Shown: piece after piece, positions 1 to 64,000 of the stretch
Numbering within the stretch: position 1 is the stretch's first letter
Layout of the letters: each line of letters opens with the position of its first letter
NCBI RefSeq assembly: GCF_003086295.3
Contig: NC_092050.1
Location: 145,607,699 to 145,671,698 of the forward strand
Direction: 5' to 3'
Length of the DNA stretch: 64,000 nucleotides
Source: Arachis hypogaea
Lineage: Eukaryota; Streptophyta; Magnoliopsida; Fabales; Fabaceae
The notes under the pieces: model-generated
What the model saw: the letters and a program-made list of their open reading frames with translations, nothing else
What the model was told of the DNA's origin: nothing
Databases searched by the model: none
Position numbers and translations under genes: made by a program

Positions 1-151
1 GCAAGGTACTTATACCGGAAGCAGAGAAAACTACCAGCAGCAGCGCCTGCAAGGAACGGCCTTGCTGGCAGCGCACGGCTCGACGTCGGCTTGGCAGCGA
101 CAGTGCGACGGCAACGAGGTGTAGTGGCAGTGCGGGAGAACTCCGTCCGTT

Positions 152-198
<47 letters not shown>

Positions 199-620
199 AG
201 CTCGTTGGCGGCGGCCATGGAAGCTCGGCAACGGCAACCTAGTAGCAGCGGTGATAGATCGACGACGATAGAGACACGAACGGCGGCGACGAAGGCTGGC
301 GTGACGCCTTCCTCTCTCACCCATGAACTCTCTCTCTCTCTCTCTCTCTCTCCTCCACCATTGGCGACGACGACGGCGACTAGGCGGTAAGGCATGGCGG
401 CGGCAGCTCCTTCCCCTACTTCTCTCTTCTTCTTCCTCCGCGTGTGGGTTCCATGTCTGTGTGAGTGTGTTGTGCGTTGAGTGTGTGTGAGATAAGTGTC
501 ATGAGTGAGGGTGGGGTGAGGGAATGAGAGTGATGGCGTGTGTGTAGTGAGGGGATGAGTGGGTGTGGTATGTTAGGGTTTAGGTTAGTGAGTGTAAATT
601 AGGGTTTGTTTTGGGACTTT
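1..620. other. GC-richer stretch with CT microsatellites, no gene supported
   Basis: Compared with the following 1.8 kb this stretch is GC-rich, with CGACGG/GGCGGC-type simple sequence and two (CT)n runs at about 154-195 and 328-352. The open frames seen on both strands are low-complexity (Arg/Ser/Leu) and lack a recognisable domain. The composition resembles the interiors of the two Mutator-like elements at 3832 and 11729, so it may be the edge of another repeat, but no terminal repeat is visible because the window starts inside it. Confidence 0.5.
154..195. repeat. (TC)n microsatellite
   Basis: Uninterrupted TC/CT dinucleotide run of about 42 bp. A second, shorter run lies at 328-352. Confidence 0.9.
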
Positions 621-2420
621 GGGGTTAAGGTAGCGTAGTAATTTTAATAAAAATAAAATGGTAAGGTAATAATTTAAAACTAAATTAAATACAAAATAAT
701 TATTTTTGAAATATCATTTAATTATCAATTTGTAAATTATTTTTAAATAAATATTAATTCGATAAAGATTAGAAATAATTAAATTAATTTTTTATTTATA
801 AAATAAGATTTAAAATCAATATATTCAAATTAAAACATATAAAATTCTTATTATTTTTTAATTATTAAAACTCTAAATTATAAATAAGAAATTGTTCCAC
901 TTATATTAAAAGTTTTTAAAAATATAATCTTAAACAAATATAATAAATCATAAATAATTTATTATTTAAGTTCTAAAAATTCAGAGTCTTACATATCAAA
1001 TTAATATAGTTTAGCCCGATTTATTTTACATTAAAATCGAATTCGAATCTTTAAAATAGATCAAATACAGAGGAGCCACCTCACTCTGACGGTGACTTAG
1101 TAATAAAAATCAGAAAACTATTGAATTTTAATTGGGAGATTCAATTCAATTTTATTAAAAAGAGAAGTTAATGTTGTGGCTAATCTGATAGCAAAAGGAC
1201 AAGCGTGGAACGGGACAGAATTTACCGAATAGTTGGACCCTTGATCGGAGTTACGATGCTCTCCGCCATAACCTTGTTGTGCTATCTTGTTGCTAAGTGT
1301 CTTTTTTTTTTCCCCTGAGATAGCATTATTTGTTCTAACTTTTTCTTAAACATAAAAAAATAGATCAAATAAAATATCAAAATCAAGTCCAGTTCTAAGT
1401 GTATGTTTGGTTTAGGTTCAAAAGGATGAACGCACGTTCAAATGTCTCGAACATTGAATCAAACTTGGTTGGATATGATTTTTATTCTCAAATGTACATT
1501 TACTTGAAGCAATATTTTGTAACTTTTGCTTTCAATTCTTACCGTTAAGAATTGATTGCAAAATTTATTCTCTCAACTACTCTGCTTCATATTCTATTTT
1601 CTTTCTTTTTCTATATACATAGTTATCTTTATTTTATTTTTCTATTATCCTTCTTTTCCTTCTTACTTCATCTTTTTTACATGTAAGATCATCTTCATTT
1701 TATTCAACTATCCTTTTTATCCTTATTTTTCTCATCTTCAATAATCGAGGTAAATTTCTTTCTTCTGTCATAATTTTGTTTATTAAATAATTTTTGTATT
1801 GAAAAAATCGTTTTTTTTTGTTTTAAAATTAGTCAAATACTAGTTCACTCCAAATTAAAAAATAAAGATAAATTCTACCTTGTACCACTCATCAAGAAAA
1901 ATATATATTTGAGTTAAGATAAAATATTACGATAGACTTCAAGAAAATTATGTATTTAACCTAAAATGAAATTTGTTGATATGTTTTGACTTGTTCTAAA
2001 GGTTGTCTGCTCAGCTCTGATTCAACATGCCAATTTACAAGTTTTGTTATGTATTAGAATATCTTCACAAGCTTGTCAAAGCCATTTCTTTTTGTTAGGA
2101 ATATGACCAATTTGTCTACTATGTCATACATGCTTTCGGAAAAATAATGGTGGCACACACACATACTGGTAATGGAATTTATCCAGAGCATTAGGGCTCC
2201 ATTATGTGGTGTCCTATTTTAGTTACTAAAATAGTTCAATGTATTATACTATTTTTAATTTAATTTTATTTTATTGACCTTTCTAATCTTTTATGGGTAT
2301 AGTGGTTTTATACTTATTTATTTAAGTGATTGTAGTGTAATGAGTTTAGTTTTTTCATTCTTGTAAGTAGAATAATAAGTAATAGAAGAAAAAGGATTAT
2401 GGACACTGAACCTCAAAAGC
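621..2420. other. AT-rich intergenic DNA, nothing recognised
   Basis: Very AT-rich sequence without a frame longer than about 60 codons that looks coding. A small T-rich open frame around 1556-1744 is hydrophobic only because of poly-T composition. No terminal repeats, RNA gene or domain are visible. Confidence 0.6.
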
Positions 2421-2429
2421 TAAAGACTG

Positions 2430-3026
2430 CATAGGATCTGGATACGACTTACCACTTTATTTAAGTATGCTTTGGTCAAAGTAAAGAACGTCATGGAACC
2501 ACTCTTACAAAACAAGGTTGAAAAAATGTTATACTTCAATTCAAGCAGAGGAGTGAAAGATAATATGATAAAAGACAAATGGGATAACCTTAAAAAGGAA
2601 TGGATTGCATGGTGCAAACTATTTGAGAAAGAGACAGGTTTAAGATGGGACGATAATGTTAAGTATACTGTTGATGCACCAAAAGACTGATGAGATAAAA
2701 AGATATTGGTATATAATATAAGAAAATAATTCAAAATTTTAATTAATGGTATTGCTTATTGCATTGACTTAATCAATTTTATATATGCAAGAAAATCCAC
2801 AATATGAAAAATGGAGGCATAAAAGACTTCCATATTTCCATATGCTCATCATGAATTAACTGTCTTGTTCAAAGGTGTTGTAGCTACTGAAAACTATTTA
2901 TGGATACCCTCATTGTATTATTTAATGAAATACATAAAGATGATGATAGGTACCACCTAAGCTTTGAAAGTGATTTTCTAAATTTAGAAGAAGGTTTAGG
3001 AGATAGTGAGAAAGTGTAGGCTATAT
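2430..3026 (+). pseudogene. MYB/SANT-like (PIF/Harbinger ORF1-type) pseudogene
   Basis: The frame at 2472-2690 encodes a segment with KWDNLKKEW and ETGLRWDD. This matches the MYB/SANT-like DNA-binding domain of plant Harbinger ORF1 proteins and of the L10-interacting MYB group. A second block at about 2790-3020 encodes NPQYEKWRHK and, further on, an acidic tail of the kind that follows this domain in the family. Between them lies AT-rich sequence that may be an intron. Stops interrupt the second block and no transposase follows, so this is a decayed fragment. The family assignment is recognition by eye; a profile search with the Myb/SANT-like domain would decide it. Confidence 0.6.
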
Positions 3027-3686
3027 AATGTTTAAGATAATATTTTATATAATAATATGTTTTAATTTAAAATAATAATATTAAAAGTTTAATCTAATCT
3101 TTATCCTTTTAGTAATTTTACATTTAAAAATAATTCTGGTCATTATTATTTAAATAATATTTTATTAATTGTAATTACTTTTAAATCAAAATATCCAAAC
3201 ATAAATCACATTGAAACGAATTCAATTTTAGTTAAAATCAATTATAGTATAATCAAATTGAATTCAATTCCAATTTACAAAAGCTAAACTAAATATACAC
3301 TAATTAAATTTGGTTTGACCCTGTAACATAGAGTGGTAAGTGCTTGGTGAAAGAGAGAAATATGATTGCAATAATGTAAAATTAAAAGAGGTAGAATGAG
3401 CAATTAAGCCGTCATTCATTCTAACTTAAGTATATTCTCTAAATTACTCCACTAACCATAGGCATGCTAGTAATTTAGTAGCACTAGGTGGCTTAATCAA
3501 CATAATTAGTAAAAGAAAATATTATTAAATCACACATCAATTTTATCAAAATATTTAATTTTAAAGAAATATAGACGTTAAAGTTTTGGGAGATACTTTT
3601 TCCATTATAGACTTTTCCTTGTCTTGGTGAAGTATTTGATGACCATGTATGCTATGCTTTTACTACGGTATGGATTACCCTGTCTG
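3027..3686. other. AT-rich intergenic DNA, nothing recognised
   Basis: No coding frame, terminal repeat or RNA gene seen. Mostly AT-rich sequence with short oligo-A/T runs. Confidence 0.5.
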
Positions 3687-3825
3687 ATATAATCGTGGCT
3701 CGAAAGTGTATAGGTTTCATTAGGTCTAGGACCGGGTTTGGATCTAATAAATAGGCCCAGTATATATTTCGGGTCGGATCTGAGTCACATCAAATCCAGT
3801 TTCACCCGACCCATGCACACTCCTA
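3687..3825 (+). mobile_element. Fragment of hAT-type non-autonomous element (same family as 51875-52602)
   Basis: This 139-bp block matches, with scattered substitutions, the right end of the complete element at 51875-52602. It has the same run from ATAATCGTGG through to the terminal CCCATGCACACtCCTA. The left part of the element is missing, so the copy is 5'-truncated. It stops 6 bp before the Mutator-like element that begins at 3832, so its truncation and that insertion may be unrelated events. Confidence 0.75.
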
Positions 3826-3831
3826 TTTTTA

Positions 3832-4810
3832 GAGATAAGTATTGTTTTGGTCCCTAAAGTTTAGGATCGAAATCGAAATCGTCCCTCATATAATTTTTTA
3901 TTTAGAATCATCATAAACGTTTTATTTCGTATTAAAATCGTCCTTTTAACTTTTTATAGACAAAAATACCCTCCACCAATACCTTTACTACCACCATCAG
4001 CATCTTTACCACCACCAAATACACCGAATCAGATTCAATAACACCAAATCAGATTAAACAACATCAAATTCAACAACAAAATCATCACACAATAATAATA
4101 AAATCAGAAAATAACAAATCAAAATTAGAATTAGAAGCAAAGACAGAAGCAGAAGTAGAAGAAGCAAAAGAAGACAAAGAAGTCGAAGAAGCAGAAGTTC
4201 AAGCAGAAGCTCAAGCAGAAGCAGAAAAGAGAGGGGGAAGAAGGGGTGACGGCAAGCCAATGACCAAGAAGGGAGGAGTCGCCATCGTCTCACACGCGTC
4301 GCCGTCGTCGTCGCCGTCGCCATCGTGTTGCACCTAGGGGAGAGGGAGCGAGGGACGCGAGCCAGTGACCAAGAGGGAGGAGTCGCCGCCGTTACACGCG
4401 TTGCCATCGAGGTGAAGAATGCATCGCGTCCAGCCGCCGCTCAGCCTCGTCCCGCCGCGAGATGGAGGTCGTCGCGTCCCCGCCGAAGAAGAGAGAGAGA
4501 GAGAGAGAGCCTGCAAAGATGGAGAAGACGCGACAGTGGTGGTGAGTGGTCACCGTATTGCCGCCACTTTCGTCTCCCCTCCCCTCTTCCCCTCCTCCTT
4601 CCCCCCCAACGCATTCTTTTCTTTTGTTTTTTTAAAAATTTTATAATTTTGTTAACGTAGGGATAATTTAGTAATAAAATTAAAAATTTTATTAAAAATG
4701 ACGATTTTAATTTGAAATAAAACGTTTAGAACGATTCTAAATAAAAAATTATGTGAAGGATAATTTTGATTCCGATCCTAAATTTTAGAGATCAAAATAA
4801 TACTTATCCC
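3832..4810. mobile_element. Mutator-like non-autonomous element, copy 1 (979 bp)
   Basis: The termini GAGATAAGTATTGTTTTGGT and the inverted right end (GGGATAAGTATTATTTTGAT on the other strand) continue as inverted repeats of about 130 bp at 3832-3965 and 4680-4810. Flanks cTATTTTTA (3823-3831) and tTATTTTTA (4811-4819) match in 8 of 9 bases, fitting the 9-bp target duplication of Mutator-like elements. The interior has a degenerate GAAGCAGAAG-rich minisatellite (about 4130-4230), GC-rich trinucleotide runs and a (GA)n run near 4493. It shows no transposase. The element at 11729-12635 is a second copy in opposite orientation. Confidence 0.8.
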
Positions 4811-4819
4811 TTATTTTTA

Positions 4820-5268
4820 TTTTCAGTATTTCTATTTTTTGGATTTCATAAAAAAAAAATAAAAACAATAAAATTATTATCTTCTATTTTTTATTTTTAT
4901 CTCCTATTTTTATTTTTCCTTCAAAATTTTCAAAACACGCTAAAATAAATAAAAAAATAAAAACGCAAATTAAACGCACTATTATTTTTCCTTTTCCAAG
5001 GTAAGTGTAGGACACAATGCAAAATCGTTGACCAAAAAAAGGACACAATGTCATGTCTACAGTCTATTATTAAACAATTCTTATGTTTGTACATCGAATT
5101 TTGGTAAAATTTTCTACAAACATAATTATAAAAATAAAATATTTTATTCTTAAAAATTAATTATTTTATATCAAATAAAATTTTTAATGATAAAAAATCT
5201 ATAAATCAAATTTTATTTATTTTTTACATACGTCTTTTTTAATAGTCGTTTAAATATTCTCATAAAAA
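4820..5268. other. AT-rich intergenic DNA, nothing recognised
   Basis: AT-rich, no coding frame or terminal repeat recognised between the Mutator-like element and the dispersed repeat that follows. Confidence 0.5.
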
Positions 5269-6828
5269 TTCACTAATAGGATTTTTGACAGTTTAGAAAT
5301 TCACTAATAAAATCTCGTTGTAAAGTATAGTTTCTAAACCAAGCAATAATCCTTTCATACAAAAAGTTGTTTATCACTAGTACAAACCCCTAAAATTTAT
5401 AAACCGAAGTATTGGACCTCGGGTCGTTCTCCCTAGGAATTGTAATGAAGTGGTTTGTTATTGGTTGTGAGTTATTTTGGGGTTTTAATAAGAAACATGA
5501 AAAATAAATGGCAAGAAAGTAAACTAAGGCCTAAAAAGGTCTTGGCAAGGGTTGGTGGTCAAAGATCTCTATCCTAATCACTAACCACAATATGAGAATT
5601 GGCAAGGATTAATCTCATTAAATCATCCTCTAACTAGTAGTAAAAGAAAGTCAAATGAGCTATATCAATCCTAGTCCATAGGTCCTAACTCTCCACTAAT
5701 TCAATTAGTGAGAACTAGAGTCAATGGATCCCAATCATCAATTACTTGGACATTAATAACTCAAGAGTTCCTAAGTTACCTTTCCAAGCCAAGAACATAA
5801 AGCTCTACTCTAAAATCCAACCAAGCATTTCATCAAACACTTGGAAGACATAAAAGGAAAGCATAGTAAAATTGCAAGAAAAGTAAATCTACACTACTCA
5901 ATTTACAAGGAATTAAACAACAACAAATCAAATGAACACAATTATTATGATTTACCTTGAATTGAATTGAAAGAGAAAGGAAGGAACAAAAGTAGATCTA
6001 TAACAAAATATAAGAACAACATAAAGGAAATTATAACAAAAGAATAGAAGAAGAATGAATGTAACAACAAAGAATTGAGAGGTAGAAGGAGATGAAAGCA
6101 TGAATTAAAATCTAGATCTAAGAACTAAACATAATCCTAATCCCAATCCTAGAGAGAAGTGAGAGCTTCTCTCTCTAGAAACTAACTCTAACTACTAAAC
6201 TAAGCTAAACTAAACTAATGGTCAAAAGTAAGTAAAAGTATGTTGATTCCCCTTCAATCCTTGGCTTAAATAGCATCAGAAATGAGTTGGATTGGGCCCA
6301 CAAGGCTTCTAAAATCGCTGACCACGTTTGCATTAAGTGGGTCATGTGCCACCATCGGCACGTCCGCGTACCGTGCGCGTGCGCGCCCCTATGCGCGATG
6401 CAACTATGGCAAATCTTGTATCGTTTCGAAGCCCCGGATGTTAGCTTTCCAACCCAACTGAAACCGCATCAATTGGACCTCTGTAGCTCAAGTTATGGTC
6501 GTTTAAGTGCAAAGAGGTCGGCTTGACAGCTTTCCGGTTCTTTCATTTCTTCATGAGTTCTCCAACTTGTCATGCTTTCTTTCTTCATTCCCTTGATCCA
6601 ATCTTTGCCTCCTAAACCTTAAATCACTTAACAAACATATCAAGGCATCTAATAGAATCAAGGTGAATTAAATTTAGCTATTTTGAGTCCTAAAAAGCAT
6701 GTTTTCACATTCAAGCACAATTAAAGGAGAATATACAAAACCATGCTATTTCTTGAATAAATATGGGTAAAAGGTGATAAAATCCCCAAAAATCAATACA
6801 AGATAAACCCTACAAATGGGGTTTATCA
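5269..6828. mobile_element. 1.5-kb dispersed repeat, copy A (non-autonomous element)
   Basis: Long stretches match the segment at 29180-30686 in the same orientation, starting near GGATTTTTGAC and running through AATAAAATCTCGTTG to a GGGGTTTATCA end. The interior is non-coding, with a GC-rich patch of CGCGTGCGCG type near 6350-6400 and A-rich sequence elsewhere. Copy B has TTGAC inverted ends and a TAA flank on each side; copy A has a recognisable but diverged version of the same ends. No protein-coding domain was seen. Confidence 0.7.
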
Positions 6829-6832
6829 GTAC

Positions 6833-8042
6833 CTCATTATTGTTATTGACAAAATGGTCCTTAAAAGATTTTAAAATTTGACAAGCGTACCCACGAGTTC
6901 ACCGGAGCACATTTCCGGCAAGCACAGTGCTGACATGGTCACTGCGTTTTGATGACATGGCAAATACCCTTCCCCACCCTAATTCTTCTCCTTCTCCTTC
7001 CCCCTCCCCAACGCACTCCCCCCTTCCCCTTCCTGAATGCATTCTCCCTCCTCCCCAACCCTAATCCTTCCCTCCCCCTCCCTAATCCTAATCCCCCATC
7101 TCCAACGCACTTCCCCCCTCCTCAATCCAAAATCCCCCTTTCTGAACCCTAATCCCCTTCCCTTATCCCTTTTAATAAATTCATCAATTTCCGCTAACCT
7201 TTCAAAATGATTTGCAGATTTCATTTAGCATTTCAGATTAAAACCATATATATTGAATAATTTTGTGATTTGGCATTTCACATTCCAAAATCAAACACTT
7301 TTTTCTCATGCAATTCTCAACGATGTTAACAATTCAATCAAGGAGAAAATCACACGATTTAGCAGAAGGAAGAAGAAGGAATGGTGAATGCAAGATGATT
7401 TTAACAATTTTTTTTAAAAAGAACAAAACCAGCAAATTCGCGAGAAGGAGAGAAGAGAATCTGAAGCAGGACGGCGAATGAAGCGGTTCCGAATGGCAAG
7501 GGAGGAGGCAGTGTAAAGAGTGACGGGAACCACGGGAGGGAGCTACTTGCGAGAGAGGAAGCAGTGCCAGAAGTGAGACCTCGTCTTCGATACACGGAAG
7601 AATGCGAAAGGGAACGGGGGCTAGTAGCAAGCACATACAAGTAGTGAAGGCGACAGCAGTGAAGACGAAGGGGAGAGAGAGTTGAGAGTGTGAGACACTG
7701 TGTTGGGAAGGGGATTAGAATTCAAAGGGGTAAAGGAAGGGGATTAGGGTTCAGAAAGAGGGATTTTGGATTGAGGAGGGGGGAAGTACGTTGGAGATGG
7801 GGGATTAGGATTAGGGAGGGGGGAGAATGCATTCAGGAAGGGGAAGGGGGGGGGAGTGCGTTGGGGAGGGGGAAGGAGAAGGAGAAGAATTAGGGTGGGG
7901 AAGGGTATTTGCCATGTCATCAAAACGCAGTGGCCATGTCAGCACTGTGCTTGCCGGAAATGTGCTCCGGTGAACTCGTGGGTACGCTTGTCAAATTTTA
8001 AAATCTTTTAAGGACAATTTTGTCAATAACAATAGTGAGGTA
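6833..8042. mobile_element. Fold-back / long-TIR element (about 1.2 kb)
   Basis: The left arm (6833-about 7165) and right arm (about 7723-8042) are near-perfect inverted copies. Both hold TGTTATTGACAAAAT, the CGGAGCACATTTCCGG block, TGATGACATGGC and a long pyrimidine-rich run of CCCTAATCC/CTTCTCC type. The loop (about 7165-7720) is non-repetitive and has no recognisable domain. The right arm seems to extend to about 8095 without a left partner, so the left end is probably truncated against copy A of the dispersed repeat. A transcript across it would form a hairpin of more than 300 bp. Confidence 0.8.
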
Positions 8043-11000
8043 CCAAAATGTCAGCGTTTGAATCTTTCGAGTATTGATTTGGTCATTACCTCTAGTTTTA
8101 TCTGAGCCGGATTATAGCCAATGGATCACATCCCCAAGCTTGACCTATTGTATTTTTGTGGTGATACGACGGGTTGAATTTATGAGTTTTTGTGGTGTTA
8201 TAAATCGGAATGATAAGTATAGCTCGGAATAGTGATTGTAATCATAGTTCAGAATGGTGATAGTAATAGTAGTAGCTCCCAAGCTCAACTTGTTGTAAGT
8301 TGAAAAATGATAGTCATGCTTGAAATTTGGTGTAGATGAATAGTAAAGTAAAATAAATTTGAGAATGATTAGGAATAATGGTTAAATAATGAGGATAAAC
8401 CCCTAAGTTTAATCTGATGGCATGGAGGATAAAATATTTCTTTGAAAAAGATTCTTGGTATGCATCGGCTGATTTCGACTTATAGATGCAAATTTGTTTG
8501 GAGTTATTATTCCGACGTATAAGTGTCGGGTTGTTTGGGTTGAATCAAACTTTATAGATGAAAATATGATTGGATTTGTTCCGACATATAACTGTCGGGT
8601 TGTTTGGATTTGGTTTTGTTGGTAACTGTGCTTTTGATGAACTGATACCCAACATTCTTAGGTGAACTCATTTCCTTTATATATGTGATGTTTTTGCTTC
8701 GACATGTCTATAGATTTATGTCAATAAGTAATTATACAAGATAGGCTAAGTGATACGTATGCTCTTGAAATTGTAAGATTGAATAGGTATGACTAGTAGT
8801 AATCAATGAGAATCGTTGTTGATAGATCAAATGGATATCGTTGGTTGTTGTTGAGTTGTGTGGAAAATTGGTGAACCGATGTAACAGACCGGGGCATAGC
8901 ATATACGGTGCCGATATTTGGAGTTGTGCCAACTTATAAATAGGTTTGCTTGAAATTATTCTGACTCATAGGTGTCAGGTTGTTTGAAATGAGTCCGACT
9001 TATAGATGTCAGTTTGTTTGAATTGATAGATAGTTTAGTAGCTTTGAAAATCGAAGTATAACTCGGTTTTGATTAGTTGATTAAGCCACTTGTTGCGGTT
9101 TGAATATTGTTACTAATTGATTACTGGGTCAATAGCTGATTTTAGATATTTGTTTGTGGATAGTATCTTCAGACAATAGAGGAGTAAAAGTCGTGATTTG
9201 CTTGAAAACCAAATTATAATTCAGTAAGGAGAGCTGAATTTGAATAATGGATTTGGATATCCTTTTAAATAATAAGTTTCAGCAGTTGACTCAATGTCAA
9301 TGGATTTGTAATTTGCTTTTGGAATTTAACCATCCAAATTGTAAATTTTTTTTGGTATGGAAAGAATTGGTGAAATATAAATTGGTAACGAGCTTTATGG
9401 GGGGAGTTATATATCTCAGTCAGAGATTCGTATATGATTCTAAAGATTCATGGCGGAGTAGTTTATGTTTATCGTGTATGATATGACTTATAGATCAATT
9501 AGGAATGTTGAAAATGATAGGGAAAATAAAAGGTAAAAGAGTAAAGATATTTTATTAATGAAAACATAACACATTACCGTATTGTCGTCTTATAAACTAG
9601 GTTGTGATACACCTGTTAGGCTAGTCTTTGTATATTGATTTTGGTGTCGAGTGGTCGTTAGAAAATGCAAATTGTCCGAGTTAAAATCCGCATGGCAATA
9701 CTGATGTTGCAGTTGTTTTGGTGAGATGATCCATAGCACTGTTTGACCTTTTTTTTATCGACGTGATTGTATTATCCTGTATATAAGACTTCGACGCAGA
9801 AATGTATAATAGAAAAATTAGTACCAGATATATTTAAAGAAGGTCAATCAATAATGAAATACAGATTGATAATATACAACTAAATATAGCGTGTTCAAGG
9901 TAGGTATATAAAATGTTAAAATACAATAAGGTAAAATGGATCAAGTATATAGGTTAGTGTATACTTTATAAAAGGCTGTGTCATATTGAAGATTAAAATA
10001 AAAGAATTATATAAGCAGGATAGGTTATGCTTATGAATTGTTTCACCGTAATATAGGACTTGTCAATTTTATGTGTTGAGGTTATTCGCTTCTCAATTGT
10101 CATTCAATTTAATTTTTAGGTTTTTTTTTCTTTTTGTATTGTAAATTCAGTTTTAAATTCGTCGGTTAAAACTAAAATTGAATCCCTTTATTACGGGAGC
10201 AAAATAATTGAAGAAAATGAAAGAAAAAGACTTGAATAAAATAGCATGAATTAAATACTGAGAAATTAAAGCGTGGTTTCAAAAGCAAAATAATAATTAT
10301 AGCAATGGCAATGTAAACACTAACGGGAAAAATTTGTTGTAAGTTGGCTTAGATTCATATATGATTCACCTCTTGGTTATGTATCAGAAATAATAAAATC
10401 AATTTATTTGATCAAATACTTGCATAATTATGCTAATTCAAAATTTTTAAGGAAAACATGGGAACTGAAAATGCAAATATGTAGTTAAAATTGTGTACCG
10501 TTAGATAATATTACCAGAGCATTGGTAGAATTTGTTTCTTCTATTGATGAGTTTGGAGTGACTATTACCACAGTTATTATTTCCAAGGTGTGGCCATCAC
10601 CACTGTCACTATTAATGATTTCTTGATCATTAATAGTTTGGCTATAGTAGGGAGTTAAGGAGGTGAATTATTTGCTTTTTTGCTAATGATTAAAGGTAGG
10701 GTGAATAATTGATTCAAAGGTATAGTTCATTTTTCTGATGCTCGGACTCGCTGGAGAGAAACAACGGTGTGCACCTACAAAGGCGCTCCAACGCTCAAAT
10801 TAGTAAGAGTAGAAGATAAATATAAAGTTATTCAGAATGAATAACGTACCTCTTTGCGTAGTTGAAGTTTTGTATTCATAGAATTATTGTGTTTGGGGCG
10901 GTTATAAGTATTTTCAAAACTGCTTTACGGAGCTTTAGCTAATTATCTAGTAACTGTGTTTTAGTGACCCATTTGGGTTTGTTTAGAGAGATTTGCGGAG

Positions 11001-11160
11001 AGATTTCTGTGCCGATTTGGGTTGACATGTGGTTGTTTGATTTTATAGAATAAGTCCGTTAGGAGAGAAAAACACATACTCCACATACTCAACGTGTTTA
11101 TTTAGTTTTAAGCAGATTCTGATTTATAGTTTTATTTTAGTCAGGTTATAGCTAACGGAT
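8043..11160. other. Decayed repeat region, possibly an old Tat-type retrotransposon remnant
   Basis: No protein is recognisable. The region contains diverged short repeats of the form GACTTATAG-TGTC-GGTTGTTTG (about 8475-8610 and 8955-9030). Similar GACTTATGAGTCGGA wording occurs in the non-coding part of the intact retrotransposon near 55950. Around 10740-10990 there is weak similarity to LTR sequence (compare 52740-52900). A related 30-bp phrase (TAGTTTTAT...TTATAGC-AA-GGATCA) occurs at about 8092 and 11127. I infer an old LTR element, with low certainty. Confidence 0.3.
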
Positions 11161-11719
11161 CAAAAATTATTTAAAAAATAAATTTGTTATATTTTTAATA
11201 CATTGAAACATTGAATACGTCAAAAATATTTAAAAATATCTATTATTATATATTTCAAATGTGTTCTTAGAACACAAATTAGTTATATCTTTAAATTTAT
11301 AAAACTTGCAGCTGAAAGACTTAAGGGACATGTCTAATGATTATGGTTTTTTTTTTTAAAATAAACATGTAAAAAAAGGAAAAACAACGAAAAACAAGTA
11401 AGAAAGAAAGATTAAGCAACCCTGTGAAGTAAGAAAAGCATCACGCTACAAAATCTGTTAAAGTTTATCCTAAAATTCCAACCACGTTATCTTCTATTTG
11501 GTTATTAGAGCAACTCTAACGCTATTAAGAGGAGTTTCCCTCCTGACACATAAGAACTATTGTACCGTTAGAGTGAAAAATGAAGAGAGGTCTTTTATGG
11601 AGATTAAGGTTGAGAGTTCCACTAAAAAAAACTTTTAACATTTAATAATTTCTTGATACGTGACAAGTTAATAAAAAAAATTAAAAGATACATTAAATAT
11701 ATGTTACGTGTACGTTAAT
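11161..11719. other. AT-rich intergenic DNA, nothing recognised
   Basis: No coding frame or terminal repeat seen between the decayed repeat and the second Mutator-like element. Confidence 0.5.
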
Positions 11720-11728
11720 TAATATATA

Positions 11729-12635
11729 GGAATAAGTTGTTTTGGATCCTAAAGTTTAGGGTCAAAATTAAATTCGTTCTCAACGTTATTTTAGATTCAA
11801 AATCGTCCCCAATGTTTCATTTGGTATTAAAATCGTTATTTTAAATAAAATTTTAAATTTATTACTAAATTATCCCTAATAAAAAAATAAAAAAATAAAA
11901 AAGGAAAGAATGCGAGGGGAGGAGGAGAATGGAAGAGAGGGAAGGGGGAAGGGAAGATGAGGGGAAAGAAGAAGAGGGGGAGGGGGAACAGCGCCGGCGA
12001 AGCTTGGAGTCGCCGTCGCCGTCGGGAATCAGAACCAGAGGGAGAGAGAGCTCGTCAGGGAGAGAGGAGACGCGACCTAGGGAGAGAGCTCGCCGTCGCG
12101 TTCCACCACTGCCGTCGTTGCTACTGACCTCGCTGCCAGTTTGCGTCCTCGCCGTTGCGCATTGCCGTTGCACCTCGCTGATTTTGCTTCTGCTTCTGCT
12201 TAAGCTTCTGCTTTCGATTCGGCTTCCGATTCGGCTTTGCCTTCTGCTTCTGCTTCCGATTTGGCTTCTGCTTCGCCTTCTGCTCCTGCTTCTGCTTATG
12301 CTTCCGATTCTGTGTCTTCTTCTACTTCTGATTGTGATTTGTTTTTTTTTTTATTGTTATTCTGGTGTTGATTTTGTTGTTGAATTTGATGTTGTTGTTT
12401 CTGAATTTGAATAATGTGTTATTGTTGGTGTTGAATATTGTGTTCTTGAATCGGATTATTGGTATTTGGTGGGAATAAGGGAGGTGGTGGCATTGGAGAG
12501 TATTTTTGTCCGTAAAATGTCAAAAGGACGATTTTAATATCAAATGAAATGGGGGACGATTTTAAATCCAAAATAACGTTGGGGACGAATTTGATTTTGA
12601 CCATAAATCTTAGGGACCAAAACAGTACTTATCCC
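11729..12635. mobile_element. Mutator-like non-autonomous element, copy 2 (907 bp)
   Basis: The left end GGAATAAGTTGTTTTGG and the right end (GGGATAAGTACTGTTTTGG on the other strand) open inverted repeats of about 130-140 bp (11729-11860, about 12500-12635). A perfect 9-bp duplication TAATATATA flanks it at 11720-11728 and 12636-12644, the length expected for Mutator-like elements. The interior holds GCTTCTGCTTCTG-type minisatellite (about 12180-12330), the reverse complement of the GAAGCAGAAG repeat in copy 1 at 3832-4810. No transposase is present, so it must be mobilised in trans. Confidence 0.88.
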
Positions 12636-12644
12636 TAATATATA

Positions 12645-13240
12645 TGAGTGTATGATCATTGTATATATCTTATATATAACATATATATTAATAAAAATAT
12701 ATAACCGTTATTATATTATCATTATTATTAATAAATGAATATTTTGTTACTTTATATATATTACTTACATACACTTTTATTCTCAAAATTTTTTCTACTC
12801 TTTTTTATTTTTTTAAATTTACGAAGTTAAAGTTCTACTGATATTATTTTTTGTTCAAAAAAATAGATCCAAACCAATTCAACTCTTTTTTTAATTACTT
12901 ACAAATTTTTTCTCAAACTCTAAATACCCAAAATCTCAAATTTTAAATTGTCAAATTCCAAATCAAAACTTCACACTATCATATATATATTTCAAAGTCC
13001 AAATTCATAAAATCTTCTTAATTTCAATTTTTAAACGCTTTATAATAATCAATTTTCTATTTTTCAACCACATAATCAAAATACACAAATACTACATTAT
13101 CCATTTTCATCTATATTTAACCTCTCTATCCGAAATATTACTCCAACATTCTTGCCATTTTTAACTCAATTCAATGCATTGAGACATGACTCAACTAGTG
13201 TTGGTGGCTCTTCTAATCCAGCCCTTTAACTGATACAATC
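12645..13240. other. AT-rich intergenic DNA
   Basis: AT-rich, no recognised coding or repeat structure. The left terminal inverted repeat of the Harbinger element that follows may lie here but could not be placed. Confidence 0.4.
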
Positions 13241-13299
13241 TAGTCCATATTCGCAATATTCAGATTTTGCCAACCCTTGTGGATTAGATGCTATCGATT

Positions 13300-14220
13300 T
13301 CAATGATGATGTCTTTGAAAATCTTAGGCAAGATAATATTCAACACGGAAAATCGAAAGACAATGAGATGTTGATTAGTGCATGGTTGAATATTTCAACT
13401 GACCTTATAGTTGGTATCGATCAAAAGGATGAAACATTTTAGAATCGAATTTACAACTATTGTAGAATTTAGCGCTGACATAAAAAAGGGAACAACTGCA
13501 TGTAAGAAATAATGATATAAAATTAACAAGGTAGTTGCACAATTTGCTTGTTGCTATGATCAAACTAGTTGAAACATAAGGAGTGATTTGAACGCTGAAG
13601 ATATAAAGGAGTTGACCTATAAACTTTTTTCGACAAATTATGGTCAAAAATTCACTTTTGAGAGGCATTAGAATATTTTTCGTTTGGAGTAAAAATAGAG
13701 AAGCCAACTATTAATACAAAGTGGAGGCTCAAAGAGAACCAAGGTCAATGCAACTAAAGCGTACTCATCATCATCAAACTCAGAAATACCGTTGGCTGCG
13801 AAAATCGGTGTGGACTCTCTCGTTCGCCCACAAGGATCAAAGAATAGCAAGAGAAAGGGTAAGCGAAAAGTACAAATGTCTGAAGATCTTAGCGAAAAGA
13901 AATCATCGACTGTTAGATATTAAAAATGTTAGAGAAAAAGAGCTAATGGATAGGGAAAAGGAAAGAAAAGAGGAGACGGAACATAGAGAAAAGATTATGG
14001 CAATCAAAGAAAATGAGTTACAAATTCAAGCAGCGATGGAAGAACAAGAATTACAAACTCAGAGGTATATTAAAGAAATAGAGATAAATGCAAAGGAAAG
14101 GGAAATGGAAAGGATGGTTAAGGAAAAGACAAGAGAAATAGATATGAAAATACTTAATGCTGACACTTCTTTAATGAGTGAAAAACGATGAGCTCTTCAT
14201 GAGATTGCAGGTGAAAAAAT
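13300..14220 (+). pseudogene. PIF/Harbinger ORF1 (MYB-like) pseudogene
   Basis: Reading the plus strand with frame changes gives the hallmarks of plant Harbinger ORF1. First comes a MYB-like start around 13370 (a frame reading LISAWLN). Next is the KFTFERHW-type region near 13640-13670, then VRPQGSKNSKRKGK at about 13825-13865, and a long Glu/Lys/Arg coiled coil in the frame 13721-14191 ending at 14191. Several stops and shifts break it. It is followed 360 bp downstream by the matching transposase gene, the usual two-ORF arrangement of this superfamily. ORF1 normally helps the transposase bind the element ends. Confidence 0.7.
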
Positions 14221-14583
14221 AATTAATAAGTGGTTTACTTAATTCCTTGTATTCATAGAGTTAAGTAGTCTGTTTTATTTTATTATGTATTACCGTATGT
14301 GATGTAGTATGTTTTGTTCATTTGTGATGTAACTTCTAAAATTAGTCAATATTATTATGCGTTATTATTTATGAAAGTAACCATTGCAAAACTAGCCGTT
14401 TTAAAATCAGATAAGAAAAAAGTTAGCCGTTGTGAGCTAAACGTTGCAAAACTAGCAGTTGAAAAGTAGCTACTTATTGCGAATACACTTATAAATATCA
14501 ATTATCAAATATTTACATTCACAAACTCCATTTCAAAGCTAGTTTCTCAGCTCAAAAGAATACTAAATATTAAATTTCAAGAA

Positions 14584-14853
14584 ATGGCTAGAAATTTTGA
14601 TGACATGTTTAATGAGGCTTTGTATGGTAAAAAAAGGGCGAGATAACACATTCATGGATAATTGGATCTATAAGTGTTTGTTCAATGATTCAGGAGAATA
14701 AGATACCGAGAGAAGCTCTTTTCAACCCCTCGTAGATGGATCGATAAAGATTGAGAAGCAGAACATGATCGTCTTTTCAAAGATAACTTTGCAGATGAGC
14801 TGGTGTATAATGCTGACATTTTTCGACAAAATTTTCGAATGAGAAGACACGTT
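14584..14853 (+). pseudogene. PIF/Harbinger transposase, N-terminal part (split)
   Basis: A methionine at 14584 opens a segment (MARNFDDMFNEALYG) that continues, across stops and a frame change, to RRWIDKD, ERLF-like and FRMRRHV motifs, typical of the start of plant Harbinger transposases. Translation then meets a 3,374-bp insertion at 14854. The coding sense resumes in the same frame at 18235, so this and the next transposase entry are two halves of one gene. The full protein would be a DDE nuclease of the HARBI1 type. This copy is inactive. Confidence 0.75.
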
Positions 14854-14911
14854 GTAACCACCCTACCCCACGAGGCCTGTAATTTCTGATTCTTTGCAGC
14901 GTTTGTTGACA

Positions 14912-14993
<82 letters not shown>

Positions 14994-17900
14994 CAAATTA
15001 GAATTAGAACACGTAGCGCAAAACTTTTCTTTTAGTACTTCCAAGCGACGAACCTTTTTTCGATTCAATTATTCTATGGAATAAGTACTCCCAGAAGATT
15101 TTAATAATCTCCTTGGTTGTTCTTGAAGAGAACTAATGAATGAATCATTGAACCATATTAGTTAGATAATCCAAACCCTTGAACCGGTTTGGTTTTCCTT
15201 CTCCCGGTTCAACCAAACCATGCTTCCCTTAAATAAACCAGAGCTAAAGAAACTCTGATTAAACTCATCTTCTCTTCTCCTCTCATAACCGAACGTGTTT
15301 TCAAAGGAAATCATGGTTACCTCTTCATGTAATCTATGTTGTGATGTGGTGTTGCAAGAGGAAGAGGCCACGAAGCCTTGTCACACCAGCTCACTTCTTC
15401 CCACCTTCTGTAGATATATATAGATGAGCCAAGTCTCTCAATTTTTCTGGAAACCACACGAAGAGAAGAAAGGAAGCAAGAGTGGCGTCCTAGAAGAAGG
15501 AAGAGGAAGACCCAGCAGAAATCATCATCATCTGCGTGCGTCACCACCAAGAAAAAGGAGAAGGGCCATCAAGAGAGCTGCTACCCGAAGCCAAAGAAGG
15601 AACCCTACCTCTTTCCCTTCCTAGTTTTCTTAGTGTTCTTCTTGTTGGGTAAGAACCAATAACTCTGTGTTCTGTTGCTTTTCCCTAAATTAAGGATTCT
15701 ACCCATATTGAGCTTCAATTCTTTTAATTGGTGACCAAACCAATCAAATTCAGCCCATCACAAGAGTAAGAACTCTTTTCTTGCTCCATATGCAACTCGG
15801 CCAATTAGCCCTGTGAATTGACAAATCTCTTTATTTATGTTTGTTAGGGTTTTCTGATTTAATATAGCAAAGGACAGACTTTGGTTTGTGAAATTCTCGA
15901 AGAGAGGTAAGGGATAGTATATGTAGAATATCTTGTTTGTAGCTATGTGTACTGGTGATGATGGATGGTTTACTATGTGTTTGATTGATGAGAAGTGTTT
16001 ATTAATTTTCTGTTATGATGAAATGCAGAAAAGTGAATTAGAATTATGAATTTGCGTTTGTAAAAAGGGATAAATTAATGAGTATGAACTTTTAGAGCTG
16101 TGCTGACCATGCTAGCAACTTCAGTTAGTCAAAAGAAAGGTAAAATTATTATTTTAGATGAATTCTAGGCTTGAGTATGAGATTTGGTACATGAGGTTGT
16201 TGGAAATACATTGTGCAGAAATTCTGCAAAAATCTGCATAATTGGCAGCAGAACGAATGACTTTTTGAGAGCAGTCCAGACCTAATTTTTAGATGAAGTT
16301 ATTTTTATGTAAAACTTTAGTGTGTCTTGAATATGCCATAAAAATTTCAGGGAATTTTGCCAAGCGGTTTGGAAGATATGAATTTTTGAAGTTTAGTGAT
16401 TGCTGCAGATTTTTCTGGTTTTCTGGTTCTGCAGTACCAATTTCCAGACGCTATAACTTTTAATTTAAACAAAATTTTGAGTTCCTCCCAAAAGGTATTT
16501 AAAGATTTATCAGTCTATTTTAAGTGAGAACAAGTTTCAGGTTCATATCTATTTTGTAGACTTAGATAAGTCATTTGGAAGATGGGTTGTTTGCTGGAAA
16601 CTCTGAACTGGTTTATGAAAATAGGGTTCCACTTCCAATTGATAATTAATTAATCAAATAAAGTGATATAAACCTGAAATTTGTGGATTCTGAAACTTAG
16701 GGATGTTGACTGTAATCTCACCAAAATTTAGAAGCAACAAAATAGAATTGAAATTATTATGGAATTTATAAAAAACATGGCTGCTGTCTATTTTTCTGAA
16801 ATTTTGTAAATGCAATAGCAGAATTTTAAAGCTTGTATAAAATTCAATTCTAATCCAAATTCAGTAAAACCTAACTTAAATTAAAGATTAGAATCTCTAG
16901 AATTACCTTACCAAGAAAAATAGGTTGTGCATAAGTACTTACAACATAAGAAGGTTTTAGATTAAACAAGCTTAAGAAATGAAAAGAAATGTAAGTTGCC
17001 CCTAAGAAGGGTTAAAGTTAAAGACAATGATATTGAGAGATAAAGAAAAGAAAGAAGAATGAGGAACAAGGAATGGAACAAAAGTTGAGAATTATATTGA
17101 ATGGGTCTTGTGCCGAACTGCTAATGCGAAAGTGCGCGCCTAACGGATAGCCTGAGATTGCTAATACGGGAATGTTCGCCTAATTGATAGCCCTGTTCCT
17201 TACTATGATACATATTGAACTGTTATTATAATGAGGCCTAATTGACACGGGTAACCGTGATGCTAAGGTGTCTAATTGACACAGTAAAGGGACCATATTC
17301 GGGGTCACTCCGAGTAACGTCGGGTTGTGGGTAGACAACCGACGCATGAGCTCATGGCCTACACTAGGAACAGGCATGCATCATCTTGTTTGCGCATATG
17401 TGCTTCTTGTGAATTATTTACTGCTATTTCCTTTTTGTCTATGCTATCTACTTGTTATATGCATGTGTGTGCCTTAAGTCTCTGTGTTTGTTTCCCTTTT
17501 CTTTCTATTTCGCGACAACTTAGAGACAAAGACCCTAGGTTCCCCTTTTACCTTGCTGAGAACTCTAGGTTCTCACCCTTCTTTCCTTTCTTTTCCCCCT
17601 CCTCAGATGGGTTCGGCAAACGAGTCTGTTGAGTTTCGGGTTTCGGTACATCGCCCACGTTTTGACCCCGGCATGTCGTACGTATTCACTCTAGCTGAAG
17701 ACCATTCCGAAGATCGACCTAGCTGACTTTTTACTCTTTTGGTGATCTTAGTATTACTTTTCTCTCGCTTTTGTAGTACTTTTAGAGGGGTAGGACATCT
17801 TAGTAGTTCAATTCCAGTTTAGGAAACCCGTGTGAGGGTTGGGACTGTTTTTCTTTACTTTTGTCTCTATAAATATAACTTGGTATAGTACTCGTTATTT

Positions 17901-18227
17901 TGATACTTGGCATGTATCCTCAAACTTAACTTATGTTTATATGATTAATATATGTCTACTGAGTTTGATTATACTAAGGTTCAGTGCTTGACTGTTGAGT
18001 TTGATTATAAATGACTACTGAGTTTGATTATAAATGTTTATTGATTTTGATTATAGTCAGGTTCGGTGCTATATTTGACTACTGAGTTTGATTCTAAATA
18101 GTTTATTCACAATTAAACCGGTAAAGGCTTATATTAAAATCTGAGTCTAGAGCCAAGTACGTCCTTACGACAAGTAACACCTAAACAATTGACATTGGTC
18201 ATGACGTATCGAAAGTTGGGGTGTTAC
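14854..18227. mobile_element. 3.37-kb insertion within the Harbinger transposase gene
   Basis: Flanking copies of ACACGTT (14847-14853 and 18228-18234) look like a 7-bp target duplication. Removing the insert joins the transposase codons in frame. The ends are imperfect inverted repeats: GTAACCACCCTACC on the left and GTAACACCCCAAC on the other strand at the right. The interior has an (AT)n run, several sub-100-codon frames without a domain, and ACTGAGTTTGATTATA-type short repeats near 17950-18100. I could not assign a superfamily: a 7-bp duplication does not clearly fit hAT (8) or Mutator (9). A large non-autonomous DNA element or LARD remnant are both possible. Confidence 0.65.
14914..14992. 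repeat. (AT)n microsatellite
   Basis: About 79 bp of uninterrupted AT dinucleotide repeat, inside the 3.37-kb insertion. Confidence 0.95.
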
Positions 18228-18234
18228 ACACGTT

Positions 18235-18760
18235 TTTCTTTGGATAGTAGACGCCATTTCAAATGTCTATCCATATTTCCAACAGAAGGTCAATGCAACT
18301 AGGAGAAGAGGCTTGTCACCACTAGAAAAATGCAATGTTGCGATATGAATGTTAGCATATGGCATAGCAGCTGATCCTGTTGATGATTATGTTCGCGTAG
18401 GCGAGAGCACCACAATTGAATGCTTGGAAAAATTTGTTGAAGGTGTCATTTCGGTGTTCGAGGATGAATACTTGCAAAAACCAAATTCAAATGATGCATG
18501 GTGCCTGCTACAATTGGCAGATGGTCGTAGCTTTCCTAGCATGTTAGGTAGCATTGACTGCATGCATTGGCAATGAAAAATTTGTTCAAAGGTGTGGAAA
18601 AGTATATACATGAGTGGTTATCGTGAGGTAGCAATCATAATAATTGAAGTTGTAGCATCTTCAATCCTTTGGATATTGCATGCATTCTTTGGAGTGGCTT
18701 ATCACCACCTCAGTTGAAAGAAAAAGATTTTGCACCATGCAATTAATTTCTCCAAAAAAA
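18235..18760 (+). pseudogene. PIF/Harbinger transposase, C-terminal part (split)
   Basis: Continues the transposase interrupted at 14853. The sense reading gives GLSPLEKCNVAI, then a frame at 18349-18576 with AYGIAADPVDDYVRVGEST and LGSIDCMHW. In this family the Asp of the GSIDCMHW block is the first catalytic residue of the DDE triad. Downstream, ILHAFFGV matches the block near the second Asp, but it is degraded. A stop follows at the CMHWQ position and others before it, so no functional enzyme is made. The remaining C-terminal third with the last acidic residue was not recognised. Confidence 0.75.
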
Positions 18761-18869
18761 TACCCAACTTTAAAATAAACTGCAACATCAACAACTGAAA
18801 GGAACTTGATTGAACACATGTGTCAATTTCACAATGCTTGTCATCAACTATAGAATTTAACTATGTTTT

Positions 18870-20489
18870 TCTTTATATTGCGTACGCACAGGTTCAAAAT
18901 TTTGCGGGGCGTGCGTGCGCACACAAATCAGAAATCACAAATTCTGCAGAATCTACAGAATTCAGATTTTTGGCCCAAACTTTCAATGATCATATCTCCT
19001 TTCACAAAATTCAGATTTCAACCAAATTTAAACCATTTTAAAGCTTATGGAATTATCTTTCGATTGATATAAAAATCATCAAATTCTGAAAATAATAACT
19101 CAAGATATGATCCGTTGAAATTCATCAAAATTCCATTTTTACCAAAACTCAAACTCCCAAATTTCAAAACATACACTTCCAATTCCATTCAAAATCAACC
19201 AAAAACTCAATCATCCTAACGTCAATCATTTCCAAACCTCATCCAGTTATCAACCCACCGATTCCACCACATTTAACCAAATCTCAATTTAACAAATCTC
19301 ACATCATAATCAACATTTTATATTTCAATCTTCAAACAAATATTCAATTCATCAATCATCATACATATAAATACATATCAACATCATACTTCAACTCATG
19401 CTCATCAATAAGAACCCCAACCTTATCATCCATTAAACATATCTCATACAACTTTTACATGCTTTGCCAACAATCATCATCATTCACAATCTTTCAACCA
19501 CTACTCAAATATTCATCTCAATCCAATTTAATCAATCAACCACATCAACATTTCACAATCCACTAAATTCATACACAACAACACAATTCATTTCAATCCA
19601 TCAACAACATTAATAGTTCAACTCCTATCTTAAGGTTTCTAACCTAAGTTTTCACACCACATTACATTTTAGATACAGGAAACTGAAACCATACCTTGGC
19701 CGATTCCTGTTCAACCCGAAACACTCTCAAATTCAACTTTCAAGGTTTCCAAACTCTACCAATAGATTTCCAAGCTTGGTGATCCACTCCAAAGCTTTCC
19801 AAAACCACCAATTAAGTCCCAATACACATATATATAATGCCTAAGCTAAAATATCACACCAAAACACAATAACTCAATACCCAAAACTTTAAATTCAACA
19901 TCTTCACTAGGATTTGAGATCTCTTACCTTACCCAAGGATTAAGGAAGCAAGAACAAGCCTTCTCTTCAAGTTAATTTGAGCCTATACATCCAAACTCAA
20001 AAATCTCAACACTTTACCCACTAAATTTCGAAAATGAGGGCTGAGAATTCGAAGATGGAACTGTGGTTTACCACAAGAATAATGGTATGTATTTTGTAGA
20101 GCTTGACGCCGTAATCGCGTGGCCGCAAACGATGCGTCAATCGGAGTTCCAGATCAAAAGTTATCAACAATGGAAGATTGAGATGAATAGGAGCAAGGGT
20201 TTTCTTGTTTCCCTTTCCATAACCAGCGTGTGTGTGTGTTTTGAAGAGAGAGAGAGAGTTGAGCTCTCTTTAATGAATGAGGTTTGGCTGGGCCCTTGGG
20301 CCCAACTTGGGTTCGGTTGGTCCGATTTGGCCCATTCGACCCAATTTTGGGTCGAATTTTTTAAAATTGGTGTCAAAATTCTCGTTTTAAATTTCTCTAT
20401 CACATTAAACCATAAAAATCTCATTTCTCACTTTCTAGAATATATTTTAATTTATAGGTTAATTAGTCATTAATTAACCGAATTTTACA
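18870..20489 (-). repeat. Probable LTR/LARD-type repeat (minus strand)
   Basis: Non-coding, long runs of ATTCAA/TCAATC-type low-GC sequence. On the minus strand the right boundary reads TGTAAAATTCGGTTAATTA, a typical LTR start beginning TG. A TATA-containing promoter-like region is not certain and I could not find the second terminal copy or a target duplication. Small frames at 20063-20473 and 20164-20424 are unsupported. It separates the Harbinger remnant from the gene fragment at 20533. Confidence 0.4.
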
Positions 20490-20532
20490 GCAATAATATT
20501 TGCAATGTCAACATTCATATCGGTAGGAACTT

Positions 20533-20835
20533 TATGAATGTGGATCAATGTACGAGACAAAATTTGGATATGTTTTTGTGACATGTGCATCTAGGAAGAG
20601 CTCTGAAGATATACTTAGTGAATTGAAGGTAAAAAAATATATAATATAGAAAGTTCATCATAAAGACATAGTGTTTTACAAAAGGATGATGAAGTATATT
20701 TTTTATTATATAGACGTGCTTTATAAACAAATAGGCGGTTGAGTTGGATGTTGCATCAACGAGGAAAATTAAATTTATAGAATTACACATTACAGAGCTT
20801 CTTTTAAAGAAATCTGTCCAAACTATCAACAAGGG
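20533..20835 (+). pseudogene. TTL / OHCU decarboxylase gene fragment with intron
   Basis: Exon piece 20533-20628 reads YETKFGYVFVTCASRKSS followed by an ILSELK block. After a GT-AG intron (20629-20713, 85 bp) the frame continues exactly and gives AVELDVAS...FIELHITELL. This aligns with the OHCU-decarboxylase domain of plant transthyretin-like proteins (uric acid degradation bifunctional protein), the peroxisomal enzyme making (S)-allantoin in ureide synthesis. An in-frame TAG at 20732-20734 and loss of the rest of the gene make it a pseudogene. The retained intron shows it was copied as DNA, not as retrotransposed mRNA. The catalytic residues of the domain are outside this fragment. Confidence 0.65.
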
Positions 20836-20932
20836 ATATAGTAATCGTTGTTTATTTTTGTTTACTTTTAAAACCTGTCTTAGCATATTAAGGTACCTTT
20901 TTTTTTAAAATTACTATCTAATAACTTGGGAA

Positions 20933-21262
20933 TTGTTGGTTTCTTCTAATTATACTAAGATTTTTGCAAACGGGTTGATATTTTCAGTATTAGCGGAATA
21001 TTCAGGTGAAATAGTTAATGACAGTTTAGATGGGACAGAGATTGATTCAGAAAACAATGTAGATGATATCTCCTACGTTGGAATTGACATCTCCATGCAG
21101 TTTGATCTGAATAAGGTTCCGAAAGAAGACAATAAAACTTTAGATGACCAACAAAGAGAAGATAACGTATACGTTGCAAAATGGGGCTTTAATCTGAACA
21201 AAAAGCCATGGTTTGGAAATGACATATTAGATCCTCTATCACGTAAAGTAGTAGATTCTTGA
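20933..21262 (+). CDS. Unrecognised open frame, 109 codons
   Basis: An uninterrupted, acidic, non-low-complexity frame (NNVDDISYVGIDISMQFDLN and WGFNLNKKPWFGNDILD). The composition looks protein-like, but I do not recognise a family. It starts about 100 bp after the TTL fragment and ends at a TGA at 21260-21262. It may be an exon of a decayed transposon or host gene; codon 1 is not securely the true start. CACTA terminal sequence lies 600 bp downstream, so it could belong to a CACTA interior. Confidence 0.3.
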   Translation: MLVSSNYTKIFANGLIFSVLAEYSGEIVNDSLDGTEIDSENNVDDISYVGIDISMQFDLNKVPKEDNKTLDDQQREDNVYVAKWGFNLNKKPWFGNDILDPLSRKVVDS

Positions 21263-21284
21263 CAGAACATTTTTGGCCAGGTCA

Positions 21285-21864
21285 ATACGATGTTGAAGAG
21301 AAAATTTGACCTTTTATCTTAAGACTTACATTATTTCCCTTGATTTAATGGTTTGGGTTGCGTTATTACATATTTCACTAAGTTAAGAATTTATTAATTT
21401 AGGTTTAGTAAGGTATAACTTCGAAGAAGCCTATTATTAATATATGCTCAATTGAAATTAGCATTAATTTATACATATTTTACATATTTCTTTTAGATTT
21501 ATGCTTGAATACAAACTTAAAAGATCTTATAGTAAACGAAAAAATCTAATTTGTAAATTTGTTCACATAATTAAATAAACATATTTTTAAATTAATTAAT
21601 TTTTTTACGTAAAATAAATCTAAAAATATTGTTACGATTTAGGTAATAGTGATTCAAACATATTTCTCAAAATAAACTTATTAGAATATATCGAAAATTA
21701 AAATACGGACAAACTCAATTTAATTACTAATGGAAAATTCTAATTTTACAAAAGATAACATTTTTCTATTACAACAGTGAAGAAACTAGTGAGAACTTAA
21801 GTAGTGTATACTCTGTTGGTCTTTAAAAAGAGACTACATCCGAATATCAAAGTTAAGGTTTTTA
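21285..21864. other. AT-rich intergenic DNA, nothing recognised
   Basis: No frame, RNA gene or terminal repeat recognised. Confidence 0.4.
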
Positions 21865-22081
21865 ATAAAATTAGCGGCGGTTGGGATGAAACCACCGCTA
21901 AAAATAAATATTGAATCACTTCCCGCAATTAGGTTAATTTAGCGGCGGTTAGACCTTGACCGCCACTAAAAGCCAAATGAATACCAACGCCCCACATAGT
22001 CGCCACATCAACCTCCTTTATTTTTCATACTGTGGCAGTTTTTTTCAACCGCCGCTGCTATCTGTCGGGATTGTTGTAGTG
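21865..22081. mobile_element. CACTA (En/Spm) terminal and subterminal fragment
   Basis: The block ends TTGTTGTAGTG (reverse complement begins CACTACAACAA), the terminal motif of plant CACTA elements. Inward are subterminal motifs in both orientations: TTTAGCGGCGGTT-type at about 21874 and 21936, AACCRCCGCTAAA-type at about 21889 and 21954, and AACCGCCGC at about 22047. Such short inverted subterminal arrays are the transposase-binding sites of this superfamily. The opposite terminus was not found, so only one end is present. Confidence 0.7.
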
Positions 22082-23514
22082 TTTGAGCCAATACCCTTGG
22101 AGTCTCTCTACACAAAACGAAAATCAACTCTCTATTGGCAGTATAAGATGCTAGCATCAAATTGACTTTCATTGGGTTATCCGAAGAGGGTTTCCGAACA
22201 TCAAGCCAAGAAGAATATATCAAGGGGCTAATCTTTACCAGGAAATTTGAAGCTTATTTGCCACCAAGCTTTTAAAGAGTTGAAAATGTCTATTTATATA
22301 TGGTGGCGCCAAATCTACCACAAGCTCACAAAGAACAAGAATTTCTTACCATTTCATTAAATCTGAATACAATTTTGTATAGACATGTTACCAGTGTCCC
22401 AATAATTGAAGCATCCAGCCTCTTCTTTCAAACATTTTCAATCACAGTCTTGAATGCATTGAAATTTTTTTACCATTATTGCATCTGAGGCACATATCGG
22501 AGATTGTTCATCCATGCGTAGCCCTAAAAGCAACAGTAGATAAAGCATTATGGAGGCATAGCCATACAAAGAGCTTAATCTTTTTCTAGAATCTTCAACT
22601 TCGAAAGTCAATTAGAATTTTGAGTTTCATTCCAAACAAATTGGCGTTGTGCCAGCCACCTATATCCCACTCTAATTGTGTACACCTTTAAGGTTGTTGA
22701 GTTCCAGCACCATCCTTATTCATTACCATTTTGTAAAAACAGATAAAATCTCAAAATTGCCTCCTTTACTATTTTTTTTAGAGAAGTCTTTTCATGACAT
22801 ATTATGAGAATTTTAATGACCAAACGATTTAAAGTTCGATCCATATTATTCTCCAAAGAAAAAAAATAACATAAGATAAATAAGAAGGGAAAAAATCTAT
22901 GCAAAATTCATGCAGACCCAAAAAAAAAGTTATCGCATGAGAGAACATGATAGAGATATAATTATTCGCGTACCTTCTTATGTCAGCTTAAACTCTCAGA
23001 AGTGATTTCATAACATTTCAAAATGAGAGTTGCAAGATCACTTAGAATATATGAATATATGGTAGTACCCTATAATTTTCCCAGCAAGCTCAAAGCAATG
23101 TTAATAAGATTGATCAAGAGCTCTTATACATTAAGAAAACCTCTTTCTTAAATACCCCCAAAGTTCGGACTATACTGCACCAATATCCTATGACATTCCT
23201 TGGTAGAGAAGTAGGTGAAAACTCACATAAAAATCATTAAATAATTTAACATATTTGACTAAATTATTATTCAATAATTTTTACTATTAACTTTATATAA
23301 AGGCAACTGCATGTAAATTAAAACCAGAGAAATATCCAAATCCAAGTTCCCCTTCAAAAGCATCCTTAACATAATATGCACCTAAAGTTTATCTCTACAA
23401 TTAAAAATAGGATTGTCAAACAGGTCAATCCAGTCCATTTAGGCCCGGTCTACTTAAGTTCGTGGGTTATACGTGTTGGCTCGTTTAAATTCGCTTTGTT
23501 CATGTGCCTTGGGC
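22082..23514. other. Intergenic DNA, nothing recognised
   Basis: Mixed AT-rich sequence. Short frames at 22300-22488 and 22716-22904 lack domains or coding character. No terminal repeats or RNA gene found. Confidence 0.5.
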
Positions 23515-25835
23515 TTGGGGTGATCATAGATTGGATCTGATCCACGGATCTACAATATTTATCTACATCCGATCTACAATTTACGGATATTATCTGATCC
23601 TTATGATCATCGAATCGGATCCGATCCGCAGTCAAATAGGATCGGATCACGGATTATATATTTATATCCACATATCCGAAAATTAATTAAAAATTATAAC
23701 AAAATAAAAATATATACTCTTTTTAATTCTCATTCCCTCCAAATCCTATTCCCTCTAGCTGCGTCCCCCCAAACTCACCTCACTTCCTCTTGACTCTCCT
23801 CTTCTCACCAGCTTCTTCATCTTATCATTCAACATTGCCGACACGCCGGAGGCCGTCGACTCCCCTCACCTCCTCACTCTTCTTCAATGTTGCCAGACCG
23901 CCTAGACTAGGGATGTCAACGGGACGAGGTGGGGGCGGGAGATGTCTCCCTGCTCCCCGTCCTTGCCCCAGATTTGCTCCCCAATCCTCGCCATGCAGGG
24001 ATAATTTTTCTCATCCCCGTTTTTCGCGTCCCTGTGTTTTTCGAGTCCCATTCTCCATCTCCCTATATTGAACATTTATATGAAAATTATAGTGAAAATT
24101 TTTTAAAAATAAAAAAAATCACAAAACATTATTACAACACACAAACATATCTTATCCAATATTATAAGTCCAGAAATACAAAATAAAAAATCAAAGTTCA
24201 TAAAACAAAATCTTAAAATATATCTTCCATTCTAAAAAAAACCATAAAATAAAGTCTTCAACATCGAATATTTTTTCATTGTCAGCGTACAACTTTCAAC
24301 AAATAACTCTATGTTCTCTGTTAAAACAATACAAACATGAATATGTTAACATACATCATAAACAAGAATACCATATATTAAATAAAAATTTGACATAATA
24401 AAAAAATAATTACCTAAACTCCTAAATCTCCTATAAATTATAAACTATAATAAATCAACAACAAGAACACATAATAGAGTAGATTATTCAGAGAACACAT
24501 AACAAAGATTATCCAGAGAAGTATCAGACCCTAACTATTTCATAATTATTAACGCTATGTGTCTAAGTGCAATAGATTACAGGAGATTATACAGAAAATA
24601 CATAATAGATATTATACAGGGGAGATTTTAAACTGCAATAAATCCACAAAAATGGCAAAAAACACAGACGAAAAAAGAGCATCAAACCTGAAATAAGGTG
24701 AAAGTGGAGGAGGAAGAGGACAGACAACTGGCAGCTGTAGTGGGAGAATGCGATAACGACTTCATTCAAGGAGTTGGGGGACATGTCAGTGAGTTCTTTC
24801 GATGAATTGGGGGCACGCTTCGACTGGGAGAGTGGCAACGGTGCGGTGAGAAGGAGAGTGGCAAGGGAGGTGGCTGGCTGGGTGAAGAGAGGATGGAGAG
24901 AACAGAGAAGGGGGTATCGTGAGGGTTTACGGGTGAGAGTGACTGGATAAGCACGATGCTAGTTAGGGGAAAAGGAATTAGGGTTCTCACTTTTTCTATA
25001 TATATGGAAGGTGAAATGACTAAAAAACTAAAGTGAGAAATAAACTATTAAGGGTGTTTAAGTAATTTAATATATTCGGAGATTAGCGGGGACGGGGATT
25101 GGGATCCCCGCTTAGGTTTCGCACCTACCTCGAAAGAATTTTGTCCCCCATTCTCGTCCCCGCAAGGAAAATTCTCCGTCATTAAGGCTCCATTCAGGGT
25201 GATCCCCACGGGGATCCCCGCCTCCCGGGGAGTTTTGACATCCCTAGCCTAGACTGCCCAGTCCTTTTCTTGCCACTCTCCTCCTCGCCTCTGTCCATCG
25301 CTTTTGTTCCAGTGTTTCTTGAGGTTCATCCATGCCATTCTATTTCGAGATTCTACTTCTGGCTTCTGCTTCTATGTTTGTTTCTTCTTCTGGCTTCTGC
25401 TTTTGTTTCCATTAAGTTATGGGTTCTGGCCTTCTGGGTTCTACTTCTGTTTCTTTTAAGTTTTAGATTCTGACTTCTAGTTAAATTCTCTTAAAAAAAA
25501 TTTGGATTCTATCAGCTATTAAATTCAGATGTACTACTATTAGAAAATTTGGTTCCATTGTTGTTTTCTTGAATTTAGTATCACTATTAACTATGAAATT
25601 TCTGGTTCTTCAATCTTCTTTGTTGTTATTTGAATTATGGTTTTGGTTCTTCAAGAGAATTTTTTCGAATTTTTTTCTCTTTTTCTTAATTTTTAATTCC
25701 TAGAAATATTTCTTTAAATTTTTTAATTGGATGTATCTAATACCTGATCCGATAATTTTAGTGTGGATCAAAACAAAATTTTGATCATATTCGATCCGAT
25801 CAAATCCAATCCGTTCCATGCATAGTCTTATATGT
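23515..25835. mobile_element. Outer non-autonomous element with GGATC-rich ends
   Basis: The left side (about 23515-23680) is rich in GGATCGGATC/GATCCGATCC, and the right side (about 25740-25835) carries the inverse (ATTCGATCCGATCAAATCC). The pattern suggests imperfect terminal inverted repeats of a hAT-like MITE. A 1,339-bp hAT element (23908-25246) is nested inside. Between the ends lie C/T-rich sequences (23740-23900 and 25255-25480) of unknown origin. Exact ends and target duplication were not resolved. Confidence 0.4.
23908..25246. mobile_element. hAT non-autonomous element (1,339 bp)
   Basis: Begins TAGGGATGTCAACGGGAC and ends GAGTTTTGACATCCCTA, giving inverted TAGGGATGTCAA termini. 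A perfect 8-bp duplication GCCTAGAC flanks it at 23900-23907 and 25247-25254, diagnostic of hAT insertion. Subterminal GGGGACGGGGA/TCCCCGTCC-type repeats occur at both ends. The interior is AT-rich (24060-24560), then purine-rich (24690-24960), without transposase. It is inserted in the element at 23515-25835. Confidence 0.9.
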
Positions 25836-26295
25836 GCCATAATTTTTCAGTCTGATTCATTTATGACCAGACAAAACGGGTTAAATAGGTTGGCTCTTTA
25901 CTTTTTATCAAAATAATGTTTTGGCAAAAAAAATTTATTTGGATCGAAAACTTAAACAAATAGAGATTTTTTAGTTGATATATTAGTTTTTTTGAGTCAG
26001 ATCAGGATAATATTAAAAAAAAAGTGCTAATTTTTTTAGAGAAATACAAAACAAATTTAAATGGATTGTCCAATTATTTTATGGACTAATGTGTCCAACC
26101 TGCTATTTTTTTGTGTTAATTACATTCAATCCGTTTATTACAAAATTTAAACGAATTTAATTTTAATAGCAAAAAATCTATCGATTTAAATAAATTGATT
26201 TGACAAATTTAAGTTATTTTGACGAACGCAATTAAAAACTTGCCAAACCTTTCTAATGATAAGATGTAAAAATTTTTAACCAAATAAAATAATTA

Positions 26296-26297
<2 letters not shown>
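25836..26297. other. AT-rich intergenic DNA, nothing recognised
   Basis: AT-rich without recognisable features. Confidence 0.5.

Positions 26298-26343
<46 letters not shown>
26298..26343. repeat. (TA)n microsatellite
   Basis: About 46 bp of alternating TA. Confidence 0.9.
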
Positions 26344-26346
<3 letters not shown>

Positions 26347-26422
26347 ATAAACTTTTTTAATTCTGACGATGCATAGATTAAATAAATCTAATATAAATAA
26401 AAATATTAAAAAAAATTTAAAC

Positions 26423-26648
26423 GGCTTCTGATAATTATTTCGAAAGACAACAAACTCCTTAACAAAAAAAATATTCAATTTAGTTCCTAAATTTTATTTT
26501 TATAGAACTGATTAGCTTCTATGTCAATAATTTTTTTTTTTGGCACAGAAACTAATCAATCCCATAAAAATGAAATTCAAAGACTGAGTTAGATATTTTT
26601 TTTTTGTTAAAAGTTTCATAATTCTTTTAAAGTAATTATCAAAAAACT
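26423..26648. mobile_element. Hairpin MITE (about 225 bp)
   Basis: The left arm (about 26423-26520) and right arm (about 26545-26648) are imperfect inverted repeats. GATAATTATTTCGAAAGA pairs with the complement of the sequence near 26615-26640, and the oligo-A/T and TTTTTATAG-A-TGATTAG blocks pair inward. No coding capacity. Ends were judged by eye and a target duplication was not assigned. Confidence 0.55.
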
Positions 26649-27760
26649 GAATTGAGTATTCACTCTAAAATATTCACTACACGTTTATGTTTAATAAAGG
26701 AAGATAAAAATATGAATAAACGCTGTCATCACTAATCTACAATGCCCCTGGATTTGTGGGTGTGTGCTAGGGAAATAGATTATTCTTAATATAGAAGTTT
26801 GCTAGTTGCTTTAGATTCTATTTTTCTGGTTATGATTGGCTCCTCTATATGAGAAAGAGCTTCATCTGTTTGTATTATTGAATATGTTATTTAGAGTACC
26901 ATTTGAGAATTATTGGACTCCTCTTTCTCTCTTTGTCCCTCTCACTCTTTTTCACAAACCCTTCTCGGTTTAAATTTTTTTTTAAGTATATTAGTATATT
27001 AATAAATTTCAATCATTGATCTTAATTATATTTTTTATATATATATTTTTATAATTAAAATTAATAATTAAAAATTATTAGAATAGCAATGTATCAATAC
27101 ACTAAATTTTTCTATATATAGAGTATTCAGTATTACATGTTTGACTCAACAAACCTACTTTTGGACTAAAACTTAGCTTCCACGTGCTTATATATTTCTA
27201 TTTCGAAATTATTTCCAGTAGCCCCCACACACTTATATTACTTTATTTGTTTTAAGATAATTATTTTAAAAAATAAAATTAAAAATATTAAATTAATTAA
27301 CTTTAGTAATATATGATTTAATCATATAAATAGATGAAATTATTCATAATACTAGATACATGATTTTTAATTTAATTAATTATTTAATCATATAATTAAG
27401 GTATGAATATTATTAAAAAATTCACACAACAATAATACAGCATGAAAAAATATACGGAAAACAAGAAAAGGAAGTTGTCCCCACCAATTTAAATCCATTG
27501 ATGTAAAAGCAAATAAGCATATATACAACACATAAAGAAAAGGCAGAAGGGTGCGATCCCCACTTGTATGCATCTTCATTCGTGTAAGCACATGCTATTG
27601 CCAACATTCAAAGTGCTATTGTCACTTCCACTTTGCACCTATATTTTATTGGAAGAATTTTAAGTGTACTAAATAGGCTAATTTTTTTTTATATTGGAAG
27701 AGTGTGTGAGTTTTGCTTGGTTATGGTGTATACAGGTGTTAGACACAAGTGTGGGAGAGG
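26649..27760. other. Intergenic DNA, nothing recognised
   Basis: AT-rich sequence with two overlapping minus-strand small frames near 27388-27607 that have no domain. No repeats with clear ends. Confidence 0.45.
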
Positions 27761-27766
27761 GAGAAA

Positions 27767-28102
27767 TCGGACCGTCCGAATTCTTTGTAAAAAAATTCGT
27801 TAATCACAAATCGGACCGTCCGATTAGTTTTTGTTTTTTTTTTATTTATTTAACATGAAATCGGACCCTCCGTTTACAGGTTTTTTTTTTTTTTTAAAAA
27901 AATTGAAAACGGACCCTCAGTTTTCCATTTGTGTTTTTTTTTTATTTTTCCTTTAAAACAAAACGGACCCTCCGTTTTTAGTTTTTTTTTTTTTTTTTTT
28001 AAAAATCAAAACGGACCGTCCGAATTTTATAAAAAAATTATTTTTTTGTAGATCTCCTCTAATCGGACCGTCCGAATTCCTTATTCCAAATCGCTCGGTC
28101 CG
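27767..28102. repeat. Array of eight TCGGACCGTCCGA-like near-palindromes
   Basis: The 13-bp near-palindrome TCGGACCGTCCGA or a one- to three-base variant occurs at 27767, 27811, 27861, 27910, 27964, 28012, 28063 and, shortened, 28094. Spacing is 31-54 bp and the intervals are T/A-rich. The variants cluster: GTCCGA at the outer sites and CCTCCGTTT in the middle. No coding frame covers it. A degenerate relative with GGTTCGATTTGTG/GATCCAATTT phrases lies at 46960-47330. The function is unknown. Confidence 0.8.
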
Positions 28103-28495
28103 ATTTCAGCCTCTTGACACCACATGCATGAAAAGCACCCCTATTCTCCATAATGCTGTTACACCCCAGCCCTTCCCCCATATTAAAAATAAAAAACGTA
28201 CTAAATATATCGATGTTTCAATTATTTTAACTATTAATTTTAATTATAAAAAATATATAATTTATATTGTTAAAATATTAATGTTTTAAATATATTTAAA
28301 AAAATTTTTATTTATATATATGGTATATTTTAAAATGGTTATGCTATGATGATTATAATAGTTATAATATTTTAAAAAATTATTAAAAATTAAAATAATA
28401 TTTTTTTATTATTTAATAATATTTTTTAGTTTAAAAATATATTATCAAAATACAAAAAATATAGTTTATATAATCACTGTAATTACTAAAATATC

Positions 28496-28561
<66 letters not shown>

Positions 28562-29179
28562 CCTTGTTGTATGACTTTGATATTGCTACTTTTGTTTTGA
28601 GTTGGGTATTTTAGGAATGTCAATCCGATAGGATATAGAGAGGGAGAGTGTCTCTCTAATTTTCATCCTCATGCCCCTAACTTTTTTCTTTAATTTCCGT
28701 CCTTAATTTTCATTGTGGGAGAATATTTTGTTCTATTCAAACTTTTTGATAGTCTCCAAGAGAAATATCAGTATTTGACAAATATGAACATCCAAAAAGA
28801 ATAAAACACACACAAGAGCTAATAGGGGAAAAGTAGAGAATGGTAAACAAAGAAAGGGAGAAGAAAGAGAAATAAGTATTATTTTAATTTTTAAATTTTT
28901 TGTTAAAAATCACTAAAATTATAATTGTTTATAACTTCTTTTTGTTTCTAAAACTGTCTATATCATTACAACTAATTTTGAAATGGCACTTTCCTAATCC
29001 AATCTTAATTTTTAGATGAAATTACTTCAAATAAAAATAAAATTTAAAAATAAAGTAAAATGACACTTTAATTTTTAAAAATTTTGATTTTAGACTAGTT
29101 AATCTTTAAAAAAAAGTATTAATTAGGTCAATTATAATGACAAACGGTATACATATTATAATCTTTTGTCTATAGATAA
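28103..29179. other. AT-rich DNA with an (AT)n run at 28499-28555
   Basis: Non-coding AT-rich DNA. A 57-bp AT dinucleotide repeat occupies 28499-28555. Nothing else recognised. Confidence 0.6.
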
Positions 29180-30686
29180 TTGACGAATGGATTTTTGACG
29201 GTTTAAAAATTCACTAATAAAATCTCGTTGTAAAGTATAGTTTCTAAACCAAGCAATAATCCTTTCATACAAAAAGTTGTTTGTCACTAGTACAAACCCC
29301 TAAAATTTATAAACCGAAGTATTTAAACCTCGGGTCGTTCTCCCTAGGAATTACAATGAAGTGTCTTGTTATTGGTTATGGATTGTATTTTGGGGTTTTG
29401 GGATAAGAGACATGAAATGTAAATGACAATGAAAATAAACTAACAACTAAAAAGCACTTGGCAAGGTTGTGAGAATTAGAAGTCCTATCCTAGTTATCCT
29501 CCTCGATTGTGACCACAATTGTCCATTGCTACCACTTAGTTAACCTCTAATAATGGAGGAAAGTCAAGTGGATGAATCAACTTGATTCCACAAGTCCTAG
29601 CCAACTCCCAAGGGAAAGACTAGCTTTAGTGGTATCTAAATCAATTAGCAACTTCTAATTATCAATCAACAAAGGAATTAGATGACTCAAGTGTCACTAA
29701 TTACTCTACCTAGGCCAAGAGGAACAAAATCTACACTAAAACTAAAAGAGGCATTTCAACAAACACATAGAGTGCAATAGAAGTAAACATTATTAATTGC
29801 AAGAATTAAAGAAATCTACAACTACAAAGGCAAGAGATCAACAATAGAAAAGCAAAGAAGAACAATTATTATGAATTACCTCTTATTGAATTGGAAGAAA
29901 GTAGAAGGAACAATACTAGATCTACAACAAAATATAAGAACAACATAAAGGAAATTACAATAAAAGAATAGAAGAAGAATGAATGTAACAACAAGGAATT
30001 GAAAGGTAGAAGGAGATAAAAGCATGAATTAAAATCTAGATCTAAGATTATTAAACTAAACCTAATCCTAATTCTAGAGAGAAGTAAGAGCTTCTCTCTC
30101 TAGAAACTAACTCTCAAAACTAAACTAAACTAAAAGTGATTAGTGGTTGGGAATGATGATGATCATTCCTTATGTCTTCCCCTTAATCCTTCATCCTTTT
30201 ATTCCTTTCCCTCAGCAATTTGGCGCCAAAAATGGGTTCAGAAACCCTCTCAAATCGCCAGGCACGTGTTGCATTAATGAGGTCATGTGCCATCATCGGC
30301 GCGTGCGCGCATGGTACGCGTGCGCGTCCCTGGTCGATTCTGCAATGTGCGCGCGAGCGCCTTGTGCGCGTGCGCATGCATGGCTGACTTTGCTTCTTTG
30401 ACTTTTTATGCTTCTCTCCACTTGTATGCTTCCTTCCTTGCTTCCTTTGATCCATGCCTGGCCTATTTCAATCCTGGAATTACTAGCAAACACCTCAAGA
30501 CATCTTATGGAATCAAAGAAGAACTAGAATTCATCAAAATAAGGTTTAAAAAGCATGTTTTTACACTTAAGCACAAATATGGGAGAGACAACAAAATCAT
30601 GCTAATTCCTAGGTTAAATGTGACAAAAGGTTATCAAAATACTCTAAATTCAATGCAAAACAAACCGTCAAATTGGGGTTTGTCAA
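29180..30686. mobile_element. 1.5-kb dispersed repeat, copy B (possible Tourist-like element)
   Basis: Matches copy A (5269-6828) along most of its length. Its outer ends are imperfect inverted repeats: TTGACGAATGGATTTTTGACGG on the left, and TTGACAAACCCCAATTTGACGG-type on the other strand at the right. TAA lies immediately outside both ends (29177-29179 and 30687-30689). A TAA target fits PIF/Harbinger-type (Tourist) elements, but three bases is weak evidence. GC-rich CGCGTGCGCG sequence near 30295-30385 is shared with copy A. No transposase. Confidence 0.6.
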
Positions 30687-30789
30687 TAATGTAGTTGTCT
30701 ATATATTCTATTATCTATAGTGACATGTCTTATTGTCACATGAGCGTGAAAATGATATTATTTTGGACAATAAAACTCACGTGAGAACG

Positions 30790-32467
30790 TTTGGATCACT
30801 AATTTTGGCAATATTAACAGCTCCATTATAATAAAAATAAGTATAAACCAACCTTAGTTGACCAAGTTAAGGATTTAAATTATACCTCTTATTTTTAAGA
30901 GAGCCAACTATAGTAAAAATATCTATAAACTCATATTGGTTGTCCAAGATGAAGATATAAACTAAACTTATTCCTAAGATAGTTTTTTAAGAGTAAAATA
31001 AGCACAAAACTTATATCATATTCAACTCAATTTCACTTCACAAAAAAAAATTTTTCTGAAGTAAAACTAAAAAAATCTTTAATTCTAGAAAAAAATTATT
31101 CTATCTTTATTTTTTGGAATCCAACTTTTTTTTGTTTAGGAGAACTTCGCCTAAAGCCTTAAGCGAACTTTAGTATTTTGGACAAAATTCTCCTAACTCC
31201 TCAGCGAACTTCACATATTTTTTATGGCAAACTTTATTACCGTACTCGTCCAATTAAACACAAATTATAATAAAAAGATAATACTTTTTATAAATAAAAA
31301 TGTCATCTACCTCTATCATATATCTATAATAATTTTTTTTACTTTTTACGTGTGTTATTGACTATTGGCATATACCTTAAAATTTTTTACATTGTATTCT
31401 TAATTATTTTTTTTATTATGTTTACCCTTATTCTTCTATTTTACACCATATTTAAATATCTATTACACTATAAAAAATATTAATGAGTACACAGCGTAGG
31501 AAGTAAAAAAAAATTATAATGTAATAGATATTTAAATATAACGTAAAATAGAAGAATAAAGGTGAACATAATAAAAAAAGAAGAATAAAAATTAGTTAAG
31601 AATACGACGTAAAAAATTTTAGAATATATACTAATAGTCAATAACACATGTAAAAAGTAAAAAAAAAAAATTATTATAGATATACAATAGAAATAAATGA
31701 TATTTTTATTTACAAAAGATATTAAAGAACTAACTAGAGTAATGTCTCTTTTAGTTGCTGAGCAGTAATTATTCTGTTATAAATGTACAAAGAAAGATTC
31801 AATTAGAACATAAGAGTGACATTCTGTTAAAGTTGTTAGGTAGAGAGTCTTGATCATATTCAAGGGTATAGAGTTGTATATATAGCCTTGAATCACACTA
31901 AATTCTGTAACTCTTTTAATACAATATATCACAAAGTATTGTTGAGTTCTCATTCTTTCTTATTGTCTACCCTTTGTTCTCAAATCTTCATTTCACTCAA
32001 GATCCGTTCAAAATGTATTATTTTTTGTTTATAATTTGTTTTTAAATCTTCATTTCACTTAACATCTATTCAAAAGGCATTATCTTTTATTTATTAGTTG
32101 TGTTTAAATGGGTGGATATGGTAAAGTTTGCTGTTGAAAAATTTGGCAAATTTTGTCTAAAATACTAAAGTTTATTTAAGGCTTGAACGAATTTCTCTTA
32201 AACAAAAAAAATGTTGAATTCCAAAAAATAAAGATGGAATTATCTTTTTTTGAAATTAAAGATTTTTTTTATTTTGCTTCAAAAAAAATCTCCTAAAAAA
32301 TGATACATGAGTTATTTATACTAGTGAAAAAGAAAAAATTTTTGTGATTTGAATAATGTGAAACTAATATATAACACAAATTTTACTATCCTAAATAATA
32401 TAGGATTTGACGATTTGTATTTCCTTATTACAATTAACTAGTATACTTAATCTACTTTTTCTACTTG
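30790..32467. repeat. Dispersed unit interrupted by a long-TIR insertion
   Basis: The outer parts (30790 to about 31048 and about 32305 to 32467) match the uninterrupted segment 33818-34222 in the same order and orientation, including the GATCACTAAT start, ATCATATTCAA-TCAA, and TTATTACAATTAA-TA-TATACTTAATCTA end. In the first copy the middle holds an inserted inverted-repeat element (about 31050-32300). The 33.8-34.2 kb copy thus serves as the empty-site version. Confidence 0.6.
31050..32300. mobile_element. Long inverted-repeat element with nested hairpin MITE
   Basis: The left arm (about 31055-31290) and right arm (about 32065-32300) are inverted imperfect copies of about 235 bp. They share TCTTTATTTTTTGGAAT-CAAC, ACTTTAGTATTTTGGACAAA and GGCAAACTTTA blocks. 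Within it a second, tighter hairpin (about 31278-31725) has arms sharing TATTGACTATT-G-ATAT and TTTAAATATCTATTACA around a spacer of about 45 bp. No protein is encoded. Confidence 0.6.
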
Positions 32468-32475
32468 CTCCCATG

Positions 32476-32967
32476 GTATGATGTACGGACACTGACACGG
32501 ACACGACACACGACACAACACGACACGGGACACGCTGACACGCAAATTTTAAAATCTTACATAACACGGGGACACGCATACATATAAAATATAAAGTATT
32601 TTTTAGATAAACCGTAATGATATTTTAATATTTATTGATATTAAAATATAAATTAATTTTTTAAATTATTTTTAATGTCTTATTTTAATTATATCAAGTA
32701 TTTAAAATATTTTTTGTTTTAATAAATAATAATATATACTATGTCTAAATTTATTTTAAAAATATATATTAAGAATAAGACCAGACACGCTGACACGTGA
32801 TGGTATTTAGGTGTGTTCAAGTGTATCCGGAGAAGAATTTTTTTTTTATTGAGATACGGTTTGGATACAGCAGACACGCGTGTCAGACGAGTGTCGGTGA
32901 GTGTCGTGCCCAAAATGTGTCCGACACGCAGACACGGCAACTCAGCAAAATGTCCGTGCTTCATAGT
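32476..32967. mobile_element. hAT-like MITE with GACACGGACACG motifs
   Basis: Imperfect terminal inverted repeats: GTATGATGTACGGACA at the left and ACTATGAAGCACGGACA on the other strand at the right. Flanks share TCCCATG (32469-32475 and 32968-32974), extendable to 8 bp with one mismatch, consistent with hAT. Subterminal CGACAC/GACACG repeats are dense at both ends and the middle is AT-rich. A GACACGGACACG-rich MITE of this kind is familiar from legume genomes (recollection, not searched). Confidence 0.7.
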
Positions 32968-33134
32968 TCCCATGTAGTCATTCTTCTTGAATTGGAAAGA
33001 ACTCTTGTGTGAAAAAGACTTAAAAGACGATGATTTTATTAGCGAATCAACACTAAAAGATCATGTTGGCGAATCCACGGTAAAGACTTGCACTCACAAA
33101 TCAAATAAAATTTTACAAGATCCGTGGTAGCAGA

Positions 33135-33668
33135 TAGGGGTGGAAACAGGCCAGGCCAGGCCAGGCTTTGCTCTTAACAGGCCTGGCCTGTCATGTAGTT
33201 GATTGGCCTGCAGTCTGCTATAGACTTTTTTTTCAAAGTACTAAGCCTGGCTTAAAACCTGTTAAAAGGCCTGCTAATTTTTTTTTACAAAAATAAAAAT
33301 ATTATTTAAAAAAAATATTTTTAATAAACATATTTATATATAAAAATGTCATATTTAATATTTATAAAAAAATTTAAACTTTAAAGTATTTAAAATATAC
33401 AAAATTATTTATAATTAAATATAGTAAATTTAAAATATCTCATTATTTTGTTAATAATAAAAAAATTATTTATATATATAATTATATATTAAAAGGCCCA
33501 GACAGACCTGACAGGCCATGCCAGGCTAATTAGTGAGCCTAGACCTGCCCTATTAACATAATAAGGCTTTTATAACAGTCTGAGCCTGTACCTATTTTAT
33601 AACAGGCCAGGCCAGGTCAGACTAAACACAGGCCAAGTTGCAGGCTGCTTGACCTTTTTCCACCCCTA
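33135..33668. mobile_element. hAT MITE, AGGCCTGGCC-rich (534 bp)
   Basis: Starts TAGGGGTGGAAACAGGCC and ends CTTTTTCCACCCCTA, with a perfect 8-bp target duplication GTAGCAGA at 33127-33134 and 33669-33676. Subterminal GGCCAGGCCAGGC and GGCCTG repeats occur at both ends; the middle is AT-rich. No coding sequence. The flanking host DNA on the two sides (33040-33120 and 33690-33770) is itself a diverged tandem duplication (TTAGCGAATC, AATCAAATAAAATTTTAC). Confidence 0.92.
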
Positions 33669-33817
33669 GTAGCAGACGATCTCATTCGTGTCTTGATGAG
33701 TCCACACTCAAAGATTCTGTTAGCGAATCCACGCCATGCAGCCATAAATCAAATAAAATTTTACTAAAGCAAGTGAGAGCTGCGAGAACTAACCTTATTT
33801 TGATTCCAAATTGATGC

Positions 33818-34222
33818 TGGAATATTTAGATCACTAATCTTAACGAGATTAATAATTTCACTATGATAAAAATAACCATAAACCCATTTTAATTGGTCAA
33901 ACCAAGAATATAAACTTGACTTTTTATTCTTAAAATAGCCTAGAGTAAAATACAAACCAAATATATATCATATTCAATTCAACTTGGCTTCATAAAAAAA
34001 AAAAAGAATACATAAGTTATTTATACTAAAAAAAAAATCAACTTGGCTTCATAAAAAAAAAAAAAGAATACATGAGTTATTTATACTAAAAAAAAAAATC
34101 GTCATAACTTATGCAATATAAGATTAATAGATAACATAAAGTTCACAATTTTAAACAATATAAAATTTGTATTCCTTTATTACAATTAATTAATATACTT
34201 AATCTATTAGTTCTACTTGTTT
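33818..34222. repeat. Uninterrupted copy of the 30.8-32.5 kb dispersed unit
   Basis: Matches the two outer parts of 30790-32467 without the inserted long-TIR element. A 65-bp tandem duplication (CAACTTGGCTTCAT through GTTATTTATACT) occurs at about 33981-34100. Confidence 0.6.
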
Positions 34223-34335
34223 TAGTTAAAAATATTCATTATCTTGTGAATTTTCATATAACATTCATTAGTTACTTTTTATTTATCACAAATTCTAACG
34301 AAATATGTGAAGTTTCGTTCCAAAAATTTTTTATT

Positions 34336-34577
34336 GAATAAATTACTATCTGTACCATGAAAAATATAAACGCGGATAAATGTATCCATATAAAAATGAA
34401 ATGACGATTATAACTGCAAAAGATGGTCTTCTTGTGCCAAAAATACCCGCTGCTAATTACGCAATTGGTCCGTTAAGGTAGGCCATCTTTCATAATTATA
34501 ATCCTCATTTCATTCTTATATATATGGATACATTTGTCAGCATCTGTATCTTTTATGAATACAAATAGTAATTTATT
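34336..34577. mobile_element. Short hairpin MITE (about 240 bp)
   Basis: The arms at about 34336-34435 and 34474-34577 are inverted imperfect copies. AATAAATTACTAT-TGTA, AAATGTATCCATATA and GAAATGA-GATTATAA are shared on opposite strands. The loop is about 40 bp. Non-coding. Confidence 0.65.
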
Positions 34578-35607
34578 TATTTTTTATTTAAAGATCTTTT
34601 ATAAATAAATAAATTACTGTAATTAACGGTATATAAAGACATGTTGAAAGTTTTATATGATGAATTAAAAAAAATAATATAACTATCATTTATTATCATA
34701 AAAAGCCTAATTAATATTTTTTTAAGAAAAAATTTATTCGAGTTCAAAATTTTCATTAGCTTAATTATCACTTCCCTCTAAAAGATAAAAGAAACTCTGC
34801 CCACTCTACTACCAGCACCCCCCACTCTCGGTTGGGACGCTAGCAGCCTAGCAGTACGCAATGTCAATTAATTGATGCCGTTTGTTTTTGTTGCGCCAAC
34901 CAAAATGATTATTATACACCACTAGACGATGTTAATTATGTGTATTTATATTCCTTAATTACAATTTTTTAATTTACAGTATTTTATTTTTTAAAGAATT
35001 AACTCCTTAGTTTTTAGATTTATTAAAAAATTATAAGAATATTTTATATATACAAAAAAACCAATCACTAAATCAACTAAAATTTATTTGTATATGTTTA
35101 TAAATATATTAAATTACATATTTTTTTATCTAAATAGTTGGCTACTAGAATAATTTAATAATTCTAAAATAAACAAATTTATAATAGACAATAATCAAAA
35201 TTATTTAGATATAATAATTTTTTTATGAGATATTAAAGAAGTATTTAATTTGTATATGTGTTAGTTAATTATTGACTACTTTTTTATGTATATGTAGTAT
35301 AATTAAAAAAAGTTAATATATTTTGGTATCTGAATTTTTTAATTAATCTATAAAAAACATTTATAAGAGTACTATTTTTATGGCACCCTTACTGAATTGG
35401 AGCCAGGTTGGAGTTTTAATGGAACTGTAGTTGTTTTCATAACTATTTTGTAATTATTTTTTTTATTTTTTTTCATCTTTTTCAGCAGATTTTTTATTTT
35501 AATAAATAAAATAATTATAATAATTATTAAAATAAATAATTTAAAAATATTTACTAAAATAAATATCATTCTCTTATCTCGTTTACAATATAAACGAGAT
35601 ATATGTA
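34578..35607. other. AT-rich intergenic DNA, nothing recognised
   Basis: Strongly AT-rich. Minus-strand frames at 34577-34771 and 35378-35569 are Ile/Lys-rich by composition and unsupported. Confidence 0.5.
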
Positions 35608-36032
35608 TTTATAAATAATTAAATATAATTTTTAAAAATAATAAAAAAATATTAATAATTTAAATTGGACCAAACTCTAAAAATGGAACGTTTCAAATAA
35701 TAGGGAAGATGAACGATTCTAAATAATAAGAAAGATAAACAATCAATTTTAAATAATAGGAAAGATGTAGGGTTCATTTAAAATAAACACGCGTTTAAAT
35801 TATTTAAAATGGATAATCCATCTTAAACACGTTAATAGGGAACGTGTTAACGTGCTTATTTTAAATAGACAATTTATTTTTCTTATTATTTAAAATTAAC
35901 TGTTTATCTTTTTTATTATTTAAAACTGTCCATCTTTTCTAATATTTGAAACATTCTATTTTTAAGAGTTTGGTCCAATTTAAATTATTAATATTTTTAT
36001 TATTTTCAAAAATGATATTTAATTATTTATAA
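35608..36032. mobile_element. Hairpin MITE with about 190-bp arms
   Basis: The left arm (about 35608-35800) and right arm (about 35840-36032) are near-complements, with blocks TTATAAATAATTAAATAT, AATTTAAATTGGACCAAAC and AACACG-TAA. The tip region near 35785-35850 has further short palindromes (AACACGTTAATAGGGAACGTGTT). Confidence 0.7.
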
Positions 36033-36119
36033 GATGCTAACTCAATAATTCATACAAATTAAAAAATGGCATGAAGTTGACGCACAATAAATAAAATAGA
36101 TAAAAATGAGAGGAGAATT

Positions 36120-36300
36120 GAAATGGTTATCTCCCACTTCCTCTGTTTTATTTATTTCCATCAACCTCTCTTAACAATTGGCAAACCTCTTCTAACAATT
36201 GGCAAACGATTATTTCCTACTCTTCATTTATTTTATTTATCTCCATCAATCTCTCTTAACAATTGGCAAAGAGTTATCTCCCACTTCCTCTGTTCACTAT
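36120..36300 (+). repeat. Tandem repeat, about 2.3 copies of an 80-120 bp unit
   Basis: GTTATCTCCCACTTCCTCTG occurs at 36125 and 36269. CATCAA-CTCTCTTAACAATTGGCAAA occurs twice, with an extra CTAACAATTGGCAAAC unit between, indicating an imperfect tandem duplication. The open frame across it has no domain. Confidence 0.6.
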
Positions 36301-38050
36301 TTTAATATTTTTACTTCCATAACAAAAAAATTAGCCACATATAAATGTTAAAAAAAAAAGAAAATAAAGTGGTAACAAAAAAAAAAGAATAAAATAGACA
36401 TTTTTAAATAATTTTTTTTAAATATTTTAATATAAATATGTTTTATAGAATTATCTTTTATATAATAAAAATATTTTAATCTCATCCGTTGATTTAAATT
36501 TTTAATGGATAAAATTTATAAAGAATCTTAAACCACTAAAAACCCAAATATTCTTTTCTCACCTAAAAAGCCACCATGTTTCAAATCAAGAAAAACATCG
36601 TCTATTATGCACTAGATAGTATGATAAGATGCGAATTCAATTTATCTTGTTGATGTATTCTGGGACGGTGGTGCATGGATGGCGTAGGTTTCGAAGATAA
36701 GAGGTTCTGATGCTTTTTGTCTCGATGCATACTAAATGTTAATGCACTACATTGTTACTCCACATACACAAGGTTCCGTTACGTCTTACACTTGTTCATC
36801 AATAAATATTCATCATCATATGATACATATTCTACTTAGTAGTTAGAATAAGTGTCGTGGTAATAGTAGGGCATATACATAATTTTCTATGTGACAATTT
36901 TTTATTTTTGATATTAAGTTAACAATGATAATTTTCTATGTGATAGAATAATGTTCACCAATTTTTTTAGGAATATTCGATTCAGTAGGATATCAGATGT
37001 TTATTATTTCTGGTATTGAAATAATTATTTTGGATAGTATAAGTATATTATGTCTAAGAAATTAGTAGTATTTTATTTTAGATGTTTATTTTTTAATTTA
37101 TATTGGACCAAATAAACAGCCCATTGTACATGTTGTACAGATACTTTATTGACACTTTAGATTTTTATACTTTTTATAATTTTTAAAAATATCAAAATTA
37201 TAATATTGAGATATATTATTCACCTATCATAGATGAAGAAAAAAAATTAGTCTTTGAGTGTGTATAATTAGAAAAATTATAAATAATTTTTAAAAATTTT
37301 AAGATAAAAATATCATAATTTTATATTTGATTTAAAATTTAAAAATTTATTTTCAAACAAATTTAATTTCAAAAAATTAAAATATTATCATTTTAATTTT
37401 TTGTTTTTTTAAATATATTTAATTCCTATAAAAATAAAATTTTAATAACAAACTAATACTTAAACCTCACACTTTTTTTTATATAATGCGTGTTTATATG
37501 ATACTTTTATTCCCTGATATGATTTATGTTTCGGCACTTGTCTGATTCTTTTATGTTTTGGTATGTCATCAGCATGCATCATGTATGTATGCACGCTCTC
37601 TTTAGCTATATAAGTGGAGAATATCCAAAAACAAAAATTTCTCTAACATTTTATTTTGATTTTGACTATCTACTTTATTCAAAGTTCTCTGGTTGGAAGA
37701 TTTTCTAATATTACTTACTGCTATGGTGGAAATAGGTTAGAGGAGCTTACAAATTTTTTTTTGTTAAATCAGTCTAATTTAAATCTATGATTATGTGTAA
37801 AAAGGAAAAAAAAATTATAACCTGGATTTAAATTGTATGAAACAGGCCAGGAAAATTGAGACCGTTTGATTTGGCTTTATTTGGTTTGATATAATATAAA
37901 ATTTGACTTAGAATTTTTTATAAAAGAAAAAATCTATTATTTTTATAAAAAATCAAAATCCTAATAAAATTACTAAAAGAAAGTTAAAGTCATCTTGTTC
38001 CAATAAAGATGAACACTGATTGATAAAAATAATCAAAATTATTTTGGGGT
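36301..38050. other. AT-rich intergenic DNA, nothing recognised
   Basis: No coding frame longer than about 60 codons with protein character and no terminal repeats recognised. The left limit of the viral insertion that follows is not sharply defined and could lie within the last 150 bp. Confidence 0.5.
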
Positions 38051-38056
38051 CATCTA

Positions 38057-38078
38057 CTGTAAAGATGCATCTTTACAG
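38057..38078. other. Perfect 22-bp palindrome near the viral left edge
   Basis: Eleven bases (CTGTAAAGATG) followed at once by their exact reverse complement, about 80 bp beyond the viral primer-binding site. Whether it is viral or host DNA is unclear. Confidence 0.7.
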
Positions 38079-38156
38079 ATTTTTGTCTTTATTGATTCAA
38101 AAGCGTGTTATTTAAAAATATTGCTTAAAGAAAAAGTGTTACCTTTAATCGTTAAC

Positions 38157-38172
38157 TTGGCTCTGATACCAA
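38157..38172 (-). promoter_or_regulatory. tRNA-Met primer-binding site of the pararetrovirus
   Basis: The minus strand reads TTGGTATCAGAGCCAA, containing TGGTATCAGAGCC. This is complementary to the 3' end of initiator tRNA-Met, the primer for minus-strand synthesis in caulimovirids. It lies about 750 bp downstream of the movement-protein stop, inside the region of small degenerate ORFs. Confidence 0.9.
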
Positions 38173-38301
38173 TTTTTAAAAGCCATTTTTCGAAATTTCT
38201 ATTAACTCTTTCATATAAATTTATAAAAGTATTGACTATTTCTACTATTACTAGTTTTTATAATTCTGATTTCATTTATAATTTTTCAATCTTGTTTTAG
38301 T

Positions 38302-38457
38302 TTATAATTCTTTTTTGCATGGATTATTGTATATAAAGTCTTTTATCTGTTTGTCTTTTTCTTTAATATAATTTCTCAAATCCTCAAAAACTTCTTTTAT
38401 TTCTACACTTTCTGTTGTTTCTAGATATCTTTTTAATTTTTCGACTTCGTTCTCCAT
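38302..38457 (-). CDS. Small viral ORF, 51 codons, coiled-coil-like
   Basis: An ATG at 38457 opens 51 codons ending at TAA 38304-38302, rich in Glu and Lys with a heptad-like pattern. It lies between the 78-codon ORF and the primer-binding site, the place of the small ORF Ib region in soymoviruses. Neighbouring frames between 38690 and 38460 also encode Lys/Glu-rich pieces broken by stops, so the whole stretch could be remains of one longer coiled-coil protein. Function unknown. Confidence 0.4.
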   Translation of the reverse strand: MENEVEKLKRYLETTESVEIKEVFEDLRNYIKEKDKQIKDFIYNNPCKKEL

Positions 38458-38691
38458 TTTTTCTTTTAACAATTTTAATAATATGTTTTTCAGGCATTTA
38501 TAAATTTTTTAAGTTTAATTCCAACTTGTTTATATTTATTCTTATTTCTATCCTTTTTATTATAAGGTCATTAATTTCGAACTGAAGATTATTTAATTCC
38601 CTTTTATACTCTTTTATTTTACTTTTTAATTTTTCGCCCTTTTTCTTTTTATTTTGTTTTCTGGTCTTTCAATCTTTGTATGCTTCATTAT

Positions 38692-38928
38692 TTATCTTAA
38701 AATTTCTGCAAATTCTATCATCGATTCATTACTATTTTCTAGAGACTCTATTAATTTTTCTAGCTCTTCAACTTCTCTTTTCAACTTGTCATAGATTATT
38801 TTTAGAGCTTTAAATGCTCTTTGATTTATTTCAGAAAACTGTAAATAATTTAAACGATTTTCTCTTTCAAAGAGCTCTTGTTTCTTGTCTTGATAAGTTA
38901 CATATATTTCTTCTTTATTTATTGTCAT
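38692..38928 (-). CDS. Small viral ORF, 78 aa, coiled coil
   Basis: Starts at an ATG (38928) that overlaps the movement-protein stop as ATGA, the coupling typical of caulimovirid polycistronic RNA. The product is charged (Glu/Lys) and predicted by eye to be helical, with leucines at heptad-like spacing in its second half. No conserved domain is recognised. By position it corresponds to the small ORF following the movement gene in soymoviruses. It may originally have continued beyond the TAA at 38694-38692. Confidence 0.55.
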   Translation of the reverse strand: MTINKEEIYVTYQDKKQELFERENRLNYLQFSEINQRAFKALKIIYDKLKREVEELEKLIESLENSNESMIEFAEILR

Positions 38929-39842
38929 AATTTAGTGTTTAGAGTTTCATTTAACTTTTCGACCTTTTTTGTTAATTCTTTTATTTCAGAATTTTCTTCT
39001 TTAATTTTTAACTTAGATAAACTTAAAGGGCTATTAATTTTGGATTCTCTTATTTGAAAATTCGATGAAACTAATTTTCCTGATGGTTCTTTTAATAATA
39101 GAACTGGGTTTTCAATAGCTTTATATTTTAGTATTTCTGTTTTTACAATTTTCTGAAATAATTCATCGACATAAATTCTTTCTCTGTTTTTAAATATTAT
39201 ACTATGATGGCTATTTGTTAAAGCATAATTTATAGCATATGTAATCGAAAATGGTTCATCATCTTGTTCCATTAGATTCTTTCTGTGAAATTTATAAGCC
39301 AAACTTATAGATCTACCAAGGTTTTCAGTTGATAAAGGTATAGCATATCCAAGATGGGCGTTGAATTTAACATTTACATTTGCCAGGTTTCCATGAACAA
39401 TTCCGATTATTTGATCTATTGGGTCATCAGTAATTCTTTTGTCACAGATTGCTAAGCTTATTGGTGAATTAATTCCTTTTATATATGTAGATTTGATTAA
39501 GACTTGTATAGTACTAATATGAATCCATCCAATTTTAGATCTTTTTTGTTGATCCTTAATTTTCTCAATCTGTTTACTCAATTCTTCATCATTTATCAAA
39601 GTTATCTCAAGTTTTTCATTGGCGGATTTTATCTTTATAGGGGCTTCAAGTTGAATTTTTCCATAGTATATTATATTTTTTCTATTAAAAACTTCTTTTA
39701 AGAGATTTTCTTTATTAAAATTTTCATTTGATTTGAGATTTAATTCTGTTTTTAGAACAGCCTGTTTTTCATTATCTAATAAAGCAGTTAATCTATAATA
39801 ATCAGATTCTTCTGTTAATTATAAACTTTCTAAATAATTCAT
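38925..39842 (-). pseudogene. Viral movement protein (30K superfamily), one early stop
   Basis: An ATG at 39842 opens a frame of 306 codons to TGA 38927-38925, interrupted only by TAA at codon 8 (39821-39819). Downstream 224 codons (39599-38925) are continuous. The region with GWIHISTIQVLIKS and PISLAICDKRI resembles the core of 30K-type movement proteins, which form tubules through plasmodesmata. The C-terminal part is helical and charged, as in caulimovirids. The gene follows the promoter/leader region and overlaps the next ORF by 4 nt. The length (about 305 residues) is normal for the family. I infer it is inactive because of the stop. Confidence 0.78.
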
Positions 39843-40105
39843 AAATGAAAGACTAGGATGAAGATGTACCTTTCTGGAGAAAAACTTCCTTTATTTTGTA
39901 TATTTTACATAAGGTGTTTTTATCTCCAGAGGGGAGATTGTAGATGCTAACTCCAGAGGGGAGTTTAGAATTATTTTTCCCTAAGGGAATTCTTCTTCAG
40001 ACTATAGAATCGCCTTGGCAGCTTCCTCCTTGCTCTCCTAGCATATGAGTACTCTTAGCCTCCTGCTTTCTATTGTCTGATGCTTTTACAATTGCCTAAG
40101 CAACC

Positions 40106-40113
40106 TATTTATA
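40106..40113 (-). promoter_or_regulatory. TATA box of the viral promoter
   Basis: TATAAATA on the minus strand, downstream of the as-1-like element and about 210 bp upstream of the AATAAA signal. Confidence 0.7.
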
Positions 40114-40155
40114 ATAGTTGGGTTTGATGGACAATTCCCATCCTTACCCTTCTTA

Positions 40156-40175
40156 TGACGTCATTGCTTACGTCA
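40156..40175 (-). promoter_or_regulatory. as-1-like element of the viral promoter
   Basis: On the minus strand two TGACG motifs lie 12 bp apart start to start (TGACGTAAGCAATGACGTCA), the same arrangement as the as-1 element of the CaMV 35S promoter, which binds TGA-type bZIP factors. It lies about 43 bp upstream of the TATA box, the position expected for as-1. Confidence 0.82.
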
Positions 40176-40236
40176 TTGTTTTGTTCTCTTGCACCAGCTA
40201 CATTGTTGGTGCTCTATGACCTAAGTGCTTACGTCA

Positions 40237-41466
40237 CTATGCAATAATGTTAAGAGATGCTTCAGATGCACTGTCCTCCTCTTTTATCATGTGACCCTCA
40301 GATGCATTGTCTTCTTCCTTCATCATGTGAGTTGATTCCGTTTCATTATTGCTTTCTTCAGATATCTCTGAGGCACATAGCTGGCACTTGTGGTCTTCTC
40401 TGTCTTTTATCAAATAGCAGAGATTCCTCTTTATCCCTTCAGGGAGCTTTTCTAAGAGTCCAGATAAGTTATAAAATGCTGATTCAAATTCCACCAAGAG
40501 TCTCATCTCTCTTTCTTCGATTTCATTTCTTTTACTGGACACAAGCAGAGTATTTCTACTTTTATAATTAATCCTTGTGTGAGATTCCTTCGTTATTTTT
40601 TGAGTTCTTTCAAAGACCCTTTCTAATGTGCTGGCTAGCCTTCCTTCATGACTGTAAATTGTTAAGTCTTGAATCTGATCAATTGGTTGAAAATTTTATG
40701 GGAAGACGGACATGAATATTACTTGGTGTGCTGGAACCAAGCATTCTTCTTCTTCATTAAAAATAGGTTGACTGTTTGTAAATTTTAGGGATATATCCCT
40801 TGGATTTACATTGTCAATCATATTTTTAAATCTCTTTACTGCATCAACGAATCCTGCAGGAAACTCACTAATAATTTTTAGATCATTAAAAATTAAAATT
40901 GTATCAATTAATCCATATTGAAAAAATTGATAGGTGTCAGATGGGGAAGCATCTAGAAATATAACCAGCTTTGTTAGCTGTTCTTTGGCAATAGGATAAT
41001 ATACCAAAATTGCCCTTTTTTCTTCAGTCCAATTCAGGACTATGTTAAGGGTTTCTCTGAGATTTGATCTACAGACCCTTTTCTTTTCCTTGATTTCAGC
41101 CCTTGTAGGAATGTCTCTTATTATCCCTGTTCTCTGGGTTTGAATTGGAGTTTTATCTGCTCTTTTTAGAGTTTGCTCTAGATGGAGAGCTTCATATTCC
41201 CTAAAGGATTTCTTTGTCTCTTCCAGTGTTAGAAACCCTCCTTTATGAATTATCCTTGACTGGTGTGTGAATGGTGCTGCTTTTTCCCAGGCATCATATA
41301 CTCCTTTCATGGGGCCATTATAAATTACATAATATTTTTTATCTTGGGTGGATTTTTTAATGATTTCAGCAATTGTTTTATTTTCTGAAATTTTTTCTTC
41401 ACCTGATTTGTCCACCATGCTTAGCTGGCTGAACTCTGATGGTTTTGCTTGTTGTGTTGATTTCAT
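40237..41466 (-). pseudogene. Viral transactivator/viroplasmin (ORF VI), one in-frame stop
   Basis: An ATG at 41466 opens 256 continuous codons to TAA at 40698-40696. The same frame then stays open to TAG at 40239-40237, so the gene had about 409 codons with a single stop. Residues 43-92 hold the viroplasmin/RNase H1 N-terminal-like fold (YYVIYNGPMKGVYDAW), diagnostic of caulimovirid inclusion-body proteins. These proteins form viral factories and reactivate translation of downstream ORFs. The C-terminal part after the stop has a CQLC motif and an acidic repeat (MMKEEDNASEG/MIKEEDSASEA). It lies 98 nt after the polymerase stop. Confidence 0.85.
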
Positions 41467-41564
41467 TGCTTCAATGGCCTTCTTGAGAGATTGGATCTGT
41501 GTCCTTATTTGCTGACAATGCTTGCATTTTTCGAGTTCTTGCTCGTATTTTTGAATTTCTTAAT

Positions 41565-43556
41565 CTAATGCGTTGTAGACGAACTCCATTCTCTTGTTAA
41601 TGTATCTGCAATAACATTTTTGTCACCCTTAATATATTCAATTTTTATTGGATATTGTAACAAAAATAATTGCCATCTTACCAATCGTCCATGATTATAA
41701 TCAACTTTTAAATTATATCGTACGAAACCTGTTAGGTAACTTGAATCTGTCCTTAATGTAAATTCTCTGGGTAGTAAATCAATTTTCCATTTCTTAAGAG
41801 ATTTAATTGCTGCTAGAGTTTCCTTTTCATGAGTGGTATATCTCTGTTCTGTTGGAGTAAAAGTTCCTGAAATATACCTGCAAAGTAATTTCTTTGGGGA
41901 ATCTTTAGAATCTAGTGATTCTTTTTCTTGTTCCAAACTTTTTATAGCTTTCTTAACTTTTAGACATCCTGACCAGGTTATGTCTAAAGCATCTGTTTCT
42001 ACTATTAAGTAGTCATTTTCTTCTGGAATATAAAGTTCTGAAAGTTTTTCACATAATTCTTTAATCCTTTGAATTTGCATACTATCTTTTTCATCCCATT
42101 TCCATTCTTTTTTAGTACTTATTTTTGGAAATAGGCTTTTAGTGTATTCTGTTATATTCTTTAAAAATCCTTGATCAGAAATATAATTTATACACCCTAA
42201 AAATCTTTGTAATTGTTTTCTATCTTCTATTTTATTAGGAAATAAATTTACCTTTTCTAGGACATTTGGCTGAAGTTTTAGCTTTCCTTGAGTGGATAGA
42301 ATTAATCCAAGAAACTCTATTTCTTGTTTTGCTATTCTTGCTTTCTTTTTGCTAAGAACTAATCCTTTTTCTTTACATCTTTCTAAAACTATTAATAATT
42401 TTTGAAGATGATCTTATCTATCCTGTTTTGTAAAAATTAGTATATCATCAATGTACACTAAAACAAATTCATTTAACTCTTTTAAATTTTCTTCCATAAA
42501 TCTTTGATAAATACCTGGGGCTTGTTTTAATCCGAATGGTAATACATTCAATTCATAGAGCAACACACTTGTTGATTCTTTTGTTGGGCAAGTAAAAGCA
42601 GTTAATTTCTTTGTTTCTTCGTCTAAACGAAGTTGCCAATATCCTGATTTTGCATCAAGAGATGAAAACCAAGTTGCTCCTTTGATTTTTTCTAAAATAG
42701 AATCTTTTCTTGGAAGTTTATGAGCATCACCAATAGTTGCTTCATTCATCTTCTTATAGTTAATAACCATTCTTCGTTTTCCCCTTTTAATTTCATTATT
42801 GTTTTCGACATAAAAGGCTGGAGCCGCATGAGAACTTTTACTTAATCTTATAATTCCTTTTTCCAAAAGATCTCTACATTCTAATGAGAACTCTTCTCTA
42901 TCTCTTGCGGAATAAGGAATTTTATTTGGAACATTTATCTCTTTTGTAGGATCTTTTAATTTAATACTTACTAATTCGTTATTTGTATTTTTAATATCTA
43001 AAGGATTTTCAGCACAAATTTCATCCAAAAGTTCTTCTATCTTTATTTCAAGATTATTTTTTGGGATATTTATTTGAAAGTATAAATTTAAATAACATGT
43101 CTCTAATATAGAAAATATTTTAAATTTTAAGATCTTATCTATAGTAGTAGTTGGTATTTTTATACGTTTTGATTTTTGATTTATTGACGAATCGTGTGGA
43201 GCTTTTAAAACTATATATGTTAATTCTTGAATGAATGGATGATATAGCTTTAAAAAGTTATTTCCTATGATAAAATTCATTCCAGAATCTAACATATATA
43301 TAGATGGAACAATGAACCTATAATTTTGAATAAAAATTTCAACCATCTCTGCTTTTTGGTCAATTTTATGTATTGATTTGTCAGCTATTCTAACTCTTAA
43401 TGGTTTCTTTAATTTTTTCCAATCAAGTTTTATATTTGAACTAGCAAAACATTGTGTTGCTCCAGAATCTATGAAAGCATTTATAAACTTTTTTGTTATT
43501 TTTATAGTAATAAATGTGGCATTATTATTCAGTCTCTGAGTCTGTTTCCGAGACAT
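41565..43556 (-). pseudogene. Viral polymerase (protease-RT-RNase H, ORF V), one in-frame stop
   Basis: The frame of 664 codons from ATG 43556 to TAG 41567-41565 is interrupted once, by TAA at 42416-42414 just after the RT active site. Residues 30-32 (DSG in FIDSGATQ) are the aspartic protease site. RT blocks follow, with YIDDIL at 368-373. After the stop come the RT thumb, then RNase H with ETDAL, a conserved HEKE-type Glu region, and TDSSYL. There is no integrase, as expected for caulimovirids and unlike Ty3/gypsy. The gene starts 1 nt after the coat-protein stop. The length is typical of the genus. Confidence 0.88.
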
Positions 43557-43557
43557 A

Positions 43558-44874
43558 TTAAAAAATATAGTCTAAGTTATCATCAGATTCCTCTAATGGT
43601 TCCATGAAACAAGACTTAGCAATTTCTATTTGTTTGGTAAGATCCTTTTTATCCTTCTTTTTTGGACATTCATTTGCATAGTGTCCTTCTTCTTGGCAAT
43701 ACCAACACTTACAATTTTATTTTTTATTTGGGCAATAGTTATTTTTTTGTCTTTTATTTTTATTGTTATTTTCCTTTCTAAAATACCTCTTTTTTCTCCA
43801 GTTTGGATAATATTTTCTTTTTCTAAATTGATATTTTCTTTTTCTTTGAAAATTTTTATTAAGACCATATTTTTGGGGTATCTCTTCATTATCCTGACAA
43901 CAAATTCTAATTATATTCGCAAATCTTTTTTGAGTTGCTTCTTGCATACAACGTTCTTTTATTTCCTCTCTTATTGCAGAGGTTGCTCCACCAAAATTAT
44001 TTTCAATTGTCCCTCTGTTTATTTCTCTTATAAATCTTCCCATTATAAATTCATTAGCAGGATATGGAAGTTTTGTTATATACATACTAAGATAATGATT
44101 TTTATCTTCTTCTTTTAATTTGTAATAATGTATTCTATATTCACATATATAAGATTCCACATTACATAGATCATATATCTGAATATTAGCTAAATGGTTT
44201 TTTGCTTCTTGATATTCTTTATTATAGACTTCTTGTCTATGATCTATAATATTTTTTCCAAAAAATTCTTTATATAGAATCATCATTATATATAATATCT
44301 TATCATAAGCTGTTGTTTTTGTTGCTAAATCTTCTATTATTTAGTTTTCTATTGATGTCATATAATCTCTTATAATTCTTTTAGTATGAAACCCTATGTA
44401 ATTCCAAATATCTCTTCCAGACAATTCACTAAGCTTTGGATTAGTAAAAGCTTCTAATAAAAAAGAATTCAACCAATTTTCGAAAAAAAAATTTTCATTC
44501 TTTTTACAGTCTAAATCGAGCATTCTATCTCCTTCCATTTCCTGGATTTTAGGAACGTATTTTGATGATATTTTTGTATATTTTGAATCTTTATTTATAA
44601 ACCCTTTTTTAAAAGCATAATTATCAAAACATGTTTCCCATTTAAATTGAGATTGATTATCCTTAGATGTTCCAGCTTCATTTTTTACTTGTATTGGAAT
44701 TGCTGGTTTTTCGTCACTTGAATAATCTAGGATGTGTTCTTCATTTTCTATATTTTCAGGGTTTACTAATTCTTCTTCTATTTGAAATCCTTGTTCCATA
44801 ATATTATTTTCTTGAGCCATCTTTAATTGTTTAAAAAGCATTGTAACTTCTTCTAATTTTTCTTCAATATTCAT
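43558..44874 (-). pseudogene. Viral coat protein (ORF IV), one stop and one frameshift
   Basis: Starts at ATG 44874, overlapping the previous stop as ATGA. The acidic N-terminal region is followed by the capsid core. A TAA at 44343-44341 interrupts it, then the same frame continues to about 43717 through a very basic Arg/Lys-rich tract. A frameshift there puts the CCHC zinc knuckle (C-X2-C-X4-H-X4-C, 43707-43666) in another frame, which ends in an acidic tail and TAA at 43560-43558. The acidic-core-basic-CCHC-acidic layout is that of caulimovirid coat proteins, which package viral DNA. Confidence 0.82.
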
Positions 44875-45290
44875 AATTTTAGTGGTGGTTTTACTTTTAA
44901 ATCTGTTATGTTGATTATATTGTGAAATTTTTCTTCTTTGGGATTCTCTTTTTCCTTATTTCTTTGAAATTTTATAGATACTAATATTTCTTCAAGCATG
45001 TCTACTATAGAATTTAATTGTGGGTTAAAAGTATGATGAAGATGTGGTGAATCATTTCCATAGTAACATTTTTTAGAAATTCCATGTGAAAAATAAGTTT
45101 TTTCAGGTTTTTGAAGTCCTTCAATAAAACTTATAGTAAAATAAAGATTTTGAGAAAAATTATTTTGTATTGATTTTAAGAATTCGGTGTCATTACAGTT
45201 AACATTAGTTAAAATCATTAATTTTTTATCTATTAATTTTGATAACTTAATTATTTCTTCTCTTAAATCTTCTAATTTACTTTTTTCCAT
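44871..45290 (-). CDS. Viral ORF upstream of coat protein (139 aa), intact
   Basis: Intact frame of 139 codons from ATG 45290 to TAA 44873-44871. The N-terminal region (LEDLREEIIKLSKLIDKKL) is predicted helical; a basic, proline-containing C-terminus (KVKPPLKL) follows. Size, helical start, basic end and place immediately before the coat gene suggest the ORF III/virion-associated protein of caulimovirids, but no motif proves it. Sequence just upstream is not recognisably viral, so the insertion ends here. Confidence 0.55.
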   Translation of the reverse strand: MEKSKLEDLREEIIKLSKLIDKKLMILTNVNCNDTEFLKSIQNNFSQNLYFTISFIEGLQKPEKTYFSHGISKKCYYGNDSPHLHHTFNPQLNSIVDMLEEILVSIKFQRNKEKENPKEEKFHNIINITDLKVKPPLKL

Positions 45291-45439
45291 TAGGTGACGC
45301 TTTTATGAAGAGTTACGGTTTTAAGTGAAAAGTGTGGTTTTAGAATGTGTGATTTAGATTTTGCCACCTAAACACATCTTTAAATTTTGCTCTTTACCTT
45401 ATATTTTACCAATTATTTTCTGTTGATTTCATTAAAATT

Positions 45440-45870
45440 TAATATTAAATTAAAAAGTAAATTATTATTTTTATCTACAAAAAATCTAAATGCTAACAAA
45501 TTTATTCACAAAATAATAAAATTAAATTTATATCCCCAAAAAATCAGCTTGATACGATAAAATTATCGAAAAATTTTAAATTATCCTTCTTTCATCCATT
45601 ACCATCAACATCATCATCATCGCATATTTCTCTCTTTCTACAACAAACAACATTAAATTTCATGTGATTAGAACAAGTTTAATTTAGGATGATAATGAGA
45701 ATGATGATAGGTGAGGAAAGAGTAATTTAAAATTTTTGAAAAATTTTTTAGAATTTGAATAATTATTATATAAAATTAATTTTTTATAAATATAAATTTA
45801 ATTTTATTATTTCTTAAATAAATTTATCAGCATTTAAAATTTTTATGAATATAAAAAATAATTTACTCCA
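45440..45870. mobile_element. Hairpin MITE beside the viral insertion
   Basis: The left arm (about 45455-45560) and right arm (about 45765-45870) share GTAAATTATT, AAATGCT-A-AAATTTATT and AATAATAAAATTAAATTTATAT on opposite strands. The middle includes ATCATCATCATC-type simple sequence. It starts about 150 bp from the viral edge. Confidence 0.55.
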
Positions 45871-46950
45871 TTTCTAAAATACTTCTCCACCACATTCAAT
45901 TTATAAAAATTGTCAAGACTCGGAAACATAATGTAAAAACCCAACCAATTTTTTTTTTATCATGTTTAATATCTTTTCTCTTTATCGTCTTTTTCATTTA
46001 TAGTTTTATACTTTATTATTTGGAACACTAGTACCAACTCAAAACGTTGCCGTTTTAAAAGTTGTTCTTACATGAGAAAATTTCTATTTCTGATCACGAA
46101 AGGTTTCGACTTTCGATACTAATAATATTAGCCACGAAATTAGAAATATTTAAATGAATTTTTTATCTACCAAAATTTTGTCGTTTATTTTTTACAAATT
46201 AGTATAATTTTAGTGTAATACTTAATCATTAAATTTTATAATATTTTTTAAAATTATAAGAGCAAAATAATACACTTTCTTGTATTGATAATTTAAAAGG
46301 AATAAAATATACAATACAAAGAAGAATATTGTTAATACAAAAAAACGTTCTATTTTTATAATTTTAAAAATATTATAAAATTTAATGATTAATATTACAT
46401 CAAAAATTTTTAATATACAAAAAGAATTAGCCAAATTTTGCTCCATTTGACAATACTTCTAACGAATAATCAATTTTGAACGAGTCACGTCATTAGCTGT
46501 TGTTTCTACAAGACAAGTGTCCAAAAATACATATGGATGATAATTCAGATGACAAAAATACTTATAAAAAATTAAAATTAAAAGCTCTTCTACAACAATT
46601 AAAGATAAAGCTAAGTTTGTACGAAAAATTTAACCGACCCACTTCTTATTCTTTTTTCATGGGTTCTGCGAGCCTTCACTTGATCTGAACACCTTTTTTG
46701 CGGCTCATTTTTTTGATATGAGAAGCATGTGTATTGTGCATTGTTGTAAAGACTAGAGAGTATGAGTACTAAATATAGATGTGAGATAGTTTTTTTGAAA
46801 TAAAAAATAAAAAAATTAGATTATTCAATTTTTTTGTAAAAAAAAATTAAATTTACTAAATAGATAGTTTGATTATTATGGAAGAAAAATTTAAATTTTA
46901 ACAAAGGTAATTGAACCCTTTGATTTAGATTTAAAAACTTAAAAAAATTT
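45871..46950. other. AT-rich DNA with a small hairpin element at 46210-46402
   Basis: Inverted arms TAATCATTAAATTTTATAATAT and their complement at about 46222-46260 and 46356-46393 define a MITE-like hairpin of about 190 bp. The rest is AT-rich without recognised features. The frame at 46500-46688 has no domain. Confidence 0.5.
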
Positions 46951-47350
46951 GGGGTACACAAGTTGGAGGGTTCGATTTGTGTATCCAAATTATTTTAAAT
47001 TTTTAACACAAATTGGGGGTCCAAAAATCGAACGGTCCAATTTTTGCTCCTAACACTACAGTTGTGTAAAAAAACCTATATACTCCATAACTACGTCCTA
47101 TACCATTTTTCCTTCTATATCTAAATTAAAAAGTGTTTTTTTGTGGCATTTTTTTTATTATGGAAGTAAAAATAGTAATATATCTTAACATTGTAATTTT
47201 TTGTATTTTTTAAAATAGTGAAAAGTATATAAATTAGATGGTTCGATTTTTGTATCTCAAATTTTTTATTTTTTTAACACAAATCGCACGATCCAATTTG
47301 TGTACCTCTAGACATCGGATGATCCAATTTTTACTTCTCTAATTAACGAC
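46950..47350. repeat. Degenerate relative of the CGGACC array
   Basis: Phrases GGAGGGTTCGATTTGTGTAT, AAATCGAACGGTCCAATTTTTG, ATGGTTCGATTTTTGTAT, CACGATCCAATTTGTG and CGGATGATCCAATTTTT recur at 40-100 bp spacing, in both orientations. The layout resembles that at 27767-28102, but the sequence is diverged. Confidence 0.45.
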
Positions 47351-47559
47351 TCCACATTTGAGAATAACACCCTAATAATTTACATTTTAAAAAAATATCA
47401 TTACTACTCCAATATTAAAAATAAAAAGTTCTTTTTTTTTCGAACACAAAAAAGAAAAAGAGGCAAGTTAGTTAAATTTGTGAGACGAATTTTATTTTTA
47501 ACGATTATAGGAGAGCTTTTATTTTTAATGAATATTTTGTCCCCTGAAATTATCAGGAA

Positions 47560-47786
47560 TCTTTTATTATGATCTGGATTGAATCTTTCTCTTTCTTTCG
47601 GTTAGTAATTAGGATATTCTTTTGATTATTTCAAATAAAATAGAAATTCGATATCTTTATCGAATTGATAATTACTTTTTAGAATTCATTCTGTATATAA
47701 ATTGAGAATTCTTTATCTTATGTTTTGGTTCGAGTGGGAATAGCATTTTTCTTCTGCATGTCCATGGAGTTTTGAAAAATTCAAAC
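47560..47786. other. Possible plastid-derived sequence, left part
   Basis: Sequence of organelle spacer character (for example GTTTTGGTTCGAGTGGGAATAG) that would be contiguous with 49323 onward once the TRIM element (47792-49317) is removed. Assignment rests on general likeness to plastid spacers and on the rpl20 piece at 49799, so it is tentative. Confidence 0.3.
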
Positions 47787-47791
47787 ATTTC

Positions 47792-48090
47792 TGATAAAAT
47801 TGTGAAAGAATAAGAAAAGAAAAGAATGCGAAATTTTATTGATTATTGATTGATTGAATTGTACTGAAGTGTATTGTAAACTATGAGGGTAAAACTAAAT
47901 ATATATAGAGCATTGTCCTATGAAAGATAAAAGCAAATAAAGATAAGATAAGAACAATTAAAGATAAGATAAAGATAAGATAATAAAGACTAAAATTAAA
48001 ATTGAATTTTTGTATTCTGTTGGGCTGAATTTGTGGGCCACGATACTTCTTTATTGTTGTCATGGGCTAAAGTAGAAGAGTAGTTTAATA
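47792..48090 (-). repeat. TRIM LTR, 3' copy (299 bp)
   Basis: About 98% identical to the other copy apart from two indels (a 10-bp and a 5-bp difference near 47825-47860). On the minus strand the LTR starts TATTAAAC and ends TTTTATCA, i.e. TA...CA and not the usual TG...CA. Confidence 0.9.
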
Positions 48091-48197
48091 CGCCCCCGCA
48101 AGCTGGTGGATGGAAGATGTCAATAATCCACAGCTTGGATAAGTTCCGATGAAATTGTTGAGAAAAGCGCGTCTGACGTGGTGACGCGGAGGAAGAT

Positions 48198-48525
48198 GCG
48201 TGCGGCAGAGCTTGAGCTGCCTACTGCAAAAATATAAAAGGAGATGCTGTGCTTGAGCAGCGATCTTCAAAAACTGCGTGCGGCGGAGCTTGAGCTGCCG
48301 GCGGCAAAAATATAAAAGGAGATGCTGTGCTTGAGCAACGATCTTTAAATAATTGCGTGCGGCGGAGCTTGAGCTGCCGACGACAAAAATACATAAAAGG
48401 AGATGCTGTGCTTGAGCAGCGATCTTTAAACAATTGCGTGCGGCGGAGCTTGAGCTGCCGACGGCAAAAATACATAAAAGGAGATGCTGTGCTTGAGGGA
48501 GAGAGAGCAAGCAGCGATCTTCATA
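48198..48525. repeat. Tandem repeat, four units of 78-81 bp
   Basis: Units begin GCGTGCGGCGGAGCTTGAGC at 48198, 48276, 48355 and 48436. Each contains AAAAGGAGATGCTGTGCTTG and GCGATCTT. They are alternately similar, with the third and fourth most alike. The last is broken by an extra GGGAGAGAGAGCAAG. Confidence 0.92.
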
Positions 48526-48711
48526 AAAAAAAAGAATGAAAAAATAAAAAATAAAAAATAAAAAAATAAAAAATAAAAAATAAAAAATAAAAAATAAAAA
48601 AATAAAAAATAAAAAAATAAGCGTGTAAAACGCAACAAGATTGATCTTTAGAGGGCGCGTATGGCGCAATAAGAGTGGTCTTCAAATGGCGCGTAGAGCG
48701 CAATCAGAGTG

Positions 48712-48782
48712 CAGATGGAACTGCTAGAACAGATGCAGATTGAACTGCTAGAACAGATGCAGATTGAACTGCTGAAACAGAA
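48712..48782. repeat. 27-bp tandem repeat, about 2.6 copies
   Basis: Unit GATGCAGATTGAACTGCTAG-AACA type, repeated in the TRIM interior; an A-rich run at 48530-48620 precedes it. Confidence 0.85.
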
Positions 48783-49009
48783 TACCGACAAAACTCCTGG
48801 AAGAAGAAGTTGCAGATGAAATGCTAGAAGAAGGCGCAGACGGAATTTCTGGTAAAGAACCGGGATAATTAAAATTATGGTAGAATTTTCACTTGGATGC
48901 ATGTAATTAAATCTATGATTATTTATTGTGGGAGGAAGTTGAAAAAGAAGCATGGTGATTTCTCACCGAAAAGATGATAACTTATATATCCTCTTCAAGG
49001 AGGATATCA

Positions 49010-49023
49010 TGGCTCTGATACCA
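49010..49023 (-). promoter_or_regulatory. tRNA-Met primer-binding site of the TRIM
   Basis: Minus strand TGGTATCAGAGCCA directly adjoining the LTR end, complementary to initiator tRNA-Met. Confidence 0.9.
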
Positions 49024-49317
49024 TGATAAAATTGTGAAAGAATAAGAAAAGAAAAGAAAAGAATGTGAAATTTTATTGATTGTTAATTGATTGAAGTGTG
49101 TTGTAAACTATGAGGGTAAAACTAAATATATATAGAGCATTGTCCTATGAAAGATAAAAGCAAATAAAGATAAGATAAGAACAATTAAAGATAAGATAAA
49201 GATAAGATAATAAAGACTAAAATTAAAATTGAATTTTTGTATTCTGTTGGGCTGAATTTGTGGGCCACGATACTTCTTTATTGTTGTCATGGGATAAAGT
49301 AGAAGAGTAGTTTAATA
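49024..49317 (-). repeat. TRIM LTR, 5' copy (294 bp)
   Basis: The partner of 47792-48090. It lies next to the primer site, so it is the 5' LTR of the element on the minus strand. Confidence 0.9.
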
Positions 49318-49322
49318 ATTTC

Positions 49323-50050
49323 AATAAATATTCTTTCTTTAACTTTTTTTATTTTTTTCTCAATTATTTTGACCGAATAAATCTTTATTATTAATTAAAA
49401 AATTTAAGTCAAAATTAGTTGCTTGTATCATTAACCATTTTCCCTTTTTTGGATGAGAGGAACTTATCAATGAATCACGAAATGCTAAAGTTCTTAAATT
49501 TTTTTTCTTAATTTATTAAAACTATAATTTTTTTTAGAAGTAATTCGTGGGATGATGCACTTTTTTCTATTTATATTACAAACATTAATTGATCGTGTAT
49601 TAGCAGACAATATATATATAGGTTCGCGATGTATTGCCATTCGAAATCAAGATATTGGGATTGGATCTAGCCGTAAGAAGAATAGAATGCTTGACTGATA
49701 AATAACTCACTTCTTGATCTTCGATCCCTTTAGTCACTAGAACATCCCCGATCAGTGCAATGGGATGTGTTTATTTATCTATCTCTTGATTCGAAATGGC
49801 TCATTCAAGACTTACTCGAACTATTAGTCAACAGAAAATCAAAGTGTTGATTTCGGCTAATAGGGATAGAGATAGGAAAAAAAAAGGTTGAACAATCAAA
49901 CCTATTTCTCGAATCAATAGAAGTCCAAAGAGGTGAATAGGGTCCAAAATAATGATAGATATGTAAAAATAAAGTAGGTCCAATTACGCCTATTCCTAAT
50001 CTTAAATGGAATAGAACGACGCAGGAATCTATTATATGTAAACATAGTAT
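49323..50050 (+). pseudogene. rpl20: Plastid-derived DNA with an rpl20 fragment (NUPT)
   Basis: Codons at 49799-49888 read [20 protein letters not shown] followed by [10 protein letters not shown]. This is the conserved middle of chloroplast ribosomal protein L20. The sequence upstream (49620-49795) and downstream (49890-50030) does not continue rpl20, so the piece is flanked by other DNA, probably further plastid fragments joined by rearrangement. It is a nuclear, non-functional copy. I could not name the neighbouring pieces. A plastome alignment would settle the composition. Confidence 0.6.
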
Positions 50051-50795
50051 CTCTTATATGTATATTATATTATTTTTAGACACTCTAATATTTAAAAGAA
50101 AGATAAAGATTGAAGAAATAAAAATTGAAATAAGTCTTAATATTATATTTAGAATAAAATAAAAAATAAAAACTGAAATAAAAATGAAACTCTAATTTAA
50201 TTTATAAAAAAAAATTAAAATAAATTAATTGAAATAAAATTATTTTAAATATCAAATATTATTAAAATTTAAGTTTCTATTTTCAAAAATTTTAATCTCT
50301 GTATCTTTACATTTTAAAAGTACTAAAATTTTAAAGACAAAAAATAAAATTTTAATATCAAATTCTAAACCAATAAATATTTTCTAATTTTTCAATCTTC
50401 CTTTCAATATCTCAAAACAAACATTCATAGAGTTACGACTCACTTGCCATACACAAACACCTAACAACTGTGAGGTCAAAATTGACAATTAATTAGAAGT
50501 ATCAAATAGAGTAAAATTTTGGTGGATAAAATGTTCATTTAAAACTTTCATGGTGAATATTATCAGCACAAAAATCTTTTGTAAACTTTTCTCTTGTTAC
50601 CTTCTCTACAGCTAAAGGTCGTAGATCTAGTTCTATGGATTTAATTTGTGTACTTTCCGCTCTCTTTTTTTCGTTGTTGAATTTATAGGAAAATGATTGC
50701 GTTGTTTACTTTAATCATTTATTAACCGTAAAAATTTCATCATATAAATAAAACTAAAATTTATTTTAAATATTAAAAAATAAATTAAACTATAT
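50051..50795. other. AT-rich intergenic DNA, nothing recognised
   Basis: No frame or terminal repeat recognised. Confidence 0.5.
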
Positions 50796-51700
50796 TACAA
50801 CAACAACAAAGCCTTGTCCCACTAAGTGAGATCGGCTACATGAATCAAACGACGTCATTGTGCTCTGTCATGTATCATATTTACAGAGAGAACACAGAGA
50901 GAACGTTTACATGTAGATCTCGTTTGACCACCTCATGGATGGTCTTCTTAGGTCTTCCTCTACTTTTCACCCCTTGTCCATCTTCCATCTCATCCACCCT
51001 CCTGACTAGATGTTCTATCGGTCTTCTTTTCACATGTCCAAACCACCCGAGACGCGATTCAACCATCTTTTCCACAATGGGTGCTACTCCAACTCTCTCC
51101 CTTATATATTCGTTCATTATTTTATCCAATCGCGTATGACCACTCATCCATCTCAACATCTTCATCTCTGCCACACTCAGCTTATGTTCGTGCTCGCCTT
51201 TAGCCGCCCAACACTCCGTACCATAAAGCATAGCCGGTCTTATAGCGGTGCGATAGAATTTACCTTTAAGTTTTAAAGGCACTTTTTTGTCGCATATAAA
51301 ACCAGATGCACTCCGTCATTTTGACCAACCTGCTTGGATCCTATGATTTACATCATGTTCAATCTCTCCATTATCCTGTATGATGCACCCAAGATACTTA
51401 AAACTTTTAACTTTTTGTAGGCTGTTTTCTCCAATCTTCACCTCTATATTAGGGTTTTCCCTTCTCAGACTAAACTTACGTTCCATATATTCCGTCTTGC
51501 TACGGCTTATGCACAGATCATACACTTCTAGAGCTTCTCTCCATAACTCCAACTTCTTATTTAAGTTTTTCCTTGACCCTCCCATAAGGACGATATCATC
51601 GGCAAAAAGCATGCACTATGGCACAGACTTTTAGATATGTTCTGTGAATACTTCTAAGATTAATGTGAAAATGTATGAAGTTAACGATGATTTTAAAATT
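50796..51700 (-). pseudogene. RTE-type LINE, 5'-truncated, 3' end of reverse transcriptase
   Basis: A minus-strand frame contains MLFADDIVLMGG (catalytic box, near 51612-51577), then KVKSFKYLGCII, GKFYRTAIRPAMLYGTECWA, MLRWMSGHTR, RLGWFGHVKRRP and SRGRPKKT. This is the C-terminal RT region of plant RTE/BovB-like LINEs. Stops break it at about 51625, 51643 and 51316-51318 in otherwise one frame. The element ends (minus strand) in GGCTTTGTTGTTGTTGTAAT, a TTG-repeat tail in place of poly(A), which fits RTE elements. Upstream homology fades at about 51700, so the 5' part is lost as usual for LINE insertions. Confidence 0.85.
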
Positions 51701-51866
51701 CTTCACAAATATTAGACAGCAAAATTTATATTTTATCCTAAAAATAAATCCACTTAAGGGCAAATTTGTATGCATGGTAAGATAGGTACATAGACGACTT
51801 AGCTTTAATTTTGCAAAACAGTTTAATTAAATTATTTTTAATTTATTTTATAAAAATATGATAAAA
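51701..51866. other. Intergenic DNA between LINE and hAT element
   Basis: Nothing recognised. Confidence 0.4.
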
Positions 51867-51874
51867 AATAGTAG

Positions 51875-52602
51875 TAGGGGTGTGCATGGCCCGGCCCGGC
51901 CCGAAGACCTGGTCCGGTCCCGAACACTTTAGGGGCTAATTTGGTGTGATTTTATCGGGTCTAGGGCCGGGTATGGATCTCAAAAATAGACCTGGTCATT
52001 ATTTCGGGTCGGGTCCGGGCCATAGCTCGGATCACCCGAAATCGGCCCGGTGGCCCGGTCATCATACGTAATTAATATTTTGTGTTATTAGTGATGGATG
52101 ATGGCTATTATTATGTGAAATTTAAGTGTTGTAAACCTTAATATTTTGTGTTATTAGTCATTATATATAAGACTATAAGTTAATATTTTATGTTTAAAAT
52201 ACATAGGACTTTAGACTAATGCATAATCTTGTGTTATTTGTATTGATTTAAATATTTGGTGTTATTAGGCAATATTAGTATTGATTATGGTTATGCTTTA
52301 ATTTTAGAGAAGAGTTGGTTCTTATTATATTTTTCTAAGTGAATTTTACTATGTCAAATAATGATTGGAGTCTTGGAATTTGGATATTTTTACATGCTAA
52401 CTTACAAGAAGGTATCAAGGTAATATAATGTTAACGGCCCGGTTTTCACCCGGTTTTTACCCGGTATAATCGTGGCCCGAAAGTGTATAGGTTTCATCGG
52501 GTCTAGGGTCGGGTTCGGGTCTAATAAATAGGCCCGGTATATATTTCGGGTCGGGTCTGGGTCACATCATACTCGGTTTCACCCGGCCCATGCACACCCC
52601 TA
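51875..52602. mobile_element. hAT-type non-autonomous element (728 bp)
   Basis: Begins TAGGGGTGTGCATGGCCCGG and ends CCGGCCCATGCACACCCCTA, perfect 20-bp inverted termini. An 8-bp duplication AATAGTAG lies at 51867-51874 and 52603-52610. Subterminal GGCCCGG/CCGGGTC repeats at both ends, AT-rich middle, no transposase. The right target-duplication copy is shared with the 5-bp duplication of the adjacent LTR retrotransposon. A truncated relative is at 3687-3825. Confidence 0.92.
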
Positions 52603-52610
52603 AATAGTAG

Positions 52611-53143
52611 TGTTACGGTGGGTAACCGGAGATTAATGGGCTGGATGGCGTTGGTTGGCCCAAACGTATGAAGGAGGTGGCTTTCGAGTGGATCTGTTAC
52701 TCGGTGTTCCTCCGTCCGACTTGTACGTGTGAAAGAATGGGGGGTGGTACCTGCAAAGACACTCCGATGCCTAAGTTAGCAAGAGTGTGAGTAGGTTAGA
52801 GAGTATTGGAACTTAGTGATACCTGAATGGTGTCAGTGTATTTATAGTGGTGAACCAATAACCACCGCTGAAGTAGTGCCACCTTTTTAGGTGGATAACC
52901 GTTCCCATATCTTAGGGAGGTTAAGATATGGCTCTATGAAGTGGTTAGAGAGTTTCTAGGGGCAGTTACTCATTCGAATGAGTGTTATCTGCCAGCTAAC
53001 CCTCGTATCTGACTTCTTTGGAGCAGGTCGTGTTCAGTACCGACTTCTGGGGATGAAGGCTGGTACTGGGTGAGGGCCAACCCTTTGGGTTGGGCCTTTT
53101 TGCTTGGATCCTGGACCTTTATTATTGGGCCAGGGTATGAACA
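52611..53143 (-). repeat. 3' LTR of the Tat element (left in window)
   Basis: 533 bp; in element sense starts TGTTCATACCC and ends CACCGTAACA. Adjacent on the right is a G-rich tract (GAGTAGGGGCAC on the minus strand) that serves as a polypurine tract. Confidence 0.95.
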
Positions 53144-53396
53144 GTGCCCCTACTCGAGCCCAATTTCTTTTTAGGATTTGGGTTCGAGTATTCAACTCGG
53201 GGTCGTAGCCGATTTGCAAGAGGACCGACGTGATGGTTTAAGAACCGACGTGATTTTTCTTGACCTTTCGGTTCTGACAGTTACGTCTAATCAAGCGTCG
53301 TGTCCGTTAGGGGTGTGCGTAGGGATTTAATGGCCTTGGTAACGGTGCATCTTCATTAATGATTGCCCCAATTTTACCATTATGCCCCTAACATTC

Positions 53397-53405
53397 TTAT
53401 AAATA
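53397..53405 (+). promoter_or_regulatory. TATA box of the antisense gene
   Basis: TTATAAATA on the plus strand, about 290 bp upstream of the antisense-gene ATG and about 130 bp upstream of a likely 5'-UTR intron (53527-53661). Placement is by eye. Confidence 0.5.
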
Positions 53406-53690
53406 CTTTCCCTCTCTTTCGTTGTTTCGTTTCTGCGATCTTTCAGATTTCCCTTGCATTCGTTCGTGCTGCATTCTTGCGTTTCGAAGGCTTTTTCTTC
53501 CTCCAGTCTTGATTTCAGACTTAAAGGTTAGCTTTTTTCCCCTTCTGTAACATGCTTTCTATTTGCGTGCCTTTATTTTGTAGGTAGACTGGTTTGTAGG
53601 CTTTAGTTCCGTACCCCCTCCCTTTAGAGACCGTGTGTTGATTTTCCTTTTCTTTTTGTAGGTTTCTTGTCACCCTTTTAAGAAAAGAAA

Positions 53691-55522
53691 ATGGCTTCCG
53701 TAGATGTTCTTTCTCAGTGGGTTGATGTCACGGTCCTAGGGGAGGAGCCTTCAGTCGATACCGAGTTTATCACCCACCTTCGTACTCACCATAGAATTTG
53801 TACTTCTGAAGAGGATGAGCCGAAGTATGAGTTGGTAGTCCCGGGTCCAGAAGACGGGTTTGCTTCGGGAGGGCCGACGAGGCGGCCCCTCATTTCTTTT
53901 TTATGTATGAGAGTATGGTCACCCGTTTGGGCATTTTTCTTCCATTTTCAGAGTTTGAAATGTCTGTATTACGTCATTGCCGGGTTGCTCCCACCCAGCT
54001 TCACCCCAACTCTTGGGATTTTTTGAAAATTTACCAATTTATCAGCCAGGCCTTAGAGTTCCCGACTTCTCTGAGGATTTTCTTTTATCTCTTCCATATG
54101 ACCAAGCCCTTCAGTGGGCTAAATAATAAGCAACAGTAGGTGTCCTTCCGAGCCATACAAGGTCGGAGGCTTTTTACCCTTTTTGACGAATCCTTTCATG
54201 ATTTTAAAAGCTATTTTTTCAAAGTTCAAGCAGTAGAGGGTCACCACCCCTTTTTCTTAGATGAGAGTTCTTCTCCTCGCTTTCCTCTATACTGGTTAGA
54301 GGCCTCCCCCTGTGAGAAATATGGTCTGGACGACCTGGACGAAGTGGAGGCGGCCATCGTAGGGTTCCTCCGAGAAGTGTGGGGGAGGGCCCCATACTTG
54401 GATACTAAAAATTTCTCCAGGGGTCGCCGGCCTTTGTCCAGTCACAACTAGGTAGCTTTTTGCGTTTCTCACTTATTTCCGACTTGCAATTTCTCTTACC
54501 GACTTGTCTGACTTTTAGCTACCAATTTTGTTTTTGCAGAGATGGCAAAGAAAAACGCTCAAGAGTCTTACCAGAGGGTTCAGGAAGCCAAGGCAAAGTC
54601 TCGTGCCAGATCTGGTGGTGCTAGGGCGGTTGTCTCTCCTCCTCCTCCTCCTCGGAACGTTGGGACTCCCTCCCAACCTATTGTAATTTCTTCCTCTGCT
54701 TCCTCTCTGCCACCCCCTTCTGTCCGACCTACTCCTGAACCAGAGCCGAAGAAGCGCAAGACCTTAGAGTCTGGCGCTTCTGGTGAGGCGGACGCTCTTG
54801 CGTTCGTCCGAAAGAACATTTATCCTCATGCTCGTATGAGTATGGATGATGTTTCTGTTCGGCACTACCTCACCACTGTGGTTGAGGAGAGTCTCAAGAC
54901 GGCGGGGGTTTGTGGCAAACTCTTAGATATATTTGAGAAGACTCCTATCAGCTCTTTAGGGACGACCTCGAGGGTCGAGGAGCTGGAAGGCAGGCTTCGC
55001 ATATATCAGGAGCATGAGAGGGAGTTGGAGGGGGAAGTTGCCAAGCTGAAGGAGGAGAGGGACAGCCTCCGGAAGAAGGAGAAGAAGTTGCAAGCCCAAT
55101 GCAACATGGAGGTGGATTTGAGGAAAGCAGCGCAAGCCAGCTACAACAGTTTATTTGCTGATCTTGTGTCTGTAAAGAATGACTTGCTGAATGCTCGGAA
55201 GGCCTATACCGAGTTGGAGGACTCTATTGCGGATGGTGCTGATGAGGCTTGGAGGGTTTTTAAGGAGCAGGTCGGAGTTATTGCTCCTGACTTGGACCTT
55301 TCTCCTTTGGACCCTGATAAGATTGTTATTGATGGTGCCATCGTGGATCTTCCTGTCCCCGTGGTGGAGTCTGAGTCTGATTTGAAGACTCGGGGGCAGA
55401 GGATCATAGAGTCCCCTCCTCGCTCTAAGGACGCTCCGAGTTCTTCTGCCGCCCCTCCGACTTTCTCTCCAACTCCTAGTCCTGGTGGTGGTGATCCTTC
55501 TACTCCTCTTGCTAGGAAGTGA
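53691..55522 (+). pseudogene. Antisense ORF (aORF) of the Tat element, coiled-coil protein
   Basis: A gene-like unit opposite to gag-pol. After a possible 5'-UTR intron (53527-53661) an ATG at 53691 opens a frame with acidic sequence. By similarity of style to plant 'putative plant transposon protein' domains the sense continues in another frame at about 53860 (a 1-nt shift), is cut by TAG at 54137-54139 and shifts again near 54435. An intron (GTAGCT...TTTGCAG, 54452-54539) leads to a 326-codon exon from ATG 54542, Pro/Ser-rich then a long coiled coil (RVEELEGRLRIYQEHERELE), ending TGA 55522. Function unknown. Not part of gag-pol. Confidence 0.7.
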
Positions 55523-56328
55523 TTTTGGCTATTGGGGCCCGGCCTGTGGGCCCCTCTTTTTAAACTCTTTTATATTTATTTGTTGATGTTTGCAACAATT
55601 TTTTGCCCTTTCAGGGCCGTAAACAAAACAAATTTTCGATACCCTTTTTAATAAGGGTTTAATTTAGCGTTTAAATAAATGCCCTTTTTTTTGGATAAGG
55701 GTTTTGAGTTACCTTATGCGCGCATGCTTTTCTATTCGTGGTTCTTTTAGCTCTTTGATCTTTTCTGGAAAAAACCTTTCCTTTGGGGCTTGCCTGCTTT
55801 TTTGAATCTCTTTGATCCTCAAGGCAGCCTTACAACTTTTTCTTAGTTTTTCCTATCTCTTTTTGTTATTCCTAGTACTCAATTTTGTTTTATTGAGTTT
55901 TTCGTGACTTAGGCTACTTTTGCGATTCATTTTAATTTTACTCGGTTTCGTATTCCGACTTATGAGTCGGACTGCTCCCGAGTTTATCATGATCGACTTC
56001 TATAGCCTCTTTACGCCGACTTGTACCTCGTCGTTTTATCCTGACGACCATCTAGGTCGGTTCATGGGATTTTCACGTTTTGTCGAGCTTAAATCGGCGC
56101 GTTTCGTAGAAAGAGAATAAAAAGGGAATTTAAAAGAGATATTTAAAATGAAAGAGATCTTTATTAATTGAGGAGGTACCTTATTGCTACTAAGGGCTTT
56201 TGATAATTTATTTTCCCTTAGCCCCTACTATGATGCCTCGTTAAAAACCCTTTTCAGAAAAAACCCTTTGATTTTGGGAAAAAATCATGAAATTGGGAAA
56301 AGAGTACATCAGGGAGTAGGGTTCGTTT
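55523..56328. other. Non-coding spacer between antisense gene and pol end
   Basis: The two convergent genes end at 55522 (plus) and 56329 (minus). The spacer holds T-rich DNA with AATAAA-like signals (AATAAATG near 55675) and GACTTATGAGTCGGAC-type short repeats near 55950. Confidence 0.6.
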
Positions 56329-59300
56329 TTAGCTGTAGTACCTTTTCATATTACAAGCATGCCATGATCTTGGTAACTCGTTGCCGTCGAAGTCGGTTAC
56401 CCTATAATAGCCCTTTCCTAAGACCTCGTTGATCTTGTATGGTCCTTTCCAATTAGCAGCGAGCTTTCTTTCCCCTGATTTGTTGACTCCAATATCGTTT
56501 CTGATTAGGACCAAGTCATCTGGGGTGAAACTCCTTCGAATGACTTTTTTGTTGTATCTCGCGGTCATCCTTTGCTTCAATGCTGCTTCTCTTATCTGGG
56601 CTTCTTCTCGGATTTCGGGGAGCAAGTCGAGCTCCTCTTTGTGCCCCTGTATATTCCCGATCTCGTTGTGGAAAATCACTCTTGGGCTTTGCTCATTGAC
56701 CTCTATTGGGATCATGGCTTCTACGCCATAAACTAGTCGGAAGGGTGTTTCTCTAGTGACGGATTGGGGGGTTGTTCTATAAGCCCATAGTACTTGTTGG
56801 AGCTCTTCAGCCCAAGCTCCTTTCGCATCTTGTAATCTTTTCTTCAGCCCTACCAGTATGACTTTGTTGGCTGCTTCGGCTTGCCCATTGGCTTGTGGGT
56901 GTTCCACTGAGGTGAACTGGTGTTTGATGTTCATACTGGCTACTAGGCTTCTAAAGGTGGAGTCGGTGAACTGGGTTCCGTTATCTGTGGTAATGGAATA
57001 AGGTATCCCATACCTTGTGATTATATTTTTGTAGAGGAACTTCCGACTTCTTTGTGCAGTGATGGTGGCCAGTGGTTCTGCTTCTATCCACTTTGTGAAA
57101 TAATCTATTCCCACTATTAGGTATTTGACTTGTCCTGGTGCCTGGGGAAAAGGTCCTAACAAATCCATTCCCCATTTTGCAAAGGGCCATGGGGAGGTGA
57201 TACTGATGAGCTCCTCTGGGGGGGCCACGTGGAAATTTGCATGCATTTGACACGGTTGGCATTTTTTCACAAAGTCTGTGGCATCTTTCTGCAAGGTTGG
57301 ACAGTAGAATCCAGCTCGGATCACCTTTCTGGCTAATGACCTTGCTCCGAGATGGTTCCCGCAGATTCCACTATGTACCTCCTCTAATACCTCGGTGGCT
57401 CTTGAGATCGGTACACACTTTAACAATGGTGTTGATATCCCCCTTCTATAGAGAATATTTTTCACCAAGGTATAGTGTTGTGCTTCCCTTCGGATTTTCT
57501 TGGCCTCCTTTTCCTCCTTGGGGAGGATGTCGAATTTCAGGTATTCGACCAAGGGGTTCATCCATCCGAGGTTTAATCCGACCACTTCAAAGACTTCTTG
57601 TTTGTCTTCCATTTTTACCACTGAAGGTTCCTGGAGAGTTTCTTGGATCAGGCTTCTGTTATTTCCTCCTGGCTTGGCACTTGCTAACTTGGATAGGGCG
57701 TCTGCTCTGCTATTTAGGTCCCGAGTTATGTGCGTGACCTCGGTTCCTGCAAAACGCCCAAGGTGCTCCAGAGTTTTTTCCAAGTATCTCTTCATATTTG
57801 GGTCTTTTGCCTGATATTCTCCACTTATTTGGGAGGTCACCACTTGAGAGTCACTGTATACCATTACCTTCGTAGCACCGACTTCTTCTGCCAGCTTCAA
57901 TCCTGCAATCAAGGCTTCATATTCTGCCTGATTATTTGAAGCTGGGAATTCAAACTTGAGGGAGACCTCTATCTGGGTTCCCCTTTCATCTACCAATATT
58001 ATGCCTGCGCCGCTTCCTGTTTTATTGGAGGATCAATCTACATAGAGTTCCCATGTAGTTGGTTTATCCTCTTGATCCCCTGCATATTCTGCAATGAAGT
58101 CGGCGAGGCACTGGGCTTTAATCGCCGTCCAAGTTTCGTACTTCAAGTCGAACTCGGAGAGCTCTATTGCCCATTGAACCATTCTTCCTGCAACATCCGT
58201 CTTTTGGAGGATTTGCTTCATGGGTTGGTTCGTGCGGACTCTTATTGTGTGAGCTTGAAAGTAAGGCCGTAGCCTTCGAGAGGCTATCACTAAGGAGTAG
58301 GCAAACTTCTATAATTTGTGATACCTTAGCTCAGGGCCCTGTAGAACTTTACTGATGAAATAGATTGGGTGTTGACCGTCCTCGTCTTCTCTTATCAAGG
58401 CTGCTGAGACAGCCTTGTCTGCCACGGATAGGTATAGGACGAGGTCTTTTCCGGCTACAGGTCGGGTCAAAATAGGAGGTTGGCTCAAAAACTTTTTGAA
58501 CTCCTGGAATGCCTCCTCGCATTCGGGAGTCCATTCAAATTGGTGTCCCTTTCTCAATAGGGAGAACAGTGGAAGGGATCTTAGTGCTGATCCTGCCAAA
58601 AATCTGGAGAGAGCTGCTAGTCGGCCATTCAGCTGTTGGACCTCTCTCAAACAAGTCGGGCTTTTCATTTCTAGGATAGCTCTACACTTGTCGGGATTGG
58701 CTTCGATCCCTCTTTGTGTTAGCATGAATCCTAGAAATTTTCCTGCCTCCACCGCGAAGGCGCACTTTGCAGGATTTAGTCTCATCCCGTGCAACCTTAT
58801 GGTGTCAAAGACTTGTGAAAGGTCAGACAAGAGGTCGACTTCTTTCTTGGTCTTTACCAGCATATCGTCGACGTACACTTCCATTAAGCTCCCTAAGTAA
58901 GGGGCAAACACCTTATTCATCAGCCTCTCATATGTGGCCCCTGCATTTTTCAATCCAAATGGCATGACCACGTAGCAAAAGTTAGCTCTGGGCGTGATGA
59001 ATGATGTTTTTTCCTGGTCTGGTTCATACATCGGGATTTGGTTATACCCTGAGTAGGCGTCCATGAACGACAAGTATTGATACCCCGAGCTAGAGTCTAC
59101 TAGGGTGTCAATGCTTGGTAGTGGATAAGGGTCCTTGGGACATGCCTTATTTAAGTCGGTATAGTTGACGCACATTCTCCATTTACCATTTTGTTTTTTG
59201 ACTAGCACCACATTGGCTAGCCATGTCGGATATTCGACTTCTCTGATGAAACCGGCTTCTAGGAGCGCTTGTACTTGCTCCTCTACTATTAGAGCTCGCT

Positions 59301-61548
59301 CTGGGCCGAGCTTGCGTCTTCGTTGTTGTACAGGTCGAGATCCCGAGTAGACCGAGAGCTTGTGGGACATGAGTTCTGGATCTATCCCAGGCATGTCGGA
59401 GGCCTTCCAGGCGAAGAGATCAGAATTATCTCTTAGGAGTTTAATCAATTCTTGTCTTAGGGTTTCCCCCAGGTTGGTTCCTATGTGAGTGTTTTTTCCT
59501 TCCTCTTCTCCGACCTGAATCTCCTCGGTTTTTCCTCCGGGTCGTGGTCGCAGCTCTTCTTTGATCCTTGCTCCACCGAGCTCTATTGTGTGAACTTCTT
59601 TGCCTTTTCCCCTCAGGTTTAGGCTTTCATTGTAGCATTTCCTTGCTAGCTTCTGATCTCCCCTCATCGTTGCTATCCCCGCTGAGGTCGGGAATTTCAT
59701 GCAGAGGTGGGGTGTCGATACCACCGCTCCGAGTCGATTAAGGGTAGCTCTGCCGATTAAAGCATTATAGGCCGACCCCACGTTGATGACTATGAAGTCT
59801 ATACTCAGAGTCTTTGATTTCTCCCCCTTTCCAAAGGTGGTGTGGAGGGGCAAAAATCCTAGTGGCTTTATTGGCGTGTCGCCTAATCCATACAAGGTGT
59901 CGGGGTAGGCTCTTAACTCTTTCTCATCTAAACCTAGTTTGTCGAAAGCGGGCTTAAAGAGGATGTCCGCTGAGCTTCCTTGGTCTACTAGTGTTCTGTG
60001 TAGATGGGCATTTGCCAGGATCATGGTAATTACCACTGGGTCGTCGTGCCCAGGGATTATTCCTCGCCCATCTTCCTTTGTGAATGAAATGGTTGGAAGG
60101 TCGGAGGACCCCTCTCCGACCTGGTAAACTCTCTTGAGATGTCTTTTACGAGAAGATTTTGTGAGTCCCCCTCCCGCAAACCCTCCTGAGATCATATGGA
60201 TATGTCTCTCCGGAGTTTGTGGTGGTGGGTCTCTTCTATCCATATCATCTCGCTTTCTTTTTCCATGACTGTCCGACCTTTCTATGAGATATCTGTCAAG
60301 CCGACCTTCTCTGGCCAGTTTTTCTATCACATTTTTAAGGTCGTAACAGTCGTTTGTGGAGTGCCCATATATCTTATGGTACTCACAGTAATCACCGCGG
60401 CTCCCCCCTCTTTTATTTTTAATGGGCCTGGGAGGAGGCAGCCTTTCGGTATTGCAAATTTCTCTGTATACATCCACTACAGGAACTTTCAGCGGAGTAT
60501 AAGAGTGATATTTTCTTGGCCTATCGAGGCCGAGTTCTTCCTTCTTCTTAGCTTCCCTCTCCCTCTCTTTCGTTGAGGGAGGGTGACCGGGTCGCAAACT
60601 CGGGTCTCTTAGCCTAGCATTTTCTTCCATATTGATGTACTTTTCAGCTCTTTCCTGTACATCACTTAAAGAGGCGGGGTGTCTTTTTGATATGGACTGT
60701 GAGAAGGGACCTTCTCTAAGACCATTGACTAGCCCCATGATGACTGCTTCGGTGGGCAGGTCTTGAATCTCCAAACATGCTTTGTTGAACCTTTCCATAT
60801 AGGCCCGTAAGGACTCCCCGACCTCCTGTTTTATTCCCAGGAGACTTGGTGCATGTTTTACTTTGTCTTTCTGGATGGAGAACCTCATCAAGAACTTTCT
60901 TGAGAGGTCTTAAAAACTGGTAATTGACCTCGGAGGGAGGCTGTCGAACCACTTCATCGCCGCTTTTGACAAGGTTGTCGGAAAAGCTTTGCATCGCGTA
61001 GCGTCAGAGGCGTCAACCAGATACATCCGACTTTTAAAGTTGCTCAGATGATGCTTTGGATCAGTGGTTCCGTCATAGAGGTCCATATCGGGGCTTCTAA
61101 AGTTTCTCGGAACTTTTGCCCTCATTATGTCCTCGCTAAAAGGATCGTTCTCCCCTAAGGGCGAATCTTCTCTACCGTCGTGGGAGTTCTGACCTTTGAG
61201 GGAGGATTCTAACTTTAAGAGTTTTCTTTCTAACTCTTTTCGTCGCTCCATCTCCTCTTTTAGGTTCTTTTCGGTTTCCTTTTGTCGTTCCCGTTCCTGT
61301 TCTAGCTGCTCGAGGCGACTGTGGACTAATCCCATGAGCTCAATTGCGTGGGATGGTCCTTCTTTTTCTAATTCGCGCCCCTCCGAGGAATTTACCTTCG
61401 GGTTTTTGATTCCGGAGGTGCCTTCCCTGTGTTGATCATTGGCTTCCTGGTGAAGGGTCTGGTCTGCCTCATTGTTTCCAGTGTTCAGATTCTCTTGTTC
61501 AGAATCTGTCTCCACATGACCCTCTTCAGGGGATCTATCCGCCATCAC
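56329..61548 (-). pseudogene. Gag-pol of the Tat element, three in-frame stops
   Basis: One frame of 1,740 codons from ATG 61548 to 56329 is cut by TAA (60912-60910), TAG (58311-58309) and TGA (58035-58033), with no frameshift. Residues 1-212 are gag with a coiled coil. A CX2HX4HX4C-type knuckle lies at 388-401 and the protease site (LVDQGSSADI) near 520-530. RT has YVDD at 892-895. Then come a gypsy RNase H, an archaeal-type RNase H starting at YVD just before the TGA, and integrase with an HHCC finger (H-X-H...CQPC) and DDE residues (GMDLLGPF, TTDNGTQF, ANGQAEAANK). The stops separate gag, RT and the second RNase H/integrase, so the copy is non-autonomous. Confidence 0.93.
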
Positions 61549-61564
61549 TGGTTGATCTCTCGGG

Positions 61565-61582
61565 TCCCCAGCAACGACGCCA
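61565..61582 (-). promoter_or_regulatory. Primer-binding site of the Tat element (tRNA-Asp-like)
   Basis: The minus strand reads TGGCGTCGTTGCTGGGGA one base inside the 5' LTR. It matches the complement of the tRNA-Asp 3' end with about two mismatches, as in many Tat/Athila elements. Confidence 0.75.
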
Positions 61583-61583
61583 A

Positions 61584-62116
61584 TGTTACGGTGGGTAACC
61601 GGAGATTAATGGGCTGGATGGCGTTGGTTGGCCCAAACGTATGAAGGAGGTGGCTTTCGAGTGGATCTGTTACTCGGTGTTCCTCCGTCCGACTTGTACG
61701 TGTGAAAGAATGGGGGGTGGTACCTGCAAAGACACTCCGATGCCTAAGTTAGCAAGAGTGTGAGCAAGTTAGAGAGTATTGGAACTTAGTGATACCTGAA
61801 TGGTGTCAGTGTATTTATAGTGGTGAACCAATAACCACCGCTGAAGTAGTGCCACCTTTTTAGGTGGATAACCGTTCCCATATCTTAGGGAGGTTAAGAT
61901 ATGGCTCTATGAAGTGGTTAGAGAGTTTCTAGGGGCAGTTACTCATTCGAATGAGTGTTATCTGCCAGCTAACCCTCGTATCCGACTTCTTTGGAGCAGG
62001 TCGTGTTCAGTACCGACTTCTGGGAATGAAGGCTGGTACTGGGTGAGGGCCAACCCTTTGGGTTGGGCCTTTTTGCTTGGATCCTGGACCTTTATTATTG
62101 GGCCAGGGTATGAACA
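61584..62116 (-). repeat. 5' LTR of the Tat element (right in window)
   Basis: 533 bp. Differs from the other LTR at two adjacent-region sites near 61764-61766 and at sites near 61982 and 62025. Confidence 0.95.
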
Positions 62117-62121
62117 AGTAG

Positions 62122-64000
<1,879 letters not shown>

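What the first reader, a model, noticed from the sequence alone, without database searches (positions are those of the whole stretch)
38157..45290. Near-complete endogenous soymovirus-like pararetrovirus
Five recognisable viral genes, promoter region and primer site in one collinear block of about 7.1 kb. Each big ORF has one stop (coat protein also one shift), so decay is light. The gene order and the primer site downstream of the movement gene resemble Soymovirus. Peanut-infecting soymoviruses are known, whereas endogenous copies of this genus are, to my knowledge, little described.
Basis: partly seen in the sequence, partly recalled or inferred. Interest (0 to 1): 0.88.

Follow-up and report, generated by a model that had tools for sequence, protein, structure and literature searches.

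The report
Peanut virus copies with transposon ends
The stretch is one of several hundred copies of a plant virus in the peanut genome, and the copies examined have fixed ends and nine-base target duplications, as if a DNA transposon reaction had inserted them.

Summary
It lies on the minus strand; its RT is sister to Cestrum yellow leaf curling virus, and gene order and primer site fit Soymovirus. It is not undescribed: a 2022 survey counted 391 soymovirus RTs confined to Arachis, and this genome is, by inference, Arachis hypogaea.

What is new lies at the edges. The element runs from 38046 to 45410 (7,365 bp), has degenerate terminal inverted repeats and is flanked by an exact 9-bp duplication. 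The homeologous chromosome carries the empty site (280 of 280 bases, 95%).

Exact 9-bp duplications were found in 27 of 30 copies with both ends recognised; controls gave 1 of 272 and 0 of 156. 32 of 38 paired ends lie 7.1-7.6 kb apart. This looks like Mutator-type insertion, whereas endogenous caulimovirids are thought to enter by DNA repair or LTR-retrotransposon machinery. Viral genes of the copies show purifying selection (dN/dS 0.11-0.17 in three genes not used to pick the copies), so they are not passive cargo.

Best reading: a reverse-transcribing virus lineage inserted by a Mutator-type transposase acting in trans. The transposase was not identified.

The parts
38037..38045 (.). 9-bp target site duplication, low-coordinate copy (AATTATTTT on +)
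   Evidence: identical to 45411-45419; the empty homeologous site on C5 spans the joint
38046..45410 (-). whole inserted element, 7365 bp
   Evidence: ends of the kind shared with other copies; target duplications
38046..38105 (-). 3' terminal inverted repeat region, ends ...GTAGATGACCCC
   Evidence: aligns in register with the 5' end, score 28; 4 of 1000 shuffles as good
38154..38171 (-). tRNA-Met primer binding site TGGTATCAGAGCCAAGTT
   Evidence: exact 12-mer TGGTATCAGAGC; 15 of 16 bases as the 16-bp site quoted in PMC13308828
38302..38508 (-). small ORF, 68 aa stop to stop, between MP and primer site
   Evidence: no family above its cut-off
38692..38931 (-). small ORF, 79 aa stop to stop, overlaps MP end
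   Evidence: no family above its cut-off
38925..39818 (-). movement protein gene, 297-aa open frame
   Evidence: PF01107 1.1e-38; 47% to CmYLCV MP over 77%
39819..40236 (-). intergenic promoter/leader: TGACGTAAGC 40236-40227 and 40175-40166, TGACGTCA 40163-40156, TATAAATA 40113-40106, AATAAA 39895-39890
40237..41559 (-). TAV/inclusion-body-like gene (ORF VI), one in-frame stop at 40696-40698
   Evidence: Cauli_VI 9.6e-4, just under the cut-off
41565..43571 (-). Pol: protease-RT piece 43571-42414 and RNase H piece 42413-41565, one stop between
43572..44955 (-). coat protein gene, in-frame stops at 44341-44343 and 43717-43719; zinc knuckle CX2CX4HX4C after the second
   Evidence: its 3' limit was not determined (frame still open at 43572)
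44871..45290 (-). first ORF after the 5' end, ATG at 45290 (143-aa frame stop to stop)
   Evidence: dN/dS 0.17 in 28 of 30 A-type copies
45351..45410 (-). 5' terminal inverted repeat region, starts GGTAAAATATAAGG
45411..45419 (.). 9-bp target site duplication, high-coordinate copy

Best explanation
The feature is one insertion of a multi-copy soymovirus lineage in peanut. The lineage multiplied as a reverse-transcribing virus (or virus-like replicon) using its own proteins. Its copies were put into chromosomes by a Mutator-type DNA transposition reaction: a transposase supplied in trans recognised the inverted-repeat ends, which would adjoin each other in the circular genome between the primer site and the first ORF, and inserted the genome at AT-rich 9-bp staggered cuts. 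SHOWN: shared fixed ends, inverted repeats in register, uniform 7.36-kb length, 9-bp duplications, two empty sites, selection on viral proteins. INFERRED: that the enzyme is a Mutator transposase, that it acts from elsewhere in the genome, and that the substrate is the circular viral DNA.
For: TSD: exact 9-mer in 16 of 17 copies with both ends recognised (of 28 looked at), mismatched pairs 1 of 272; 11 of 13 further copies chosen by end patterns, 0 of 156. One 9-mer (c21) is an AT repeat. Empty sites, 2 of 2 tested: the window insertion is absent at C5:99376549-99376828, 280 of 280 bases at 95%; c26 matches four paralogous sites across the joint at 87-90%, each listed on both C4 and C14 (joint viewed in three). 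Ends: 190 exact A-type 5' ends, 413 3' ends with up to 2 mismatches, reversed-pattern controls 0. 30 of 30 fetched A-type (of 190) and 10 of 10 B-type 5' ends (two of these ten are homeologous duplicates) lead into the viral first ORF. Spacing: 32 of 38 paired ends 7.1-7.6 kb apart, opposite strand 0. Inverted repeats in register: 0 of 1000 shuffles as good in 5 of 8 copies; 4, 8 and 18 in the others. Selection: dN/dS 0.17 ORF1, 0.17 CP, 0.11 protease-RT; columns varying in at least two copies, by codon position, 17/5/25, 13/9/39, 10/13/58. Host: AhMITE1 of peanut makes AT-rich 9-bp TSDs and is excised (PMC3336055, passages); TSD-side 9-mers here are 87% AT.
Against: No transposase domain was found in ten pieces of the element, and the search for Mutator transposases in the genome did not complete. 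No virus-free element with these ends was seen (0 of 40 5' ends), so no parent transposon is known; the AhMITE1 repeat does not match the ends. 11 of 28 copies had an end not recognised, and 3 of 30 lacked an exact TSD (c13, L100, L104). B-type ends resemble no other type (5' scores 14-15, at shuffle level; 3' scores 19-25), yet the MP genes of c13 (B) and c17 (C) differ by 6 of 891 bases, so ends have been exchanged somehow. The window's own inverted repeat is weak, and its 5' end fits its 3' end only slightly better than the A-type one (28 against 21). No free virus of this lineage was found in viral contigs. MP dN/dS 0.03 is biased because those copies were picked by MP protein score, and the protease-RT copies come from the same MP-picked set. 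The intergenic region differs less between copies (0.056) than MP synonymous sites (0.117), which I did not explain.
Confidence: 0.62

Rival explanations
1. Pack-MULE cargo: a Mutator-like element once captured the viral genome and has since spread it as passive DNA by cut-and-paste; the viral genes do nothing.
For: Inverted repeats, 9-bp TSDs and uniform unit length are all that such an element needs.
Against: Substitutions shared by several copies lean to third codon positions in four genes (weakest in ORF1, 25 of 47), and dN/dS is 0.11-0.17 in genes not used to pick the copies. Neutral cargo would give values near 1. Two unlike end types carry nearly the same MP.
Confidence: 0.13
2. Ordinary endogenisation: many independent captures of viral DNA during double-strand break repair, as often proposed for caulimovirids.
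For: The review PMC10377300 (section 3.1 read) gives this as one of two widely held hypotheses; insertion sites here are AT-rich too.
Against: Repair joins would give neither the same two ends each time nor an exact 9-bp duplication.
Confidence: 0.02
3. Integration by an LTR-retrotransposon integrase or a LINE machinery that captured the viral nucleic acid.
For: Suggested in the literature for other caulimovirids (PMC10377300); retrotransposons lie nearby in the window.
Against: Most LTR elements give 4-6 bp TSDs (PMC12440569, passages) and would leave LTR sequence; LINE insertions give variable TSDs and a poly-A end (recalled). Here the length is 9 and constant.
Confidence: 0.05
4. The inverted repeats are a viral hairpin kept for an RNA function; an unidentified enzyme cuts circular DNA at its tip and inserts it with 9-bp stagger. 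The ends then only look like transposon ends.
For: The two ends would adjoin in the circle. The B-type 5' end pairs best with the B-type 3' end, and W slightly best with W, as RNA stems would; A and C interchange.
Against: Needs a transposase-like enzyme anyway to explain the constant 9-bp duplication; none was found encoded.
Confidence: 0.18

Closest known systems
Soymovirus-01 cluster of Arachis (de Tomas and Vicient 2022, PMC9794742)
   Same: Endogenous soymovirus RTs, 391 of them, only in Arachis (three species by the table); very likely the same family, though its sequences were not compared here.
   Different: That work classified RT domains. The words 'target site', 'flanking' and 'full-length' do not occur in its main text; I saw passages only.
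Cestrum yellow leaf curling virus and water chestnut soymovirus 1 (genus Soymovirus)
   Same: CmYLCV is the nearest named virus by RT piece (61%) and MP (47%); WCSV-1 has the same order with the primer site downstream of MP (passages; positions of its ORFs V and VI were not in what I saw).
   Different: Free viruses; whether they have inverted repeats at the corresponding place was not checked, as their genomes were not fetched.
AhMITE1 of peanut (Mutator-type by its 9-bp TSD; label recalled)
   Same: AT-rich 9-bp TSDs, terminal inverted repeats, same host (PMC3336055, PMC9277781; passages).
   Different: About 205 bp, no genes; its published 25-bp repeat shows no convincing match to the four end types (best case 42 of 1000 shuffles as good, among eight comparisons).
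Teratorn (herpesvirus-piggyBac fusion of medaka)
   Same: A viral genome that sits in chromosomes as a DNA transposon; named in PMC10175614 as the first example of a cut-and-paste transposon fused with a DNA virus (abstract and section 10 read).
   Different: Other virus family, 180 kb, piggyBac superfamily, made by fusion with the transposon; this element is 7.4 kb, reverse-transcribing, and no transposase was found in it.

Membership tests
Soymovirus | RT groups with known soymoviruses | tested here: met
   Sister to CmYLCV, SH-aLRT 98; clade with BRRV 100 (49 rows, quick tree; the outgroup rows did not form one side). SbCMV, PCSV and most other genera were not named among the rows.
Soymovirus | Order MP - small ORFs - primer site - CP - Pol - TAV - promoter in the circle | tested here: met
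   against the WCSV-1 passages; Pol and TAV places in soymoviruses partly recalled
Soymovirus | TAV (ORF VI) homologue | tested here: inconclusive
   Cauli_VI E 9.6e-4, 19.8 bits against cut-off 21
Soymovirus | Virions with circular dsDNA | not testable with these tools
   Genome sequence only
Mutator-like DNA transposon | 9-bp target site duplication | tested here: met
   27 of 30 copies with recognised ends
Mutator-like DNA transposon | Terminal inverted repeats | tested here: met
   Short, degenerate, in register in 8 of 8 copies aligned; 0-18 of 1000 shuffles as good
Mutator-like DNA transposon | Encodes MULE transposase (autonomous form) | tested here: not met
   No such domain in ten pieces of the element; so at most a non-autonomous element
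Mutator-like DNA transposon | Autonomous partner with matching ends in the genome | not tested
   The genome search for PF10551 did not complete
Pack-MULE | Cargo whose own products play no part in its spread | tested here: not met
   dN/dS 0.11-0.17 and lean to third codon positions
LTR-retrotransposon chimera | LTR ends and 4-6 bp TSD | tested here: not met
   9-bp TSD; no direct repeat links the two ends of the window copy

The most novel reading that the evidence does not exclude
The element alternates between two lives: a Mutator-type transposase both inserts the viral genome and cuts it out again, and end-joining of the excised unit gives back the circular genome that the virus needs, so the chromosomal copy is a true provirus stage in a family thought to have none.
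Probability: 0.2. Interest if true: 0.95.

Novelty: new variant of a known kind. Interest (0 to 1): 0.82.

Why it matters
How integrase-less caulimovirids enter plant genomes is called speculative in a 2023 review (PMC10377300), and another review says the mechanism of their integration and propagation is unknown (PMC10175614). Fixed ends with a 9-bp duplication give a concrete, testable answer for one lineage in a major crop: use of a DNA transposon reaction. It would be a plant counterpart of Teratorn in a reverse-transcribing virus.

Tried and rejected
Rejected: independent repair-type captures and LTR/LINE machinery (TSD length, fixed ends). Rejected: misassembly (empty homeologous site, many copies with other flanks). 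Led nowhere: viral-contig scans with MP and with an RT alignment gave no relatives; Rfam and tRNA scans of the window gave nothing; the AhMITE1 repeat does not match the ends. One search gave a false dN/dS of 0.53 because three of 20 fetched RT segments (c02, c16, c19) did not hold the gene in place; they were dropped. One search gave 0 of 13 TSDs through an off-by-one start and was redone; the 9-mers printed are off by one too. Two top MP hits were passed over when choosing copies: one on a small contig (C149) and one homeologous duplicate on C14. Not obtained: the tandem-junction pattern and the Mutator transposase search.
Full report
WHAT IS THERE. On the minus strand, window 45410 to 38046 reads: inverted-repeat end, a first ORF (ATG 45290), coat protein gene, Pol (protease, RT, RNase H), TAV-like gene, promoter region, movement protein gene, two small ORFs, primer site, inverted-repeat end. 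Pfam supports peptidase A3 (3.1e-36), RT (2.9e-27), RNase H (1.9e-18) and MP (1.1e-38) clearly; the coat domain (4.5e-5) and Cauli_VI (9.6e-4) fall just under their cut-offs. Lesions: two in-frame stops in the coat gene, one in Pol, one in the TAV-like gene, and an MP frame of 297 aa where the other 131 scored copies have 306-326.

WHERE IT IS. The genome has 2.557 Gb in 440 contigs, with the window at C15:145607699-145671698. A Ty3-type retrotransposon gene of the window has its three best hits in Arachis species (77-85%). Contigs C19 (159361216 bases) and C3 (143109472) have exactly the lengths listed for contigs of named A. hypogaea proteins; some other listed A. hypogaea contigs are only close in length. 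Some copies occur at identical coordinates on C5 and C15 and with identical spacing on C4 and C14, as after homeologous exchange. I conclude Arachis hypogaea, by inference.

WHAT VIRUS. The protease-RT piece is 61% identical to CmYLCV and 51% to BRRV. In a quick tree of 49 rows it joins CmYLCV (SH-aLRT 98) within a clade with BRRV (100, 29 rows); the tree lacks most other genera. MP is 47% identical to CmYLCV. Gene order and primer-site position agree with WCSV-1 (PMC6482551, passages). A protein 97% identical over 75% of the RT piece is known from an unnamed 1864-base contig. Endogenous soymovirus RTs restricted to Arachis were counted before (PMC9794742, passages), and pararetrovirus pieces were annotated by the thousand in A. 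duranensis and A. ipaensis (PMC6189423, one passage).

HOW MANY. An MP search of the genome gave 1605 first-look candidates, of which 132 were scored; the 131 other than the window's are 96-98% identical. 190 exact A-type 5' ends and 413 3' ends (up to two mismatches) were found, with reversed-pattern controls at zero. The family therefore has several hundred members at least.

THE ENDS. I fetched ends of 27 further copies from the top MP hits (two hits passed over), plus the window copy. In 17 of 28 both ends matched an end motif. In 16 of these 17 the nine bases outside the 5' end equal the nine bases outside the 3' end; mismatched pairings gave 1 of 272, and no other length from 5 to 12 stood out. 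One of the 16 (c21) sits in an AT repeat, as does c13, the miss. In the 11 others one end (ten copies) or both (c20) were not recognised in the fetched stretch. A second set of 13 copies, chosen by exact end patterns at 7.1-7.6 kb spacing (the pairs on C1-C8 except c26; 13 of 38 pairs), gave 11 of 13 with controls 0 of 156. Thus 27 of 30.

EMPTY SITES. The window's two flanks with one copy of the 9-mer match C5:99376549-99376828 over 280 of 280 bases at 95%. The alignment has two one-base gaps in each sequence, one pair of them within ten bases of the joint, and runs through it. Copy c26 lies in a family of tandem genes that I read as PR-1-like (by eye, not searched); its joined flanks match four paralogous sites across the joint at 87-90%, each on C4 and C14 (three viewed). 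These are the two sites tested.

INVERTED REPEATS. The 5' end and the reverse complement of the 3' end align at equal distance from their tips in 8 of 8 copies tested. In five, 0 of 1000 shuffles did as well; window 4, c10 8, c17 18. There are at least four end types. The B-type 5' end fits only its own 3' end (32 against 12-17); W fits W slightly best (28 against 21); A and C fit each other. All 40 A- and B-type 5' ends examined (30 of 190 and 10 of 10) lead into the virus. Of 100 listed 5' ends, 38 have a listed same-strand 3' end within 20 kb, 32 of them at 7.1-7.6 kb, median 7.36 kb, and none on the opposite strand.

SELECTION AND AGE. In copies picked by their 5' end only, dN/dS is 0.17 for ORF1 (28 of 30 copies kept) and 0.17 for the coat piece (29 of 30). 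In copies picked by MP score it is 0.11 for protease-RT (17 of 20; three dropped because the fetched segment did not hold the gene in place) and 0.03 for MP itself (27 of 27, biased). Columns that vary in at least two copies, by codon position: ORF1 17/5/25, coat 13/9/39, protease-RT 10/13/58, MP 11/0/48; columns that vary in one copy are more even, 17/14/21, 37/29/34, 26/25/39, 13/5/29, as expected if copies decay freely after insertion. The intergenic region differs by 0.056 on average, less than MP synonymous sites (0.117). Private substitutions average 0.6% per base in 30 copies, range 0-25 in 1060 bp. With a peanut rate of about 8e-9 per site per year (recalled) that is under about one million years, some copies much younger. 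The window insertion is absent from the homeologous site.

MECHANISM. A 9-bp duplication of constant length with inverted repeats is the mark of Mutator-type transposition (recalled). In peanut AhMITE1 makes AT-rich 9-bp duplications and is excised (PMC3336055, PMC9277781, passages), but its repeat does not match these ends. In a single chromosomal copy the promoter lies downstream of CP, Pol and TAV, so it should not give a full genomic RNA; selection on these genes must then act when the genome is circular. In that circle the two ends would adjoin, between primer site and first ORF. I therefore infer that circular viral DNA is the substrate and that the transposase comes from elsewhere. Exchange of both ends between closely related viruses (c13, B ends, against c17, C ends: MP 6 of 891 differences) fits a circle in which the ends are neighbours. 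No transposase was identified; the direct search did not complete by the machine.

WHAT IS KNOWN. Integration of caulimovirids is described as speculative, with break repair or LTR-retrotransposon machinery as the main ideas and hijack of a transposon-derived integrase mentioned as a suggestion (PMC10377300 section 3.1 read). The CAULIFINDER paper saw no transposon-caulimovirid chimeras in one of its runs (PMC9719215, one passage). Searches of the held library for endogenous pararetrovirus / target site duplication / Mutator, any two (243 papers, 25 listed), caulimovir* with target site duplication (10), caulimovir* with terminal inverted repeat (20, 12 listed), pararetrovirus with Mutator-like and terminal inverted repeat (2), pararetrovirus with Pack-MULE (3), and caulimovirid with transposase and integration (9) showed no title or abstract start describing such elements (listings, with passages of two of these papers). 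Most subscription journals and all bioRxiv preprints are missing from that library. Teratorn is the nearest concept (PMC10175614).

Noticed in passing
window 47792-49370: Small LTR-type element: direct repeats of 226 nt (99%) about 1.23 kb apart with an exact tRNA-Met primer site at 49023-49012 next to one repeat, and a tandem 78-81-bp repeat inside; looks like a young TRIM on the minus strand.
   Followed up: no
window 54512-61605: Ty3-type LTR retrotransposon with gag-like, RT and integrase frames on the minus strand; best hits in Arachis.
   Followed up: partly
G000 C5/C15:387753 and C4/C14 chromosome ends: Viral copies at identical coordinates or identical spacing on homeologous chromosomes, the sign of homeologous exchange in tetraploid peanut.
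   Followed up: partly
G000 C4:127744572-127751718 (copy c26): A copy is inserted inside a coding-looking stretch of a tandem gene cluster, PR-1/CAP-like by eye, with uninterrupted paralogues beside it.
   Followed up: partly
G000 C11:8837338-8837514 and C2:10509311-10510379: Neighbouring copies: a 3' end about 135 bp before another 5' end on the same strand, and two 5' ends facing apart about 1 kb from each other.
   Followed up: no
search hits P0056-P0168: 105 of the 120 listed MP hits (of 296) are Linum perenne proteins about 40% identical, several per locus, suggesting another heavily amplified endogenous caulimovirid.
   Followed up: no
L127, L132 and copies c13, c21: Some B-type copies sit in (TA)n repeats, so their TSDs are hard to read.
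   Followed up: partly
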